Shown in pieces: positions 1 through 64,000 of a DNA stretch of 64,000 nucleotides (position 1 is its first letter; every line of letters starts with the position of its first letter). Location of the stretch: positions 186,001-250,000 of the forward strand of contig NZ_CP007035.1 in assembly GCF_000243115.2 (NCBI RefSeq), given 5' to 3'. The stretch comes from Niabella soli DSM 19437 (lineage in GTDB: Bacteria; Bacteroidota; Bacteroidia; Chitinophagales; Chitinophagaceae). The notes under the pieces are model-generated. The model searched no databases and had not been told where the DNA came from. It saw nothing but the letters and a program-made list of their open reading frames with translations. Position numbers and translations under genes: made by a program.

Positions 1-533
1 GCAATGAGGGCCAGTATAATAAATACATCCTGCCATTTATAAAAAGCCACCACGTAGCTCCCAAAAGTGGGCGCCAATATGGGAGATACGCCTAACAGCA
101 AAATGAGGAGCGACAGTACTTTGGCGTTATCTTCCAAAGGAAATACGTCCCTGGTAATGGCGCGCGGCGCTACCAGAGATACGCAACAGCCCAGCGCCTG
201 TACAAACCGCAGCGCGATCAGCGCGTCCGAGGTATGCACCAGCACACAACCAATGGAGGCGGCAATGTACAGTACCAGTCCTATGATGAGCGGGCGCTTT
301 CTGCCATAGCGATCCAGCAACGGCCCGCTGATAAGCTGCCCCACGCACAGCCCGATGAAGAAGCTGGACAGGGAGTAGGCAATGGTGTTGATGGACGTAT
401 GCAGGTCCTTTGCCATAGCCGGGAAACCGGGCAGGTACATGTCTATAGAGAATGGACCAATGGCGGTGAGTAATCCAAGAATGGCAATGAGTACTACTCT
501 TGTTTTTTTATGGGTGATGTCGGTTACTTGCAT
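1..533 (-). CDS. Bcr/CflA-type MFS drug exporter (N-terminal part, cut by window edge)
   Basis: Inner-membrane proton-driven drug exporter of the major facilitator superfamily. The ATG is at 533-531 on the minus strand, and 177 codons are visible before the window ends; the family is usually about 400 residues. The protein starts MQVTDITHKK, followed by a first membrane helix containing GPFSIDMYLPGFP, which is typical of Bcr/CflA proteins. A motif-A-like loop GPLLDRYGRKRP follows between helices 2 and 3, and helix 5 carries a motif-C-like LLGVSPILAPTFG. The gene starts 11 bases after the outer-membrane factor stops and is on the same strand, so it is probably the last gene of the TetR-MFP-RND-OMF operon. 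An MFS pump behind a complete RND system suggests two-step efflux: cytoplasm to periplasm, then out. The family call is firm; the substrate is unknown. Confidence 0.88.
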   Translation of the reverse strand, partial: MQVTDITHKKTRVVLIAILGLLTAIGPFSIDMYLPGFPAMAKDLHTSINTIAYSLSSFFIGLCVGQLISGPLLDRYGRKRPLIIGLVLYIAASIGCVLVHTSDALIALRFVQALGCCVSLVAPRAITRDVFPLEDNAKVLSLLILLLGVSPILAPTFGSYVVAFYKWQDVFIILALI

Positions 534-544
534 AAAGTTTATTT

Positions 545-1975
545 TTATTTCCATCCGCCGCCAAGAGAGCGATAGAGGTCTACCGCGGCACTCAGCTGCA
601 AACGGTGAATGTTGGCGAGGTTCAGCTCTGCCTGCAATACATTGGCCTGCGCGGAGAGCACCTCTATATAATTGGCCATGCCGCTTTTAAACAACAGCCG
701 CGCATTTTTAATGGCCCCTTTTAAGGTATCGGCCTGACTGGTGGCAATGGTCTTTTGCTCTTTTAATTTTTCGGTGGCTACCAGTGCGTCCGATACTTCG
801 CCAATGGCAGTGAGTACCGACTGGCGGAACTCCAGCACCGATTGCTCCCGCTGGATCTTTGCCGTTTCCAATTGTGTTTTTAACCGGCGCTGTTCAAACA
901 CGGGCTGGGTAACACTACCCAACAAAGTACCAAACAGGGATGCCGGTATATTAAACCAGTTATTGGCCAGGTAGGAGTTTAGGCCGCCCTGCGCGGTGAT
1001 GGACAGGCTGGGGTACATATTGGCCTGGGCAATACCGGCCCTTGCATTGGCGGCGATCAGCTCCATTTCCTTAGCGCGTACATCCGGCCGCCTGCTGAGT
1101 ATTGCAGAGGGAATGCCGGGTGTTAACCATTGCGGCACTGCCGAATTAAAAAGCCCTTTGCCACGCTCTACCGGTCCGGGTAAACTGCCGGTTAAAATGC
1201 TTAAAGCATTTTCCTGCACCGCAATATTTTGTTCCAGCTGCGGAATGAGCAGGGCAGTGGATTGCTTTTGCGCTTCCACCTGTTGTACGGCCAGCGTGGT
1301 AACCTCACCGGCATTGCGTTGCAGGCGGGTAAAGTTGAGCGTACTGTCGGTTATTGCCAGGTTCTTTTTTGCAATGTTCAGTTGCTCATCCAGCATCAGC
1401 AGGTTATAATAACCCTGCGCAATATTGGACACCAGCTGCGTTTGCACGGCTTTTGAAGCCTCGTAGGTTTGCAGGTAACCGGCCATGGTGGCCTCCTGCT
1501 GGCGACGGATCTTGCCCCAGATGTCGGCCTCCCAGGTAAGGTTAAAAGCGGCATTAAAATCTTCCACATGTTGCTTGCCGATAAAGCTGCCGATGCTTAA
1601 CCCGTTTAAACTGTTGTTGGACGGATTAGTGGTTTGCGCCGTAACACTGAAGCTGAGCTGTGGCAGTTGCAACAGCTTTGCCTGCTTTAATGTTTGTACA
1701 GAAGCGGCCACGCGCTTTAGCGCTATTTGCAGATCATAGTTATAACTGATCCCTTTGCCGATAAGCGTTTGCAGGGTAGGGTCGGTAAAAAATTGTTTCC
1801 ATTCCACATCGGCAATGCTGCTGGTGTCGGCCGTTGCAACCGCGCGGAATTCCTGCGGCAGCGCCACTTCCGGGCGTTTATAAGCCTGTCCTACTTTACA
1901 GGATGCGGCCGTAATCGCTATTACGATCACCGGCAGCAGCAGGGAATATCTTTTTTTCATATTTAAATAGTTCAT
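545..1975 (-). CDS. RND efflux outer-membrane factor (NodT/OprM-type TolC lipoprotein)
   Basis: Outer-membrane channel of a tripartite efflux pump, 476 residues, the normal length for the NodT/OprM family. The N-terminus has a lysine-rich start, a hydrophobic stretch and a lipobox ending AASC, so it should be a lipidated precursor. The next residues, KVGQAYKRPEVALP, match the usual start of mature OMF lipoproteins. Two OEP repeats are seen as long alanine/glutamine-rich helices, with the SRRPDVRAKEMELIAANARAG motif marking the start of the second. Two starts are possible: ATG at 1975, or ATG at 1960 (MKKRYS), which gives a more typical signal peptide; I keep the longer one because an AGGA lies about 12 bases upstream of it. 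It follows the RND gene by about 195 bases that contain a repeat. Confidence in the family is high. Confidence 0.93.
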   Translation of the reverse strand: MNYLNMKKRYSLLLPVIVIAITAASCKVGQAYKRPEVALPQEFRAVATADTSSIADVEWKQFFTDPTLQTLIGKGISYNYDLQIALKRVAASVQTLKQAKLLQLPQLSFSVTAQTTNPSNNSLNGLSIGSFIGKQHVEDFNAAFNLTWEADIWGKIRRQQEATMAGYLQTYEASKAVQTQLVSNIAQGYYNLLMLDEQLNIAKKNLAITDSTLNFTRLQRNAGEVTTLAVQQVEAQKQSTALLIPQLEQNIAVQENALSILTGSLPGPVERGKGLFNSAVPQWLTPGIPSAILSRRPDVRAKEMELIAANARAGIAQANMYPSLSITAQGGLNSYLANNWFNIPASLFGTLLGSVTQPVFEQRRLKTQLETAKIQREQSVLEFRQSVLTAIGEVSDALVATEKLKEQKTIATSQADTLKGAIKNARLLFKSGMANYIEVLSAQANVLQAELNLANIHRLQLSAAVDLYRSLGGGWK

Positions 1976-2016
1976 AGTTGATTTGATCCTTTTTAATAAA
2001 GCCGTTCATTTTCTGT

Positions 2017-2157
2017 CGTCATGCTGAGCGAATCCCGACGAAAGTCGGGAGTAGTCGAAGCATCTCTGTAATAACTACCTCTTCGATAACTGTGAGACCC
2101 TTCCGCTCCGCTCCGCTGCGGTCAGGGTGACGTTCGTAATTATGCTTTCGTCATGCT
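2017..2157. repeat. Intergenic GTCATGCTGAGC-type repeat with hairpins
   Basis: This spacer between the RND and OMF genes begins with CGTCATGCTGAGCG (2017-2030) and ends with a degenerate inverted counterpart, CTGCGGTCAGGGTGACG (2117-2133), followed by another GTCATGCTG (about 2150). A perfect CCCGAC-GAAA-GTCGGG hairpin lies at 2034-2049. Sequences of this kind recur between genes in Bacteroidota genomes (from general knowledge). It lies inside a presumed operon and could act as an mRNA stem-loop that lowers OMF expression relative to the pump. Confidence 0.5.
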
Positions 2158-2170
2158 GCGCCCATCGAGC

Positions 2171-5100
2171 TTATCTCAATTCCCAATCGGCATCATCCTC
2201 CGCTCTTTTTGCTACAATCTTTTCCTGCAAATACTGGAAGATGATGTACAATACCGGGATAATGAAGATGCCCAGTAACACACCGGTCAACATACCGCCA
2301 ACGGTACTATAACCAATGGAGTGGTTACCAATAGCCGAGGCACCTTTTGCAAACACCAGCGGTAGCATCCCCACAATAAATGCAAAAGAGGTCATCAAGA
2401 TCGGGCGCAGGCGCAGCCTTGAAGCTTCCAATGCGGAAGCCACCAGGCTCATTCCTTTTCTTCGCCGCTGTACCGCGTACTCCACAATAAGGATGGCGTT
2501 CTTGGCCAATAGCCCGATGAGCATGATCAACCCGATCTGTACATAAATATTGTTTTCTAATCCGGCAAAGCCGATAAATAAAAACACACCCATGATACCG
2601 GCGGGTACGGTAAGGATCACCGCCAGGGGCAACACATAACTTTCATACTGCGCTGCCAACAGGAAGTATACAAAGATGATGCTGAGCAGGAAGATGTACA
2701 CCTGCTGACTGCCCGCGCTCCGTTCTTCGCGGGTAATGCCCGTCCATTCATAAGAGTAGCCTCTCGGCAGGGCCGTCTTCGCCGTTTCTTCAATAGCGCG
2801 GATAGCATCACCTGTACTATAGCCCGGTTTGGGCACTCCGTTAATGGTAACGGCATTAAAGAGGTTGTTGCGGGTTACGGTTTCCGGACCATATACACGC
2901 TTCAACGTAACCAGTGTTTTAACCGGCACCATTTCGCCCAGGTTATTTTTTACAAAAATGCCGTCCAGCGAAGACTGATCTTTACGATAGGGGATATCTG
3001 CCTGCGCCATTACCCGGTAGTATTTACCAAAGCGGTTAAAGTCGGACACAAAACTACTACCAAAGTAGATCTGCATGGTCTGCATCAGCTCGCTTACGGA
3101 TACGCCCAACTGTTTTGCTTTAACATAATCGGTTTCTATTGAATATTGCGGATTGCCGGCTGCAAAGGTGGTAAAGGCATAGGCGATCTCTTTTCGTTTC
3201 ATTAATGCGCCAATAAAAGCGCCAGCCGTATTGCCCAGTTTATCCAGCGGGCCATTGGTGCGGTCCTGCAACATAAACTCAAACCCGCTCACGTTACCAA
3301 AACCCTGTACGGTAGGGAAGTTGAAGAAGAAGGTATTGGCATCTTTTACGGAAGTTACCTTGCCGGTAAGTGCTGCCGCGATGGCATCCGGGTTCGTCAG
3401 CTTACCGCGTTTGTCTACATCCTTTAGCCGGATGAAACCTGCGGCATAAGGAGAAGCGGAGGCATTGCTGATAAAGTTTAATCCATCGGCTACCCAAAGA
3501 TTTTCAACGGATTCTTCTTTTTTAATTATCTGGTCAATAGCCTCTGTTGCTTTATGAGTACGATGTAGTGAACTTCCCGGAGGCGTGTTTACCGCATACA
3601 ATACGAAACCCTGGTCTTCCGTAGGAATAAATCCCGAGGGTGTTCTTTTGATCAGCCAGTAACTTACCCCGGCAATAAGCACCAACCCACTAATGGCTAC
3701 CCATTTCCGGCGGATCAGGAATTTCAGACTGCCGATATAGCGATTGGTAAGGGTGCGGAATCCGGCATTAAAAGCCATAAAGAAGCGGCCCATAAAACCT
3801 TTCTTTTCGTGCGAATGTCCTTTTTCCCCCGGCTGATGTGTATTCTTCAGGAACAGCGCACAAAGCGCGGGGCTTAGTGTTAACGCGTTCACCGCAGAGA
3901 TCAGGATGGCGATGGCCAGTGTAAAGGCAAACTGGCGGTAGAACACACCGGCCGGCCCCTGCATAAATCCGACAGGCACAAATACTGCGGCCATTACCAG
4001 CGTGATGGAAATGATGGCGCCGGAGATCTCATTCATGGACTGTACCGTGGCCTTGCGCACCGGCATATCCTTCTGTTCCATTTTTGCGTGCACGGCTTCC
4101 ACTACCACGATGGCATCATCCACCACAATACCAATAGCCAGCACTAATGCAAACAGCGTGAGCAGGTTGATGGTAAAGCCAAACAACTGGAGAAAGAAGA
4201 AGGTGCCCACAATGGCCACCGGCACTGCAATAGCGGGTATCAATGTAGAGCGAAAATCCTGCAGGAAAATAAATACTACAATAAATACCAGTACAAAGGC
4301 GATGATCAATGTTTCCCTTACCTGGTGAATGGACGCATCCAGGAACTCCTTGGAGTTGTACATGGTAACGGGTTTGATGCCTTTGGGCATGGTGGTATAC
4401 AGTTCTCCCAGTTGCTTCTCCACTTCTGTAAGGATCTCGTTGGCATTGGATCCGGCGGTTTGTAAGATCGCGAATCCCGAAACCGGTTTCCCGTTCAGGC
4501 GGTTATTGGCGTTATAAGTAAACGCACCAAACTCCACACGGGCAACATCTTTCAGCTTTAATACGGAACCATTGGGGTTTGCTTTTATCACGATGTTTTC
4601 ATAATCTTCGTGCTGGTTTAGCTTACCCTTATACTTCAACACGTATTCAAAAACTTCATCGCTGTTTTGCCCCAACCGGCCGGGAGCAGCCTCAAGGCTT
4701 TGGTCCCTGATGGCCGCGAGTACATCCTGCGGGGAAAGATTGTTGGCTGCCAGTCGATCCGGTTTCAGCCATACGCGCATGGAATAATCTTTAGCGCCAA
4801 ATACCTGTGCCTGGGCCACACCGGGGATCCGCTGTATCTGGGGAATCACGTTGATCTTTAAATAGTTCTCCAGGAACAGTTCATCGTACTGTGTACTGTC
4901 TTCACTGTAAAGCCCGGTAAACATGATAAAACTGTTCTGCACTTTTTGAGTGGAAATGCCCGACTGCACTACTTCCTGGGGGATCTGGTTCACGGCTTTG
5001 GAAACGCGGTTCTGTACGTTTACCGAAGCGATATCCGGATCGGTGCCCTGTTTGAAAAATACGGTCAGGGTCATGGTACCGTCGTTGCTGGAGTTGGAGG

Positions 5101-5335
5101 TCATGTAGGTCATGTTTTCCACACCGTTGATGGCTTCCTCCAACGGAGTGGCCACGGAGCGCGCTACCACCTCACCATTGGCGCCGGGGTAGGTGGCAGT
5201 AACCTGTACGCTGGGCGGTGCAATATCCGGGAACAGGGTAACCGGAAGCGCGAAGAGGGAGAGGATACCCAGCAAGAGCAGGATAATGGAAATAACCGTA
5301 GATAATACGGGTCGTTGTATAAATTTCTTTAGCAT
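2171..5335 (-). CDS. RND efflux pump, HAE1 family (AcrB/MexB-like inner-membrane transporter)
   Basis: Proton-driven inner-membrane pump that exports hydrophobic and amphiphilic drugs through the periplasmic adaptor and outer-membrane channel encoded beside it. At 1054 residues it has the full family length. The N-terminal helix is followed by the typical FPDIAPPSVQVTATYPGA segment. Helix 4 has the proton-relay pair in LAIGIVVDDAIVVVE. Two large periplasmic loops and a second half-repeat follow, with SFAFIVGMLPLVFAKGASA near the C-terminus. It sits between the MFP gene (187 bases upstream) and the OMF gene, all on the minus strand. No truncation is seen. The drug range cannot be read from the sequence. 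Confidence 0.96.
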   Translation of the reverse strand: MLKKFIQRPVLSTVISIILLLLGILSLFALPVTLFPDIAPPSVQVTATYPGANGEVVARSVATPLEEAINGVENMTYMTSNSSNDGTMTLTVFFKQGTDPDIASVNVQNRVSKAVNQIPQEVVQSGISTQKVQNSFIMFTGLYSEDSTQYDELFLENYLKINVIPQIQRIPGVAQAQVFGAKDYSMRVWLKPDRLAANNLSPQDVLAAIRDQSLEAAPGRLGQNSDEVFEYVLKYKGKLNQHEDYENIVIKANPNGSVLKLKDVARVEFGAFTYNANNRLNGKPVSGFAILQTAGSNANEILTEVEKQLGELYTTMPKGIKPVTMYNSKEFLDASIHQVRETLIIAFVLVFIVVFIFLQDFRSTLIPAIAVPVAIVGTFFFLQLFGFTINLLTLFALVLAIGIVVDDAIVVVEAVHAKMEQKDMPVRKATVQSMNEISGAIISITLVMAAVFVPVGFMQGPAGVFYRQFAFTLAIAILISAVNALTLSPALCALFLKNTHQPGEKGHSHEKKGFMGRFFMAFNAGFRTLTNRYIGSLKFLIRRKWVAISGLVLIAGVSYWLIKRTPSGFIPTEDQGFVLYAVNTPPGSSLHRTHKATEAIDQIIKKEESVENLWVADGLNFISNASASPYAAGFIRLKDVDKRGKLTNPDAIAAALTGKVTSVKDANTFFFNFPTVQGFGNVSGFEFMLQDRTNGPLDKLGNTAGAFIGALMKRKEIAYAFTTFAAGNPQYSIETDYVKAKQLGVSVSELMQTMQIYFGSSFVSDFNRFGKYYRVMAQADIPYRKDQSSLDGIFVKNNLGEMVPVKTLVTLKRVYGPETVTRNNLFNAVTINGVPKPGYSTGDAIRAIEETAKTALPRGYSYEWTGITREERSAGSQQVYIFLLSIIFVYFLLAAQYESYVLPLAVILTVPAGIMGVFLFIGFAGLENNIYVQIGLIMLIGLLAKNAILIVEYAVQRRRKGMSLVASALEASRLRLRPILMTSFAFIVGMLPLVFAKGASAIGNHSIGYSTVGGMLTGVLLGIFIIPVLYIIFQYLQEKIVAKRAEDDADWELR

Positions 5336-5451
5336 GATATAGAGTTGTAAGTATGCTGTGCGTAAATAATTGGGATAAAAAGTCCCCGGGCGGCAGGGGT
5401 TGCTGCTTTGTCAGGGCCTGTTGTCCGCAAGAAAATAAGTGCTGTTACCTT

Positions 5452-5508
5452 CCCGCAGCTATTCGCAGAACAGTGTTGCGATCAGCGCTTGTCTGCGCGA
5501 TCTGCGGG
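5452..5508. repeat. Inverted repeat in the MFP-RND spacer
   Basis: CCCGCAG (5452-5458) and CTGCGGG (5502-5508) face each other across 43 bases within the 187-base gap between the adaptor and pump genes. The segment also has GATCTGCGGGAAA, one of the word-like strings that recur in other spacers of this window (about 8741 and 28810). It could fold in the operon mRNA; no T-tract follows, so it is not a clear terminator. Confidence 0.35.
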
Positions 5509-5522
5509 AAAATAAACTTCTC

Positions 5523-6698
5523 TTAAATCGGATTGGCTTTTAACACGCTGTCGGCTGAAACCACCTGTGGCTGTATCTGTACACCGTCCTTTAAATTACC
5601 GGTTCCGGAAAGCACGATCTTTTCGCCTGCGGAAAGTCCTTTGTTTACAAAATAATAATAAGAAGTTTTACCGGAAACGGCAATGGGTTTGCTGGTTACC
5701 TTGTTACTGTTATCTACTGTAAATACAAATACTTTGTCCTGTATCTCAAACGTGGCTTCCTGTGGTACCACCAATACTTCATTAAAGAGCTGCGGCAGGC
5801 GGATCTTACCGGTGTTACCGCTTCTTAATATTTTATTGGGGTTGGGGAAGGCCGCGCGGAAATTAATGGCGCCAACGGTTTTATCAAACTGCCCCTGAAC
5901 CAGCTCTATCTTTCCTTGTTGCGGATAAACGGTATTGTCGGCCAGCAGCAATTGAACAGAAGGAACGTTCTTCAGCTTTTGCTCAATGGTTTCGCCCGGG
6001 TATTTATTCTTAAAGGCAATGAAGTCGGGCTCACTCATGGAGAAGTAGGCGTACATCGTGTTCACCTCGCTGAGCACGGTAAGCGGCTGTGTTTCCCCAC
6101 GGCCTACCAGGCTACCGGTTTTAAACGGAATGCTTCCGATATAACCGCTCACCGGCGCTTTGATCAGTGTATAGCCTACATTGATCTGTGCACCACCTAC
6201 CAGGGCTTTTGCCTGTGCCAATGCCGCTGTTGCTGCATTGTAATTTGCTTTTGCTGTTTTTAGTTGCACATCGGAAACAACGTTGTTGTCTACCAGCGGT
6301 TTCAGCCGGTCCAGCTCTACCTGTTCTTTCTGAACATTTGCCTGCGCGGCTAATAAACTGGCCCGGGCATTGTTAAGCGCTTCATTGTAGGACTGTGGGT
6401 TGATCCGGAAAAGGGGTTGTCCCTGGGAAACATAAGCGCCTTCGTCAACATAGATCTTGTCAAGGTAGCCTTCTACCTGGGGCCGCACTTCCACGTTTAC
6501 TTTACCTTCCAGCGAAGCGGAAAATTCCTGGTATACGGTAACGGGCGACAGAGGCGTTTGCATTACCGGTAAGGTGGGCGCCTGGTTTTGCGGACTTGAA
6601 TTGGCTGCGCCGTTGGTGCAGCCTTGGATCGATATGGAAAGCGCAATAAGCGCAGGGATAATAATACTTGTGTGAATGGTATGGTTGTTTGCTTTCAT
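5523..6698 (-). CDS. RND efflux periplasmic adaptor subunit (membrane-fusion protein, lipoprotein)
   Basis: Periplasmic adaptor that bridges the RND pump and the outer-membrane channel. I start it at the ATG at 6698 (391 residues, normal for the family). A longer reading to 6863 adds 55 residues with no signal sequence, whereas from 6698 the protein begins MKANNHTIHT, then a hydrophobic stretch and a lipobox ending SIQGC. The order is lipidated N-terminus, first half of the lipoyl domain (VEVRPQVEGYLDKIYVDEGA), alpha-hairpin, second lipoyl half (IKAPVSGYIGSIPFKTGSLV), beta-barrel and membrane-proximal domain. It is the first pump gene of the operon, downstream of tetR. The call is secure; the start is likely but not proven. 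Confidence 0.93.
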   Translation of the reverse strand: MKANNHTIHTSIIIPALIALSISIQGCTNGAANSSPQNQAPTLPVMQTPLSPVTVYQEFSASLEGKVNVEVRPQVEGYLDKIYVDEGAYVSQGQPLFRINPQSYNEALNNARASLLAAQANVQKEQVELDRLKPLVDNNVVSDVQLKTAKANYNAATAALAQAKALVGGAQINVGYTLIKAPVSGYIGSIPFKTGSLVGRGETQPLTVLSEVNTMYAYFSMSEPDFIAFKNKYPGETIEQKLKNVPSVQLLLADNTVYPQQGKIELVQGQFDKTVGAINFRAAFPNPNKILRSGNTGKIRLPQLFNEVLVVPQEATFEIQDKVFVFTVDNSNKVTSKPIAVSGKTSYYYFVNKGLSAGEKIVLSGTGNLKDGVQIQPQVVSADSVLKANPI

Positions 6699-6852
6699 CT
6701 GTTGAGTAGTTTTTTGAGTCAAAGAAATATTCGTCCTGCCGGTGTACCTACCGGAGAATGGCGCCCAGGTTGTTGCCGGGGCTGGTGCTCCTGTTTGCAA
6801 GTGTAATTCCTGCGTGTTACGGAATGGCGACCATTGCCCGTTGTCATTCCGT

Positions 6853-6868
6853 CCCGATTGCAATCGGG
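6853..6868. repeat. Perfect CCCGATTG/CAATCGGG palindrome
   Basis: A perfect 16-base palindrome lies between tetR and the adaptor gene. Related CCCGAy...rTCGGG palindromes occur in other gaps at 2034-2049, 9226-9239 and 24600-24615, so this looks like one copy of a small dispersed palindrome family and not a site private to this operon. Confidence 0.5.
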
Positions 6869-6915
6869 AAATGCACTAGAAAATAATTACTATTTGAATT
6901 GTCGTCTTTTTTGGC

Positions 6916-7512
6916 TTAAAGATTTTCAATAATGTTCACTACCATTTGATCGAGCACTGATACGTTCATTGTTTGCGGAACGTCAGCGCTTCTTGCGATC
7001 ATGATTGAAGTAAAACCATGTATGGCCGACCAGAATGCGTGCGTTTTATAACACGCAGATTCAATATTGGTTTTCTTTTCGATGATTATTTTTTTTATGA
7101 TTTCATAAATTATATCCTGTAAGGCTCCAAATTCTGTTTTCATTTTTCCTTCTCCGCAACAGGGCATACCCACACCAAACATGAGTTTGAAATAGCTCCG
7201 GTTCTTGAGCGCGAACTTCCAGTAGGTTTCTACAAACGCTTTCAGCTCCTCTTTCGGCGATGCTTTTTTTGAGATGGCTTTGTGAATATTTGACAGCAGC
7301 AGTTTAAAACCGTCCTGCGAAATTTCAAAAAGAATGGCCTCTTTGTTGGCAAAGTGATCATAGATCACCGGAGCGCTGTATTCAATAGCATCCGCTATTT
7401 TCCGTATGGACAGTGCTTCCCAGCCTTCACTCTTTACCAGCTGCAACGCTGCATCGATGATCTTTTTACGGACCAGCTCCTTTTCTCTCAATTTGCGCTC
7501 TGCTACACTCAT
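6916..7512 (-). CDS. TetR/AcrR-family transcriptional regulator
   Basis: DNA-binding repressor, 198 residues. An N-terminal helix-turn-helix domain (about residues 12-58) holds ALSIRKIADAIEYSAPVIYDHFANKEAIL, the classic TetR pattern ending in Y-x-HF-xNKE. The C-terminal ligand-binding part resembles WHG-type TetR regulators, with helices around FVETYWKFALKNRSYFKLMF and HAFWSAIHGFTSIMI. It is divergent from nothing and sits first in line with the pump genes on the same strand, with 217 bases between its stop and the adaptor start. A palindrome and a promoter directly in front of it suggest autoregulation and control of the whole efflux operon. The inducer is unknown. Confidence 0.92.
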   Translation of the reverse strand: MSVAERKLREKELVRKKIIDAALQLVKSEGWEALSIRKIADAIEYSAPVIYDHFANKEAILFEISQDGFKLLLSNIHKAISKKASPKEELKAFVETYWKFALKNRSYFKLMFGVGMPCCGEGKMKTEFGALQDIIYEIIKKIIIEKKTNIESACYKTHAFWSAIHGFTSIMIARSADVPQTMNVSVLDQMVVNIIENL

Positions 7513-7527
7513 GAAAAATAAATTTAC

Positions 7528-7540
7528 CTAACAGTGTTAG
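7528..7540. promoter_or_regulatory. Probable TetR operator (CTAACA-N-TGTTAG)
   Basis: A perfect inverted repeat, CTAACA and TGTTAG around one central base, sits 15 bases upstream of the tetR start codon and immediately downstream of the -7 octamer at 7541-7548. It would cover the transcription start. Position and symmetry fit a TetR-family operator; binding itself is inferred. Confidence 0.6.
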
Positions 7541-7572
7541 CAAAGTTAACGGTGTTTTGAAACCACTTCCAA
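7541..7572 (-). promoter_or_regulatory. Bacteroidota-type promoter of tetR/efflux operon
   Basis: On the minus strand TAACTTTG (7548-7541) matches the -7 consensus TAnnTTTG exactly. A TTG (7572-7570) lies 21 bases further upstream, the spacing expected for the -33 element. The palindromic operator follows directly. This is the best-formed promoter in the window. Confidence 0.6.
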
Positions 7573-7890
7573 ATTTTTTTTAAAATTTGTTGCCCAAACG
7601 TTTGTTATTGCCGCACCGTTAGTGATTCATCGCTTAACGTGTTGTAGTTGTTGACGAGCACATGTGCGGGGTTAATACCATTCCCGGAAAAAGGTAACCT
7701 GGTTTTTTCTGCTTCGGTTCAAAAAAGTAAATCAAAAAGCTAAACCCAATAAAAACATTGTTTGATTTATACAGTATCTCATTGTGAAAACACTGCCCGT
7801 TTTATTTGGAAGGCCGAAGCTAAAACGGGGTGGTGACAACTGTGTGTCAGCATGTTTTTTTTCTCTCTGAAAGATTGACCTGTTTCTAGC
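7573..7890. other. Gene-free spacer
   Basis: No credible coding frame. It holds a weak inverted pair, CGTTA (7617-7621) and TAACG (7635-7639), that resembles half of the TetR operator, but no second promoter to go with it. The rest is unremarkable A/T-rich sequence. Confidence 0.5.
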
Positions 7891-8136
7891 TCAAATGAAT
7901 CGTGCCGATGGCACTCAATGCTCTACCGGGCTAATCAATCCGGAATAAATTCCGGATTTACCTGATGAACAAGCCGATGGCTTTCTATGACAGAAGGGAT
8001 ATCATTGTGCGGGATCGGAATTCCCCGGGGCCGCGAACTTTATAGAGGCGCAGCCTCGGTTTAATGGGTTAACGAGGAACTTCAGTTCCTTGTTAGCCTA
8101 AGGTCTGGTAAGACCAGAGAGCCATCGGCTCGGCCT
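7891..8136 (+). repeat. Hairpin-dense dispersed element, copy A
   Basis: A run of short hairpins in about 250 bases: GTGCC-GAT-GGCAC (7902-7914), AATCCGGAAT-AA-ATTCCGGATT (7937-7958), AAGCC-GAT-GGCTT (7971-7983), GAGGC-GCA-GCCTC (8045-8057), an AACGAGGAAC/GTTCCTTGTT stem (8071-8094), GGTCT-GGTA-AGACC (8102-8115) and GAGCC-ATC-GGCTC (8119-8131). The same series, diverged but aligned, occurs on the opposite strand at 36430-36690. The size and the string of stem-loops resemble REP/BIME-like or small non-autonomous mobile elements; no transposase is nearby. Confidence 0.65.
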
Positions 8137-8227
8137 ATAAATCGCCCCCCAAATGGTATTCTTTTTATCATTAGGTCCGCGTGTTATGGCAAAATACGTT
8201 TCATCGTTTATCAGATCGCGTGCAACA

Positions 8228-8617
8228 CTATATTTCATAAAGCTCAATAGGCAGCCCGTCGGGGTCAGCAAAGAAGGTGAATTTTTTTCCTGTGTATTCG
8301 TCAACGCGAAAAGGTTCTACCGTTATGTTTTTTGCCTGTAGTTGCTGAATGGCTGCGGCTACGTCCGTTACTTCAAATGCAATGTGGCGCAGGCCGGTGG
8401 CTTCGGGCCTTGTGGGGCGTGGCGGCGGATCAGGGAAGGAGAATAGTTCTATAAGATATTGATCATTTAACGCCAGGTCCAGTTTATAGGAGGCGCGTTC
8501 CTCCCGGTATACTTCTTGCACAATTGTAAATCCCAGTACTTCTATATAAAACTTTTTCGACCGCTCATAATCGCTGCAAATAATAGCGATGTGATGAAGC
8601 TTTTTTAAATTCAACAT
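8228..8617 (-). CDS. gloA2: VOC-family metalloprotein (GloA2/YaeR-like)
   Basis: Small vicinal-oxygen-chelate fold protein, 129 residues from the ATG at 8617 (MLNLKKLHHIAII). A longer reading to 8650 adds 11 residues unlike the family. The sequence follows E. coli YaeR closely as I remember it: LHHIAIICSDYERSKKFY, GFTIVQEVYRE, ALNDQYLIELFSFPDPPPRP, GLRHIAFEV and the ending FADPDGLPIELYE. Two beta-alpha-beta-beta-beta modules are present, with putative metal ligands His in LHHIA, Glu in LIELF, His in LRHIAF and Glu in PIELYE. The family is called glyoxalase-like but its substrate is not settled, so I do not assign lactoylglutathione lyase activity. It is a single gene flanked by repeat-rich spacers. 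Confidence 0.88.
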   Translation of the reverse strand: MLNLKKLHHIAIICSDYERSKKFYIEVLGFTIVQEVYREERASYKLDLALNDQYLIELFSFPDPPPRPTRPEATGLRHIAFEVTDVAAAIQQLQAKNITVEPFRVDEYTGKKFTFFADPDGLPIELYEI

Positions 8618-8783
8618 ATAATTGTTCTTGTATGACTTATATAATTGCAATTATACCTCTTTTCTTATAGAATAGTGTTAGCTTATTGTTTAGCCTATTC
8701 GAAATGGGTCTCCCGCAGATTTTCGCAGAAGAAGGAAGTATGATCTGCGCTTCGCCATTGGCGGTCCAGATACCGATCTAGTT

Positions 8784-9372
8784 GTGTGGACACAAAATAT
8801 TACTTTTTATATTTTTCTACTTTTTGGGCACCCAAAAAGTAGCGCAAAAAGGGCAGGGTCAAACGAACGCCTCCGGCCGTTTGACCGGCCACGCACGCGA
8901 ACATACATTACGAAAAGTGGCAACAAGGCCTTGTTGAGGAGGCAAGGTCGAAACTCCGGTTACCTGATTGTCGATCAGCCTTCCCTGCGCTGATTTTTTC
9001 CCTGCTTGATTTTTCTGAATACAAACATCCGTTGGGTAAAAAATAGGCGCCCAGGATCCGTTGATTCCCGGAGTTGCAATTAAGTAAAAGAAATACCGCT
9101 GATGAAAAACAGTTGTTTGTTCCGAATGGATGCTGCTTAGAAGGGGTTCCGCCGCAGCCCGGCCACGAAACAGGCGGCGGAATTCACCTACCGGCGAAAA
9201 AGATTTTTTGCTCCACTTTTTTATTCCCGATTGATCGGGAATAAAAGTGGGAAATATGCAATTAGACAACACTCTATTCATCTTTTTCGATGATTATTGG
9301 AAAGAGTACACATCTATAGATCTCACCCACAGGTCTTACTCTATTTATAAACTATTTGAAATGTGTCCACAC
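8784..9372. repeat. Repeat-like intergenic block bounded by 11-bp inverted repeats
   Basis: GTGTGGACACA (8784-8794) and its exact reverse complement TGTGTCCACAC (9362-9372) enclose 567 bases without a convincing gene. Inside are a 12-bp perfect stem CTACTTTTTGGG/CCCAAAAAGTAG with a two-base loop (8817-8842), a 9-bp stem GGTCAAACG/CGTTTGACC (8857-8886), and a long stem around CCCGAT-TG-ATCGGG with CCACTTTT arms (9213-9250). A 140-codon minus frame (9281-8859) and a 69-codon plus frame cross these stems and look like read-through of the repeat. No target-site duplication is seen. It may be a MITE-like or composite repeat; the whole 8651-9436 gap has nothing else I can name. Confidence 0.45.
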
Positions 9373-9436
9373 GATAGGATGACCATCGGGATACGGATTC
9401 TGCAGGCCATAAAAAACTTAATGCATAAGCAAAATA

Positions 9437-12400
9437 CTATTTCGTCACTGTAACCCTTACGCCCTCACTATGCGCGGTAAACTCCGGCGCATACATACAT
9501 TGAATAGTAGTAATGCCATTGCTGAAATTACCTGCAAGGGTTGCAAACAATGTGTATTCAAATACATACGTGCCTTTGGGTAAATAACTAAAAAAGAAAT
9601 TAGTGCTGGCATCTTTGGTGGATTCATAATAGCCCAGTCCCCCCTGCCATTTGTAGGAGCTTAATACATTAACCGGCTCAAAACTGCTGGCGCGCATGTC
9701 TTTCATGTGCACATATTCCATATCCCGATCTACCCGCAGCTCCACCCGCACTTTTATTTTGTCGCCCACTTTAATGGGGTTTCCTTCTGCAACCGGCGTC
9801 AGCACCGGCCCCCGGTCACTATTGGTTTCAATGAATAATTTTTTACTGAGTTTTAAAGGCGTTTCCGCTGTTGTTATTTTGTCGAGGTCCTCAAAGTACT
9901 GCCAGTACAGACTTCCCCAGGTGGGTAATGTGTTGCTTTGTTTAGGGCCAGCGCTGGGTTGATCAACCGTTACGGTTACATTGCCCATGGATGGCCGCAC
10001 TTTTTCGCCCGGAATTGTTTTTTTCATATAACCGGTTCCAGCTTCCGTTTTTTCCAGTTGAGAGGTTACTTTTAATCCGCCCAGATCAATAGTTACATCG
10101 GGCGTTACCGTTAACCACAGGGTGCCTTGCAATAACAGCGCATAACAGGCTTCAGCGGTTGCTTTCGTGCTTTCCCAGTTATTGGTTTGTTTGTTTTTAA
10201 GTAACCAGGTGCGCAGGTCGTCTGCTGTTTTATGATCGGCGGCTATTTCTTCAAAGGCTTCTATGATCAGCGATTGGCGTTCAATGGGTGCTTCGTACCA
10301 CCACCAGCTTCTGTAGGTGTCTTTATAATAGCTGCCCAGTTCTTCATTGTTGACGGATGTTTCTTTCAATGATTTCAGAATGTTGCCAGCAGTGCTTTTG
10401 TCGCCGCTACGATACAGTGCCAGCGCCGCCATACCCTGCATATACTTGTTGGTTTTTACCCATGTTTTCGCCGCGCGCTCCATAAAATAGCCGACAGCTT
10501 TTTGAGCATTCGCTGCAATTTTATTATTGCTGAAGAAACTGCGCATGTACAAGTATTGGATCACATAGTAGGAGGGAATGTACCCGTTTAAATCAATTTT
10601 ATTTTTTATCAGGTCGTCGTAAGTGTCTTTGATCCGGGCATCCAGGTAGGGAAGGGCTTTGTTTACGATCGTATTTGATTTTTGTATTTGCGAAGGTTCA
10701 ATGGCATTTAATTTTTTTAAATGTCCGATGCCTGTTATAATATATTGGGTCATGTACTGATCATCCCTGCCGCCTTTGAACCAGACAAAACCGCCGTTCG
10801 GGCTTTGGAGCTGACTTAGTTTTTCGTACGCTCTGTTCAATTCGCCGCTCATGCGCATCAGGTCAAACAAAAGAGCGAGGTTTTTCTTTTGCTGAGCCTC
10901 TGTTTTAGCCTGCAATACCCAGGGCGTTTCTTCTAGTAAAACAGATTTCAGTTCCTGATTCTTTTGAAGATTACTAAGTAATGCTGCGGTGTCCTGCGTT
11001 TTCCAGGTATCGAATACCTGTTTTATTTTCGGCGAACTGTTGGCGATCAATGTGGCCAGGGAATTGGCATAATAACGGTTCCAGGTTTGTTCCGCGCATT
11101 CATACGGATACTCCATCATATAAGGCAGCGCCTGCACCGCATACCATGCCGGGTTGGAAGTATATTCAACTGTCAGCGACTGGTTGGTGAGGGTTTCACT
11201 TTGTCCGCTTTTCAATAATTTATCAAAGGTGAATTTTTTGGAACCATTGCCACGCATTGCAAGAGGTAGAGATTCGGTAACCAGCATCCGGTTGGTTAAT
11301 ACGGGCAACATATTTTCTTCGCCATCACTTAATGCAACGGTATTTGCTTTTTCGTTTGGAACCGTTGCGGTGATGCGCCAGGTAATGGCTTTACTGAATT
11401 GGTAAGGCACTTCAATGGGAAACTGTACTTGCTGGCTCTGACCTGCGGCGATGGTAAAATATTGTTGTGGGATCACATTTTTAAACCAGCCATCGATGGG
11501 CTCATTGGTAGCGGCATCAAATAATTGCAGGGTGGCGATGCCCGTTATTTCTTTGGAGGAAAGATTAACCACTTTGCTGCTGAATTCCATTTTATCACCT
11601 TCTCTCAAAAAGCGTGGTGCATTGGGTTGCACCATCAGTTCTTTTTGGGTGACGATCTCCTTTGAAGTATAACCAAATGCCAGTTCTTTAGTATGTGCCA
11701 AGGCCTGGAACTTCCAGCGGGTAAGGGCTTCAGGCATTGTGAAAGAGAAGCGAATGGTTCCGTCTTTGTCCGTGGTAAGGTTGGGCAGGAAGAAAGCGGT
11801 TTCATTAAAGTTCTTTCGGGGCTGTATTGCTGTTGGTGCAGCAATGTTTGACGGAATATCCGTATTAGCTTCCATTGCATCCATTGCCAGAGTGGGAACT
11901 GCCATCCCCAGGGAAGTTACAGCGCCGGTAATCGCCCTCTTGTTTTGAGTACCATATCCCACTACCACAACTTCGTTCACTGAAGAGTTGTCTCTCAGTT
12001 GTATCCCCGCTGCTTTCCCTTCCAAAGGCAGGCTTGCGACTGCACCGTATAAAATTGCCCGCCTGATAAATGGATTTTGGGAAACTAATTCGTCATAACG
12101 TTTGTCAAAATTTTTGTATTCTGAATGTAGGGTTGAACTTGTATGAGCACGCGTAATTGAAAAATTGCTCCCTGAGCTCCAATTATTATAATTGTAGCGG
12201 TTGGGCCATAGGCCTGGAATCCTCCATTGATGTGGGTAGAATTGATCCAGCGAAGCATCGTACATACTGGCAAGCAGTTCTGCCGCTACTTTTTCACCTT
12301 TATAACCCCTGATGGTGACACTCCATTTTTCCTCCGCGCCCGGCAGTGTCTTATCGCGGAAGGTGCCGTATTCAACTTTCAGCTCTTTGTTAGTCCAGGG

Positions 12401-15400
12401 TACTGCAATGGTTTGATTGATGGTAAATACCCGGTTGTTTTTCACAAACATATAATTCACCACATAACCGCCCCGGTCGGCCCCGGTGGCGCCAAATTCA
12501 AAATTGCGGGTAGTATTGTTGAGTGCGGAGAATGTGTACTGTGTTTTGTCTTTTGTCAGCCCCTGTACCAGGAATACATCTGGCGCAGTGCTGCCAATCT
12601 CAATAGTTGTTTTTTCTCCTGGCTCAATGGGCTTTGGTATGCTGGCCCACAGGTATTGCGGGTAAGCTTTTTGTTTTTGTTTCGATTCATAGAACTCCGC
12701 ATAGTGGATATCCTTTACTTCTTTTCCGTCTTTGTCTTTCGCCGTAATTTCAATGGCATAAACCCCCGTTTCGGGGATAGCTTGTTTTACTTCAACCCTC
12801 CCGGTTGAATCCGTAGTTGCTTTTTGTATAAGCTGGGTTTGTGTTTTGGCCCAACTGGCGAATTGATCCTCATCTTTGTAAATATCATTGGGAAAATTTT
12901 TAATGTATTCTTCTTTAGTCATTGTAAACTGATCGGGCTGCTCCCAATAACGCTTCCGCAGCAAACGCTGTTCGGGCTTCAGTTTGGTAAGTGTCACATT
13001 GATCGTTGCTTGCTCAAATGTACCGGCCATATTCTGCGTGCTGATGTGCAGGTTGGTTGTGGCTTCGATAGGGATGCGTTGCGGGATCTCGGCAGTTATC
13101 AAAAGCGATTTATATCCAACAGAAACGGATTGTTCACCACTTCTTACTTCGCCATTGATGTCGGTTACATCCGTGTACACCTGGTAGTCAAATACCGGTT
13201 CCATTTTTGGATCAATACTCCGGTCGGGAATAGCATCGAAACGAATAATAAATTTGCCATCAGCATTTGTAGTGGCTGTACCGTGGGCTATTTCCATTTG
13301 CTCTCGATTCATTAGCCACCAATAACCCCTAAAGATCCAGGGGTAGGGAAAGCGTGCCTGGCGTACTACGCGGTATTTTACGGTGGCTCCATCCAGATCA
13401 TTTCCCGCGTAGGCTTTGGCAAGCCCCTTAACCGTAATGCTGTCATTCAGTTTATAAGTGCCCTTCATCTTTTCAAAGTCTACGAAAAATTTGGGACGCT
13501 TATATTCTTCCACTCTGAAAGAACTGCTTCCTTCGGTGGTGGCGATGCTAAAACCGCCGTTTAATCCTCCCTCCGGCAAATGAAAACTGCCGCTGAAGGA
13601 TCCGAACGCATTGCTGGTCACGGGCAGGTCAGCTACTTTTTGGTGATTGGCGTCATAGAGGGTTACCATGGTTTTGTATCTGGCCAAAACGGATGAATTC
13701 TTTTTAGCCGGATCGGTATTAACGGCAATGCCTTTAAAGTAAACCGTTTGGCCGGGCCGGTAAAGACTTTTGTCAGTAAAGAAGAATATTTTGGTGTTTT
13801 TCTTTTGCGCAGGGGCTGAGTAATTATTGTAATAGTAACCATAATTGTTGTCATCCATAAAAAAGCGTTCTTTTTGATACATAATATCGAGAAGATAATT
13901 ATTTCCGCTTTTGATGTTATTGTTATCTGTGGTTCCTGAAAATGTAAAATACCCGTTTTGATCGGTTGAAGCCGTACTTATTTTTTTGTTAAGATAACTT
14001 CTTGTTTTGTAATCATAATCTTTTTTCCAAATGGTAACTGTAGCATTATTCAATGGTTGTCCGGTATTTCTGTTTAAAACAAAAAAATCGGTTTTATTAT
14101 TTACATAACTTATGTTTGAAATATAGGTTAACTGTAAAGCGAGGATATTTTTGCTGGAATCAAAATCCTTATTCAGGGAAGTAATGATGTAATACTCGCC
14201 ATTGGGTAATCCATCAGCTTTAATCTCCGCGCGATGCTCCCGGTAATCATTAGCCGCTGGCAATGCTTGCTCCCAAGATCGGATAGGGGCTGCTTTTGTG
14301 AACAGTTTCCAGTATTTTTCTTTTCCGTCACGGTCGGCCACAGCTGCTTTTAATTCAGATGTGGCAGGTATAATGCGCAGAAAGATTGTTGGGGTGTTTT
14401 TATAGGTGACCAATATCCGAAAAGGCTGATCGGGAAGGTTTACTTTTTCCAGATGAAAGCTAGACTCAGGCTCGCGTATTTCTTGCAATAAATTTCGGGC
14501 ATTGACACTTCCTTCATTGCTGTTCCTTTGGTTTGTAATTTTTTCAAGAATTATAGTGGCGGTAATGATGTGCTTGTCATCCGGATTTTGTTTATTGCCA
14601 GGGAGATTGGATTGTTCGTACTGCCATTGCGCCATCAGGAACCGGGCCTGGTCCATCGCCGGAAGCTGCCCATATTTTTGAACTATTTTTTCGAGTCCTG
14701 CATAATAGAGGGCGTCTTTGTCCGGACTAACGGCCTGCTGGTGCATAAATTCCAGTCTGCTGATATCCGCGTCAATAAGCGCTTCAGGGCTTTTGTCTTT
14801 CAGATGCAACCGGATCAGTTTTTGATACAATTGCAGCGCTCTAAAACTGAGCGAAAGGCTATCCCTGGTCTGAAAAACACTATTTGCAAAGGTTGCAGCG
14901 GGTGCAAAGGCATCGGGCTGGTCGATCTCAAATTTATAAGCGGGCTGGGTTATGGTCCGTTCCGGATTCTTAAAATAATCCAATGCCCGGAATGCGAGCA
15001 GATCATAAAGGGTGGGGCGCAGGTTGCGTACATTCCCCTTTGTGATCAATGCATCATATGGCTCTAATCTTGTTTGCTGTAATAGTTTTTCAGGCGCTAC
15101 TGATTCCAGGTACAGGTTGCTGATCACCTTTGTAAAATCATCCGCTGTCCAGGTTTCGGGGTCAGTCTTTTCGAAGTTTACCGTGTTAGTCCGGTTATAA
15201 AATTTGTGACGGTTCCAATTAAAGTATTGCTGATAGATGGACGCCTGGTAGCTTTTTAATAAAGCCGTAACCACTTCGCTACTTTCTTTTATTTCCGTTT
15301 CTATGGAGCTAATGCCCTTTAGTTCACTGTTCTCATTATTCGATTCCTGTAGGTAATTCATATAGAGCAGGGCTTTTATTACCTGCGCCTCTTGGCGATC

Positions 15401-15583
15401 TGCTTTTGCCTTTGCATAAATCTTTTTTACAATTGCCGTGGCAGACCGGTTCTGCCCTTTTTCAATCGTATCCATTACCACCTTCCAGTCGGCTTCATAG
15501 TTTTTTACAGATTGAGCGTTACTTTTCATACAGGTAAACAGGATAGCCATTAAAAAAAGGAGATGAATTCCCGGGAGCTTCAT
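9437..15583 (-). CDS. Alpha-2-macroglobulin family protein with MG2 domain and embedded SusC-like TonB-box motif
   Basis: Very large secreted protein (2048 residues) of the bacterial alpha-2-macroglobulin family, thought to trap proteases at the cell envelope. It has a signal peptide ending SNAQ. An MG2 domain begins near residue 600 (TDKSLYRPGQTVYFKG). The bait/A2M region and the complement-like ring follow. The thioester motif is CAEQ, with Cys1496 and Gln1499, in YPYECAEQTWNRYY, so it should be able to form the covalent trap. The alpha-helical thioester domain (SPNGGFVWFKGGRDDQYMTQY) and a C-terminal receptor-like domain complete it. Odd feature: residues about 1200-1225 read EVVVVGYGTQNKRAITGAV, the signature that follows the TonB box in SusC-type receptors. 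The gene stands alone, with a near-consensus -7 (TAATTTTA, 15623-15616). No partner penicillin-binding protein is next to it. Confidence 0.92.
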   Translation of the reverse strand: MKLPGIHLLFLMAILFTCMKSNAQSVKNYEADWKVVMDTIEKGQNRSATAIVKKIYAKAKADRQEAQVIKALLYMNYLQESNNENSELKGISSIETEIKESSEVVTALLKSYQASIYQQYFNWNRHKFYNRTNTVNFEKTDPETWTADDFTKVISNLYLESVAPEKLLQQTRLEPYDALITKGNVRNLRPTLYDLLAFRALDYFKNPERTITQPAYKFEIDQPDAFAPAATFANSVFQTRDSLSLSFRALQLYQKLIRLHLKDKSPEALIDADISRLEFMHQQAVSPDKDALYYAGLEKIVQKYGQLPAMDQARFLMAQWQYEQSNLPGNKQNPDDKHIITATIILEKITNQRNSNEGSVNARNLLQEIREPESSFHLEKVNLPDQPFRILVTYKNTPTIFLRIIPATSELKAAVADRDGKEKYWKLFTKAAPIRSWEQALPAANDYREHRAEIKADGLPNGEYYIITSLNKDFDSSKNILALQLTYISNISYVNNKTDFFVLNRNTGQPLNNATVTIWKKDYDYKTRSYLNKKISTASTDQNGYFTFSGTTDNNNIKSGNNYLLDIMYQKERFFMDDNNYGYYYNNYSAPAQKKNTKIFFFTDKSLYRPGQTVYFKGIAVNTDPAKKNSSVLARYKTMVTLYDANHQKVADLPVTSNAFGSFSGSFHLPEGGLNGGFSIATTEGSSSFRVEEYKRPKFFVDFEKMKGTYKLNDSITVKGLAKAYAGNDLDGATVKYRVVRQARFPYPWIFRGYWWLMNREQMEIAHGTATTNADGKFIIRFDAIPDRSIDPKMEPVFDYQVYTDVTDINGEVRSGEQSVSVGYKSLLITAEIPQRIPIEATTNLHISTQNMAGTFEQATINVTLTKLKPEQRLLRKRYWEQPDQFTMTKEEYIKNFPNDIYKDEDQFASWAKTQTQLIQKATTDSTGRVEVKQAIPETGVYAIEITAKDKDGKEVKDIHYAEFYESKQKQKAYPQYLWASIPKPIEPGEKTTIEIGSTAPDVFLVQGLTKDKTQYTFSALNNTTRNFEFGATGADRGGYVVNYMFVKNNRVFTINQTIAVPWTNKELKVEYGTFRDKTLPGAEEKWSVTIRGYKGEKVAAELLASMYDASLDQFYPHQWRIPGLWPNRYNYNNWSSGSNFSITRAHTSSTLHSEYKNFDKRYDELVSQNPFIRRAILYGAVASLPLEGKAAGIQLRDNSSVNEVVVVGYGTQNKRAITGAVTSLGMAVPTLAMDAMEANTDIPSNIAAPTAIQPRKNFNETAFFLPNLTTDKDGTIRFSFTMPEALTRWKFQALAHTKELAFGYTSKEIVTQKELMVQPNAPRFLREGDKMEFSSKVVNLSSKEITGIATLQLFDAATNEPIDGWFKNVIPQQYFTIAAGQSQQVQFPIEVPYQFSKAITWRITATVPNEKANTVALSDGEENMLPVLTNRMLVTESLPLAMRGNGSKKFTFDKLLKSGQSETLTNQSLTVEYTSNPAWYAVQALPYMMEYPYECAEQTWNRYYANSLATLIANSSPKIKQVFDTWKTQDTAALLSNLQKNQELKSVLLEETPWVLQAKTEAQQKKNLALLFDLMRMSGELNRAYEKLSQLQSPNGGFVWFKGGRDDQYMTQYIITGIGHLKKLNAIEPSQIQKSNTIVNKALPYLDARIKDTYDDLIKNKIDLNGYIPSYYVIQYLYMRSFFSNNKIAANAQKAVGYFMERAAKTWVKTNKYMQGMAALALYRSGDKSTAGNILKSLKETSVNNEELGSYYKDTYRSWWWYEAPIERQSLIIEAFEEIAADHKTADDLRTWLLKNKQTNNWESTKATAEACYALLLQGTLWLTVTPDVTIDLGGLKVTSQLEKTEAGTGYMKKTIPGEKVRPSMGNVTVTVDQPSAGPKQSNTLPTWGSLYWQYFEDLDKITTAETPLKLSKKLFIETNSDRGPVLTPVAEGNPIKVGDKIKVRVELRVDRDMEYVHMKDMRASSFEPVNVLSSYKWQGGLGYYESTKDASTNFFFSYLPKGTYVFEYTLFATLAGNFSNGITTIQCMYAPEFTAHSEGVRVTVTK

Positions 15584-15806
15584 AAATAGAGTTTATTAAG
15601 AGATGCAGTAAGGTGTAAAATTACATAAAACGAGCGTCATCCCGACACCTGCGAAGCTGGATAGGGAGCCCGTACTGGCGGAATGAAAAATATAAAATAT
15701 GAAATGGTTTCAAGTTCCAGGTTGCGGGTTTCTGGTTTCGGGCATAAACTGACAACTAATGGCTAATAACTGAATACTGGCAGCTCAAATCTCAACAGAA
15801 ATCGTT

Positions 15807-15814
15807 TACATTTG
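15807..15814 (+). promoter_or_regulatory. -7 promoter element of pcm
   Basis: TACATTTG matches TAnnTTTG exactly and ends only six bases before the pcm start codon, so the transcript would be nearly leaderless. No clear TTG is seen at -33. Confidence 0.4.
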
Positions 15815-15820
15815 CCGGGT

Positions 15821-16477
15821 ATGAGAAGGACGTTAGAAGATACATACCGGCACAAGGGATTAAGGAAAAAGCTGGTGGAGGTAGTAAAGGGAAAAGGGAT
15901 TACGGATGAAACGGTGTTGGAGACGATGAATGCTATTCCGCGTCATTTTTTTCTGGATTCCGCATTTGATGATGTGGCTTACGAAGACCGGGCTTTTCCG
16001 ATAGGTGAGGGGCAAACTATATCGCAACCCTACACAGTTGCTTACCAGACACAATTACTGGAACTGACGCCGGGGATGAAAGTATTGGAGATCGGTACGG
16101 GAAGTGCTTACCAGGCGGTGGTGCTGGCAAAAATGGGTGTGAAATTATTTACGATAGAACGGCAAAAAATGCTGTTTGAGGAGAATAAAGGATTTGCCTA
16201 CCTGAAACAGTTTCCTTTTATAAAATTTTTTTATGGCGATGGCTACCAGGGCCTGCCTACTTATGCGCCGTTCGATAGGGTGTTGATTACAGCCGCAGCG
16301 CCGGAAATCCCGCAAAAACTGATAGAACAATTAAAGCCGGGAGGGATGATGGTGATCCCAGTGGGAACAGGGAATGTGCAGCAAATGATGCGCTTAACCA
16401 AACAGGCAGACGGGAAAATGCAGGAAGAATTGTTTGATAATTTCTCTTTTGTGCCCATGCTGGCGGGTAAAAACTAA
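15821..16477 (+). CDS. pcm: Protein-L-isoaspartate O-methyltransferase
   Basis: Repairs aged proteins by methylating L-isoaspartyl residues with S-adenosylmethionine. The length of 218 residues is normal for the family. The start is the ATG at 15821 (MRRTLEDTYRHKG); an upstream TTG in frame at 15812 is unlikely. Family marks: MNAIPRHFFLDSAFDDVAYEDRAFPIGEGQTISQPYTVA near the N-terminus, the SAM-binding motif I VLEIGTGSAYQAVVLAKMG (about residues 88-106), the IERQ acidic-type position after strand 2, and DRVLITAAAPEIPQKL. The LysE-type gene follows after 10 bases, so the two are probably co-transcribed. Confident assignment. Confidence 0.95.
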   Translation: MRRTLEDTYRHKGLRKKLVEVVKGKGITDETVLETMNAIPRHFFLDSAFDDVAYEDRAFPIGEGQTISQPYTVAYQTQLLELTPGMKVLEIGTGSAYQAVVLAKMGVKLFTIERQKMLFEENKGFAYLKQFPFIKFFYGDGYQGLPTYAPFDRVLITAAAPEIPQKLIEQLKPGGMMVIPVGTGNVQQMMRLTKQADGKMQEELFDNFSFVPMLAGKN

Positions 16478-16487
16478 ATGAAAAGCA

Positions 16488-17183
16488 GTGACGGAAAGTA
16501 TTGCTAAAGGGTGGGTGCGCGTGTTTATTACCGGAATGGTGATCAGCTTCCTGGGCTGTCTGCCCCTGGGAACCTTAAACATTGCAGCCATGCAGATCGC
16601 AATCAATCAGTCGGTAGAAAATGCGCTGCTGTTTTCTTTGGGAGCGCTCACGGCCGAAATGATCTATGTACGCCTGTCGTTAGTAGCGATGGACTGGGTG
16701 CGCAAGCAGGAAAAAATATTCCGCATGCTGGAATGGCTGACCTTGCTGATCATTGTGGCACTGGCGGTTTCAAGCCTGTATGCGGCGATGCACCCGCAGC
16801 AGGGCAGGAATGTTATTTTAAACAATAACCTGCCGTCTTATATCCTGGGATTGAGTATGAGCGCGCTAAATCCTGTGCAGATTCCTTTTTGGTTTGGATG
16901 GAGCACAGTGCTGTTTACCAAAAATGTGTTGAAACCACAGGCTGCTTATTATAATACTTATATCATTGGTATTGGCCTGGGAACCATGCTGGGCAACTGT
17001 GTTTTTATTTTTGGAGGCCGGCTGATCGCCAGTAAGATTCAGAATAACCAGTCCTTAATGAATTACGTTATCGGCGGGGTATTTGTAATTACTGCGCTGA
17101 TCCAATGCTGGCGCATGTTTGTGAAGAAGAAGGATATTGGGGCGAAGTTACATGAGACGGAGGAGGGAATGCCGAACGCATAA
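16488..17183 (+). CDS. LysE/RhtB-family amino-acid exporter
   Basis: Six-helix inner-membrane exporter of the LysE superfamily, 231 residues. The only in-frame start near the pcm stop is GTG at 16488; the next Met (residue 17) would cut into helix 1. Helix 1 contains FLGCLPLGTLNIAAMQIAI, with the PLG-x-x-N-like motif used by this family in place of PGP. Further helices lie around LEWLTLLIIVALAVSSLY, the conserved SMSALNPVQIPFWFGW segment (LNP motif) and GLGTMLGNCVFIFGGRL. The C-terminal tail EEGMPNA and its stop codon run directly into the AATGC-type word repeat at 17176. The substrate is unknown; amino acids are the usual cargo. Confidence 0.8.
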   Translation: MTESIAKGWVRVFITGMVISFLGCLPLGTLNIAAMQIAINQSVENALLFSLGALTAEMIYVRLSLVAMDWVRKQEKIFRMLEWLTLLIIVALAVSSLYAAMHPQQGRNVILNNNLPSYILGLSMSALNPVQIPFWFGWSTVLFTKNVLKPQAAYYNTYIIGIGLGTMLGNCVFIFGGRLIASKIQNNQSLMNYVIGGVFVITALIQCWRMFVKKKDIGAKLHETEEGMPNA

Positions 17184-17372
17184 TGCCTAATGCAAAACGC
17201 AGAAATAGTTCATGGTCGATAGTCCATAGTTCATAGCAGAGCACAGCATTACAAAAGATAACTGACAACTTAAATCTGATGGCTGATCAAGAACCCTCTT
17301 AGAACCCTCGTAGCCATATTATTCAAATGATTCAAACCTGAACCCTGGAACCTGAAACTTGTAACCTGTAAC
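17176..17372. repeat. Word-like intergenic repeats (AATGC, TAGTTCATGG and ACCTGAAAC types)
   Basis: Starting inside the stop region of the LysE-type gene, the sequence runs through variations of short words: GAACGCATAATGCCTAATGC, then TAGTTCATGGTCGATAGTC, then GAACCTGAAACTTGTAACC. Similar strings sit at 19250-19390, 22488-22680, 15700-15790 and 34500-34575. No coding frame and no terminator hairpin is seen. The two convergent genes here end on either side of it. Confidence 0.55.
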
Positions 17373-17373
17373 A

Positions 17374-18696
17374 TCATCCGCCTTGCGTCCACGCGTCCCG
17401 GTCGTCCGGACTGAATTTCCAGGGAGCAAAATTGGTTTCTACATTGCTGAACATAGCATTCCATTCTTGCGGGGCGCTGCTTTCTTCCATTATTAAATAA
17501 CGTCGCAACTGCAGAATAATATCAAGGGGGTTAATGCTTACCGGGCATTCCTGCACGCAGGCATTACAGGTGGTGCAGGCGCGCAGCTCTTCTACAGAAA
17601 TATAATCGTGCAATAAGCTTTTGCCATCGTCTTTCCATTCCCCGGTTTTATCAATATTTTTCCCCACTTCCGCAACGCGGTCACGGGTATCCATCATGAT
17701 CTTCCGGGGGGATAATAATTTTCCGGTGCTGTTGGCGGGGCAGGCAGCGCTACAACGGCCGCATTCAGTGCAGCTATAAGCATCTAATAAATTTTTCCAG
17801 CTCAGGTCCATCACATCTTTAGCGCCAAATTTAGCTGGGGGAGCCGCATCAGTGGGTGCCAGTTCCGGCTGCATAGCGTACAGTACTTCATTTTGTACCG
17901 AAGGCATATTTTCCATTTCGCCCATAGGCTCCAACCGGGCATAATACGCATTGGGGAAGGCCAACAAAATATGGAGGTGCTTGGAATAAGGCAGGTAATT
18001 GAGAAACGCCAGGATGCCGGCGATATGCAACCACCAACAACCGCGTTCAATTTCTTCCAGCGTGCTGTCTGAAAACCCGCTTAGCAAAGGTTGTAAATGT
18101 TCGGAAATAATAAAGTTACCTGTAGGATGCACCGCATAATGGGCAACGCCGCGCGCCTGTAGCAACGTATCGCTGGCATTCATGGTCAGGAATAAAGCCA
18201 TCAGAAGGATCTCCGTGATCAGGATATAGTTGGCGTCGCTCCTGGGCCAGCCGTTCAGATCTTTACTCATGAAACGGCGGATCTTTAAAATATTTCTCCG
18301 GATCAGGAAAACGGCACAAAAGGAGAGTACCAGCAGCGCCAGCACTTCAAACGAATTGATCAAAAAATCATATAAGCCGCCCAGCACTCCGGCAAAAAGG
18401 CGGTGCGTGCCCACTATCCCATCCAGGATGATCTCCAGTATTTCAATATTGATAATCACAAACCCGGCATATACAAAAAAGTGCAAAAAACCTACCAGCG
18501 GGTTGCGGAACATCTTTTTTTGACCAAATGCAAGCAGTAGTACATTTCTCCAGCGTTGGTTGGGATGGTCACTAATCACCTCGTCTCTGCCCAGGTTAAT
18601 ATTGCGACGGATCTGCTTTATCTTTTTTGAAAAAAGTACAACGGCAGCTATGAATAGCAGTATAAATAAAATTTGTTGAGCAATTTGCATGTGCAT
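17374..18696 (-). CDS. Membrane-bound 4Fe-4S dicluster oxidoreductase subunit (HdrD/NarI-like fusion)
   Basis: Predicted electron-transfer protein, 440 residues. The N-terminal half has about five membrane helices, resembling the cytochrome-b/nitrate reductase gamma type (IAQQILFILLFIAAVVLF, VGFLHFFVYAGFVIINIEILE, LLVLSFCAVFLI), with histidines that could bind haem (GFLHFF, WWLHIAG). The C-terminal half has two [4Fe-4S] motifs, CTECGRCSAACP (about residue 310) and CTTCNACVQECP (about 390). In related bacteria this protein is usually followed by a second Fe-S protein with CCG domains; here only word-like repeats follow, so the partner must be elsewhere or missing. The start may be the ATG at 18696 or at 18690. 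The redox partner is unknown. Confidence 0.82.
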   Translation of the reverse strand: MHMQIAQQILFILLFIAAVVLFSKKIKQIRRNINLGRDEVISDHPNQRWRNVLLLAFGQKKMFRNPLVGFLHFFVYAGFVIINIEILEIILDGIVGTHRLFAGVLGGLYDFLINSFEVLALLVLSFCAVFLIRRNILKIRRFMSKDLNGWPRSDANYILITEILLMALFLTMNASDTLLQARGVAHYAVHPTGNFIISEHLQPLLSGFSDSTLEEIERGCWWLHIAGILAFLNYLPYSKHLHILLAFPNAYYARLEPMGEMENMPSVQNEVLYAMQPELAPTDAAPPAKFGAKDVMDLSWKNLLDAYSCTECGRCSAACPANSTGKLLSPRKIMMDTRDRVAEVGKNIDKTGEWKDDGKSLLHDYISVEELRACTTCNACVQECPVSINPLDIILQLRRYLIMEESSAPQEWNAMFSNVETNFAPWKFSPDDRDAWTQGG

Positions 18697-18757
18697 TCAG
18701 TTACAAAGTGCTAATTTACGCCATCCTTTACAAGTAACTTCTATAAATAAACAATTC

Positions 18758-19249
18758 GTGAAAAAATATATTTTAAATGCCGATGCAGTGGAGAAGAAAA
18801 TGCAGCGCCTGGCACTTGAATTAATTGAAAATAATTTATATGAAAAAGAGCTGATCCTGGTAGGGATCGAGGAAAGCGGCGTGGTGCTGGCCAAAAATAT
18901 TCAGCAACGGATGAAAGGGAATAGCACTATTAAAACAGAACTGGTTACGCTTAAACTGGATAAGAAAAGACCGGAAGCTGTAACACTTAGCAAGGAACTA
19001 AATTTTGATGGCAAGGTTGTGGTTGTTATCGATGATGTAACCAACAGCGGCAAAACACTTTTATACGCGTTAAAACCTTTTTTGAATTACCACCCTAAAA
19101 AAATACAAACACTTGTTTTAGTAGAACGGACGCATACGCTCTTTCCGATCACCCCGGATTACCGCGGCACCTCCCTGGCTACCACGCTCCAGGATCATAT
19201 TTATGTGGAGATTGAGGGCGATAAGGTGGTGGGGGCGTATTTGAGATAG
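18758..19249 (+). CDS. PyrR-like phosphoribosyltransferase family protein
   Basis: Type I phosphoribosyltransferase fold, 163 residues. I use the GTG at 18758 (MKKYILNADAVEKKM); reading further upstream to 18689 adds 23 residues that overlap the start of the divergent Fe-S gene. The PRPP-binding motif is VVVVIDDVTNSGKTL (about residues 88-102). The segment LVLVERTHTLFPITPDYRGTSLATT matches the PyrR pattern (LVDRGHRELPIRPDYVGKN) as I remember it, and GIEESGVVLAKNI is the substrate-loop region. PyrR proteins regulate pyrimidine genes and have weak uracil phosphoribosyltransferase activity, but no pyr genes are nearby, so function is not assigned beyond the family. Confidence 0.8.
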   Translation: MKKYILNADAVEKKMQRLALELIENNLYEKELILVGIEESGVVLAKNIQQRMKGNSTIKTELVTLKLDKKRPEAVTLSKELNFDGKVVVVIDDVTNSGKTLLYALKPFLNYHPKKIQTLVLVERTHTLFPITPDYRGTSLATTLQDHIYVEIEGDKVVGAYLR

Positions 19250-19400
19250 GCGGAATGCTAAATACCGAACGCATAATGCTCAATGCGTAATGCAGGAAAA
19301 TACGATCCGGTATAGCTTGAATAGTTATTAAAAGATACTCGATACTAGATTCTGGATATTGGATATCAAGCATCCAGCATCCAATATCAAAATATCTGCG
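19250..19400. repeat. Word-like intergenic repeats (AATGC and GATACTCGATACT types)
   Basis: Directly after the phosphoribosyltransferase stop comes GGAATGCTAAATACCGAACGC and then AATGCTCAATGCGTAATGC. A second type, GATACTCGATACTAGATTC, is followed by TGGATATTGGATATC and its partial inverse ATCCAGCATCCAATATC. The latter forms an imperfect inverted repeat around 19351-19390 between two convergent genes and could weakly terminate transcription. Confidence 0.5.
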
Positions 19401-19416
19401 CCAATAACTACTAACG

Positions 19417-20298
19417 CTAAGAAAACACTTTCGACAGAAATTTCTTCATCTCCTCCCAGGAAGCTTTATCCGCGGCTTCGTTGTATTTAATATCCAGTTT
19501 ATATTTTTCCCCGATGGCGGTTGCCGCCGGGTTGGTAAATCCATGTTTCGCATTGGGATACCCGATAAACTGCATATTTGCGTTGGCTGTTTCCATTTCT
19601 TTTTTGAAATCGTTCACCACATTTACGGGAACAAAAGAATCAGCATCTCCGTTCAGCACCAGTATGGAAGGATGAATGCCTCCCTTACGCGCCGTAATGC
19701 CATAATTGGCCAGGTCTCCGTGAAAACTCACCACACCATTTATGTTTTCGCCAAGACGCGCCATATTTAATGCCATCGAACCGCCAAAGCAATAGCCGAT
19801 CGCCGCAATTTTTGTTGTATCAGCCTCTTTGAAGGTCTTGGCTATTGCCATCGCATTATCAAAACGCTCCTGAGCCAGTTGTGGATTTTTGTAATATTTG
19901 GTTGCTTCTGCTCCAGCACCTTTGGGATCTTCAAATGTTTTACCATTCCCATACATATCCACTACTACTGCCAGGTATCCCAACTCAGCTACTTGCTTTG
20001 CCCTGCTTTTTATATAATCGGTGACGCCCCACCATTCAGGGATGATAAGCACAATTGGTTTTTTGCCGGGGTTGGCCGTATCAAAAGCTGCAATGCTGTT
20101 AAAGGTTTTAATGCCATCCTCAAATTCAACGGGCTCGATCTTTATATGCGGCAGTTCTCTAACAGTAGCGGCTCCCGTGGTATCAGAGGAATCCATATTG
20201 GACGCAGGAGGCGCTGCTTTATCTTTACCACCGTTGCAGGCAATTAAGAACAGGAAGATAAAAAAGGAAACCGGGAATAAAATCCGTTTGAGGTACAT
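19417..20298 (-). CDS. Dienelactone hydrolase family lipoprotein
   Basis: Alpha/beta-hydrolase of the dienelactone hydrolase family, probably anchored in the envelope. From the ATG at 20298 it has 293 residues: MYLKRILFPVSFF, a hydrophobic stretch and a lipobox ending LIAC. A longer reading to 20325 would put nine polar residues before the signal. The catalytic set is visible: Cys nucleophile in GYCFGGSMAL, Asp in LNGDADSFVP and His in NAKHGFTNP. The oxyanion segment is IIPEWWGVTDYIK. Family members hydrolyse cyclic esters and other substrates; the real substrate is not known. It is divergent from cmk and convergent with the phosphoribosyltransferase. Confidence 0.9.
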   Translation of the reverse strand: MYLKRILFPVSFFIFLFLIACNGGKDKAAPPASNMDSSDTTGAATVRELPHIKIEPVEFEDGIKTFNSIAAFDTANPGKKPIVLIIPEWWGVTDYIKSRAKQVAELGYLAVVVDMYGNGKTFEDPKGAGAEATKYYKNPQLAQERFDNAMAIAKTFKEADTTKIAAIGYCFGGSMALNMARLGENINGVVSFHGDLANYGITARKGGIHPSILVLNGDADSFVPVNVVNDFKKEMETANANMQFIGYPNAKHGFTNPAATAIGEKYKLDIKYNEAADKASWEEMKKFLSKVFS

Positions 20299-20351
20299 AG
20301 TTTCAAGGTTTGATTGAATATACAAAATAAACTTTAATAAAGCAAAGGTTG

Positions 20352-20359
20352 CAAATTTA
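20352..20359 (-). promoter_or_regulatory. -7 promoter element of the hydrolase gene
   Basis: On the minus strand TAAATTTG matches TAnnTTTG and lies about 54 bases before the start codon at 20298. No well-placed TTG is seen at -33. Confidence 0.35.
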
Positions 20360-20428
20360 TTGGGAAAGCAACAATTTTCCCTTAATAAAAAATTGTATCT
20401 TGCTGTAGAATTGGCTCCTGATTAATAC

Positions 20429-20433
20429 GGAGG
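20429..20433 (+). promoter_or_regulatory. Shine-Dalgarno GGAGG deciding the cmk start
   Basis: GGAGG followed by five bases (TTGCG) and ATG at 20439. Strong Shine-Dalgarno sites are rare in this window, so it favours 20439 over the in-frame ATG at 20454. Confidence 0.5.
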
Positions 20434-20438
20434 TTGCG

Positions 20439-21137
20439 ATGGGTAATGAAATTATGAAAAAAAAGATCATTGTTGCAATAGATGGCTGGTCCAGTTGCGG
20501 GAAAAGCACGCTGGCCCGGGCACTGGCTAAACAATTGGGGTATATTTATGTAGATAGCGGTGCTATGTACCGGGCCATCACCTTATATTTTCTCCGGGAG
20601 CATATTGACTGGACCAATGAAACCCTGATACCGGCTGCTTTGGAAGATATAGAGCTGGATTTCAGACCGAATGAAAATACCGGCGAAATAGAAATTTACC
20701 TGAACGATGAGAATGTGGAATACCTGATCCGCGACCTGATCGTAGCTGAAAAAGTGAGCGAAATTGCTGCCATAAAAGACGTGCGCGCCTTTGCCGTGGA
20801 ACAGCAGCAAAAGATGGGGAAGAAAAAAGGGATCGTAATGGATGGCCGCGATATTGGAACGGTTGTTTTTCCCAGGGCGGAGTTAAAAATATTCATGACG
20901 GCCGACAATGCGGTACGGGTGGAGCGGCGGTTTAAAGAACTGGTAGAAAAAAATCCGAATATTTCTGTTGAAGAAGTAGCAGAAAATATCCAGATGCGCG
21001 ATTATATTGATGCTAACCGGGAAATAAGCCCGCTGCGACAGGCAAAAGATGCGATCGTGTTAGACAATACCAATCTTACACAGGATGAGCAATTAAAAAA
21101 AGCCCTGAAATTAGTGAAAGGCGCCGTTGTAGCCTGA
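20439..21137 (+). CDS. cmk: Cytidylate kinase
   Basis: Phosphorylates CMP and dCMP with ATP, an essential step of pyrimidine nucleotide metabolism in the cytoplasm. The length is 232 residues from 20439, or 227 from the second ATG at 20454; the GGAGG at 20429 supports the first. The P-loop is in IDGWSSCGKSTLAR. Then come the CMP-binding IYVDSGAMYRAIT, MDGRDIGTVVFPRAELK, which is diagnostic for the family, the lid region around ADNAVRVERRF, and IQMRDYIDANREISPLRQAKDAIVLDNT near the end. It stands alone, divergent from the hydrolase gene, with about 240 bases of featureless spacer behind it. Firm call. Confidence 0.96.
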   Translation: MGNEIMKKKIIVAIDGWSSCGKSTLARALAKQLGYIYVDSGAMYRAITLYFLREHIDWTNETLIPAALEDIELDFRPNENTGEIEIYLNDENVEYLIRDLIVAEKVSEIAAIKDVRAFAVEQQQKMGKKKGIVMDGRDIGTVVFPRAELKIFMTADNAVRVERRFKELVEKNPNISVEEVAENIQMRDYIDANREISPLRQAKDAIVLDNTNLTQDEQLKKALKLVKGAVVA

Positions 21138-21377
21138 ACGATACGAATCGATAAATGAGTATGTTATTTGCTGAACGCCTCAATGGCTCTTAATAACTCT
21201 ATTGATTGATAATGCAATATTCTTATCAGAATAGAAATAAAGAATAAGAAATATTAAATAAGGAAATGTAAAAGTAGATCGGGTTTCTTGAATGAAAATT
21301 TCTAATCTAACGTGGTGCGCTCTCCCATTTATTACTTTATATTCTTCTTTGTTTAGCCATCTGCAAAATTCTTCGTC

Positions 21378-22496
21378 ATGAGTACACGTCGCCATTTTAT
21401 CCGCAATATCAGCCTGTCCACCCTGGGTGCCTATACTTTAATGGATTGGAAACCGGCTTCAGCCCTGTCTTTTTTTAATAGTGATGCGGTGCTGAAAGTT
21501 GCCTTGCTGGGGCTGGGCGGCTATGCGTCCCGGGTAGCGGAAGCGATACAGCAATGTCAACGCGTAAAAATTACCGGTCTCATCAGCGGTACGCCGGAAA
21601 AATTAAAACAATGGGGAGAAAAATATAAGGTCCCCGAAAAGAACCGGTACAATTATCAAAATTTTGATGCCATAAAAAATAACCCTGATATCGATGCGGT
21701 ATATGTGATCACGCCGAATGCCCTGCATCATGATCAGGTGATCCGCAGTGCAAAGGCAGGTAAGCATGTGATCTGCGAAAAGCCAATGGCGATCAGTGCA
21801 AAGGAAGGAAGGGAGATGATCGAAGCCTGTAAAAAAGCCGGCAAACAACTGCTGGTGGGCTACCGGATGCATTTTGAACCACTGACGTTGGAAGTGGTAC
21901 GCATGCGGAGTGCAGGAGAGTTGGGCGCCATACGGTTTTTTCAGGGCCTTTGCGGATTCAGGATCGGCGACCCCACGCAATGGCGGCTGAATAAAGCGCT
22001 GGCGGGTGGTGGTTCGCTAATGGATATCGGCATTTATGCATTAAACGGCAGCCGGTATATGGTAGGCGAAGAGCCGGTATGGGTTACGGCACAGGAAACA
22101 AAAACAGATCCGGTAAAGTTTAAAGAAGGTGTTGACGAAACGATTACGTTTCAACTCGGCTTTCCCAGCGGTGCCGAAGCCTCCTGTCTTTCTACCTATA
22201 ATATGAATAACCTGGACCGGTTCTTTCTAAACGGCGATAAGGGATTTGCCGAGTTACAGCCCGCAGCGGGCTATGGCCCGATCCGTGGAAAGACGAATAA
22301 AGGTCCCCTGGATATTAAAAATCCCTTGCCGCAGCAAACGATCCAGATGGATGAAATGGCGGCCATCCTTCTCGATAATAAAAAGCCGATAGTACCTGTT
22401 GATGGGGAAGAGGCGCTTAAAGACCTGGTGCTTATTGAAGCTATTTATAAAGCGGTGAAAACGGGGGGCCAGGTGAAGCTGAATGCGGAACGCTAA
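21378..22496 (+). CDS. Gfo/Idh/MocA-family NAD(P)-dependent oxidoreductase, secreted type
   Basis: Predicted sugar-type oxidoreductase, 372 residues. The N-terminus, MSTRRHFIRNISLSTLGAYTL, has an Arg-Arg pair and a hydrophobic stretch like a Tat signal, as in glucose-fructose oxidoreductase. The Rossmann fold follows (LKVALLGLGGYASRVAEAIQ). The family motif CEKPMAISAKEGREMI is present with its catalytic Lys, preceded by VYVITPNALHHDQVIRSAKAGKHV. The C-terminal domain has GGGSLMDIGIYALNGSRYMVGEEP, with the D-x-G-x-Y pattern expected in the active site. The substrate is unknown. The coding end (LNAER, stop TAA) runs into AATGC-type word repeats. It is a single gene. Confidence 0.9.
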   Translation: MSTRRHFIRNISLSTLGAYTLMDWKPASALSFFNSDAVLKVALLGLGGYASRVAEAIQQCQRVKITGLISGTPEKLKQWGEKYKVPEKNRYNYQNFDAIKNNPDIDAVYVITPNALHHDQVIRSAKAGKHVICEKPMAISAKEGREMIEACKKAGKQLLVGYRMHFEPLTLEVVRMRSAGELGAIRFFQGLCGFRIGDPTQWRLNKALAGGGSLMDIGIYALNGSRYMVGEEPVWVTAQETKTDPVKFKEGVDETITFQLGFPSGAEASCLSTYNMNNLDRFFLNGDKGFAELQPAAGYGPIRGKTNKGPLDIKNPLPQQTIQMDEMAAILLDNKKPIVPVDGEEALKDLVLIEAIYKAVKTGGQVKLNAER

Positions 22497-22680
22497 ATGC
22501 AAAATGCAGAACGCCAAATGCTCAATACAAAATGCGAAACGACGGACACTGACCGCTCTATTCAGAAATCGGAGGTCAACCTGCAACCAACGATAAACGA
22601 TAAATAACGTAACGAACCTTGAACGTCAAACGATAAACAACAAACCAGAAACCTGCAACCAGAAACCGGATCTCAAAACA
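22488..22680. repeat. Word-like intergenic repeats (AATGC, AACCTGCAACC and GATAAACGATAAAC types)
   Basis: Three kinds of short degenerate words follow each other: GAACGCTAAATGCAAAATGC with more copies, then AACCTGCAACCAACGATAAAC, then AAACCTGCAACCAGAAACC. The first one overlaps the stop codon of the oxidoreductase gene. No reading frame or hairpin terminator is evident. Confidence 0.55.
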
Positions 22681-22742
22681 TTTTTTCTAACATTCGATTG
22701 TCTTTCCCGTCCCCGCATTATTTTTATACCAAATTTTAGCTT

Positions 22743-24338
22743 ATGCCTATCAGAATGACAGACGACCCTGATAACGGGAATGATGATTTTAACGAAGATG
22801 CCGGTGGTGGCTCTGGCCCGGGCGGCGGAGGGGGCGGCCTGCTGGGACTGCTGCCTTTATTGCTGGGCCTGTTCCGTGGAAAAGGGATCATTGTGCTGCT
22901 GGTGATTGGGGCAGCGGTTTATTTTTTAGGCGGTCGCGGCGGTTGTGGAAACATAGGCGGTGGTGTGGCAGATGCTGCCAAACAATTATTCTCACAAAGC
23001 GGTTACAGCTATAGCCCGTCCGAATTTGATAAGGCGAAAATTTATGAAGGGCTTGATAATAATACTACTAAAAACCCTTTGCCGGAAGCCGTTTCCTTAC
23101 TGCGGTTTGCGCCTACGGCGGGCGACCAGGGACACCAGGGTAGCTGCGTGGCCTGGAGCAGCGCTTATGCTGCTCAGACCATTTTAACAGCGGCGGCTAC
23201 GGGCAAAGATCCGAATACGATCGCCTTCAGTCCGTCGTATTTATATAACCAGATCCGGTTGGGGAACGATTGCCAGGGCTCTTATGTGCAGCGCGCCATG
23301 GAAGCCATGAAAGCCAATGGGGGTGTACCCTTGCGCGATTATCCTTATGACGACCAGGATTGCAACCGGACGCCGGGCAGCTCGGCGATCCAGGAAGGCC
23401 GGCAGAATCTGATCCATGGGTTTACCCGTTTAACCGAGGGCGATAATTTAAACCAGATCAGTATAAGGGCCATTAAAGAACATCTGGCGAAGGATGCACC
23501 TGTAGTGATCGGGATGCTGGTGGGACAAAGTTTTATGCAGGATATGATGGGGCAGGACCTGTGGCGGCCGCAGGGTATGGACCAGGCGCAGATGGGGATG
23601 GGTGGCCATGCCATGTGCGTGATCGGTTATGATGATCGTAAGTATGGCGGCGCGTTCCAGATATTGAATAGTTGGACGCCCAAATGGGGCAATAACGGGG
23701 TGGCCTGGGTGCGGTATGGCGATTTTCAGAATTACGTGCGTGAAGCCTATGGGATCGATCCGCTACCTAAAGCGGCCAATGTAGCGGCCATGCCGCTGGA
23801 ATGTTATATCGGCCTGGTTAATAATGCTACCAAGCAATATATAAAGCTGAAAGCTGCGGGCAACAATGCTTTTCAGACCGTAACGCCGATCAAAGTGGGC
23901 ACGCGTTTCAAGATGGAAGTGAAGAATACCACGGAATGTTATATTTATATTTTCGGGGAAGATACCAATGGCAGCAGCTATGTGTTATTCCCTTATTTAA
24001 AACCCGGGCAAACCGTTTCCAAACATTCGCCGTATTGCGGTATTACGGGGTACCGGCTGTTCCCTAAAGGTCAGTCGCTGGAGGCCGACAACGTAGGTAC
24101 AAAAGACCAGATCGCGATAGTGGCCAGTAAAAAAGAACTGAATTACAACGATTTTAATAACGCCATTAATAACAGCCCCCAATCTACTTACGCGGGCAAA
24201 GTGGCCGATGCCATACGATCGATACTGGCTCCCGGCGCCACTTATAACAGCGCTTCCGACGGCCGCATGTATTTTAAAGCAACGGCAAATGCGGGGCAGG
24301 CGGTGGCTACGGTGGTCGCATTCGATAAAGTACCTTAA
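22743..24338 (+). CDS. Papain-like (C1) peptidase, membrane-anchored, with C-terminal DUF4384-like domain
   Basis: Predicted cysteine protease, 531 residues. The N-terminal 30 residues are acidic and then Gly-rich, followed by hydrophobic segments LLGLLPLLLGLF and GIIVLLVIGAAVYFLG, so it should sit in the inner membrane with the catalytic part outside. The catalytic residues are all visible: Gln132-Gly-Ser-Cys135 in HQGSCVAWS, His289 in GGHAMCVIGYDD and Asn309 in ILNSWTPKWG. The C-terminal part (about residues 350-470), CYIYIFGEDTNGSSYVLFP and LKPGQTV, resembles the DUF4384 domain often attached to bacterial caspase- and papain-like enzymes. No pro-peptide is recognised. It has no obvious operon partner, so the substrate and trigger are unknown. 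Confidence 0.86.
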   Translation: MPIRMTDDPDNGNDDFNEDAGGGSGPGGGGGGLLGLLPLLLGLFRGKGIIVLLVIGAAVYFLGGRGGCGNIGGGVADAAKQLFSQSGYSYSPSEFDKAKIYEGLDNNTTKNPLPEAVSLLRFAPTAGDQGHQGSCVAWSSAYAAQTILTAAATGKDPNTIAFSPSYLYNQIRLGNDCQGSYVQRAMEAMKANGGVPLRDYPYDDQDCNRTPGSSAIQEGRQNLIHGFTRLTEGDNLNQISIRAIKEHLAKDAPVVIGMLVGQSFMQDMMGQDLWRPQGMDQAQMGMGGHAMCVIGYDDRKYGGAFQILNSWTPKWGNNGVAWVRYGDFQNYVREAYGIDPLPKAANVAAMPLECYIGLVNNATKQYIKLKAAGNNAFQTVTPIKVGTRFKMEVKNTTECYIYIFGEDTNGSSYVLFPYLKPGQTVSKHSPYCGITGYRLFPKGQSLEADNVGTKDQIAIVASKKELNYNDFNNAINNSPQSTYAGKVADAIRSILAPGATYNSASDGRMYFKATANAGQAVATVVAFDKVP

Positions 24339-24641
24339 CGTTGTATAACTATTCTCATTGCCCCGGCGCCTTAATGACGACATTCGCTGCGTCTTTGCTC
24401 CTTTGCGTCGTAGCGTGATATAACAGTGATGCATCAATGCCGCCAGCTTCAGTACTACTATCAGCATCCTTGTGTCACTCCCTTCGGCTGCAGTAGTACT
24501 AGCTGCAATTATGATTTCCTTTTAGTGAGAGGAGTATGGTAGATGTGTGCCGACAGGTGCAATGGAACGATGACATTCGCTGCGTCTTTGCTCCTTTGTC
24601 CCGATAGCTATCGGGATTGCAAGAAATAAAATAACCAGGCA
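24339..24641. repeat. Repeat-rich 303-base spacer
   Basis: Contains a 27-base direct repeat (24379-24405 and 24572-24598, beginning GACATTCGCTGCGTC). An inverted pair AGTACTACT/AGTAGTACT (24451-24459, 24492-24500) encloses a stretch that includes TCACTCCCTTCGGCTGC. A perfect palindrome CCCGATAGCTATCGGG lies at 24600-24615. It lies between convergent genes. No gene is seen. Confidence 0.55.
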
Positions 24642-25442
24642 TTATCTTTTTTCTATTTCCTTTTCAAAGAACGGAATTATTTCTTTCGCTTCCTGGGTTA
24701 CTTTTACAATCTTTCCCGCCCGGTTAATTAAAAAATGTGTGGGATAGCCGGTAACCTGCAGCTCCTTACTTAAATAGTCGTGCTGTTCGGGCACTGTCGC
24801 ATAGTTAAATGAATGGGTTTTGAAAAATTGATGTAGACTATCCTTTGGATCAGTAGCCAGGCTAATGAAAAGTGCATCTTTTCTATTCCGGTATTTTTCA
24901 ACAAGTTGGTTTAATTCAGGAAATTCGGCTACACAGGCAACACAATGAACAAACCAGCATTTAAGTAGCATCACTTTTCCCTTCGTGTTCTCCGGAGTAT
25001 AGGTTGTCCCGTTTAAGTCAGCAAAATGATAGCGGGGGAGTTCTTTCCCTTCCCAGTTATAGTTTTTAATGTGGGCATAGGCAAGCTGAATCGTTCTGTC
25101 TGAAATTTCGGAGTCTATCTTTTCCGGGTGCTCAATTTTATAAACGGAGGAATCGTCTTTTATCAGAACCTCAAAGGGAACATAATTCCCACTGGCAAGT
25201 TTATGTAGAAAAGCGGCCTTGCTGATCCTGGTGGAATCTTCGTTTAAAGGAATGAAATCTCTTTCCAGGTGTATTTTTCCTGAGATGTAAGTCCACCAGG
25301 TCCTGAAATCCTTTAAAATGGCGGCCTTATTTGGTGCAACCACAGCAGTTACAGTATGCGCATTGCCGCCGCTGTTATTGGAAGTGCATGCAAGTGTTAA
25401 GAGGATCGTTACAAGAGTAAAAGCAGTAGCCAATCGTTTCAT
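24642..25442 (-). CDS. TlpA/ResA-like thioredoxin-fold lipoprotein
   Basis: Envelope thiol-disulfide protein of the TlpA family, 266 residues. The N-terminus MKRLATAFTLVTILLTLACTS has a signal peptide with lipobox LTLAC. A domain of about 110 residues without a recognised name comes first, then the thioredoxin fold from about residue 140: GTTYTPENTKGKVMLLKCWFVHCVACVAEFPELNQL. The redox motif is CVAC, and the usual W-A-x-WC is replaced by CWFVHC. The cis-proline strand is TGYPTHFLINRAGKIV. Such proteins reduce or isomerise disulfides in secreted proteins or cytochromes. It lies near DUF2130 on the same strand but is separated by 69 bases, so a joint transcript is possible. Confidence 0.85.
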   Translation of the reverse strand: MKRLATAFTLVTILLTLACTSNNSGGNAHTVTAVVAPNKAAILKDFRTWWTYISGKIHLERDFIPLNEDSTRISKAAFLHKLASGNYVPFEVLIKDDSSVYKIEHPEKIDSEISDRTIQLAYAHIKNYNWEGKELPRYHFADLNGTTYTPENTKGKVMLLKCWFVHCVACVAEFPELNQLVEKYRNRKDALFISLATDPKDSLHQFFKTHSFNYATVPEQHDYLSKELQVTGYPTHFLINRAGKIVKVTQEAKEIIPFFEKEIEKR

Positions 25443-25511
25443 ATTTTTTACATTTTAACGCAAGCTTCCTTACTGCCGGCCTTTTACATTCCTAATTCCT
25501 TATTCTATATT

Positions 25512-26735
25512 TTACATTCCTTCGTCTTCGTATCCCAGCAGGTTCAGGTCCACCGATTCCAGACCGCTGATGCCATCAATAGATCCCCGGATATGCGTGG
25601 CGTTCAGTAACACTTTTTCCAATTGTTTTTCACGTGCCTTCCACAAGCGCTCCATCGCATCCCGCTCTTTCTGAATCGAAACTTTCATACTTAAAAAGCC
25701 TTCGCGTATGGCTTTCCATTGTTCGGCAAACTCGGGACTGGTAAGGTAGGCGTAGAGCATGTTCATTTTGTCACCTTTATTCTCCTGGCTTTTCCCGGCA
25801 TTAAAGATCCTGATGATACCGTCCCGCAAAACAGAAGCCAATGCCCTGGCCTCCGTAAAGTTACAGATCCAGATCCCTTCTTTTTCGCCAAATTGCTCCA
25901 TATCTTTCGGGTACCGCCGGGTAACCAGTATGGCCACATCGGCGCCCTGGCCGCGCATGTCGGCTTTTAATTTTTCGACCCAATCATTGCTGAAATTTTC
26001 TGCGCGCTTGCTTTCCCAGATTATTTTTCCGCAGGCCACGCCAAGGGTGTTCCGGATGGTTTGTATACAATCGGCCCCACGCACGCCTTTGCCCACTTCT
26101 TGTATAACATCAAAAGGGAAGGCAGTTGCCAGCATTTCCTCCAGCGCCAGTTCCTGGCTTTCACCCTGCAATTGCATCGAGCCTTGTTCCGCTTTACGCT
26201 GCATCTCTGCTGCCAGCTTTTTTTGTTGTTCCAGTTGGGTTTCCAGCTCCTTCAATCTCAATTGAAATTCATTTTCGCGCAGCGCAGATCGTTGCGCATC
26301 TATTTGCTTCAGCTCCTCGGCAATTTTATCCCGTTCTGTATTTAATTTCTTTTGAATGGTAATTTCAAGCTCTGCTTCTTTGGTTTTAAATTCCTGTTGT
26401 TGTTTCAGCAGCTCTATTTCTTTTTGCCGGGCCAGTTTCAGGCGTTCCTCGTTTTCGGCATTTGATTTTTGCAGTAATTCCAGTTTGTTTTCAAAGTCTC
26501 CGGCGATGGTTTTTGTTAGCTGTTCCTCTAATTGTTTTTGCAGGGAAGATCTTTCGGTTTGCAGCTTTTGCTGCCATTCCTGTTCTTTTTTGGTAAGCTC
26601 CGCCTGGTACTCCTCGTTTTTTTTTCTTTGCCAGTCGGCTACTTTGGCGCGCAGTTCTTTTTCCACCTCATCGCGGATCGCATCATTGGGCTCAAACTCG
26701 GTTCCGCAATTCGGACATTTTATTTGTGTAGACAT
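25512..26735 (-). CDS. DUF2130 domain protein with zinc ribbon and long coiled coil
   Basis: Conserved protein of unknown function, 407 residues, the usual family length. It begins with a zinc-ribbon-like CPNCGTEFEPNDAIRDEVEKEL (one CxxC pair), followed by about 170 residues of glutamine/glutamate-rich coiled coil (about residues 25-200). The DUF2130 core then follows: LQGESQELALEEMLATAFPFD, VGKGVRGADCIQTIRN, GKIIWESKRAENFSNDWVEKLK and DVAILVTRRYP. The core resembles a restriction-endonuclease-like fold with E-x-K in IWESKRA, which hints at nuclease ancestry (inference). A TAAGTTTG -7 box precedes it. There is no clear functional partner. Confidence 0.88.
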   Translation of the reverse strand: MSTQIKCPNCGTEFEPNDAIRDEVEKELRAKVADWQRKKNEEYQAELTKKEQEWQQKLQTERSSLQKQLEEQLTKTIAGDFENKLELLQKSNAENEERLKLARQKEIELLKQQQEFKTKEAELEITIQKKLNTERDKIAEELKQIDAQRSALRENEFQLRLKELETQLEQQKKLAAEMQRKAEQGSMQLQGESQELALEEMLATAFPFDVIQEVGKGVRGADCIQTIRNTLGVACGKIIWESKRAENFSNDWVEKLKADMRGQGADVAILVTRRYPKDMEQFGEKEGIWICNFTEARALASVLRDGIIRIFNAGKSQENKGDKMNMLYAYLTSPEFAEQWKAIREGFLSMKVSIQKERDAMERLWKAREKQLEKVLLNATHIRGSIDGISGLESVDLNLLGYEDEGM

Positions 26736-26755
26736 AACGTTCTGATTCTATTGGC

Positions 26756-26763
26756 CAAACTTA
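26756..26763 (-). promoter_or_regulatory. -7 promoter element of the DUF2130 gene
   Basis: TAAGTTTG on the minus strand matches TAnnTTTG, 20 bases before the start codon at 26735. The -33 TTG is not well placed. Confidence 0.4.
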
Positions 26764-26800
26764 CAAAAATTCCCAATGGTTATTTCTGATCCTGCCAATA

Positions 26801-26831
26801 AAAAAACACACCGGCTTGCGGTGTGTTTTTT
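26801..26831 (-). terminator. Rho-independent terminator of the small secreted protein gene
   Basis: A 12-bp stem AAAAAACACACC/GGTGTGTTTTTT (26801-26812 and 26820-26831) with a seven-base loop, followed on the minus strand by a T-run. It lies 20 bases after the stop of the gene at 26852-27115. The A- and T-runs on both sides would let it work in both directions. Confidence 0.8.
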
Positions 26832-26851
26832 TATAAAAAGAATCCTCTGAA

Positions 26852-27115
26852 TTAAGCTTCTGTTTCCTCTTCTATTTTATTAGCCGTAACTTCTTTGTTA
26901 ATGGCTACCAATGTATAAGTACTACCTTTTGTTGTAGGAGCAAAAGCCTGAGGGGGAGCTTTCTTGTCTTTTTTCTTGTCTTTTTTAGGATGAGTGGTTG
27001 TGTCTGTTTGCGGCATGGAAGTGTCCTTTTTTGTAGTATCCACTTGAGCAAATGCACTACCAGTGATAACTGTTGCTGCTAAAGCCAGCATGAACGTTTT
27101 TGTTGTTTTTTTCAT
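26852..27115 (-). CDS. Small secreted Lys/Thr-rich protein of unknown function
   Basis: An 87-residue protein with a clear signal peptide (MKKTTKTFMLALAATVITGSAFAQ, cleaved after SAFA or AFAQ). The mature part is a highly charged, low-complexity stretch, VDTTKKDTSMPQTDTTTHP, followed by KKDKKKDKKAPPQ and an acidic tail, IEEETEA. No domain is recognised. A strong terminator right behind it and a 343-base gap in front mark it as an independent transcription unit. Such proteins are common in Chitinophagaceae but have no known role; the alternating Lys and Asp/Thr could make it disordered and able to bind ions or surfaces (inference). Confidence 0.75.
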   Translation of the reverse strand: MKKTTKTFMLALAATVITGSAFAQVDTTKKDTSMPQTDTTTHPKKDKKKDKKAPPQAFAPTTKGSTYTLVAINKEVTANKIEEETEA

Positions 27116-27458
27116 GATGAAAGTTTTAAAATAATAAATAAAAAATTAAAATGGTTACATATAAAAGAACGGTGAAAAGATTGCTGTTTGTACACCCGTC
27201 TTGTTAAGAAATAGTATATAAATTATTAAAACGTCTTTGCCTGTAATCCAATAGCGGCAATGGTTTGAGCGTTTATACCCCTTAAGGTATAAAGTGTGTG
27301 CAAGGTTTATTGCTGGTTAGTAACAAACAAATACAATACCAGTAAAACCCAGAATTAGAAAAGAAAATGTTAATGTGGTGTTGGAGAAATGTAAGTCCCT
27401 GAAACCAAAAAAACTAGATAGGAAAATAAAATTGGATAGGAATAAAAATGAGTGGGCA
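27116..27458. other. Gene-free spacer
   Basis: A/T-rich, 343 bases, between the start of the small secreted protein gene and the stop of mtaB. It should carry the promoter of the small gene on the minus strand, but no exact TAnnTTTG octamer was found. A 66-codon plus frame here overlaps the mtaB 3' end and looks like chance. Confidence 0.4.
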
Positions 27459-28748
27459 TCAAAGTTTCCAGTCGATGATCTGGTTCTCCCATTCGGCTCT
27501 GTAAGGCGTTGTAACGCGAATGTAGTTATCCGTATAGCCCTCCATCATATTGTTTTTATTAAAGCCTTCAAATAAAACTTTCCTTGTTTGGCCTGCATGA
27601 AGCTTTTCAAAATACTGCATTTTCATATAGGAAAGGTTCCGCAGCGTTTTGTTCCGTTCATTGCGGAGGGCAACCGGCACAACGGGTGTAAGGCTGAGGG
27701 CGTGCGTGTTGGCGCGCTCGGAATAGGTAAATACGTGAAAATAAGATACTTCCAGTTCATGCAGGAAATCATAGGTCTCTTTAAAATGGTCCTCCGATTC
27801 GCCGGGGAAACCAACGATCACATCTACCCCGATGCAGCAATGGGGCATCAGTGTTTTTATCAATCGTACCCGCTCCGCATAAAGTTCTCTTTTGTATCTC
27901 CTGCGCATCGCGCCTAGTACCTCATTACTGCCGCTTTGCAGGGGAATATGAAAATGCGGCATAAATTTGCTGCTGTTCGCTACAAATTCGATGATCTCAT
28001 TGGTCAAAAGATTCGGCTCAATGGAGGAGATCCGGTAACGGTCAATTCCTGCTACTTTATCTAATTCCCGGATCAGCTTGTAAAAATTTTCGGTCCTGCC
28101 ATTGATAGCCGCAGGGGCATCGCCATCCGGACCTTTGCCAAAATCGCCCAGGTTGATGCCGGTCAATACAATTTCTTTTGCCCCGGAGGCAGCAAGCGTT
28201 TCAGCATCCTGCACTACATCGGCTATTACCGCGCTCCGGCTTTTCCCCCGGGCCATGGGAATGGTACAAAAAGAACAGGTATAATCGCAGCCGTCCTGTA
28301 CTTTTAAAAAAGTGCGGGTACGGTCGTTGAGCGAATAGGAGCTGTGGAATCCGGTAACCGTGTCAATATCGCAACTGCATATTTTTGTAGCGTCATTTTT
28401 CGATAAGGCTTTGATATGCTTCGTGATATTGAACTTTTCTGCGGCGCCCAGCACCAGGTCCACCCCCGGGATCGTTGCAATTTCTTTTGGTTTTAATTGC
28501 GCATAGCAACCGGTGATCACTACGAAGCTTTCAGGGGCTTTGCGCTGAATGCGCCGCACCAGTTGCCGGCATTCCTTATCAGCATTATCAGTAACGGAGC
28601 AGGTGTTGATAACATACACATCTGCCACCTCTGTAAACTCTTTTTTTTCAAAACCTTCCTGCTCCATTAACCTCGAAAGGGAAGAAGTTTCTGAATAGTT
28701 GAGTTTACAACCAAGTGTGTGGAAAGCCACTGTCTTTGCGGATTGCAT
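27459..28748 (-). CDS. mtaB: tRNA t6A37 methylthiotransferase MtaB
   Basis: Radical-SAM enzyme that adds a methylthio group to N6-threonylcarbamoyladenosine at position 37 of tRNA. From the ATG at 28748 (MQSAKTVAFHTLGCKLNYSE) it has 429 residues; a longer frame to 28808 adds 20 atypical residues. The N-terminal domain has the three cluster cysteines (TLGCKLN, NTCSVTD, ITGCYAQL). The radical-SAM motif is CDYTCSFCTIPMARGKSRS. A C-terminal TRAM-like stretch follows (AGQTRKVLFEGFNKNNMMEGYTDNYIRV). The HTLGCKLN start separates MtaB from MiaB and RimO. A TAATTTTG -7 box sits nine bases upstream. It is a single gene and a secure call. Confidence 0.94.
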   Translation of the reverse strand: MQSAKTVAFHTLGCKLNYSETSSLSRLMEQEGFEKKEFTEVADVYVINTCSVTDNADKECRQLVRRIQRKAPESFVVITGCYAQLKPKEIATIPGVDLVLGAAEKFNITKHIKALSKNDATKICSCDIDTVTGFHSSYSLNDRTRTFLKVQDGCDYTCSFCTIPMARGKSRSAVIADVVQDAETLAASGAKEIVLTGINLGDFGKGPDGDAPAAINGRTENFYKLIRELDKVAGIDRYRISSIEPNLLTNEIIEFVANSSKFMPHFHIPLQSGSNEVLGAMRRRYKRELYAERVRLIKTLMPHCCIGVDVIVGFPGESEDHFKETYDFLHELEVSYFHVFTYSERANTHALSLTPVVPVALRNERNKTLRNLSYMKMQYFEKLHAGQTRKVLFEGFNKNNMMEGYTDNYIRVTTPYRAEWENQIIDWKL

Positions 28749-28756
28749 AAGGGCTG

Positions 28757-28764
28757 CAAAATTA
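28757..28764 (-). promoter_or_regulatory. -7 promoter element of mtaB
   Basis: TAATTTTG on the minus strand, exact TAnnTTTG match, very close to the start at 28748, which supports that start over the longer frame that would run through the promoter. Confidence 0.45.
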
Positions 28765-28903
28765 CGAAAAAATGAGCATTTTAAATCATTGGCTGGCGGA
28801 TAGGGCACCGCAAAAATCTGTGAAAATCTGTGCCTTCTGTGAGCAGATAGGAATATTGTATTCCCCGGCCGAAAATATCTCCTCGTAATTATGGCTAACC
28901 CAT

Positions 28904-28911
28904 TATTTTTG
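28904..28911 (+). promoter_or_regulatory. -7 promoter element of plsC-priA
   Basis: TATTTTTG matches TAnnTTTG exactly and lies 14 bases before the plsC start codon. No TTG is seen at -33. Confidence 0.4.
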
Positions 28912-28925
28912 AGGTAGTAACAACT

Positions 28926-29681
28926 ATGTTTCGTATTTTATACACCATTTGGGCGGCTTTTATTTTTGTGGCAATCATGCTGCTCATTTTCCCGTTGGCG
29001 ATTATTGCAGCCTTTTTTGGTCGAATCAAAGGCGGCAATTTTATTTATAGGCTTTGTATTTTTTGGGCAGATGTCTGGTTTGCGTTAATGGGGATCCGGA
29101 TGAAGAAAATATATGAAACGCCTTTTGATCCGGGCAAGAAATATATTTTGATCTCGAATCATATTTCTTACCTGGATATACCCGTAATGATAAAAGTATT
29201 TCGAAAGCCCATGCGCCCGTTGGGAAAGGCAGAAATGGGGAAAATTCCCGTTTTCGGATTTATTTATAACCGGGCAATTGTTACGGTGAACCGGGATTCT
29301 GCCGCTGAAAGGGCCAAAAGCATCCGGATTTTGCGGTCGGTTATCAACAAAGGCATTTCTATCTTTGTTTTTCCGGAAGGTACGTTTAATGAAACGGGGC
29401 AGCCGTTAAAATCTTTTTACAACGGGGCCTTTAAGCTGGCGGTAGAAACCAATACGCCCATACGGCCGGTATTGTTTTTAGATACTTATGCCCGGATGCC
29501 TTATAACCGGCGGTTCTCACTGAATCCGGGTAAATGCAGAGCTGTCTTTTTGGAAGAGATCGATGTGAGCGCTTACAGCGAAAAAGGAAGCGACCGGCTA
29601 AAACAGGAAGTGCACGCGCTGATGGAGCAAAAACTGGTCGAATACAGGGCTTCATGGATTAAGCCCGGCAAACAGGAATAA
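28926..29681 (+). CDS. plsC: 1-acyl-sn-glycerol-3-phosphate acyltransferase (PlsC family)
   Basis: Adds the second acyl chain to lysophosphatidic acid to make phosphatidic acid at the inner membrane. It is 251 residues, normal for PlsC. An N-terminal membrane helix (IWAAFIFVAIMLLIFPLAIIAAFFG) is followed by the four acyltransferase blocks: I, SNHISYLDIPVM with catalytic His and Asp (H-x4-D); II, the glycine-containing KAEMGKIPVFGFIYNR; III, FVFPEGTFNETG; IV, NTPIRPVLFLDTY. PriA starts five bases after its stop codon, so the two genes form an operon. Other acyltransferases, such as those making ornithine lipids, share these motifs, but the length and motifs fit PlsC best. Confidence 0.88.
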   Translation: MFRILYTIWAAFIFVAIMLLIFPLAIIAAFFGRIKGGNFIYRLCIFWADVWFALMGIRMKKIYETPFDPGKKYILISNHISYLDIPVMIKVFRKPMRPLGKAEMGKIPVFGFIYNRAIVTVNRDSAAERAKSIRILRSVINKGISIFVFPEGTFNETGQPLKSFYNGAFKLAVETNTPIRPVLFLDTYARMPYNRRFSLNPGKCRAVFLEEIDVSAYSEKGSDRLKQEVHALMEQKLVEYRASWIKPGKQE

Positions 29682-29686
29682 AACGA

Positions 29687-32188
29687 ATGACTGACAGGGA
29701 ACGCTTATTTACAGAGCCCGCAAACGCGGCCGACAGTTTTGCGGAGGTGATCATTCCGCTGGCACTGCCGTTGAATTATACCTGGGCCATACCGGCGCAT
29801 TTAAAGGATGCCGCCAGGGTAGGGTGCCGCGTGGAGGTGAACCTGGGCCGGTCGAAAAAATATGCCGGCATCATTAAAAAAATACACCATAGGCCCCCGG
29901 AATTTTCTGAGGTAAAAGAGATCGTGAACGTGCTGGATGCAGCGCCGGTCATTTTTTACGAACAATTGCAGTTGTGGGAATGGATCGCCCGTTATTATAT
30001 GTGCACGGAAGGCGAGGTAATGGCGGCAGCGCTACCCGCGCATTTTAAATTGAGCAGCGAAACGATCCTTGTTTTTAATGAAGAAGCGGGAGATGATTTT
30101 GCGGAGCTGGACAATGAAGCGTACCTGGTGGCAGAGGCGCTGTTGATAAAAAAAGAATTAAAGCTTGCGGAAGTACAGCAAATACTGGACAGTGCCCATG
30201 TTTACCCGGTGGTAAACCGCCTGATCCAGCATCGCATCTGTTATGTATGGGAATCGCTGAAAGAAAGTTATAATCCAAAGAAAGAAACTTTTGTACAGTT
30301 GCACCCGGATTATAACACTGAAGCAGCGTTGGAGCAACTGCTCAATACCGATAAAAAACTACAGCGTGCGGAGAAACAAATGGAATTGTTGCTGAGCTAC
30401 CTGTATCTCCAAAAAGCCGAAGGGGAAATAACAAAGCCTGCATTACTAAAAAAATCAGGAGCTACGGAAGCGCAATTGAAAGGGTTGGTGGACAAAGGGA
30501 TCTTATTGCTGGACAAACGGGCGGTGGACCGCATCCGCTTGCTGCCCAAAGATATACAGGTGAATTTTGAGCTGTCGCCCGCACAGGATCAGGCTTTGGC
30601 GCAATTGCGGGAAGCGTTGCAGCAAAAAGATGTTTGCCTGCTGCATGGCGTTACTTCCAGCGGTAAAACAGAAATTTATATTCACCTGATAGAGGAGCAG
30701 CTTAAAAAAGGGAAACAGGTGTTATATATGCTGCCCGAAATTGCGTTAACTGCCCAAACAATAAGAAGGTTGCAACGGCATTTCGGGGGGCATATCGGCG
30801 TATATCACTCCAGGTTCTCACAAAATGAACGCGTGGAAATATGGAATAAGGTTAAAGACGGCTCGTTAAAAGTGGTGCTGGGTGCCCGTTCTTCTTTATT
30901 CCTGCCCTTCCAGGACCTGGGCCTGATCGTTTGCGACGAGGAACATGACACTTCCTACAAACAAATGGAGCCGGCGCCCCGCTACCATGCGCGGGATACG
31001 GCCGTTTATTTTGCATCGCTTTTTGAAAATTGTAAAGTAGTGCTGGGAAGCGCCACGCCTGCGTTTGAATCCTACAGCAACGCGCTCCAGGGTAAATACG
31101 GGCTGGTGCGACTTACAGAACGTTTTGGGAACAGCGTGCTTCCTGAAATTGAAATGGCGGATACCCGCCGCTATCGTACGAAAGAATTTGCAGACACGAT
31201 ACTCTTTCCACCCCTGGTGGAAAATATCCGGAACGTGCTGGACCGAAAAAAACAGGTGATCCTTTTTCAGAACCGGCGCGGGTACACGCCGTACCAACGC
31301 TGTAATACCTGCGGTTGGGTGCCTCAGTGTAAATATTGCGATGTATCGTTGAATTACCATAAATTCTATAATAAACTGGTATGCCATTATTGCGGAACCA
31401 ATTATCCGCTGATGGTTACCTGTCCCAGTTGCGGCGGTCATGATTTTGTGCAGAAACAATTCGGCACAGAAAGAGTAGAGGAGGCATTGCAGGAGTTATT
31501 TCCCGCCGCGAAAACCGGCCGGATGGATATTGACGCCGTGCGGGGCAAACACGCGCACGACCAACTGATACAAACCTTTGAACAACAAAAACTGGACATC
31601 CTGGTGGGCACCCAGATGGTGGTGAAGGGGCTGGATTTTGAGCATGTGGAATTAGTGGGCATTGTTGATGCCGATGGTATTTTGTCTTTTGCTGACTTCC
31701 GGGTGAATGAACGGGCCTTTCAGCTAATGGAGCAGGTGAGTGGGCGGGCAGGTCGCAAACATGGTATTGGTAAAGTATTGATACAGACGACTCAACCCGC
31801 CCACCCGGTTTTGCTACGGGTGCAGCAGCACAACTACGAGCAATTGTTTGCTGATGAAATTTCCAAGCGGGAACAGTTTGGCTATCCGCCCTACACAAGG
31901 CTCATCCGGCTTACCTTGCGGAACAAGATAAAGGAGGTGACGCGTGACGCGGCAGTTTGGTTTGCCGGCAGTTTGCAAAACCGGTATAAGGATTTCATTA
32001 TCGGGCCGTCGGAACCCATTATTAGTAAGGTACGCAATCAATACCTGATGGAATTACTTATAAAGCTGCCCCGTAATGCAAAGATCATCGAACAGTGCAA
32101 AAAGGACATCCTGTACAATATTGCCTTGCTACACCAGGAAAAACGATACAAATCCGTCGTGGTGATCCCCGATGTGGATACGTTGTAA
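29687..32188 (+). CDS. priA: Primosomal protein N' (replication restart helicase PriA)
   Basis: A 3'-to-5' DNA helicase that recognises stalled forks and reloads the replisome. At 833 residues it is slightly longer than the E. coli protein, as in other Bacteroidota. The N-terminal 3'-DNA-binding domain starts at FAEVIIPLALPLNYTWAIP. Helicase motifs: Walker A GVTSSGKTEIY (about residue 320), DEEH in CDEEHDTSYKQ, and LGSATPAFES. The zinc-binding region inserted in the second helicase lobe has paired cysteines (CNTCGWVPQCKYC, CHYCG, CPSCGG). Later motifs are VGTQMVVKGLDFEHVELVG and QVSGRAGRKHGIGKV. It is directly downstream of plsC. Very secure. Confidence 0.97.
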   Translation: MTDRERLFTEPANAADSFAEVIIPLALPLNYTWAIPAHLKDAARVGCRVEVNLGRSKKYAGIIKKIHHRPPEFSEVKEIVNVLDAAPVIFYEQLQLWEWIARYYMCTEGEVMAAALPAHFKLSSETILVFNEEAGDDFAELDNEAYLVAEALLIKKELKLAEVQQILDSAHVYPVVNRLIQHRICYVWESLKESYNPKKETFVQLHPDYNTEAALEQLLNTDKKLQRAEKQMELLLSYLYLQKAEGEITKPALLKKSGATEAQLKGLVDKGILLLDKRAVDRIRLLPKDIQVNFELSPAQDQALAQLREALQQKDVCLLHGVTSSGKTEIYIHLIEEQLKKGKQVLYMLPEIALTAQTIRRLQRHFGGHIGVYHSRFSQNERVEIWNKVKDGSLKVVLGARSSLFLPFQDLGLIVCDEEHDTSYKQMEPAPRYHARDTAVYFASLFENCKVVLGSATPAFESYSNALQGKYGLVRLTERFGNSVLPEIEMADTRRYRTKEFADTILFPPLVENIRNVLDRKKQVILFQNRRGYTPYQRCNTCGWVPQCKYCDVSLNYHKFYNKLVCHYCGTNYPLMVTCPSCGGHDFVQKQFGTERVEEALQELFPAAKTGRMDIDAVRGKHAHDQLIQTFEQQKLDILVGTQMVVKGLDFEHVELVGIVDADGILSFADFRVNERAFQLMEQVSGRAGRKHGIGKVLIQTTQPAHPVLLRVQQHNYEQLFADEISKREQFGYPPYTRLIRLTLRNKIKEVTRDAAVWFAGSLQNRYKDFIIGPSEPIISKVRNQYLMELLIKLPRNAKIIEQCKKDILYNIALLHQEKRYKSVVVIPDVDTL

Positions 32189-32321
32189 AAAGGTATTATC
32201 AAAACAACACCTGGCCGGCAAGACGGTGAGGCGGTAAATCAGGACCCAAAAAAAACAATAACTTTCCGCATTTCCGGCTTCCCTGCTATTAATTTGTTTT
32301 TGGTCTTTGTTTCTAAAGCAA

Positions 32322-32349
32322 AAGCCGCATCAGGAATCGGATGCGGCTT
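32322..32349 (-). terminator. Hairpin terminator of the protease gene
   Basis: AAGCCGCATC (32322-32331) pairs with GATGCGGCTT (32340-32349). On the minus strand the stem is followed by TTGCTTTAG, a moderate T-run, and it lies 24 bases after the stop of the protease gene. It may also reduce read-through from priA, though the plus-strand T-run is poor. Confidence 0.65.
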
Positions 32350-32372
32350 CTAAATATTTGAAAGCTTGCTTA

Positions 32373-33506
32373 TTAACTCACTTTTACCATAAATACATAG
32401 TCCTGGATCTTCTTAGCCTGCTGCTGGCGGCTCAAATTGGTAAGGGTGGACCGGGTATTCAGTCGCACATTCTGAATAGAAGTATCTGCTTTTTCTTTAT
32501 TCTTTATTTCGCTAAGAATATTATATAAGTTCCTTGAACGGACGAAAAAAGCCACCCCTTCCTGGTCTTTCTGACGACCGTTTAAAATACCGATCACGTC
32601 GCCGCTGTTGTCCAGTATCGGGCTGCCGCTATTACCGCGGTTAGCCGCAATTTCTATCTGGCAACTTAAAGTGTCGCCATTATAGCCTGTTTTTGAGCTC
32701 AGGTAGCCCTGGTTATAAACGATATCTTCCCTGGGGTAGCCCAATGTGAAAACAGGCTCGGCCAGCTCGGCCATTTTTCTTGTAAAGCCGTAGGGGATCG
32801 GCGGCAGCGTTTTGAAGTCCTTGTCGGTTATTTTAACCAATGCAATATCTCTTACAGGGTCTGTATAAACCACTTCTGCAAAATATTCAACCCCGGCTGC
32901 GTTGGCTACGGCAATGCTCCGCGCATTTTGAATCACGTGGGCATTGGTCACCAGTAAGCCCTTATTGTCAATTATAAAACCTGTGCCACCGGAACTGTAA
33001 GTGATCTCCGGAGGTCTTACTAATGAGGAATGATTATTCTTGAGATTATTGATCTCTTCCGCCTGTTGGCGTGTTTTATTGGTAAGGGTGTTGATGCTCC
33101 GGTTCAGGTCCTGCCATTGCGCCGTAGGTGTTTTGGGCGTTACCGACCACAGGATTGCAGATACTATTAAAGCAGTTAGTCCTGCAATAGAGGCGGCTAT
33201 GGAGCCTACCCGTTTGTATTTATTAAATAAATAAACCAGTTTGGCCTTTCCTTTAAGGGAAGGAGAATCAATTTTACCCTGTGTTGCCAGGTCATTATGA
33301 ATTTCATTCAGCGATACATGAAATTTTTGCCATTCATTGTACCGGTTCATTTTCTGCATGAAAAGGGTATGGGCCACCACCATCTGGTCTACCTCGCTGT
33401 CCTCTTTCCGCAGGTGCTCAAAATGCAGCCGCTCATCGGGCGACATTCCGCCTGAGATATAACGCTCTATTGCATCTGTTAATAAAATATTTTCTTGCTC
33501 GTTCAT
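32373..33506 (-). CDS. Anti-sigma-like membrane protein fused to a trypsin-like serine protease
   Basis: A 377-residue protein that joins two functions. Residues 1 to about 95 are cytoplasmic and resemble the N-terminus of Bacteroidota anti-sigma/FecR-like proteins (TDAIERYISGGMSPDERLHFEHL). A single membrane helix follows (about 97-122, VGSIAASIAGLTALIVSAILW), then a coiled linker and a periplasmic S1/S1C protease domain from about residue 165. The catalytic triad is visible: His190 in TNAHVI, Asp220 in RDIALVK and Ser293 in GNSGSPI. No PDZ domain is seen. The start is the ATG at 33506; the codon just before it is GTG. The upstream sigma-factor gene stops four bases before it, so they form a two-gene unit. 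The combination suggests a protease-sensing switch that holds and releases its own sigma factor (inference). Confidence 0.82.
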   Translation of the reverse strand: MNEQENILLTDAIERYISGGMSPDERLHFEHLRKEDSEVDQMVVAHTLFMQKMNRYNEWQKFHVSLNEIHNDLATQGKIDSPSLKGKAKLVYLFNKYKRVGSIAASIAGLTALIVSAILWSVTPKTPTAQWQDLNRSINTLTNKTRQQAEEINNLKNNHSSLVRPPEITYSSGGTGFIIDNKGLLVTNAHVIQNARSIAVANAAGVEYFAEVVYTDPVRDIALVKITDKDFKTLPPIPYGFTRKMAELAEPVFTLGYPREDIVYNQGYLSSKTGYNGDTLSCQIEIAANRGNSGSPILDNSGDVIGILNGRQKDQEGVAFFVRSRNLYNILSEIKNKEKADTSIQNVRLNTRSTLTNLSRQQQAKKIQDYVFMVKVS

Positions 33507-33510
33507 CACA

Positions 33511-34080
33511 CTACTTTTTATTATACCGGGAGAAGAATAATTTCTTCAACCGCATCAGGCATTTATATTTCTGTGTTTTTGCATTTTCAGCGTTGGTATA
33601 GCCAAAAGCATCAGCTATGTCCTGCATGCTTTTCTTTTGAAAATAAAATGCTTCCAATAAACTTTTGCAGGGCTCCCCCAGGTGCTGGATCGAATGATGC
33701 ATCAGGTCATATTCCTGATCTTTTTGTTCATGGGTTTCCATGTCATCATCCACCTTTACCAGGCTGCCGGCATCATTCCACTCTTCTGTAAACCGGTTTT
33801 GCTGATGTAACCTTTTTAACCACAGCCGCCGGGCAACTGAGTATAAATAGGTCCTGATCTGGCAATTGAGCTCAAATGTTCCGGAGCGGGCCTTCTCAAA
33901 CAGCACTACCATCGATTCCTGGAAAATGTCGCGGGCATCATCAGCAGTACCATTGTTATTGACAACTAAAGCCTGAATAAGGTTGTAATTCTGTTTGTAT
34001 ATTTCTTCGGTTGATTTCTTGTCGTTGCGCGCTAACCCTTTCAATAACAAAATTTCCTGTTCTAAGATTGTCTCTTTCAC
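33511..34080 (-). CDS. ECF-type RNA polymerase sigma factor
   Basis: Alternative sigma-70 factor of the extracytoplasmic-function type, 189 residues. Region 2 is NLIQALVVNNNGTADDARDIFQESMVVLFEKA, with the DARDIFQE pattern of region 2.2, followed by QIRTYLYSVARRLWLKRLHQ. Region 4 at the C-terminus has LLEAFYFQKKSMQDIADAFGY and NAENAKTQKYKCLMRLKKLF, the helix-turn-helix that reads the -35. The anti-sigma-like protease gene follows after four bases. GGGTTAC heptamers in the divergent promoter region upstream are candidates for its own recognition element. Confidence 0.9.
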   Translation of the reverse strand: MKETILEQEILLLKGLARNDKKSTEEIYKQNYNLIQALVVNNNGTADDARDIFQESMVVLFEKARSGTFELNCQIRTYLYSVARRLWLKRLHQQNRFTEEWNDAGSLVKVDDDMETHEQKDQEYDLMHHSIQHLGEPCKSLLEAFYFQKKSMQDIADAFGYTNAENAKTQKYKCLMRLKKLFFSRYNKK

Positions 34081-34116
34081 GCTTTGTTCAGTTTATAATA
34101 CTTTTTTTTAAAAATA

Positions 34117-34164
34117 GTAACCCTTTGGCACTAAGAAAAACTTTTTTACCACCACCTGGGTTAC
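34117..34164. promoter_or_regulatory. Facing GGGTTAC motifs between the sigma factor and lipoprotein genes
   Basis: GTAACCC (34117-34123, i.e. GGGTTAC on the minus strand) lies about 37 bases before the sigma start, and GGGTTAC (34158-34164) lies about 52 bases before the divergent lipoprotein start. Both could be -35-like elements read by the ECF factor encoded here, giving autoregulation and co-regulation of the lipoprotein. This is inferred from position and identity only. Confidence 0.35.
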
Positions 34165-34216
34165 ATCTGAAGATTTCTGGTATTAACGTATTATTTGTAA
34201 TTAAAAGTTTAAGATA

Positions 34217-34444
34217 ATGAAAAAAATATTTATTGCTTTGGTAATCAGTTCAGTAAGTTTTGTGGCTTGTAATAGTGGAGCTAATAGCGAGGCAAAAAGC
34301 GGTGATTCTTCTGCTGCTGCAGCCATAACTCCGGATAGCGCGAAGGCGCCGGTGACCGTTAGTACAGACACAATGGTAAACCTGGATACCAATGCTGCCG
34401 TTTCAGGAGCTGCCCACCACGTTGATTCATCTGCAAAAAAATAA
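34217..34444 (+). CDS. Small Ser/Ala-rich lipoprotein of unknown function
   Basis: A 75-residue precursor. MKKIFIALVISSVSFVACNSG is a lipoprotein signal with lipobox SFVAC, leaving about 57 residues of a low-complexity chain rich in Ser, Ala, Thr and Asp that ends HHVDSSAKK. No domain is recognised. A well-formed terminator follows 25 bases after the stop, so it is a monocistronic unit. It is divergent from the ECF sigma gene and shares a promoter region with it, including a GGGTTAC motif, so it may be a member of that regulon (inference). Confidence 0.75.
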   Translation: MKKIFIALVISSVSFVACNSGANSEAKSGDSSAAAAITPDSAKAPVTVSTDTMVNLDTNAAVSGAAHHVDSSAKK

Positions 34445-34469
34445 ATGCATTTATATTCGGCAAAAGAGG

Positions 34470-34499
34470 AGCCATTCCGTTATTACGGGTGGCTTTTTT
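34470..34499 (+). terminator. Rho-independent terminator after the small lipoprotein gene
   Basis: AGCCA and TCCG pair with CGGG and TGGCT around a TTATTA-type loop, with one bulged T, followed by a run of six T. It lies 25 bases after the stop codon. Confidence 0.7.
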
Positions 34500-34579
34500 A
34501 TTTCAGGTTCGAGGTCACAGGTTTCATGTTTCATGTTTGGACCATGAACTATGAACTACCGACTATGAACTAAATACCA

Positions 34580-34587
34580 TACCTTTG
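34580..34587 (+). promoter_or_regulatory. -7 promoter element of the RNA helicase gene
   Basis: TACCTTTG, exact TAnnTTTG match, about 29 bases before the GTG start. The sequence just upstream, including the -33 position, is made of GACTATGAACTA-type word repeats. Confidence 0.45.
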
Positions 34588-34615
34588 CCGCTTCATTTTA
34601 TATAAAAATACATTA

Positions 34616-36265
34616 GTGGTTACATTTGAGTCACTTGGGATTGAAGAGGGATTACTTCAATCATTACAGAAGATAGGTTTTAAAACACCTACTCCCATTC
34701 AGGAACAGGCAATTCCCGTTTTACTGCAAGGAACAAAGGATTTTATAGGACTGGCACAGACAGGTACAGGAAAAACGGCCGCCTTCGGTTTGCCTTTACT
34801 GCAATTAATTAATAAGGCATTTGTATCGCCGCAGGCACTGATCATTTGCCCTACGCGCGAACTTTGTTTACAAATTGCAAATGACCTGCAATCCTTTAAA
34901 CCGGAGAATGGAAACGTTCACGTTACGGCGGTTTATGGCGGAACGGCCATCAGCCAGCAAATACGCGAAATAAGAAGGGGAACACATATTGTTGTGGCTA
35001 CCCCGGGCCGTTTAATTGACCTGATCGAGCGCAAAGCGATCAACCTTAATGATATCCACTATGTGGTACTGGATGAGGCGGATGAAATGCTGAATATGGG
35101 TTTTAAGGATGATATCGAATTTATTTTAAAAGAAACGCCCAACCGCCAAAGCACCTGGCTGTTCAGTGCTACCATGCCCAAAGAGATACGGCAGGTAAGT
35201 AAACGGTATATGGAAAACCCGTTTGAAATTACCGTGGGTAAGGCAAATTCTGTTAACGTTAATATTGCCCACCAATACTACCAAACGCAGCATATAAACC
35301 GTTATGAAACCCTGAAAAGGATCATCGATTTTAACCCCGGCTTATATGGTATTATTTTTACCCGCACCAAGGCGGATGCACAGCATATTACCGAACAACT
35401 GATTCGTGAAGGATACGATATAGAAGCGCTGCATGGTGATCTGACGCAGGCGCAGCGCGATAAAGTGATGGCACGTTTTCGTGAAAAATCACTGGAGCTG
35501 CTGATCGCTACAGACGTGGCTGCCCGGGGTATCGACGTACAGGGCATCACCCATGTGATCAACTATGAATTGCCCGATGATACAGAAGTGTACACCCACC
35601 GGAGCGGAAGAACCGGGCGGGCGGGATTGAGCGGCATTTCCATTTCAATTGTAACGCCCAAGGAATTATATCGCCTGCGGCAGATTGAAAAGCTGGTAAA
35701 CACAAAGTTTAATAAGATCGACATTCCTTCCGGAAAGGATGTTTGCCGCAAGCAGTTTTTCCATTTTATCGATAAAATGCTGAATGCCGATATCAGTCAC
35801 GGCGAATATGAAGCCTATGTACCGGTACTAAAAGAAAAATTTGAGGCCGTAACAAAAGAGGAAGTATTGCAGCGGGTGGCCGCGCTTGAATTTGACCGGT
35901 TCCTGAGGTATTATGAGAACTCTGCAGATCTGAACTTAAGAAATGATAAGGGTGACCGGAAAGGAGACAGGGATGCATCCAGGGATAACCGGAACCGCTC
36001 CCGTGGCAACGGACAATACCAGCGGCTGTTTGTAAACCTGGGTACCAAGGACGGTTTTTACAAAGCCAGCTTCCTGCAATTTATCCTGGATATGAGCCGG
36101 TTAAATAAAGAACAACTGGGACGTATTGATATGAAGGAAATGAACAGTTGGGTGGAAGTGGAGGCTGATGCAGCGCGGATTATGATCAAGGCGCTGGACG
36201 GCAAAAATTACCGCGGCAGAAGAATCAGAATGAATGATGCTGAAGCGGGTGGAAGGAGAAGATAA
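34616..36265 (+). CDS. DEAD-box RNA helicase with DbpA-type RNA-binding domain
   Basis: ATP-dependent RNA helicase, 549 residues, probably acting in ribosome assembly or cold-shock RNA remodelling. The start is the GTG at 34616; no ATG lies in frame ahead of the Q-motif region (FESLGIEEGLLQSLQKIGFKTPTPIQEQAIP). Motifs in order: AQTGTGKTAAF (I), PTRELCLQ (Ia), TPGRLIDL (Ib), DEAD in VLDEADEMLNMGF (II), SATMP (III), GIIFTRTKADAQ (IV), ATDVAARGID (V) and HRSGRTGRAG (VI). After a charged RNRSRGNGQ-like linker, the C-terminal 75 residues (YQRLFVNLGTKDGFYKASF to NYRGRRIRM) fit the DbpA/CsdA RNA-binding fold. A terminator follows directly. Confidence 0.94.
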   Translation: MVTFESLGIEEGLLQSLQKIGFKTPTPIQEQAIPVLLQGTKDFIGLAQTGTGKTAAFGLPLLQLINKAFVSPQALIICPTRELCLQIANDLQSFKPENGNVHVTAVYGGTAISQQIREIRRGTHIVVATPGRLIDLIERKAINLNDIHYVVLDEADEMLNMGFKDDIEFILKETPNRQSTWLFSATMPKEIRQVSKRYMENPFEITVGKANSVNVNIAHQYYQTQHINRYETLKRIIDFNPGLYGIIFTRTKADAQHITEQLIREGYDIEALHGDLTQAQRDKVMARFREKSLELLIATDVAARGIDVQGITHVINYELPDDTEVYTHRSGRTGRAGLSGISISIVTPKELYRLRQIEKLVNTKFNKIDIPSGKDVCRKQFFHFIDKMLNADISHGEYEAYVPVLKEKFEAVTKEEVLQRVAALEFDRFLRYYENSADLNLRNDKGDRKGDRDASRDNRNRSRGNGQYQRLFVNLGTKDGFYKASFLQFILDMSRLNKEQLGRIDMKEMNSWVEVEADAARIMIKALDGKNYRGRRIRMNDAEAGGRRR

Positions 36266-36291
36266 TCATATAAGCACACTAGTACTACTAC

Positions 36292-36317
36292 AGGCGTCCG
36301 CGGGGCGCCTTTTTTTG
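36292..36317 (+). terminator. Rho-independent terminator of the helicase gene
   Basis: AGGCGTCC pairs with GGGCGCCT (one G-T pair) around a three-base loop, followed by seven T. It lies 26 bases after the stop codon. Confidence 0.8.
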
Positions 36318-36429
36318 TGGCGTGCCATGACCGGGAAGCTGGAGATGGATTAATAATAATAAGCCGGTATCAATCTTATTAAAATATCCAGGACCCTATT
36401 GATTAGAAAGATACTATTATTGAGCGGAC

Positions 36430-36690
36430 ATAGGCCGAGCCTAGGGCTCTCTGATTTCATTTCCACACAGGTGTTAACAAGGAACTAACGTCCCTTGTTA
36501 ACCTATTAAACCGGGGCTACGCCTCTTCAATCTTCCCCGGCAGGAAGGATCTGCCGGCACAATACTATTCTTTATATTATAGAAAGCCAGCGGCCCGCCC
36601 GGATGAACCTAGCGGGCTTGCGCTCATCGGGCAACTTCGGAAGTGATGTGCCGGGTAGAAAAATGAGTACCGTCGGCATGACCCATTTGA
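36430..36690 (-). repeat. Hairpin-dense dispersed element, copy B (inverted relative to copy A)
   Basis: Read on the minus strand this matches the element at 7891-8136. It begins TCAAATGGGTCATGCCGAC, has the CTTTCTAT and ATTGTGC segments, a GAGGCGTAGCCCCGGTTTAAT block, a perfect GTTAACAAGG/CCTTGTTAAC stem (36473-36502) and a GAGCC-CTA-GGCTC stem (36449-36437). An extra CCGGCAG/CTGCCGG stem lies near 36540-36560. Stems are better kept than loops. A 58-codon minus frame (36800-36624) runs into it but has no recognised homology. The rest of 36318-36857 holds nothing else I can name. Confidence 0.65.
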
Positions 36691-36857
36691 ATCTGAAAGC
36701 AATGCCCTATCGCTTTTCTTAATTGCCTTCCATCAGGTTCACATCGGTTGCAATCAGAGGCATAGCCAAGCCCATAATGATAATTCTGATACCGGTTCAT
36801 TATAATATATTGGTTGTTAGCATAATATTGCTTTCACTGCTACGGCTTTTCCGGCCA

Positions 36858-36886
36858 TAAAAAGCCCCGGGCGATCTGCCCGGGGC
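36858..36886 (-). terminator. Strong terminator at the end of the clp operon
   Basis: On the minus strand a 9-bp G/C-rich stem GCCCCGGGC/GCCCGGGGC (36886-36878 and 36872-36864) with a five-base loop is followed by TTTTTAT. It lies 27 bases after the stop of the 48-residue gene. Confidence 0.85.
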
Positions 36887-36912
36887 GCAATTAAATTTTT
36901 GGAACCGGTGCT

Positions 36913-37059
36913 TTAATTGCCACCAAATAAATTGGCAACAGCACCTTCCAGCATCGGGAATTTTTCCACTATATAATTTTTTACCGTCTCTAAAGCCTTT
37001 TGCGCCTGCTCGTCATTCAGGTTTACTTCTGCTTTAAGTTTGTCTATTAATTCCTGCAT
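36913..37059 (-). CDS. 48-residue conserved-looking helical protein behind clpX
   Basis: Short gene on the minus strand, ATG at 37059, stop TAA at 36913. The protein begins MQELIDKLKAEVNLNDEQAQ and ends in a hydrophobic patch, MLEGAVANLFGGN. It looks like two amphipathic helices, with the pattern LIDKLK...LNDEQAQKALETVKNYI, which recalls the small DUF2267/DUF937-type proteins (weak resemblance). It starts 51 bases after clpX stops and ends just before a strong terminator, so it should be the last gene of the clp operon. Coding use is like its neighbours and there is no other explanation for the open frame between clpX and the terminator. The function is unknown; a regulator or adaptor of Clp is possible but unsupported. 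Confidence 0.65.
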   Translation of the reverse strand: MQELIDKLKAEVNLNDEQAQKALETVKNYIVEKFPMLEGAVANLFGGN

Positions 37060-37110
37060 AATTATTTGTGTTAAGATTAAAATTAATAATTGCGAAGTAC
37101 AGCGGCTTCT

Positions 37111-38358
37111 TTAAGCTGCTTTTACCAATCCCATCTTGCTTTTTTCAAATTTGCGCCGGGCATAATCTTTTGTAAGGATAAAGCTGGTTTCAGCAGAAGA
37201 AGGAAGCTCATACATAGCGTCTGTGAGAATGCTTTCGCAGATACTACGCAGCCCCCTTGCGCCTAATTTATATTCAACCGCCTTTTCCACCATAAAATCC
37301 AGTACCGAAGGGTCCACCTCCAAATCTATTCCTTCCAGTTCAAACAGCTTTTTATACTGTTTCATCAAGGCATTTTTGGGTTCGGTAAGAATGGCGCGCA
37401 GGGTAGGCGCGTCCAGGGGATCGAGATGCGTCACCACGGGTAAACGCCCCAGCAGTTCGGGGATTAAACCAAAGCTTTTCAGGTCCTGGGCGTTCACAAA
37501 ACGCAACAGGTTCTTTTTCATATCTTCCTGCTCTTCTTTATCTACATTAAATCCAATCGTATTGGTTTGCACCCGGCGGGCGATGATCTTATCGACCCCG
37601 TCGAAAGCTCCCCCGCAAATGAACAGGATATTCTGCGTATTTACCTTGATGAGCTTTTGATCCGGGTGCTTACGACCCCCTTGCGGCGGAACCAGCACAT
37701 CAGTACCTTCCAGCAACTTAAGTAATCCCTGCTGAACACCTTCACCGCTTACATCGCGGGTGATGCTGGGGTTATCGCTCTTTCGCGCTATTTTATCCAG
37801 CTCGTCTATATAAACGATGCCGCGCTCTGCCGCTTCCACATCATAATTGCAAACCTGCAGCAGGCGGGTTAAAATGCTTTCCACGTCTTCCCCCACATAA
37901 CCTGCCTCCGTAAATACGGTAGCATCTACAATAGCAAACGGAACATTCAGCATTTTGGCAATGCTTCTCGCCAACAGGGTTTTACCCGTTCCGGTTTCGC
38001 CTACCATAATAATATTGCTTTTTTCAATTTCAATATCGGCATGGTTTTCAATTTCCCTGCTTTGCTGTTTTAATCTTTTATAGTGGTTGTAGACGGCCAC
38101 CGCCAGCACTTTTTTTGCATCATTTTGCCCGATCACATAATCATCCAGAAATGTTTTAATCTCCATGGGCTTTTTGATGGACTGGTTGAAATTTCCGGAA
38201 GCTTTTGGGTCTTCCTTGAAATGCAGTTCCTGGTCAATGATTTCCTGTGCGTGCTCTACACAATTTTCACATATATGCCCATCCTGGCCGGCAATAAGTA
38301 TTTCTACTTCATCCCGGCTTCTGCCACAAAAGGAACATTTTAACACATTATCAGCCAT
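37111..38358 (-). CDS. clpX: ATP-dependent Clp protease ATP-binding subunit ClpX
   Basis: AAA+ unfoldase that feeds proteins into ClpP, 415 residues from the ATG at 38358 ([14 protein letters not shown]). A frame to 38385 would overlap its own promoter. The N-terminal zinc-binding domain has CSFC and CENC. Walker A is [12 protein letters not shown] and the pore loop is [11 protein letters not shown]. Walker B and the following segment read [13 protein letters not shown]. The ClpP-docking IGF loop is present in [13 protein letters not shown], and sensor 2 in [10 protein letters not shown]. Its own -7 box (TATCTTTG) and a hairpin separate it from the upstream clpP genes, so it can be transcribed both with them and alone. 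Confidence 0.97.
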
Positions 38359-38382
38359 ATTAATTCTAAAGGGTTTAAGGTG

Positions 38383-38390
38383 CAAAGATA
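38383..38390 (-). promoter_or_regulatory. -7 promoter element of clpX
   Basis: TATCTTTG on the minus strand, exact TAnnTTTG match, 25 bases before the clpX start. It directly follows the hairpin at 38392-38417. Confidence 0.5.
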
Positions 38391-38391
38391 A

Positions 38392-38417
38392 AAAATCGCT
38401 GCCAAAACAGCGATTTT
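38392..38417 (-). terminator. Hairpin with T-run between clpP and clpX
   Basis: A 10-bp stem AAAATCGCTG/CAGCGATTTT with a six-base loop; on the minus strand a T-run follows. It is likely to end or attenuate the clpP transcript and, with the adjacent -7 box, gives clpX separate control. Confidence 0.6.
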
Positions 38418-38454
38418 CATCATTTAAAGAATATTTAAATACTTATGGGTGCGG

Positions 38455-39105
38455 CTACAGTTTTTCAACGATTTTGTCCGCAATTCCATAAGCGATCGCT
38501 TCTTTTGCATCCATCCAGTAATCGCGGTCAAAATCGTGCAGGATCTCCTCCACCGTTTTGCCGCAGTTTTCGGCCAATATCTGCGCGCCGATCTGCTTCA
38601 CCCGCTGCGTTTGCTTCGCCTGAATCTCCAGGTCGGAGCTTACCCCCCGGATAAACCCACCCAATGAAGGTTGGTGGATCATCACTTCACCATGGGGATA
38701 AATATACCGGTTGCCTTTGGTGCCGCCGCTCAGCAAAATACTGCCCATGGAGGCGGCTAAACCCATACAAACCGTGCTTACCGGGCTCTTGATCATCTTC
38801 ATAGTGTCATAGATCACCATACCGCTGGTTACGACACCCCCAGGGCTATTGATGAAAAATTTGATTTCTTCCCCCGGCTTGTCTGCTTCCAACAGTAATA
38901 ATTTGGTGGTCACCTCGCGTGCGCTTTTATCGTCTACCACGCCCCACAGGTGCACTTCCCTTTTTTCAAAGAACAACTTTTCCAAACGCTTGTTCAGCAT
39001 CATCAGGTCGTCTCTTTTATCCGGGGCTTCTTTTGGCTCCTCTTCTTCGTCACCATCAAAGCGAAGTGGGTTGAACCATTTATTTGAATTTAAATTTGAA
39101 ATCAT
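38455..39105 (-). CDS. clpP: Clp protease proteolytic subunit, second paralog
   Basis: Serine protease subunit of 216 residues. The catalytic triad is complete: Ser in GLAASMGSILL, His in MIHQPSLGGF and Asp in HDFDRDYWMDAKEA. The N-terminus carries about 35 extra charged residues (DGDEEEEPKEAPDKRDDL) before the core begins at LMMLNKRLEKLFFEKREVHLW, so the axial-loop region differs from its neighbour. It lies between the other clpP and clpX. Two different ClpP subunits can form mixed 14-mers in some bacteria; whether that happens here is open. A hairpin with T-run follows its stop. Confidence 0.92.
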   Translation of the reverse strand: MISNLNSNKWFNPLRFDGDEEEEPKEAPDKRDDLMMLNKRLEKLFFEKREVHLWGVVDDKSAREVTTKLLLLEADKPGEEIKFFINSPGGVVTSGMVIYDTMKMIKSPVSTVCMGLAASMGSILLSGGTKGNRYIYPHGEVMIHQPSLGGFIRGVSSDLEIQAKQTQRVKQIGAQILAENCGKTVEEILHDFDRDYWMDAKEAIAYGIADKIVEKL

Positions 39106-39125
39106 TTTATGTTTATTTAGTTGAT

Positions 39126-39175
39126 AAGTTGATGGGTTGATAAGTTTAAAGGACTTCCTATAAACCTATCAACTT
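39126..39175. repeat. Imperfect inverted repeat between the clpP genes
   Basis: AAGTTGATGGGTT at 39126 faces AACCTATCAACTT ending at 39175, and TTGATAAGTT is directly repeated (39121, 39138). It is in the 80-base spacer between the two clpP genes and could modulate their ratio at the mRNA level. Confidence 0.35.
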
Positions 39176-39185
39176 GGAAACCATT

Positions 39186-39869
39186 TTACTTTTTCTTTTT
39201 GTTTACCAGCAATACTTCGTCCACAAATCCGTACTCTTTTGCCTCAAGGGCGGTCATCCATTTGTCGCGCTCAAAATCTTTTTCAATTTGCTCGATGGAC
39301 TTATCGGTGTGGTGATTAACAATATCGTACAGTTCTTTTTTCAATTTGCGGATCTCGTTAACGGTAATTTCAATATCGCTTGCCTGTCCGCCAATACCGC
39401 CGCTGGGCTGGTGCATCATGATGCGGGCATGTTTCAACGCCGCCCGTTTGCCATGCGAGCCGGCGCCCAGTAAAACGCAGCCCATGGAAGCCGCCATGCC
39501 GATGCAAATAGTGGCAACATCCGGTGTAACATATTGCATGGTATCATAAACGCCCAGACCCGCATACACGCTGCCGCCGGGGCTGTTGATGTACATATTG
39601 ATATCCCTTGTACGATCGGTGCTGTCCAGGAACAGCAATTGGGCGGTTACTATATTGGCCACCTCGTCATTGATGGGATAGCCCAAAAAGATAATGCGGT
39701 CCATCATTAAGCGGCTGTATACATCCATCACGGCCACATTCATAGGACGCTCCTCAATAATATTGGGTGTCAGTGCGGTTACCAGGTGGTTGCCGTAGCT
39801 GTTCAGGGTATTGCTGGAGATACCCCTGTGTTTTACAGCATACTTTTCAAATTCCGAATTATATGTCAT
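39186..39869 (-). CDS. clpP: Clp protease proteolytic subunit, first paralog
   Basis: ClpP serine protease, 227 residues, first gene of the clp cluster. Triad: Ser in GMAASMGCVLL, His in MMHQPSGGIGG and Asp in KDFERDKWMTALEA. The N-terminus MTYNSEFEKYAVKHRGISSNTLNSYGNHL replaces the usual LxPxVIE start, then SRLMMDRIIFLGYPINDEVAN is standard. Compared with its neighbour it has the typical GxGGQASDIEI segment and a basic tail, VNKKKK. The order clpP-clpP-clpX suggests a hetero-oligomeric protease with a shared unfoldase. No trigger factor gene is upstream. Confidence 0.93.
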   Translation of the reverse strand: MTYNSEFEKYAVKHRGISSNTLNSYGNHLVTALTPNIIEERPMNVAVMDVYSRLMMDRIIFLGYPINDEVANIVTAQLLFLDSTDRTRDINMYINSPGGSVYAGLGVYDTMQYVTPDVATICIGMAASMGCVLLGAGSHGKRAALKHARIMMHQPSGGIGGQASDIEITVNEIRKLKKELYDIVNHHTDKSIEQIEKDFERDKWMTALEAKEYGFVDEVLLVNKKKK

Positions 39870-40377
39870 AGTTAAAAAATTATTTATTTCTGTTGATTAT
39901 AGCTTTTAAAAGTAATCAAATATTTTTCCATTTACAAAATAGCGGCTTTATGTGCCAAGTTGGCCGGTAAAATAGTCATTTGGGCATTTTTCGTTTCCGG
40001 TAGAACAATTTTAAAGGAGGTAAAATGACAGGAAGTTGAGCATCCCGCCAGCGGAATGGTATTTATTAGCTTAATATTGTATATTAAATCTTTATAATGG
40101 TTATTTGGATCTAATTTATTAATTTTGAGTCGGTTAAATATTTCCATGGGGAAGATGTGTTTATTTGCACGGCAATGAGGAAATAGTGTGCGTTTTGGAT
40201 CTTATTAAACAAAGATCGGCGGATGATTTTTTTTAATAGCATAACAGCAGCCCGATAGCCTTTGTAGTATCTTGTACCCTGTTTTTGTGTTTGAGAATTT
40301 TTAAGCCCCAAAACTTACCGCAAATTTCGATTCCCGTTGTGCAATTGGATTTTTTTTAATGTTAACTTGGGGTCATT
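39870..40377. other. Divergent promoter region between clpP and the hybrid kinase
   Basis: A 508-base gap without a convincing gene; minus frames of 66 and 71 codons look random. A perfect GGAGG with ATG five bases later (40016-40027) opens a frame of only four codons (MTGS) and is probably chance. TAATTTTG at 40119-40126 (+) matches TAnnTTTG but lies 250 bases before the kinase start. I see no clear clpP promoter. Confidence 0.4.
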
Positions 40378-43026
40378 ATGATCATACCGTTTTTAAAGAA
40401 GGCGTCTGAGAGAAATATCATTATTGTTTCTCTTGGTTTAAGTATGATCATACTGGTAGGATTGGGTATTTATGCAAACACCTATACTTATCGCTATAAG
40501 CGTTCCATGGAAAATACCACGGAAAAAGGCGAAATAATTGCCAAGGCAGATCAGATACATTTCGAATTTCAGGAACTGCAAAGTAATATGCGGGGGTACC
40601 TGATGGCTTCCGATTCCACCTACCTCTCCTCCTTTTATGTGGCGGAGCATATGATAAAACTGAACCTGACCCAGATCAAATCCCTTCCCTTAATGAAAGA
40701 GCAGCGAAGCGCCATTGCAGAGATCAGCGCTTTGATCGACCGGGAAATCAGTTTGGCAAAAACCATTCTTGCTGCTCATAAAGATTCTGTTAATGCGCTC
40801 GCCATTATGCAGGATAAGGGGGAGCGCTACCTGGCTTCCAATATCAAATACAAATTATCGAGCTTTATCAATGATGAGCGGGTGAGTCAAAACCAGGATA
40901 TCGCCTATGAAAAAAAGCACTCCAATTTTGATAAGGTTGTCTTTGTGATAACCCTCAGTATCGTTGCGTCTGTTGTTATTCTTTTATTATTGCTTTTATA
41001 TATTTTAAAAACATACCGGAGGCTGACGACCACAAAAAAGCTGTTGATGCAGTCGCAATTGCGGTTGGAAAATATTCTGGATATGTTGCCGATCGGGGTA
41101 ATTATTGCCAATGCTCTGAACGGGGAATATCATGCCAACCATAAAGCAATTGATCTGTTGGACAACCGGGTGGTTTCGGACGGTTATTTGTCTGGTGACG
41201 GCGATAAAGAAAGTAAGGAAATTTTGAGCAATGAGTTAATGGATACGTTGCTCATCGCCGAATCGCTAAAAGGGGCTCATCATATGGGTGTTAACCGGCT
41301 GGTGATAAAGAATAATAACGCCGAGATGCCGTTGCGTGTAAGCGCTACCCCGCTGTATAATGACAGCAACCAGATTGAATATGCCATCTCTGTGTTTGAC
41401 GATATTACTAATATAAAAAATGTAGAGAAGGAACTGATACAGGCAAAAAAACTGGTGGAACAATCATTGCGGTTAAAGGAGTCCTTTCTTACTAATATGA
41501 GCCACGAGATCCGCACCCCGATGAATGCGATACTCGGGTTTACAGAATTATTGGCCAAGAAAGACCTGGGACCCCAACAGAATGAATATGTAAAAACGAT
41601 TCGCTCCTCCGGTGATAACCTTTTAAGGCTGCTGAATGACATACTGGATTTCTCAAAGCTGGAAGCGAATATGCTGGTTTTTGAGGAGCAACCCATTTCT
41701 GTTAATGATATTATTATTTCCATTTGCGACCTGCTGGCGCCAAAAGCAACCGGTAAAGGAATTTCGCTGCGTCACGAATGCGATCCGGCTGTTCCGAAAG
41801 TAGTGGTTGGGGATTCGGTGAGATTGAACCAGGTGATCACTAATATTGTGGGTAATGCGATTAAATTTACGGAAAAGGGCGGGGTGGTTATTTCATCGAA
41901 GTACACGGGCATGAAGGGAGATAAGGTCCAGGTTGAGTTTATGGTAAAAGACAGCGGAATAGGCATTGCCCCGGACAAATTAGCGGCTATTTTCAACAGG
42001 TTTGAACAGGCAGATTCCGACACCAGCCGTTTTTACGGAGGAACGGGTTTGGGGCTCAGCATTGCCAAGCATCTGATTGAATCGCAGCAGGGTTCTATCG
42101 AGGTTGCCAGTGAACTGGGAGCGGGAGCTACTTTTTCATTCGTGATTCCCTTCAAATTGTATAATGAGCCGGAAGGGCGGCTAAACGTAGAGAAGAAGCA
42201 GGTCGCTATTGACTATGACTTTATGCGTTCCGTAAAAGTATTGATGGTGGAGGATAACCTGTTTAACCGAAAGCTGATGCAGGGGATTTTTGCCGAATAT
42301 GACCTTACCCTGGACATGTCGGAAAATGGCAAGGTGGCGCTGGAACGCCTGCACGATGCTGTTTATGACGTTATTCTGATGGATATTGAAATGCCGGAGA
42401 TGAACGGGTACGATACCTCAAGAATCATCAGGGATGAGCTCAAACTATCTACGCCGATCATTGCGCTTACGGCACATGCCATGGCGGGGGAAAAGGAAAA
42501 ATGTTTGCAGGCGGGTATGAATGATTATCTCACAAAACCCGTAAACGTAACGTTGCTTTTTGAGAAGCTCTACAATATTGTACATGCAAATGCCGGAGAT
42601 CGGGTACCTGAAAAAAAGGAAGTTGCGGTGGAAGAGGCGCCGGCAATAAATAATGTGCAACAGCCACCTGTTGCAAATGGAACTATTGACCTCAGTTATC
42701 TTAAAGAAATATCCAGTGGCAACAAGGAGTTTGAGAAGGAAATGATCGGACTGCTGTTGATGGAGGTGCCCGAACAGGTAACCCAACTGCAAGAGGCATT
42801 TGCTAACCGGGATTTTCCGGCCATCAAAGTCTATACCCACAAACTGAAATCATTGGTACCCATATTAGGCGCACCCGAAACCATCCCTTTTCTTAATTCC
42901 ATGGAAAAAGATGCAATTGCTGATAAGATCGATGATGAAAACGCAGCAGCTTTTGACGGTAAAATTGCATACATCAATAAATGTCTGGATGCGTTAAACC
43001 GGCTGCTTTTAGAAGAATATGCCTGA
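40378..43026 (+). CDS. Hybrid sensor histidine kinase: CHASE3-PAS-HisKA-HATPase-REC-Hpt
   Basis: Membrane sensor kinase with a built-in phosphorelay, 882 residues. A first helix (about 14-33) and a second (about 186-212) enclose a roughly 150-residue CHASE3-like periplasmic domain (ELQSNMRGYLMASDSTYL). A PAS-like region follows (LENILDMLPIGVIIANALNGEY). Then HisKA with His376 in NMSHEIRTPMNAILGF, and HATPase_c with N, G1 and G2 boxes (GNAIKFT, DSGIGI, GGTGLGLSI). Next come a receiver with Asp669 in VILMDIEMPEMNG and KP in DYLTKPVN, and a C-terminal Hpt domain with His821 in YTHKLKSLVPILG. A terminal Hpt needs a separate receiver as acceptor; the nearest is the stand-alone receiver at 52914. 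The PKS-NRPS genes follow after 544 bases. Confidence 0.93.
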   Translation: MIIPFLKKASERNIIIVSLGLSMIILVGLGIYANTYTYRYKRSMENTTEKGEIIAKADQIHFEFQELQSNMRGYLMASDSTYLSSFYVAEHMIKLNLTQIKSLPLMKEQRSAIAEISALIDREISLAKTILAAHKDSVNALAIMQDKGERYLASNIKYKLSSFINDERVSQNQDIAYEKKHSNFDKVVFVITLSIVASVVILLLLLLYILKTYRRLTTTKKLLMQSQLRLENILDMLPIGVIIANALNGEYHANHKAIDLLDNRVVSDGYLSGDGDKESKEILSNELMDTLLIAESLKGAHHMGVNRLVIKNNNAEMPLRVSATPLYNDSNQIEYAISVFDDITNIKNVEKELIQAKKLVEQSLRLKESFLTNMSHEIRTPMNAILGFTELLAKKDLGPQQNEYVKTIRSSGDNLLRLLNDILDFSKLEANMLVFEEQPISVNDIIISICDLLAPKATGKGISLRHECDPAVPKVVVGDSVRLNQVITNIVGNAIKFTEKGGVVISSKYTGMKGDKVQVEFMVKDSGIGIAPDKLAAIFNRFEQADSDTSRFYGGTGLGLSIAKHLIESQQGSIEVASELGAGATFSFVIPFKLYNEPEGRLNVEKKQVAIDYDFMRSVKVLMVEDNLFNRKLMQGIFAEYDLTLDMSENGKVALERLHDAVYDVILMDIEMPEMNGYDTSRIIRDELKLSTPIIALTAHAMAGEKEKCLQAGMNDYLTKPVNVTLLFEKLYNIVHANAGDRVPEKKEVAVEEAPAINNVQQPPVANGTIDLSYLKEISSGNKEFEKEMIGLLLMEVPEQVTQLQEAFANRDFPAIKVYTHKLKSLVPILGAPETIPFLNSMEKDAIADKIDDENAAAFDGKIAYINKCLDALNRLLLEEYA

Positions 43027-43570
43027 GGCTACCCAATTTCAGGTATTAAGATAATAAATGGACACATAATAATAAATCTGTATCTTTGAATCAGAAGTTC
43101 TGAAGAAATATTGGGCCAGGCCCGAAATAAGCCAGGTGATGAATGTTAGAGCAATCTATCAAGCCCTTACCTTCTCAAAATGCTTTGGTTTCGCAGTGTA
43201 GAAAATTGAGCACTATTTATTTTAAACGGGTGAAGAGTGAGGAATTGTCATGAAGAGCGCTTATTGAGGCACCGAAAGAAGGTACAAAACTGAATATTGG
43301 AGATGAGCATGCTATCAAAAATGAGGAAGAATCAAGAGTATAACCACTTCTGACCGCAGGATGATGGGTTTTCTCGGGGATATGTGTGTAAAAACCGGAA
43401 CGACATATGAATCTGCTGACTTCAGCGATCTAAGCATCCGATTCCATTTTTAGGCTATTTTGTTTGGGACGATTCATTTCAACCAGTGCCTCTCCGGAGC
43501 TAATAGCTACCAGGCGCAGAAGCGGTTAATCGACGGTAAGATTTCCAGGTTTTCAAAACAACACCAAAAT
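43027..43570 (+). other. 544-base leader upstream of the PKS gene, possible gene remnant
   Basis: No intact gene. A TATCTTTG octamer (43081-43088) matches the -7 consensus and would give a 480-base leader if it drives the PKS gene. Short open stretches look coding-like, e.g. a 30-codon frame (43361-43453) ending TTYESADFSDLSIRFHF, and APKEGTKLNIGDEHAIKNEE in another frame, but I recognise neither. The PKS protein begins with a carrier domain, as if an upstream loading region had been lost. Confidence 0.4.
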
Positions 43571-46500
43571 ATGAGTAAAGAAGTATTATACAGAAAGCCC
43601 GTTACAACTACTCAAAAAAATATTGCTGCCGTTTGGTTTGATATTTTGCAAATAAAGGATATTGGATTAGATGATGTTTTTTTTGATTTAGGGGGAAGTT
43701 CCTTTTCTGCCCAAAAAGTAGTTGTTCAATTAAAAGACCAGTTTAATTATGATATTCCCGTTGCTAAATTGTATCAATTTCCTACGATCGCAGGACTTGA
43801 ATCTTTTTTAAACGGGAATACAAAAACCAAGACAACCTTTTCATTAAAAAGTAAGCGCTCCGGAGGCAGCCCTGATATTGCCATTATTGGAATGGAATGC
43901 AATCTTCCCGGGGCAACGACCGTTGAAGCGTTTTGGGATTTGCTGAAAAACGGGAGAGAGGCGATTACTTTTTTCAGAGAGGATGAAGTGGATCCTTTTG
44001 TTCCTGACCGTATCAAAAATGATTCAAATTATGTAAAGGCCAGGGGCATTTTAAAAGAGGTGGAATATTTTGATGCTGATTTTTTTGGAATGAACCCCAG
44101 GTTGGTGGAACTAATGGATCCCCAACACCGGCTTTTTCTGGAAACATCGAGAAATTTATTAGAAAAGACGGGCTATTTAGCTGATAAAAAAGATTGTATT
44201 ATCGGGGTGTATTCCGGTTGTAATATTAATACCTATTTTAACAATAATGTTGTTTGGCATAGAGATAAAATGGAGTTGCAGGGCGCAATACCGGTAGAAT
44301 CCGTAAACGATAAGGATTATATTCCGGCCAGGGTGGCTTATCATTTAAATTTGCGGGGCCCTGCTGTGAATGTTAATTCTGCCTGTGCTACCTCCGCCGT
44401 GGCTATTGCGCAGGCCGTGGCAGGTTTGCGTGCAGGCCAATGTGAGGTGGCCATTGCCGGCGCGGCGGCTGTTACGGCCCCGGTTAACAGCGGACATTTG
44501 TATGAAGAGGGCTCTATGCTGAATATCGATGGACATACAAGGCCCTTTGATAGCGCCGGAACGGGTACCGTGTTTAGCGATGGCATTGGCGCCATATTAT
44601 TAAAACCATTAGACGATGCCGAAAGGGATGGCGATATTATTTATGCGGTAATTAAAGGCGTTGGCGTCAGCAATGACGGGGGCAATAAAGCCAGCTTTTC
44701 TGCTCCAAGTATTGAAGGGCAGGCCCAGGCCATTGCCCTGGCCATACAGGATGCGCAAGTAGTACCTTCTCAGATTTCCTACATCGAAGCGCACGGAACG
44801 GCAACACCGGTGGGCGACCCCATTGAAATAGAAGGATTAAAACTTGCATTTGGTGAGCAGGAAAAGAAACAATATTGCGCCATCGGGTCTGTTAAAAGCA
44901 ATATAGGGCATGCGAATCATACGGCCGGCGTGGCGGGTGTCATAAAAGTGGCACTCTCCATGCAGCATAAACAATTGCCGCCCTCAATTAATTTCGTTGA
45001 GGCAAACCCCAAAATTGATTTTGAAAACAGCCCGTTTGTTGTAAATGATAAATTGAAAGATTGGGTCGTTGATGGAAAGAGAATCGCAGGGATAAGCTCT
45101 TTTGGTGTAGGAGGCTCTAATGCGCATATCATTGTAGAAGAATATAATTCCCCTGCAGAAAAAAAACATTCGGAGCCGGATCAGGTGGTAACACCGCAGA
45201 TCATTGCATGGAGCGCAAAAACAGAAAAAAGTTTAAGGGATTATTCGGAGAAACTAAGGGAATATATAGATGCTAACCCAGGTGCGGCTCTTGCTGACAT
45301 TGCCTACACCCTTCAGCATACCCGGCAGGAGCTGGGGATAAGAAATGCGTTAGTGGCTAAAAACCTGGATGACCTGCGTGATCAACTAACCGATGCGACT
45401 AAGCTTTCCTCGTCGGTCAATGTTGTCAAAGAAAAAGGTGCAAATATAGTTTTCATGTTCCCGGGCCAGGGCAGTCAATACATAAATATGGGGAAGGAGT
45501 TGTATCGCACCGAACATGTTTACAGAGCTGCAATTGATGAATGTGCCGGGATATTGTTAAATGAAATGAAGGAAGATATTCGCAGGATTATTTTCCCGGA
45601 ACAGGAGGATGAGCGGGCAACTGAGCATTTAAAGAATACGTATTATACACAACCGGCCATTTTTATAACCTCTTATGCTTTGGCCAGATTATATATGAGC
45701 TGGGGCATATTACCCAATGCCCTGATGGGGCATAGTGTAGGGGAGTTTGTTGCGGCACATTTGGCCGGCGTTTTTTCTTTGGCGGATGCTTTAAAAATTG
45801 TTTCAACACGCGCAAGGCTGATCAGCGGATTGCCCGGCGGCTCCATGTTATCGGTCAGGACATCGGTGGATGCTATTCAATCCTTTTTGCCCAAAAATAT
45901 CTCCGTTGCGGCCATCAATGCTCCGCAGCTATGTGTATTGTCCGGAGAAAATAATGTTATTGAAGCGTTTTCCCAGGTATTGAATAAAAAGGATATTCTG
46001 AATAAACTTCTGCGGACCAGCCATGCCTTTCATTCTGAAATGATGGAACCTATAGTGCAACCGTTGGAACAGGTTGTTGAAGCTGCAGCATTAAATGTTC
46101 CCCGCATCCCCATATTATCAACGGTTACCGCCAGTTGGTTGAAAGATGAAGAGGCGCTCAGCCCGGCCTATTGGGCGGATCATTCAAGGGCGACGGTTCG
46201 TTTTTCCGGGGCAGTAAAAGCCATCGAGGAGGAATTGCAGCCGATATTCCTGGAAGTAGGGGCTGGAATTACCACCACCGTTTTAACCAAGCAACACGGC
46301 GGTGAAATAAGTAAAAGAACATTTGCATCGTTAGACACTTCAAATAAAGCGGAGGGTGAACCGGCTGCTATAAAAGGAGCATTGGCGAAATTGTGGTTGA
46401 AAGGAGTGACCATTAATTGGGAACCAATACACAACGGGTACAAGCCGACGCTATTGCACAGTGTACCAACCTATTCATTTGACCGGAAAAGGATATGGAT

Positions 46501-47227
46501 CGACCCTTTGAGTGATGCGGTATCGGACAATAACAGACAGGTTAATAATGTAGGAACGGCCCTGCAATCTGATCCGGTGCGGCCGGTGCAAAAATCAGTT
46601 GCGGCGGCACCCGGGCGCAAGGAGGTTATCATTAAAAAGGTAGCTGAACTGATCGAATTAATTTCAGGTATTGATTTAGCCAGTGCCAATCCTCACAGTA
46701 ATTTTACTGAATTGGGTTTAGATTCTTTATTGTTGACGCAAGTGGGCTCGGCATTAAAAAGGGAGTTTAAACTTCCGATTTCATTCAGGCAATTGAATGA
46801 AGATTATGATACCCTGGATAAGGTAGCCGTTTATTTTGATAGTAAACTGCCCCCTGATGCTTATGCGGAAAACGCCCTTTCTTCAGAGAAAAAGATAACG
46901 GAAGTCCCGCAGCAGTACCCTACACAACGAGTAGTTGCAGCAGGAAATTTAAAGGAGGACGGCGCTGTGGCACTAGCTGCAATTATGCAACAGCTAAATA
47001 TGCTTACGCAGCAGGTGGCCAAATTAGAAGAAGGCGCCCGTTCGAAGGAAACGCCGGTGCTTTCGGATGTGAATGCTAACCGGAAAAGCGACAAGAATGA
47101 AGGCGCTATTGTTATGGATAGTACGAAACCTCCAATGGCAGGGGCCCGTTTAGGCAGAGACCGGCAAGGGAACCCGGCGTGGTTTATTGAAGATGCCGGT
47201 AATCCCGGCAATTATATTCAATTGTAA
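43571..47227 (+). CDS. Type I polyketide synthase module: carrier-KS-AT-ACP
   Basis: Multidomain synthase of 1218 residues from the ATG at 43571 (MSKEVLYRKPV); an open frame to 43460 adds 37 non-matching residues. Order: an N-terminal carrier domain with Ser44 in DLGGSSFSAQ; a ketosynthase with Cys272 in NSACATSAVA, His408 in HGTATPVGDPIE and His447 in KSNIGHANHTAG; an acyltransferase with Ser722 in MGHSVGEFVAAH; a C-terminal ACP with Ser1052 in LGLDSLLLTQ; and a Gln-rich coil ending GARLGRDRQGNPAWF, typical of hybrid PKS-NRPS joints. The AT has HAFH (818-821), the malonyl-type motif. No KR, DH or ER is present, so the beta-keto group should remain. There is no loading domain: the starter on the first carrier must come in trans. 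The NRPS gene follows after 26 bases. Confidence 0.93.
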   Translation: MSKEVLYRKPVTTTQKNIAAVWFDILQIKDIGLDDVFFDLGGSSFSAQKVVVQLKDQFNYDIPVAKLYQFPTIAGLESFLNGNTKTKTTFSLKSKRSGGSPDIAIIGMECNLPGATTVEAFWDLLKNGREAITFFREDEVDPFVPDRIKNDSNYVKARGILKEVEYFDADFFGMNPRLVELMDPQHRLFLETSRNLLEKTGYLADKKDCIIGVYSGCNINTYFNNNVVWHRDKMELQGAIPVESVNDKDYIPARVAYHLNLRGPAVNVNSACATSAVAIAQAVAGLRAGQCEVAIAGAAAVTAPVNSGHLYEEGSMLNIDGHTRPFDSAGTGTVFSDGIGAILLKPLDDAERDGDIIYAVIKGVGVSNDGGNKASFSAPSIEGQAQAIALAIQDAQVVPSQISYIEAHGTATPVGDPIEIEGLKLAFGEQEKKQYCAIGSVKSNIGHANHTAGVAGVIKVALSMQHKQLPPSINFVEANPKIDFENSPFVVNDKLKDWVVDGKRIAGISSFGVGGSNAHIIVEEYNSPAEKKHSEPDQVVTPQIIAWSAKTEKSLRDYSEKLREYIDANPGAALADIAYTLQHTRQELGIRNALVAKNLDDLRDQLTDATKLSSSVNVVKEKGANIVFMFPGQGSQYINMGKELYRTEHVYRAAIDECAGILLNEMKEDIRRIIFPEQEDERATEHLKNTYYTQPAIFITSYALARLYMSWGILPNALMGHSVGEFVAAHLAGVFSLADALKIVSTRARLISGLPGGSMLSVRTSVDAIQSFLPKNISVAAINAPQLCVLSGENNVIEAFSQVLNKKDILNKLLRTSHAFHSEMMEPIVQPLEQVVEAAALNVPRIPILSTVTASWLKDEEALSPAYWADHSRATVRFSGAVKAIEEELQPIFLEVGAGITTTVLTKQHGGEISKRTFASLDTSNKAEGEPAAIKGALAKLWLKGVTINWEPIHNGYKPTLLHSVPTYSFDRKRIWIDPLSDAVSDNNRQVNNVGTALQSDPVRPVQKSVAAAPGRKEVIIKKVAELIELISGIDLASANPHSNFTELGLDSLLLTQVGSALKREFKLPISFRQLNEDYDTLDKVAVYFDSKLPPDAYAENALSSEKKITEVPQQYPTQRVVAAGNLKEDGAVALAAIMQQLNMLTQQVAKLEEGARSKETPVLSDVNANRKSDKNEGAIVMDSTKPPMAGARLGRDRQGNPAWFIEDAGNPGNYIQL

Positions 47228-47253
47228 AATAAATTTAATTAGTAATAGTTATT

Positions 47254-50200
47254 ATGGTCGTGGACAAAGTCAGTAGTGAACCAGGTTATAATCCCTTTGC
47301 AGGTAATTCAATAGAAAAAGCGCTTCCGGCAACTGAACCGCAAACGGAAATACTCGTTTCCTGCGTGATCGGTGGTGATGAGGCTAATCTTGCCTATAAT
47401 CAATCCATGTCCCTATCCTTTACCGGCCCGCTCAATGAGCCTGTTTTGAGGGAATCGTTACAGGAATTATTAAACAGAAATGAAGCATTGCGTTCTTCGT
47501 TTAATGCTGATGTAACCCGGATGTTTATTTATTCCCATCAGTCCCTCGATTTGTTTTACAGAGATATAAGTTCCGACAGCAAACTTCAGCAGGATGTTAC
47601 AATAGATGCGTATAACCGCAAAGATGCAGTTACTACTTTTGACTTAATTAATGGTCCGCTGATACGGTTTGCATTATTTAAAAAAGCGGAAGATCAGTTT
47701 TTACTAACCATCACCGTGCATCACGTAATTTGTGATGGGTGGACCTGGGGAATAATGTTCGAACAATTATCCTCGGTTTATAACTCAAAACTAAAAAACG
47801 AGCCCCTGTCCGACCAGCCTTTATTATTCAGTGATTATGTACAAAAAGTCCTGGCTTTTTCAGGTACAGATGAATATGCCCAAATTGAAAAATATTGGCT
47901 GGACGAGTATAAAAATAATATTCCTTTTTTTGAAGTACAGCCTGATTTTCCCCGTCCGTCATTAAGGACCTATAAGAGTAATGGATATAATTACACTTTA
48001 TCAGATGATCTGGCGGAAGCAGTAAAGAAAACCGGGGCAAAATACGGATGCAGCTTTGTAAACACACTGATGTCTGTATTTGAAATATTGCTGTATAAAT
48101 ATACCGGCAATAATGATATTGTGATCGGGCTGCCAACAACAGGGCAAACGGCAACCGAAATGCATTATCTGGTTGGCCATTGTGTAAACTTTCTTGCTTT
48201 AAGAAGCCACCCCGATGATGCCCTTTCATTTGTTGAATACTTAAAATTAAGGAAGTCCAAGACCCTGATGGATTACGAGCATCAGCAGTTTACCTACGGG
48301 GCCTTGTTAAAGAAGCTAAATATTAAAAGAGATGCGGCGCGCATACCGTTAACCCCTGTATCGTTCAATGTTTCCTTCGGTATAAATATGCATGTTGCCT
48401 TTGACGCTGTTGACTTTGAAATAATTTATAATCCGCGGGTAAGTGAAACCTTTGAACTGACGCTGAACGTTACGGAAGGCAGGAATGGGTATGTTTTTCG
48501 CTGGGCATATAATGCGCAGTTGTATGAAGAGGCCACTATCAGGGGATTGATGCAAAAGTACCTGCAACTACTGCAACAAATAGTAGAAGACCCTGAGCGC
48601 AAGATCGGGGATCTATACATAGACAACCAGCCGGCGCAAAAGCCCGATAAATGCGATAATACTTACCAGGAATTGCCTGATAAAACGGTCGCCGGATTAT
48701 TTGAAGAAATGGTGCGTCAATATCCGGATAATAGTGCATTAGGATTTGGGGGCGAAACTCTTACCTACAGGCAACTGAATGAGCTCGCTAACCGGGAAGC
48801 TAATTTTTTATTGGCAAGGGGGCTTAAAAAAGGAGATATAGTTGGCCTTGTGCTGGAGCGGGCGCCGCAGGTAATTATATCAATGCTGGCAGTGCTTAAG
48901 TGCGGAGGCGCATACCTGCCTATTGATCCCGGGTTTCCCGAAGACCGGATCAACTTTATGTTGGAAGATTCGGAGGCCCGCTTTGTTTTAGTAAATAATA
49001 CTTTTTCAGGTAAATTAAATCCGGCGGCCTCCCTGATTGTTATTGAAAATATAAAGCAGGAGCTGCTACAGGCCGCCACTGCCGTTACCAATATTCCCGT
49101 TTCGGGAGGAGATCTTGCTTATCTGCTTTATACCTCGGGCTCTACAGGAAAACCCAAAGGGGTGATGGTCTCGCACAAAAACCTGCTGAACTTTCTCCTG
49201 AGCATGAAAGATATCTTCAGAACCGGTATTCATACAAAGCTGCTTTCCGTTACCACAATATCCTTTGATATAGCCGGGCTGGAAATATATTTACCATTGA
49301 TTTCCGGGGGGCAATTGGTGCTGGCGGATAAGAATACTGCAAAAGATAGTAAAGCCTTAATAGAATTGTTGAAAACCGGACGGATCGGAATGATGCAGGC
49401 TACCCCTGCAACGTATAAACTAATGCTGCAGGAAGAGTGGCCCGGCAACCGGTCGCTGACGCTGTTGTGTGGCGGAGAGGCCCTGTCGAAAAAAGTAGCG
49501 GAGGCTTTGCTGCAGAAGTGTGACCGTTTGTTCAATATGTATGGCCCCACGGAAACGACCATTTGGTCTACCGTGAAAGAAATAAGCGCATCGGATAAAT
49601 TGATAACGATAGGCCGGCCTATACAGAATACAAGCGTTTACGTCCTTGATGAAGATCATAATGTATTACCGCCCGGTACAGAAGGCGAGATTTTCATTGG
49701 GGGCGATGGGGTAGCTTTAGGTTATTATAAACGCCCCGGGCTTACAGCAGAGCGTTTCATCCCCGATTTATTTTCGGATAAGAAAGGTGCAAAACTTTAT
49801 AAGACGGGTGATCTGGGCAAGTATTTGCCTAATGGGGAATTAGTGTGTTTGGGTAGAAGCGATAACCAGGCCAAGATAAGAGGCTTCCGGATTGAACTGG
49901 AGGAAATAGAGCATTATATCTCAAAAATAGAGGGAATAAAAGATGCAGTGGTGAAAGTAGAGGACGCAGATGGGTTAGATCCCCGGCTGATCGGATACGT
50001 GGTCCTCTCCGATACGGCTGCATTGAACGGAGCGGCCGTAACGAGAGATGAAATTATAAAATGGCGGAGGGAATTGGGCCGGACGCTCCCTGATTATATG
50101 ATACCTAATGGCTGGGTAAAGCTTAAAGAATTCCCGCTGACGCCTAATAAAAAGGTAGACCGGAAGGCGTTGAAGTATAAAACGGCGGAAGACGAGATAC

Positions 50201-51270
50201 AAAAAGAGCCCCTAGCCCCGTCAGAAGAACTGGCTGTATTAATAGTGGGTATAACAAATATATGGGAAGAAGGAATTGGCGTAAAAGGAATAGAACCCAA
50301 TGACAATTTTTTTGAATTGGGCGGCAATTCAATGATTGCTATTAAGGTGATGGCGGAAATTGAAAAACAAACAGGTGCTAAACTGCCAATCGCTACTTTA
50401 TTTGAAAGTCCTACAATAAAATCCCTGGCAGAAATAATTGATACCAACAAAAATTTTAACCATTCAAGAGTGGTAATTCCCATTAAACCCACCGGGGAAA
50501 AGCACCCGATATTTTTGGTGCACGCGGGGGGGCTTAATATAATGCTGTATAAGTCATTGAGCCAGTATTTTGATGAGAACCAACCTTTATATGGACTGCA
50601 GGGCCTGGGTATAGATGGCGATGTATCGCACTTGAAAAGTATGGAGAGCATAGCGCAACGGTATTTGTCGGAAGTCTTGGAGCATGACCCAACGGGGCCT
50701 TATATTATTATGGGGTATTCCTTTGGAGGGGTCATTGCGTTTGAAATGGCAAAACAGCTATTGGCTATGGGAAAAAAGGTTAAAATGCTGGGTATCCTGG
50801 ACACCAATATTTTCAGAGAAATTAAATATAGTAATAAGGCGCAATTATATGCTGTAAAAGCCTTGAGGCAATTCCCCAAAATTGCATTTTACATCAAACA
50901 GTTGATAATTACGCCGCGCGATTTTTTCAAATATCAAGGGATATATCTTAAGAAAAAATTTAACAAAGAATATGTTGACCCTGAATTTGTAAAGTTAGAA
51001 ATATATGACTATGATGAAAAGGTTGTGCAGGCCTACTACCGGGCAAATCAAAATTATGAGTTTAAACCGATAGATATTAAGATAGATTTGTTTAGAACCG
51101 AGGAGAAACTGCCCTATTTCAATGTAGATTCCAAATACTTCAGTTGGAGGAAATATGCGCTGAAAGGCGTTAAACGGCATGTTGTTCCGGGAACCCACGC
51201 AACCTGTATGTTACCTCCAAACAATGAAATGTTAGCTAAAAAAATTCAGGCGGTGGTAGATAATAAATAA
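47254..51270 (+). CDS. Non-ribosomal peptide synthetase: C-A-carrier-thioesterase (glycine-like code)
   Basis: Termination module of 1338 residues. Condensation domain with His156-His157...Asp161 in HHVICDGWTWG. Adenylation domain with TSGSTGKPKG (627-636), YGPTETT (763-769), YKTGDLGKY and NKKVDRKAL. Carrier with Ser1026 in LGGNSMIAIK. C-terminal thioesterase with Ser1156 in MGYSFGG, Asp1183 in ILDTN and His1315 in GTHATC. Reading the ten specificity positions by alignment to GrsA gives D672, I673, L676, Q715, L738, G740, M762, I770, W771, K967. This differs at one place from the glycine code DILQLGLIWK as I remember it, so glycine is the predicted substrate. With the PKS module upstream, the expected product is an N-(3-oxoacyl)glycine or a cyclised form (inference). 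Confidence 0.93.
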   Translation: MVVDKVSSEPGYNPFAGNSIEKALPATEPQTEILVSCVIGGDEANLAYNQSMSLSFTGPLNEPVLRESLQELLNRNEALRSSFNADVTRMFIYSHQSLDLFYRDISSDSKLQQDVTIDAYNRKDAVTTFDLINGPLIRFALFKKAEDQFLLTITVHHVICDGWTWGIMFEQLSSVYNSKLKNEPLSDQPLLFSDYVQKVLAFSGTDEYAQIEKYWLDEYKNNIPFFEVQPDFPRPSLRTYKSNGYNYTLSDDLAEAVKKTGAKYGCSFVNTLMSVFEILLYKYTGNNDIVIGLPTTGQTATEMHYLVGHCVNFLALRSHPDDALSFVEYLKLRKSKTLMDYEHQQFTYGALLKKLNIKRDAARIPLTPVSFNVSFGINMHVAFDAVDFEIIYNPRVSETFELTLNVTEGRNGYVFRWAYNAQLYEEATIRGLMQKYLQLLQQIVEDPERKIGDLYIDNQPAQKPDKCDNTYQELPDKTVAGLFEEMVRQYPDNSALGFGGETLTYRQLNELANREANFLLARGLKKGDIVGLVLERAPQVIISMLAVLKCGGAYLPIDPGFPEDRINFMLEDSEARFVLVNNTFSGKLNPAASLIVIENIKQELLQAATAVTNIPVSGGDLAYLLYTSGSTGKPKGVMVSHKNLLNFLLSMKDIFRTGIHTKLLSVTTISFDIAGLEIYLPLISGGQLVLADKNTAKDSKALIELLKTGRIGMMQATPATYKLMLQEEWPGNRSLTLLCGGEALSKKVAEALLQKCDRLFNMYGPTETTIWSTVKEISASDKLITIGRPIQNTSVYVLDEDHNVLPPGTEGEIFIGGDGVALGYYKRPGLTAERFIPDLFSDKKGAKLYKTGDLGKYLPNGELVCLGRSDNQAKIRGFRIELEEIEHYISKIEGIKDAVVKVEDADGLDPRLIGYVVLSDTAALNGAAVTRDEIIKWRRELGRTLPDYMIPNGWVKLKEFPLTPNKKVDRKALKYKTAEDEIQKEPLAPSEELAVLIVGITNIWEEGIGVKGIEPNDNFFELGGNSMIAIKVMAEIEKQTGAKLPIATLFESPTIKSLAEIIDTNKNFNHSRVVIPIKPTGEKHPIFLVHAGGLNIMLYKSLSQYFDENQPLYGLQGLGIDGDVSHLKSMESIAQRYLSEVLEHDPTGPYIIMGYSFGGVIAFEMAKQLLAMGKKVKMLGILDTNIFREIKYSNKAQLYAVKALRQFPKIAFYIKQLIITPRDFFKYQGIYLKKKFNKEYVDPEFVKLEIYDYDEKVVQAYYRANQNYEFKPIDIKIDLFRTEEKLPYFNVDSKYFSWRKYALKGVKRHVVPGTHATCMLPPNNEMLAKKIQAVVDNK

Positions 51271-51385
51271 GTTTATAATATTTTGTTCATATCTTGCATA
51301 GCTATCAAATTCAATGCGTTTGATTGGAACCAAGCTGAAGGAGAAATAGAAGCAATTATCAAAAAACAAACCTCTTAATAAAAAT

Positions 51386-52714
51386 ATGAAAATTGCAGTT
51401 GTAGGAACCGGTTATGTAGGATTGGTTACCGGTACCTGTTTTGCTGAAACAGGAAATCATGTTACGTGCGTGGATATTGATATGAACAAAATTGAAGCTT
51501 TACGAAAAGGAGTTACACCCATTTATGAACCGGGACTGGAAGTACTGCTGACCCGGAATATTAAAGAGGAACGCATTTCGTTTACTGATGATTTAAAAGA
51601 AGCGGTTAAGGAAGCAGTTGTTATTTTCCTGGCGCTGCCTACCCCTTCAGACCAAGATGGTTCTGCTGATCTGAAATATGTATTGCAGGTAGCGGAAGAG
51701 CTTTCCGGCATGATCACTTCCTACAAGGTAATTGTAAATAAGAGCACTGTTCCTGTTGGAACATGTGAAAAAGTAACGGCAGCCCTTAGCAAAAAATTGT
51801 CAAAAGATCTTTTTGATGTGGTATCCAATCCTGAATTTTTAAGGGAAGGCGTTGCCGTTGAGGATTTCCTGAAACCTGAAAGAGTGGTTGTAGGCAGCAG
51901 TTCGGAGAAAGCGTCTAAAATAATGGGGGAACTTTATAGCCCTTTTGTACGCCAGGGAAACCCCATTTACTTTATGGATGCAAGAAGCGCGGAAATGACA
52001 AAATACGCTGCCAATTCCTTTTTGGCTATGAAAATTTCGTTTATGAATGAAATGGCAAATCTTTGTGAAAAAGCGGGGGCAAATGTAGATTGGGTAAGAA
52101 TAGGCATGGGTAGCGACCAGCGCATTGGGAAACGCTTTCTTTTCCCCGGTATCGGGTATGGGGGGAGTTGTTTCCCAAAAGATGTACTTGCCTTAAATCT
52201 CACGGCAAAGGAGTATGATTATGATTTCAAATTATTGCGGTCGGTTCTGGAGGTAAATAAAATACAAAAAAAGCTAATTGTTGACAAGATCAGGAACCAT
52301 TATAAAAATAATCTTTCAGGGAAGCATTTCGCGTTATGGGGGCTGGCCTTTAAACCGGAAACGGATGATATCCGGGATGCGCCATCATTGGATATTATTG
52401 AGGCATTGCTGGGAGCAGGGGCAACTTTGAGCGTATATGACCCGGTTGCCATGGAAAATATACGTAAAAAGTTCAGCGATCGGATCGGATATGGGATGAA
52501 TCAGTATGAAGTGCTGCACAATGCCGACGGGCTTTTGATTTTGACGGAATGGAGTGAATTCCGGAATCCCGATTTTGATAAAATGAAGCGATTGCTGAAA
52601 GAGTATGCTATTTTTGACGGACGAAATGTTTATGCGCTCGAAAAGATGAGAGAGATGAACTTCCATTATGAAAGTATCGGCAGGGAGATTGTTGACCACC
52701 GATCGGTGTCATAA
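51386..52714 (+). CDS. ugd: UDP-glucose 6-dehydrogenase
   Basis: Oxidises UDP-glucose to UDP-glucuronate with two NAD+, supplying an acidic sugar for the polysaccharide made by the genes that follow. It is 442 residues, normal length. The N-terminal NAD-binding motif is MKIAVVGTGYVGLVTGTCFAE. The catalytic Cys262 is in GIGYGGSCFPKD. VNKSTVPVGTCEKV and NPEFLREGVAVEDFLKPERVVVG are diagnostic. The C-terminal UDP-binding domain has WGLAFKPETDDIRDAPSLDII. It could also be a UDP-N-acetylmannosamine or GDP-mannose dehydrogenase, but GYGGSCFPKD with FLFPG fits Ugd best. About 200 bases separate it from the receiver gene, and 115 bases from the NRPS. Confidence 0.93.
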   Translation: MKIAVVGTGYVGLVTGTCFAETGNHVTCVDIDMNKIEALRKGVTPIYEPGLEVLLTRNIKEERISFTDDLKEAVKEAVVIFLALPTPSDQDGSADLKYVLQVAEELSGMITSYKVIVNKSTVPVGTCEKVTAALSKKLSKDLFDVVSNPEFLREGVAVEDFLKPERVVVGSSSEKASKIMGELYSPFVRQGNPIYFMDARSAEMTKYAANSFLAMKISFMNEMANLCEKAGANVDWVRIGMGSDQRIGKRFLFPGIGYGGSCFPKDVLALNLTAKEYDYDFKLLRSVLEVNKIQKKLIVDKIRNHYKNNLSGKHFALWGLAFKPETDDIRDAPSLDIIEALLGAGATLSVYDPVAMENIRKKFSDRIGYGMNQYEVLHNADGLLILTEWSEFRNPDFDKMKRLLKEYAIFDGRNVYALEKMREMNFHYESIGREIVDHRSVS

Positions 52715-52913
52715 TGGCAGATCAAAAAAGCCTCAGATGAGCTATTGAAGCTGGGAAATTAGCTCCGTAGCCGGATAACGGCGGCAGTTAAAGTATTTAT
52801 CGATGAACTGCCCCCTTTCATCGAAAAGATTAAAATGTTTTTTTAATATAATGTAGTTTTATGACCGATACGAATTTTTTAAAACCGATTTCGGTTAACC
52901 TAACACGATTACG

Positions 52914-53300
52914 ATGAAGTCTAAACATTTATTAATTGTCGATGACGAGCCAGCAATCCTCAAACTGCTTCAATTTATCTTGTCAAAAGATTATACAGTA
53001 ACGCTTAAAAATAACGGCCTGGAAGCGGTGTTGTGGCTGGAAGAAGGAAATAAGCCCGACCTGATCATTCTTGACATTAATATGCCCTACTTTAATGGAC
53101 AGGAGTTTTTTAAATCGCTAAAGGTAAGTGGCCTGTTCCAGGAAATTCCAGTGATCATTCTTACCGGGCACACAGACATCGATCAACTCAAAGCCGATTT
53201 ACAATTCCCGGTAGCCGCCATCATTCCTAAACCATTTAACCCCTCTATACTCCAAAATGCAGTCAAATCTTTCGCTCGGTCAAGATCTGAGATATTTTAA
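52914..53300 (+). CDS. Single-domain response regulator (stand-alone receiver)
   Basis: A 128-residue CheY-like receiver with no output domain. The acidic pocket is VDDEP, the phospho-acceptor Asp54 is in LIILDINMPYFNG, the conserved Thr is in VIILTGHTD and the Lys in IIPKPFNP, so it should be phosphorylated normally. A TAGTTTTA near-consensus -7 lies about 55 bases upstream. The sugar transferase gene starts inside its 3' end (44-base overlap), which points to coupled translation in a fixed ratio. A likely phosphodonor is the Hpt domain of the hybrid kinase at 40378; its likely target is the pseudo-receiver of the next protein (both inferred). Confidence 0.92.
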   Translation: MKSKHLLIVDDEPAILKLLQFILSKDYTVTLKNNGLEAVLWLEEGNKPDLIILDINMPYFNGQEFFKSLKVSGLFQEIPVIILTGHTDIDQLKADLQFPVAAIIPKPFNPSILQNAVKSFARSRSEIF

Positions 53301-54363
53301 ATCTGATATTGTAGACGCAAACGAACTCGCATATATCGGAAAGAGCTATCTGGATGAGGTAGCAATACCGCTTCATAAGGATTATCATTTTGAGGTGGAT
53401 GAGTTTGAGTCGTTTCGTCACTTTCAGGCTTTCCTGAAAAAATGCTCCATTCTGGAATGCCCGGGCATCATAGTATTGGAAGAGCAGGAAAATATGGATA
53501 TCGACAGCGTGCTTACTGAACTCCGGGATAATCCTTTGACTTCGGGTGCCATTATCATCTTGTTGGCCTGTAAAAACAGGGATGCGGAGTATTATCAACC
53601 CCGTAAAATTAATGATATTTACATTGCCCCCTTCAAAGTAAATATGATCGCGGACCGGTTATCATTTTTGCTTCGGTTAAAGATCATTAAGTCCAATAAT
53701 GAAGCACTGAAACCGGCGGATATCCCTACTTACAAGATGGCATTGGGTAAGCGCCTGCTGGATATTGCCGTTTCATCGCTGGCCCTGCTGCTCCTGTCGC
53801 CACTATTACTGATAATAGCCCTGCTGGTGAAACTTTCAGGAAAGGGGCCTATTATTTATAAAAGTAAAAGAGCCGGAACCGGATATAAGATATTTGATTT
53901 TTATAAATTCAGATCGATGTCTGCCGATGCCGACAAAAAATTACAGCAACTGAGCACAACTCATAATCAGTATGCCACTGCCGACACAAACGAGCCAAAA
54001 GCATTTGTGAAGATCCTGAATGATCCCCGGATCACAAAAATCGGTGCTTTTTTAAGAAAAACCAGCCTGGACGAGCTTCCACAATTATTTAATGTCTTAA
54101 AGGGAGATATGTCTTTAGTTGGGAACAGGCCTTTACCTTTGTATGAAGCGGAGCTATTGACGTCTGATCAATTTGCCATGCGTTTCCTGGGTCCTGCCGG
54201 GATTACGGGCCTGTGGCAGATCAGTAAAAGGGGACAGGCGGAAATGTCAAGTGAAGAACGCATCAGTCTGGACAACCATTACGCGCAATATGCATCGTTT
54301 TGGATGGACCTTAAAATCGTGTTGAAAACAATACCAGCAATGCTGCAAAAAGAGAAAGTATAA
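53257..54363 (+). CDS. Initiating sugar transferase with N-terminal pseudo-receiver domain
   Basis: Polyisoprenyl-phosphate glycosyl-1-phosphate transferase that starts polysaccharide repeat units, 368 residues. The C-terminal 200 residues are the bacterial sugar transferase domain: KRLLDIAVSSLALLLLSPLLL membrane helix, YKSKRAGTGYKIFDFYKFRSM, SLDELPQLFNVLKGDMSLVGNRPLP and GPAGITGLWQISKRG. Residues 1 to about 145 resemble a receiver with lost key residues: the strand IIVLEEQ has Glu where Asp is expected, IILLAC has Ala for Thr, and DIYIAPFKV lacks the Lys. The start is ATG 53257 inside the upstream receiver gene; no other in-frame Met exists before about residue 80. The sugar is unknown. The pairing with an intact receiver suggests phospho-control of initiation. 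Confidence 0.9.
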   Translation: MQSNLSLGQDLRYFKSDIVDANELAYIGKSYLDEVAIPLHKDYHFEVDEFESFRHFQAFLKKCSILECPGIIVLEEQENMDIDSVLTELRDNPLTSGAIIILLACKNRDAEYYQPRKINDIYIAPFKVNMIADRLSFLLRLKIIKSNNEALKPADIPTYKMALGKRLLDIAVSSLALLLLSPLLLIIALLVKLSGKGPIIYKSKRAGTGYKIFDFYKFRSMSADADKKLQQLSTTHNQYATADTNEPKAFVKILNDPRITKIGAFLRKTSLDELPQLFNVLKGDMSLVGNRPLPLYEAELLTSDQFAMRFLGPAGITGLWQISKRGQAEMSSEERISLDNHYAQYASFWMDLKIVLKTIPAMLQKEKV

Positions 54364-54390
54364 TATTTATCTACAAAAAAAACGCTTATA

Positions 54391-55098
54391 ATGAGAACTT
54401 ATTGCCTTACTACCACTTTATTGTTATGTTTATTAAGTTTTATCCCCGCCAGATCCCAGGAGTCTTTGGTAGGAGATATAGATCGTGATCTTCTTACAAA
54501 ATACATTGCGCTGGCCCGTCAGAATTTCCCACGGGTGAAAAGTTTCCACGCTCGTGAGGAAAAGGCCAGGAGTATGGTGACCACTGCACAGATGTCCTGG
54601 TTCGATATGTTTAATGCAGGCTATTATTACCGGCCGGAGACTAGCACAGGCAGTGGCACCACCACTGGTGGCGGTGTTACCCCTAACGGACAGTTGATCA
54701 CCAGCGGTTTCCTCTTTGGTGCAACCATTAATTTGGGATCGCTGCTTTCCAAGCCTTCACTAGTTAAGGCGGCCAAGGCAGATTATAAAGCCGCAGTTGC
54801 GGACAATGCAGAGTATGATATCATGCTAGCCAACGATGTCCGGTCCAGATATTATGACTACCTTGCTGCCAGAAAGCAGTTGGTGATCCGGAACCTTTCC
54901 GCGCAAAACCTGAAAGGTATAGCAAATGACGCCCAGGCAAAATATGAAAAAGGGTCAATACCACTGGATGTTTATACCATCTCTAAAAATGCGGCTACCG
55001 AGGCAGCGGCCCAGGCATTGGGTGCAGAGGTGACTTATCTTAAAGCAAAAGATGCTTTGGAAGATCTTATTGGCGCCAAATTAGAAACTGTAAAATAG
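54391..55098 (+). CDS. Half-length TolC-family outer-membrane protein in the polysaccharide locus
   Basis: Secreted protein of 235 residues with signal peptide MRTYCLTTTLLLCLLSFIPARSQ. The body has the alpha-helical, Ala/Lys-rich pattern of one OEP repeat (YIALARQNFPRVKSFHAREEKARSMV, ANDVRSRYYDYLAARKQLVIRNL, TEAAAQALGAEVTYLKAKDALEDLIG), with a strand-like Gly-rich turn STGSGTTTGGG. Normal TolC proteins have two such repeats and over 400 residues, so this one would need more copies to close a channel, or it is a different kind of exporter part. It sits where a Wza-type export protein would be expected, 27 bases after the sugar transferase and 19 before the Wzc-like gene. Confidence 0.8.
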   Translation: MRTYCLTTTLLLCLLSFIPARSQESLVGDIDRDLLTKYIALARQNFPRVKSFHAREEKARSMVTTAQMSWFDMFNAGYYYRPETSTGSGTTTGGGVTPNGQLITSGFLFGATINLGSLLSKPSLVKAAKADYKAAVADNAEYDIMLANDVRSRYYDYLAARKQLVIRNLSAQNLKGIANDAQAKYEKGSIPLDVYTISKNAATEAAAQALGAEVTYLKAKDALEDLIGAKLETVK

Positions 55099-55117
55099 CA
55101 CCAGGAAAAAAAATCAA

Positions 55118-57343
55118 ATGAACCTCAATCTAAACCTGAAAGATTTTTTAAAATATTTATTCCGTTTTAAATGGCTGTTGATTATTGTGCCGGCCGTTTG
55201 TTTGGTCATTTCTTATTTTTTTATAAAAAAAATGCCCAAGAAGTATGTTTCTGAGGCACTAATTGCAACGGGAATCACGGGGCAATTTCAGCAATCGATA
55301 GCAACCGATCAGCAGGGGATGGATTATTTTAAAATGAGCCAGCAGTTTGGCAACCTTTTGGAATTGCTCCAGTCAAAGCGCGTGATCAATATGTTGTCTT
55401 ACCAACTGATTCTGCATGATCTGAGGGACCCAAAGTCGCCGTTTTTGGAATATTCCAAGCTGATGAAGCAATTAACGCCAGCACAAAAGGATCAGGTTAT
55501 TGCCGGGTATGAAAAACGTCTTTCCGAAAATGAAATTATATCTTTGGCGGATAACGACGGGCCCATCCAATTCTTTGATATTTTAAAATCGAAGGGGTAT
55601 GATGAACAGAGTATTTTAAAAAACCTGAAAGTGGCCCGCAATGGCGAAAGCGATTTTATTAAGGTCTCCTATACATCTCCCAATCCTCATTTGTCCACAT
55701 TTGTTGTCAATAGTCTGTCTACCGATTTTATTTCTTATTACACAGACCTTACGCTTGCAGGGCAAAAAAAATCAATGTCGATCCTTGACACGGTTCTTAA
55801 AACGAAGCAGCAAACGCTGGAAGAAAAAAGCGCTCAACTGAGCAGTTCCATATCCAGCGCTAACGCAGCTGCTTCCGGAGCGCAGATCGCACAAAGGAAA
55901 TCGGATATGTCCTATCAGCGCCTTAATGAAGCAGAGGGACAAAAGGCTCAAATGCTGAGAACCATTAGTTCGATCCAGGGAGCTATAAATGATATCAATA
56001 ATAAATTAAATGGCGGTGGCGGTTATCTTGAGCAGCCGCGTTCATCGTCAACAGCAAATGCAGAGATTGTAAATCTCGATAATCAATTAAATATCGCCAA
56101 TCAGCGCTATATCAATAATAATTTCAGCCCGCGGGATAAAGCGACGATCGATTCGCTGCAATTGTTAAAAACGCGCCTGATCGCCTCCAGTTCCGCAGGT
56201 TCATCCACCGCTAATCCGACGGCTATCCGCCAGGGCCTTATTGATCAGAAAATGAAGCTGGAAAGTGATCTGGCTTCTGCCAAAAGCAGTATGGCAACAA
56301 TAGATCAACAGCTTAACGCGTTAAAAGCAACTGCCGGGCCGTTATCAGGAGGTGTTGTGCTATCTAATGGCAATCAACAGGAAATAGTTCAGGGCGCCGA
56401 CATTGCCGCCAGGGACTATGCTGATGTTCAACAGAGATATGAACAAATGATGCTTGCCGCCAAAGCCGGAGTGAAGCTTACATTGGCGGAACCGGGATTG
56501 CCGGGGACGGCGGAACCTTCAAAGGGCCTGCAGCTTTTGGCGTTGTCGGGCATTTCAAGTGTATTGGTTTGCCTGCTATTGCTTTTGGTAACGTTTATGC
56601 TGAACAACACCCTGAATACACCCGAGCAACTGGAAGCGGGCATGCACCAGAAAGTGCTGGGGTTTCTAAATTATATTCCGGAAGAAGACAAAGATCTCCG
56701 AACCATATGGAAAGACAAGGGGACTGTACCCAGCTATTCGGCCTATAAAGATCTGTTACGGTTGCTCCGGTTTGAACTGACGGAACGGCTCAGGGATGAT
56801 AGGAACGTACTGGGGATCACAAGTGTACTGCCGGGCGAAGGAAAGACCTTCCTGGCTGGCAGTCTTTGTTACGCTTTTGCAATGACCGGAAAAAATGTTT
56901 TGTTAATAAGTGATGGGAACGAGTCTTTAATGGATCTTGTTTCCAATAAAAAAAGTAAACGGGAGTCTTCCCAGGGGTTTGAGTCTTTCATTGTTAAAAA
57001 GGAGATTGAAGTGGAAGACCGGATCACTATCTTAAACAAAAACCCTTCAACCACTTCGCTACTTGAGTTGAGAGACAGTCAGAGCCTTCAGGCTGGGTTT
57101 CAGGTGTTGAAAGAAACATTTGACGTGGTAGTGGTGGATATTGGCAGTGCACAGGATATACACAGTATTAGAGAATGGCTGATGTTTTGTGATCATAACC
57201 TGGCTGTTTATGAGGCCGGGCAAAAATTAACAGACCAGCACCGGGAAGTGAGTCGCTTTCTATCTGCTCAGCCCGGATTTATTGGATGGGTGCTTAATAA
57301 AGTACAATTAAAACCTAACCATCGCATTGCAGCAAAAGTATAG
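55118..57343 (+). CDS. Wzc-like polysaccharide chain-length regulator with P-loop domain lacking a Tyr tail
   Basis: Inner-membrane polysaccharide co-polymerase, 741 residues. A first membrane helix (about 14-36, LLIIVPAVCLVISYFFI), a long periplasmic region with coiled coil (about 230-440), and a second helix (about 470-495, LLALSGISSVLVCLLLLLVTFML) precede a cytoplasmic nucleotide-binding domain: Walker A in LPGEGKTFLAG (about residue 571), Walker A' reduced to VLLISDGN, and Walker B in FDVVVVDIGSAQD (about 671). The protein ends RIAAKV without the tyrosine cluster of true bacterial tyrosine kinases. It probably sets chain length with the Wzy-like protein that starts five bases later. Confidence 0.88.
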   Translation: MNLNLNLKDFLKYLFRFKWLLIIVPAVCLVISYFFIKKMPKKYVSEALIATGITGQFQQSIATDQQGMDYFKMSQQFGNLLELLQSKRVINMLSYQLILHDLRDPKSPFLEYSKLMKQLTPAQKDQVIAGYEKRLSENEIISLADNDGPIQFFDILKSKGYDEQSILKNLKVARNGESDFIKVSYTSPNPHLSTFVVNSLSTDFISYYTDLTLAGQKKSMSILDTVLKTKQQTLEEKSAQLSSSISSANAAASGAQIAQRKSDMSYQRLNEAEGQKAQMLRTISSIQGAINDINNKLNGGGGYLEQPRSSSTANAEIVNLDNQLNIANQRYINNNFSPRDKATIDSLQLLKTRLIASSSAGSSTANPTAIRQGLIDQKMKLESDLASAKSSMATIDQQLNALKATAGPLSGGVVLSNGNQQEIVQGADIAARDYADVQQRYEQMMLAAKAGVKLTLAEPGLPGTAEPSKGLQLLALSGISSVLVCLLLLLVTFMLNNTLNTPEQLEAGMHQKVLGFLNYIPEEDKDLRTIWKDKGTVPSYSAYKDLLRLLRFELTERLRDDRNVLGITSVLPGEGKTFLAGSLCYAFAMTGKNVLLISDGNESLMDLVSNKKSKRESSQGFESFIVKKEIEVEDRITILNKNPSTTSLLELRDSQSLQAGFQVLKETFDVVVVDIGSAQDIHSIREWLMFCDHNLAVYEAGQKLTDQHREVSRFLSAQPGFIGWVLNKVQLKPNHRIAAKV

Positions 57344-57348
57344 ATTGG

Positions 57349-58791
57349 ATGATGTTGCGGCCGCTCAAAACCATAAAATTATCAAAAAAGGGATACGCAT
57401 TTATCGCGCTGGGGGTGGTGGTGGCTGTTCTGTCTTGTGTATGGAGCATAAAATCACAAAACCCTGCGTTTTTCTTTGCCCCGGTGCTGGTGCTGGTTAG
57501 TTTTGCTTTTTTGGTGGCCCTGTTCAGAGAGCCTATGGTCGGACTGATCGCAACGATCGCTTATTGTTTTCTGCTCGGGATCCCCGCAAGGGAAATAGGG
57601 GGCGTATCTTATGGCATGGGCATTGAATTGCTGCTATTGCTGACGTTGCTTTCGGTATGGTACCATGCCCCGCGCTATAATTTTTCCGGTTTAAGAAGTG
57701 AGTTGATGGCACTGATGCTTATATGGTTTATCATAAGTGTGCTGGAAGTCATGAACCCTTCCGGCGCCAGCGTCAGAGGATGGCTGCAGGAAATCAGAGG
57801 TGCGGCCTTATACCCGCTGTTGATAACCGGGTTGGGGACAATTTTATTGACAAAGAAAAAATACGTTACTGTTTTTGTGGGGTTAATCGTCACTCTTTCT
57901 GTTATAGCGGCCCTGAACGGAGTGAAACAAAAACAGATCGGCCCATCGCGTGGGGAACAGGCTTTTCTGGACAATGGAGGAGCCGTCACACATATACTGG
58001 GCGGCCAGTTACGGGTATTTTCCTTTTACCAGGATGCTGGACAGTTTGGAGCTTCAATGGCTGTATTTGTTATTATTGCATTGGTGCTGGCTGTTGGAAT
58101 AAAACAATTTAGAAAACGATTATACTATTTCCTTTGCGTGCCCCTGTTTGGTTATGCGATGCTGATTTCCGGAACGCGGGGATCGTTTTTTGCGTTGGTT
58201 GCTGCGGCAGCATTTGCGCTGTTGCTTACAAAAAATTTTAAAGCGCTGCTGATTGGCAGTATTTTATTAGGTGGATTTGTGGGTTTCCTTAAGTTTACGA
58301 CTATCGGGAATGCCAATTATGGTATTTACCGGCTACGTACCGCTGTAGACCCGCAGGATGCTTCACTGAATTTACGATTCTTTAATCAGCAAAGATTAGC
58401 GCAGTACCTTCAGAGCAGACCTTTGGGGGGAGGGCTGGGGGTAATTGGTGCTTTTGGGCATGAATACAATCAGGGACAATTTCTTGCTACAATTGAGCCA
58501 GACAGCTATTGGGTAAAGGTTTGGGCTATGTATGGTATTGTGGGCTTTACCCTGTGGTTTTGCATCATTATGTACCTTTTAGGAAAATGTTGTGGCATTA
58601 TCTGGAAGGCGCGCGACCCTGATCTTAAAGTGAAACTGATTGCACTGGGGGCGGGGATAGCCGGAGTATTTTTATGCAGTTATGGCAATGAGGTAATTAA
58701 TAATATGCCCTCTTCAATTATGGTGAACCTTTCATTTGCCATTATCTTCAATTCACCGCGGATGAGCGATGAAAAAACAACGCTCCATTGA
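57349..58791 (+). CDS. O-antigen polymerase/ligase-like membrane protein (Wzy type)
   Basis: Multi-helix membrane protein of 480 residues with about 11 predicted helices and a large periplasmic loop (about 330-390), where the RFFNQQRLAQYLQSRPLGGGLGV segment matches the Wzy_C-like signature of O-antigen polymerases and ligases. Helix and loop segments LISGTRGSFFALVAAAAFALL and VRGWLQEIRGAALYPLLITG contain conserved Arg residues expected for undecaprenyl-linked substrates. It begins five bases after the Wzc-like gene. Whether it polymerises the repeat units (Wzy) or ligates cannot be told from sequence; the setting favours Wzy. Confidence 0.85.
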   Translation: MMLRPLKTIKLSKKGYAFIALGVVVAVLSCVWSIKSQNPAFFFAPVLVLVSFAFLVALFREPMVGLIATIAYCFLLGIPAREIGGVSYGMGIELLLLLTLLSVWYHAPRYNFSGLRSELMALMLIWFIISVLEVMNPSGASVRGWLQEIRGAALYPLLITGLGTILLTKKKYVTVFVGLIVTLSVIAALNGVKQKQIGPSRGEQAFLDNGGAVTHILGGQLRVFSFYQDAGQFGASMAVFVIIALVLAVGIKQFRKRLYYFLCVPLFGYAMLISGTRGSFFALVAAAAFALLLTKNFKALLIGSILLGGFVGFLKFTTIGNANYGIYRLRTAVDPQDASLNLRFFNQQRLAQYLQSRPLGGGLGVIGAFGHEYNQGQFLATIEPDSYWVKVWAMYGIVGFTLWFCIIMYLLGKCCGIIWKARDPDLKVKLIALGAGIAGVFLCSYGNEVINNMPSSIMVNLSFAIIFNSPRMSDEKTTLH

Positions 58792-58820
58792 TTCACATGC
58801 TTAAATAAAAAATTTTAAAA

Positions 58821-58898
58821 ATGCCGTTCCTGATTTTTGCAATTCCGGGCTTGTTGTGCTTCCTTTGGGGATTAAAGAGGGGGTATAAGAAGCCGTAA
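58821..58898 (+). CDS. Possible 25-residue membrane microprotein
   Basis: Short frame between the polymerase and glycosyltransferase genes: MPFLIFAIPGLLCFLWGLKR followed by GYKKP. One hydrophobic helix with a positively charged tail, in the same strand and within the operon. An A-rich leader (TTTTAAAA just before the ATG) fits local start sites. It is too short to judge by codon use, so chance cannot be ruled out. Confidence 0.4.
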   Translation: MPFLIFAIPGLLCFLWGLKRGYKKP

Positions 58899-58934
58899 TC
58901 CCATCTGGGACTACCACGGTTTTCGGAATATATA

Positions 58935-60122
58935 ATGGATGTGAAAATAGCTATCTCGCTAATGGTAATATGGACTACGATACAGGTTATTATAGGAATG
59001 TATTTGGTACTTCCTGTTTTGTTTTATTTACTTTTTATTGTTCTGAAAAAAAAAGGGCCCGAACCTTTGCCGTCCGATTCGTTTAATGAAAATATTGCAA
59101 TTATTGTAACAGCTTATCACGAAATTGCTCATATCCCGGATACGGTTGAATCGATCCTGAATTCAGACTATTCAAATTTTATTTGCTATGTGGTCCTGGA
59201 TAATTGTGATGATATATCGTCCCTTCATTTCGAAGACGGCAGGGTAGTTTTGCTAAAACCTCCAACTGTCCTGGGCGGAAATGTGTATTCTCATTTTTAT
59301 GCTATTGAGCATTTTGTCCGGCCGCACCGGTATTTTACAATTATAGATAGTGATAATCTGGTAGCGAAAAATTATCTTACCGAAATTGCCGCCAGCCTGC
59401 AAAAGGGTTATACTGCTGTGCAGGGTATCCGTGAGGCCAAAAATTTAGATACGCAATATGCTTGTCTGGATGCGGCCAGGGATCTGTATTATCATTTTTA
59501 CGATGGGCTGGTGTTATATCGCATCGGCTCTTCTGCAACGCTTGCTGGTTCGGGCATGGCCTTTGAAACGGCGCTTTACAAAGAATGTTTGGGGCATAAA
59601 GATGTATCGGGTGCCGGGTTTGACAAAGTATTGCAATATGAAATAGTGAAAAGAAAGGTACGTATTGCCTACAACGACCGTGCGGTGGTATATGATCACA
59701 AAACGGCGCACCCGGCGCAATTGGTAAACCAGCGTGCCCGATGGATCAACACCTGGTTTAAATATTTTAGCTATGGTTTTGACCTCCTGTTCAGGAGTGC
59801 AAAATCCCGAAGCTGGAATCAGTTTTTGTTTGGAACGGTTCTTTTAAGGCCTCCGTTGTTTATTTTGCTCGCTATTGCATTTTTATTTGCAGCAATTAAT
59901 TTAATTTTTGATCCCTATGCAGCGCTTCTGTGGGCGGGCGGTTTTTTGCTGTTTGTGGTGGGATTTGCGTTGGCGTTAGTTTATTATAAGGCCGATAAAA
60001 GAATTATCCGCGCGCTGAAAAGGATTCCTTTTTTTATCTATTACCAATTTGTTTCCCTGTTTTATTCAAGAAATGCCAACCGGCGATCTGTAGCCACCCG
60101 GCATTTTACAAACCATGAATGA
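58935..60122 (+). CDS. Membrane-bound family 2 glycosyltransferase (processive type)
   Basis: A 395-residue GT2 enzyme. An N-terminal helix (about 8-37) precedes the GT-A domain: IAIIVTAYHEIAHIPDTVESIL, FTIIDSDNLV with the DxD-type SD, the acceptor region GSGMAFETALYKE, GAGFDK as the acidic base region, and QRARW, the QxxRW motif of processive enzymes. Two C-terminal helices (about 295-345) follow. The set of motifs is like cellulose or hyaluronan synthase families, but shorter. It probably transfers sugars on the cytoplasmic face of the growing lipid-linked unit or polymer; the donor is unknown, with UDP-GlcA one possibility given the nearby ugd. Confidence 0.88.
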   Translation: MDVKIAISLMVIWTTIQVIIGMYLVLPVLFYLLFIVLKKKGPEPLPSDSFNENIAIIVTAYHEIAHIPDTVESILNSDYSNFICYVVLDNCDDISSLHFEDGRVVLLKPPTVLGGNVYSHFYAIEHFVRPHRYFTIIDSDNLVAKNYLTEIAASLQKGYTAVQGIREAKNLDTQYACLDAARDLYYHFYDGLVLYRIGSSATLAGSGMAFETALYKECLGHKDVSGAGFDKVLQYEIVKRKVRIAYNDRAVVYDHKTAHPAQLVNQRARWINTWFKYFSYGFDLLFRSAKSRSWNQFLFGTVLLRPPLFILLAIAFLFAAINLIFDPYAALLWAGGFLLFVVGFALALVYYKADKRIIRALKRIPFFIYYQFVSLFYSRNANRRSVATRHFTNHE

Positions 60123-60141
60123 TTTTGTTAAATAGTATTTT

Positions 60142-61350
60142 ATGCTAAGGGGTAAAGATATTATCATCGTGGGCCAGCAGCCGTGGGACACGGAAATTGG
60201 CAGTAATTGCAAGGATATTGCATTGGAACTTAGCAAATACAACAGGGTGCTTTATGTAAACTCCCCTCTTGACCGTATTTCAAAATGGAGGAACAAAGAT
60301 CAGCCGGCAATAAAAAAAAGAATTGAGGTGATTGCGGGCGTCGCTTCGGGAATAATACCGGTTACTGAAAGTTTGTTTAACCTGTACCCGGATTGTATTG
60401 TAGAATCCGTTAACTGGATCCCGTTTACTCCCCTTTTTCGGAAAATTAACCGGCTTAATAATAAAAGATTTGCGCGATCCATTTTAAAGGCGATTGATCA
60501 GTTGGGGTTTAAGGACTACCTGTTGATTAATGATAGTGAAATGTTTAAAGCGTTTCACCTAAAGGAGTTTTTAAATCCGGTGCTCTCTGCTTATTATTCC
60601 AGGGACAACCTTATGGGCGTTAATTACTGGCGAAGGCACGGATTGCAACTGGAACCGGAGCTGATCGCTAAAAGTGACCTGTGCCTGGCAAATTCCGAAT
60701 ACTTGCGCGCTTACTGCGGAAAGTACAATCCCGATTCCTACTATGTTGGACAGGGATGTGATTTTACTTCTTTCAATGAAGCGCCGCGTGCTGTGCCCGG
60801 GGAAATGCAGGGTATCCCAAAGCCGATCATTGGCTATGTGGGTGCTTTATGGACTACACGACTTGATCTGCCGTTGCTGGAAAGTATCGCAGATAAAAGA
60901 AAGGACTGGAGCTTTGTTTTTGTAGGGCCGGAAGATGAACATTTTCAAAGAAGCAGGCTGCATCATATGTCCAATGTGCATTTCTCCGGGGCTAAAAAGC
61001 CTGAAATGCTGGCTACTTATATCAGCGCTTTTGATGTGTGTATGAACCCGCAATATGTGAACCCGATTACCATCGGCAATTATCCCCGGAAGATCGACGA
61101 ATATTTGGCAATGGGCAAGCCCACGATTGCCACGCTTACTGAATCCATGCTTTATTTTAAGGATTATGTAGCGCTGGCTAATAATGAGCAGGAATATATT
61201 GATGGCATTGAACGCCTGCTGGCAACCGACGGCGCCGGATTACAACGTGACCGGAGAACCTTTGCATTGTCTCATAGCTGGGAAAATAGCGTGGAATTAA
61301 TGGCACAGGCATTTGCAAAAGTTGCTGTTCAAAAGGGGAAAATACTCTAG
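60142..61350 (+). CDS. GT-B fold glycosyltransferase
   Basis: Cytoplasmic glycosyltransferase of 402 residues, without membrane helices. Features of the GT1/GT4 group: N-terminal KDIIIVGQQPWDTEIGSNCKDIALEL, central GYVGALWTTRLDLPLLESIADKR and SFVFVGPEDE after the linker, and a C-terminal donor-binding block with FDVCMNPQYVNPITIGNYPRKIDEYLAMGKP, with Glu in KIDEYLA as the likely nucleotide-ribose ligand. It follows the GT2 gene by 19 bases and is the last plus-strand gene of the locus. The donor sugar is not predictable. Confidence 0.86.
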   Translation: MLRGKDIIIVGQQPWDTEIGSNCKDIALELSKYNRVLYVNSPLDRISKWRNKDQPAIKKRIEVIAGVASGIIPVTESLFNLYPDCIVESVNWIPFTPLFRKINRLNNKRFARSILKAIDQLGFKDYLLINDSEMFKAFHLKEFLNPVLSAYYSRDNLMGVNYWRRHGLQLEPELIAKSDLCLANSEYLRAYCGKYNPDSYYVGQGCDFTSFNEAPRAVPGEMQGIPKPIIGYVGALWTTRLDLPLLESIADKRKDWSFVFVGPEDEHFQRSRLHHMSNVHFSGAKKPEMLATYISAFDVCMNPQYVNPITIGNYPRKIDEYLAMGKPTIATLTESMLYFKDYVALANNEQEYIDGIERLLATDGAGLQRDRRTFALSHSWENSVELMAQAFAKVAVQKGKIL

Positions 61351-61358
61351 TTACCTGA

Positions 61359-62096
61359 TTATTTCAACTTTAACCGGTGCACGATATTTTTTGCTATTTG
61401 TTTATAAAACTTGGGTTGAAACCTGCGGGTGAGAATATCGATAAACCCGGCAACGCCTGTGTCAGGCAAAATGTCGATACGGTTCAGCGCATAAATATTA
61501 GCAGAAGAATTATTGCGGGACCAGTTTGTAGTAAAGGCTGCCTTGTACCCGTTTTTCTTTAAGTAGCCCACATCGCGTTTTTCGCGGTGCTCCAGTTGCC
61601 CAAACGGGTAGGCGAAAAATTCCGTTTTTTTCCCAAGCTGGTGCTCCAGGTCTTCTTTGGATTGCCTGAATTCTTTTTCTTTTACAGCCGCTGTGATATG
61701 CCCGAATGATACATGATCGTATCCGTGCGAGCCAAAAGTGATCAGGGGTTCCTGGTCCAGTTCCTTTATTTCTTCCCAGGTCATGATGGTTGTTTTATGC
61801 GCGCCTCCATCCCAGGTATTGTAGTTTCCAACATGATGAGTGGGTACAAAGATAATCAGGGGAACTTTGTATTTTTTTATAATGGGAAGCACCAGTTCCC
61901 TAAGGCAAACATAGGCGTCGTCAAATGTAACAGTGATATACCTTTTTTTATTGGCCCCGTCAATTTCCGCAATATATTCATCTGCCGCCACCGGATTGAA
62001 ATGTTCGCTGATGTATTTCATCTGCGCCTCAAAATCAGACAGCGATACGGTGTTGAAGTCTTTCTCCGGAGCAATGTTGTGGTACATTAAGATCAT
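61359..62096 (-). CDS. Polysaccharide deacetylase (NodB homology, CE4)
   Basis: Metal-dependent deacetylase of 245 residues. Motif 1 TFDDAYVCL supplies the catalytic base and a metal Asp. Motif 2 is SHGYDHVSFGH, with the H-x3-H-like histidines shortened to HGYDH. Motif 3 is FFAYPFGQLEHREKRDVGYLKKNGYKAAFTTN, the usual PxG block. There is no signal peptide: the protein starts MILMYHNIAPEKDF, so it may act in the cytoplasm or be exported without a known signal. It may remove N-acetyl groups from the polysaccharide. It is convergent with the GT-B gene, eight bases apart, and lies in line with two glycosyltransferases on the minus strand. Confidence 0.85.
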   Translation of the reverse strand: MILMYHNIAPEKDFNTVSLSDFEAQMKYISEHFNPVAADEYIAEIDGANKKRYITVTFDDAYVCLRELVLPIIKKYKVPLIIFVPTHHVGNYNTWDGGAHKTTIMTWEEIKELDQEPLITFGSHGYDHVSFGHITAAVKEKEFRQSKEDLEHQLGKKTEFFAYPFGQLEHREKRDVGYLKKNGYKAAFTTNWSRNNSSANIYALNRIDILPDTGVAGFIDILTRRFQPKFYKQIAKNIVHRLKLK

Positions 62097-62118
62097 AATA
62101 ACCTTTTGAGCAAAGGTG

Positions 62119-62892
62119 CTACATTTTTTTTAAGAAGAGGTCATAATTGTATTTCAGATGTCGATACAGGTGCCTGATGACCGTTAGTGCAGCGTTATTG
62201 GAAGTGGAAATACTCTTACGCACCATGGTGCTCGGCTCCTGGTCCGAGTTTTCATGATCGAATAATTTTCGATAATCATTATAGAAAAGCGTTTTTCCTT
62301 TTTTTCTGAAATAGGAGATACACATCCAGTATTCCGTCCGATCACCGGGAATACCTTCCCGGTAGTGACCAAACTTTTCGAGAAAATTATGGCGCCGCAG
62401 ATGCGGAAGGTCAGAGTAATTATAAATCTTCGTATACTTTAGTGCAAGCGGGGCGTAATAAGTCAGCGAAAAATCCGGGTCTTTCGGAAAAGGCTTCATA
62501 TAAGGATAACGTGAATGTGAAAAGAAGCGGGTCATGTCTATCGAATGGTCCGCTTCCATATATTGAAGTGCGCGCCGCAATTCCCCCGGAAATAATGGAT
62601 CGGGCAGGAAATCTTCCTGTATATATAATACATAAGGTTTGCTCGTAGCCAGGTGGCCTTTATTCATGTTATTGCCTAACCCTTTATTGACGGGAGTGGT
62701 AACGAATTTAAAATCATATTGGTTTTTGAGTTCGCTAATATAAGAAATATGTGGCTCAGGACTGCCATCGTCCGAAACGATAACTTCTCCAAAACGACAA
62801 CCAATCGCCTGCAAGGACGCTAACAAGCGCTCCAGCGATTTACTGCGTTTGTAATGGGTGATCAGCAGGCTAACCTGGTCAAAATGAAACAT
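62119..62892 (-). CDS. Family 2 glycosyltransferase, paralog 1
   Basis: A 257-residue GT2 enzyme with the GT-A core VSLLITHYKRSKSLERLLASL, FGEVIVSDDGSPEPHI (DDG motif) and YVLYIQEDFLPDP (ED metal region). No membrane helices. It is clearly related to the next gene: both share HYKRS.SLER, FGEVIVSDDGSP, PGDRTEYWM/L and a similar acceptor region (HLRRHNFLEKFGHYREG). It starts about 40 bases after paralog 2 ends and precedes the deacetylase by about 20 bases, so the three are one operon. Confidence 0.88.
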   Translation of the reverse strand: MFHFDQVSLLITHYKRSKSLERLLASLQAIGCRFGEVIVSDDGSPEPHISYISELKNQYDFKFVTTPVNKGLGNNMNKGHLATSKPYVLYIQEDFLPDPLFPGELRRALQYMEADHSIDMTRFFSHSRYPYMKPFPKDPDFSLTYYAPLALKYTKIYNYSDLPHLRRHNFLEKFGHYREGIPGDRTEYWMCISYFRKKGKTLFYNDYRKLFDHENSDQEPSTMVRKSISTSNNAALTVIRHLYRHLKYNYDLFLKKM

Positions 62893-62934
62893 AAATAAGA
62901 TTTGCGGCTTCAGTCAATAATAATCGGTGCTTGT

Positions 62935-63759
62935 TTATTCTTTCGTGGTATCGGGTGGGGAAATGGTTAATCCCTTTCGCAGTTGTTTTAATTCTTTTGT
63001 CCATTTCCACAATTTTACTTTTAGATGGGCCTGCCTCAGAACCCGTGCAAGCGGGTCTCTCCGGTCGCGCCACCTGTTAGTATCCCGGATGATAACGCTC
63101 GGTTCATCCGTTGTGTTAACCTGGTTAAAGATCCCGCTAAAATTAGTATGATACAAACTTTTGGCCTTGTTAACGATAAAGGAAAGGCTCATCAGATATT
63201 CGGTACGGTCGCCCGGGTAGCCCTCAACATACCGGCCAAATTTTTTAAAGAAATCGCTCCGGCGCAGGTGGGGATGATCACTATAGAAATAAAATTTTAT
63301 GTGTTTGTAATGGATCATGTTCGGCTTAAATACCTGTTCGTAAAACTCCCCGTCATAATACTTCAGGTATGGGTACCGTTTGTAAGCGTAAAAGCGCACC
63401 ATGTCCCACTGGGGTTCCCTTTCCATAATGGCCACTGCTTTTACAAAAGCCTCCGGGAAAGTGTCAAAAGGATCAAAATCTTCCTGAACGTAAAGGGTTA
63501 GCGGTTTAGTAACGGCATCCTGGGAGCGGTTGTTATTGACCCCTAATCCTTTATTTTCAGGAGTGGTCAACAACCGGAACCCGAATTTTTCCTGGAGCAT
63601 TTTTATATAATCCAGGTGCTCCTGGGGACTTCCATCGTCAGAAACAATAACTTCTCCGAAAGTACAATTAAGCCGTTTGAACGATTCTAACTGACGCTCC
63701 AGGGATCTACTTCTTTTGTAATGCGTAATTACAAGGCTGACATTTGGGAAATGGTACAT
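62935..63759 (-). CDS. Family 2 glycosyltransferase, paralog 2
   Basis: A 274-residue GT2 enzyme, first gene of the minus-strand operon. Core motifs: VSLVITHYKRSRSLERQLESF, FGEVIVSDDGSPQEHL, LTLYVQEDFDPFDTF, then HLRRSDFFKKFGRYVEGYPGDRTEYLM. Very like paralog 1, which points to a tandem duplication followed by divergence, probably giving two transfer steps with different acceptors. The last 20 residues are basic (LKVKLWKWTKELKQLRKG) and could touch the membrane. No promoter is recognised in the 241 bases that follow to the window end. Confidence 0.88.
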   Translation of the reverse strand: MYHFPNVSLVITHYKRSRSLERQLESFKRLNCTFGEVIVSDDGSPQEHLDYIKMLQEKFGFRLLTTPENKGLGVNNNRSQDAVTKPLTLYVQEDFDPFDTFPEAFVKAVAIMEREPQWDMVRFYAYKRYPYLKYYDGEFYEQVFKPNMIHYKHIKFYFYSDHPHLRRSDFFKKFGRYVEGYPGDRTEYLMSLSFIVNKAKSLYHTNFSGIFNQVNTTDEPSVIIRDTNRWRDRRDPLARVLRQAHLKVKLWKWTKELKQLRKGLTISPPDTTKE

Positions 63760-64000
63760 ATAGGGTAATTAAAAATGATGGATTTTAGCATATGGTAATG
63801 CAATTATGAATGCTCCTGCACCACAATTGTTCATAGTATACTTTTTACATCTCCGATATTATTTAGAGCGCTCCGCATATTACAGTTATTTCAGTTAGTA
63901 TAACGTTAATTAAATTTCTTCAAAAACAACAGAAGCCTCTGTCCTCAGTAACCCTAACAAAGATACATATAACTATTTTCTTTTTTGTTTTTTAAACTCA

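Follow-up and report, generated by a model that had tools for sequence, protein, structure and literature searches.

A shortened two-gene PKS-NRPS line with a predicted trans-charged first carrier in Niabella soli DSM 19437

Gene layout and domain order of the assembly line

The window analysed here is a 64,000-nucleotide stretch of Niabella soli DSM 19437 (assembly GCF_000243115.2, contig NZ_CP007035.1, positions 186,001-250,000 of the forward strand), and all genes described lie on its plus strand. A PKS gene (43571..47227) with the order PCP-KS-AT-ACP and a C-terminal LGRDxxGNPAWF tail is followed by an NRPS gene (47254..51270) with the order C-A-PCP-TE. The open frame of the PKS gene extends back to a TTG at 43460, from which KS residues are numbered (e.g., Cys309), and the true start is placed at 43571 because the PKS gene of the sister species G016 also begins at this ATG and is preceded immediately by in-frame stops. 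Matches above Pfam cut-offs comprise two PP-binding stretches, the N and C parts of ketoacyl-synt, KAsynt_C_assoc and Acyl_transf_1 in the PKS protein, and Condensation, AMP-binding, PP-binding and Thioesterase in the NRPS protein, where AMP-binding_C falls slightly below its cut-off. Pfam gives no KR, DH or ER family in the two proteins at E 0.001, in line with the lack of reductive domains originally predicted, and no Aminotran_3 in the PKS protein. The NRPS gene is the sole match to PF00668 in the genome.

The catalytic motifs are intact throughout, so that the carrier-KS-AT-ACP then C-A-carrier-TE order proposed from the letters alone is upheld. The first carrier (PCPa, 43625..43807) is of the position-1 type by identity, keeps its serine (LGGSS at 43688-43702) and has no A domain before it. 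The ketosynthase (43874..45154) has Cys309 (ACATS at 44381-44395), His445 and His484, with the EAHGT and NIGH motifs, and the acyltransferase (45449..46264) carries GHSVGE and, at 46022-46033, the HAFH from which a malonyl-type AT had correctly been read. The second carrier, assigned as ACP by identity and its GLDSL motif (46655..46909), is followed by the conserved tail (47105..47224), where there is no aminotransferase. In the NRPS protein, a condensation domain (47380..48618; HHVICDG at 47719-47739) precedes the adenylation domain (48700..50154), whose motifs are likewise found, a third carrier of the position-2 type (PCPc, 50251..50436; LGGNS) and a thioesterase (50506..51249; GYSFGG at 50713-50730).

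Alignment to PheA returns the same A-domain code as first read, DILQLGMIWK. The original prediction placed this one residue from the glycine code, which needs correcting, as a passage of one published report (PMC12283262) gives the code as common to four Gly-activating domains. Since it appears there verbatim, the glycine reading is stronger than earlier thought, and by its code the NRPS A domain is predicted to be glycine-specific.

Relation to full-length lines of the Bacteroidota

Lines of the form A-PCP-KS-AT-ACP-aminotransferase // C-A(-MT)-PCP-TE are found in Pedobacter sp. PLR, P. nutrimenti and P. caeni and in 15 genomes of the window's family, in genera other than its own. The 15 come from a survey with matches in 48 of 394 sampled family genomes, four of them of the genus; domains were read in 15 of the other 44, all of them among the 22 places outside the genus that match at E 0, and the remaining seven places have open frames of 1925-2224 aa, a length consistent with an A domain. 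The window has homologous sequences in the same KS-AT-ACP then C-A-PCP-TE order and shares with these lines the two-gene arrangement (one gene in G125) and the C-terminal tail, but it lacks their loading A domain, aminotransferase and adjoining PPTase and has a transplanted A domain.

Among 29 aligned lines, the window and G016 included, a loading A domain precedes the first carrier in 26 of the 27 others, the exception being G013, which is not assessable because its contig begins at the carrier. Relative to these 26 lines, the missing loading domain of the window and G016 is a loss. The aminotransferase after the ACP occurs in 25 of the 29 and is missing from the window, G016, G002 and the second G004 line. 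In a KS-AT tree of the 29 rows, the window and G016 fall with the lines of the genus in a 10-row clade (100/99). The line termed minimal in the original prediction was thus not so originally, and by these comparisons it descends, in shortened form, from an A-PCP-KS-AT-ACP-(aminotransferase) // C-A-PCP-TE line. Domains were also listed for more distant loci (L062-L077 and L082), none of which enters the counts; in two of them, L076 and L082, the gene starts with the KS.

The region upstream of the PKS gene (43027..43570) is non-coding, and in G011 the corresponding place is occupied by the loading A domain and a GT61 gene. Six-frame blastp (a single match, E 0.35) and blastn against the compared regions detected no remnant of these in the window, and a search of 16 congeners with the region likewise gave no match. 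A single shared piece stands out, a stretch of 30 bases (43068..43097, plus strand) that is 90% identical to a stretch 5′ of the G011 PKS gene (E 0.003) and includes TATCTTTG in both, which is possibly a kept promoter (Bacteroidota motif, TAnnTTTG). The gene before this region encodes a CHASE3 hybrid histidine kinase (40378..43026) that also lies upstream of the line in G011 (67%). In G016, the line is preceded by a gene end without a Pfam match, for which weak matches (E 0.006 to 0.07) occur in five of the 394 genomes.

The NRPS A domain is, as judged from tree and stepwise identity, a transplant of the loading type found in two congeners. In most 30-residue steps, the transplanted segment (48841..50193, approximately residues 530-980) shares 63-100% identity with the loading A domains of G012 and G003, with lower stretches at 576-620 (27-33%) and 906-950 (50-63%), compared with 7-70%, mostly 25-60%, against position-2 A domains. 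The window A domain, G012_A1 and G003_A1 form one clade (100/100) with identical codes, and the flanking domains keep their own place. In G012 and G003, this kind of A domain precedes the carrier before the KS. Both of these loci are broken by frameshifts or stops, reflecting either assembly error or pseudogenes, in genomes of 83% and 72% completeness, respectively. The transplant is not demonstrable in G016, as the NRPS A domain is missing from that assembly.

Charging of the first carrier and the predicted product

From the domain order, motifs, glycine code, absent loading A domain, purifying selection and transplant, which are properties of the sequence itself, we infer activity, an order of steps and release of a product. 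The first carrier would be charged in trans; the KS would take the acyl group from PCPa and carry out a single extension with AT-supplied malonyl and no reduction of the 3-oxo group; the C domain would couple the 3-oxoacyl group to glycine that the NRPS A domain has activated; and the TE would release N-(3-oxoacyl)glycine. A core line with an unreduced malonyl unit, glycine and a trans-charged first carrier is likely, and the sequence backs the predicted trans-charged starter (no loading A domain stands before the first carrier), malonyl extension with no reductive step, glycine in the final position and TE release. The N-(3-oxoacyl)glycyl enzyme could also cyclise at release in a Dieckmann reaction, making a tetramic acid of the 3-acyl type a possible product.

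As the ancestral line had a loading A domain, its starter was probably an amino acid, and the acyl group here may be aminoacyl (e.g., glycyl) instead of fatty. The tentatively favoured charger is the glycine A domain itself, which would serve both carriers to yield 4-amino-3-oxobutanoyl-glycine. In the capreomycin line, CmnA-A1 serves CmnI, so that one A domain charges two carriers in trans, and this loading has been demonstrated using L-Dap and CmnN in E. coli (PMC12400406). By analogy, the window has a carrier module that lacks an A domain and, in the same line, an A domain that could serve it, but its A-less module starts a PKS and its substrate is predicted to be glycine.

Self-charging is placed in doubt by the KS, because glycine on PCPa would be the same substrate as in G012 and G003 and would make a change of the KS needless, yet the KS has changed. 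The window and G016 share eight KS replacements at otherwise invariant or nearly invariant columns; three of these (L313A, L485A and T486N) lie within five residues of catalytic residues, and two of the three are Leu-to-Ala. When KS and carrier positions are counted at which the other lines are uniform or have a single exception, the A-less pair has changes at 11 sites, compared with 0, 1, 1, 2, 3 and 4 in six control pairs. The changes by the active site leave room for a different starter, and it is quite possible, if ranking behind self-charging, that another enzyme puts a different acid on PCPa or directly on a re-tuned KS, in which case the N-(3-oxoacyl)glycine would have another acyl group, as first proposed. 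Candidate loaders are an acyl ligase or an A-PCP-TE protein (G000:C1:1973195-1975774, code DIEQFGMICK), the one other NRPS-like protein found among the five AMP-binding matches of the genome. Within the genus, the latter was found in the two A-less genomes and additionally only in G011, where it has a glycine code that differs from the code in the A-less genomes. However, it has its own carrier and TE and sits 1.7 Mb from the line, and no ligase gene was found among Pfam-scanned ORFs at 28926-36265 and 37111-63759. PCPa is no closer to the G012 and G003 carriers than to other carriers by identity, a measure not decisive for the charger. A sequence search of solved structures returned only other PKS KS-AT chains (best, 8xjy) and gave a location for none of the changed residues.

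With its would-be charging A domain gone, PCPa might instead be an unused relic beside a KS that primes itself with acyl-CoA or decarboxylated malonyl, which is unlikely given the kept serine and position-1 type and a dN/dS between the window and G016 of 0.107 over its 42 codons and 0.034 over the 36 codons from the ATG. The same comparison gives 0.083 over 1174 codons for the whole PKS, 0.031 for the KS, 0.052 for the AT and 0.082 for the C part. A decaying line without product, to which the lost loading domain, absent aminotransferase and lack of an adjoining PPTase (none by Pfam scan of neighbouring ORFs; three PF01648 matches in the genome) might point, is highly improbable in view of intact motifs, no stops, dN/dS of 0.03-0.20 at dS of 0.7-1.2 in all regions measured and a truncation shared by two species. 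The same ATG in both species and purifying selection argue that the short form is not decay, and the line seems to be held by selection in both.

A line whose last module contains a loading-type A domain, whose loading position is vacant and whose KS has changed by the active site can be seen as a natural experiment in assembly-line engineering, with a short form that apparently persists in two species. If one A domain does charge both carriers, trans-iterative loading at the entry to a PKS could be studied in a system of two genes that is easy to test.

The end product of commendamide and other bacterial N-acyl glycine pathways is likewise an acyl amide of glycine, as predicted for the window, and there one N-acyl synthase suffices in place of an assembly line. 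N-acyl glycine is listed among known Bacteroidetes cluster families (PMC9248904).

The polysaccharide neighbourhood

The assembly line heads a cluster of polysaccharide genes (51386..61350) encoding a UDP-glucose dehydrogenase, response regulator, sugar transferase, OEP, Wzz-type and Wzy-type proteins and two glycosyltransferases by Pfam. The exopolysaccharide genes and sensor kinase noted at the outset are thus both present, the kinase being the CHASE3 type described above. The suggested tie to polysaccharide is favoured within the genus, where eight of 17 genomes have the line followed by the same operon, eight have neither and G016 has the line only, but outside the genus 14 of 19 lines have no such operon within the stretch read. 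Counts of signals that might separate the NRPS from the polysaccharide genes are near the shuffle mean, with 31 promoter-like (mean 28.0) and 10 terminator-like (mean 12.7), and carry no information on such a separation. Among the papers listed by literature searches, no title or abstract opening dealt with a link between small hybrid PKS-NRPS products and exopolysaccharide; were the tie functional, it would connect the two. The roles put forward at the outset for the product (signal, surfactant or polysaccharide substituent) are candidates. A-domain codes at the same positions across lines read as Gly, Thr-like, Asn-like and others. It is conceivable, though a long shot, that these lines form the variable tip of a polysaccharide system in which each species swaps A domains to give a different small keto- or amino-acyl dipeptide attached to, or signalling for, the exopolysaccharide, akin to variation at O-antigen loci, with the window as a version cut to one A domain charging both carriers.

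Domain make-up and loss of the loading A domain

The two genes are read, from their sequence, as a shortened, working line for a predicted N-(3-oxoacyl)glycine. Pfam matches and intact catalytic motifs throughout bear out the domain order of the original prediction, with PCP-KS-AT-ACP and a C-terminal tail encoded by the PKS gene P0001 (43571-47227, start ATG at 43571) and C-A-PCP-TE by the NRPS gene P0002 (47254-51270). Pfam likewise finds no reductive domains in either protein, as claimed, and alignment to PheA recovers the proposed A-domain code DILQLGMIWK, an identical string being given in PMC12283262 for four glycine-activating domains. Pedobacter and Rhizobium are among the organisms whose A domains carry the same code. 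The genome, a single contig of 4.70 Mb, has just one condensation-domain match, that in P0002. In the PMC9248904 survey, hybrid NRPS/PKS clusters of Bacteroidetes are described as largely unlike those of other phyla.

The line was correctly predicted to begin with a carrier, no A domain preceding it. Lines were collected by searches in the genus, relatives and the family together with a scan of named genomes, giving 29 with alignable KS-AT, window included. An A domain lies ahead of the first carrier in 26 of these, seven in the genus (G001, G002 in two frames, G003, G004 twice, G011 and G012) and 19 outside it (L058-L061 and 15 family genomes). It is absent from the window and the sister species G016, and is not assessable in the congener G013 because that contig begins at the carrier. 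The window line has lost its loading A domain. Both A-less lines share the PKS start ATG (MSKEVLYRKPVTT...), with in-frame stops upstream in G016, where the upstream sequence is unrelated to that of the window. In G011 a GT61 gene stands between the histidine kinase gene and the A domain; in the window the kinase and PKS genes are separated by 544 non-coding bases, 30 of which resemble the stretch ahead of the G011 PKS gene, with TATCTTTG present in both. Of the 29 lines, 25 have an aminotransferase domain after the ACP (every one of the 19 outside the genus, and six within). The four that lack it are the window line, that of G016, that of G002 and the second line of G004, so the loss of this domain does not go hand in hand with that of the A domain.

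Between the window and G016, dS is near 1 and dN/dS is 0.083 for the PKS (KS 0.031, AT 0.052, PCPa, the first carrier, 0.107, ACP 0.106), 0.082 for a C part of 267 codons, 0.034 for the 36 codons that follow the ATG and 0.16-0.20 for linkers and tail. These are NG86 counts from two sequences, with many synonymous changes, and a scaffold gap interrupts the G016 carrier. Such values point to an A-less line kept by selection.

In G004 two lines stand in tandem (L031-L033, G004:C1:1477030-1500525), the second extended to C-A-PCP-C-A-PCP-TE and without aminotransferase. Records from Rhizobium, Nitratireductor and other Rhizobiales (L063, L065, L066, L068, L069, L071, L072) carry a related line in which a separate A-PCP protein precedes KS-AT-ACP-aminotransferase-C-A-PCP.

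Origin of the NRPS A domain and charging of the first carrier

The A domain of P0002 is a transplant. It forms a single clade (100/100, 34-row tree) with the loading A domains (A1) of G012 and G003, to which it is 67% and 71% identical, versus 30-43% to the genus's other A domains, and an identity scan along P0002 places the A1-like stretch at residues ~530 to ~980. The C, third carrier and TE domains resemble their NRPS-side counterparts, and PCPa resembles loading-side carriers. That A domains of NRPS genes recombine is described in PMC8097286 and PMC7486941. We infer the direction of transfer, and the same picture would arise from gene conversion with subsequent deletion of A1; the G016 NRPS sequence reaches only residue 267.

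The line may charge its own first carrier with glycine, a tentative reading; in capreomycin synthesis, two carriers are shown to be charged in trans by a single A domain (PMC12400406). A different starter, charged in trans, is a somewhat less probable alternative, and the two are close. The chief argument against glycine self-charging comes from a scan of 953 columns, PCPa through AT, skipping columns with fewer than 20 other rows, for sites at which no more than one of the other rows deviates and both A-less lines differ. Eleven such sites are found (KS 8, PCPa 2, AT 1); six control sister pairs, with stem lengths not equalised, give 0, 1, 1, 2, 3 and 4 in all. Three of the eight KS sites lie close to the catalytic residues, no more than five positions away: L313A follows Cys309, and L485A and T486N follow His484 (hypergeometric P 0.018, the limit of five being picked post hoc). 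These three replacements are absent from the KS domains of G012 and G003, which should receive glycyl. Taken together, the changes favour a starter that is different or is presented in another way.

As candidate chargers, the genome has five AMP-binding matches including P0002. One, at 1.97 Mb, is an A-PCP-TE protein with code DIEQFGMICK, an orthologue in G016 and a glycine-code version in G011; the other three are frames of 661, 594 and 459 aa. The free-standing A-PCP-TE protein adjoins a divergent DUF6875 gene (G000:C1:1972422-1976791, L053:10422-14791), is cut by a contig end in G016, and in G011 adjoins a putative glycosyltransferase gene. Of three PF01648 matches, one of 254 aa at 1.41 Mb adjoins a glycosyltransferase-like gene, 65-69% identical to a Pedobacter-line neighbour. 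At this locus (L003, G000:C1:1410216-1413431) the PPTase-family and glycosyltransferase-like genes overlap tail to tail, and homologues of both adjoin the PKS-NRPS line in Pedobacter.

Association with polysaccharide genes

Homologues of the Wzz-type protein (at least 52%) and of most of the sugar transferase (at least 56%) occur in 8 of 17 genus genomes, the line lying directly upstream in all eight, in G013 with one 730-aa gene between. Eight genomes have neither line nor operon, seven of them with a sugar-transferase domain alone, at most 48% identical and lacking the N-terminal part. G016 has the line and no Wzz-type or sugar-transferase match in an assembly of 240 contigs, 90% complete. 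Co-occurrence in the genus gives Fisher P 0.0004, kinship ignored; on a 16-genome PriA tree presence requires three changes, so the genomes with the operon are not a single clade. The link is weaker outside the genus: three Pedobacter records carry the operon on the contig that holds the NRPS gene, at distances of ~19, 24 and 38 kb from it, a sugar transferase lies ~5 and ~3 kb away in G412 and G136, and the operon is not seen in the stretch read for the other 14 of 19 lines (short for G195 and L060).

At 52914-54363 of the window a response regulator gene overlaps that of the sugar transferase, whose N-terminal ~160 residues are Pfam-silent, a pair also present in the genus and the three Pedobacter records. 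At 32373-34080, minus strand, a sigma-factor-like gene adjoins a trypsin-like protease gene.
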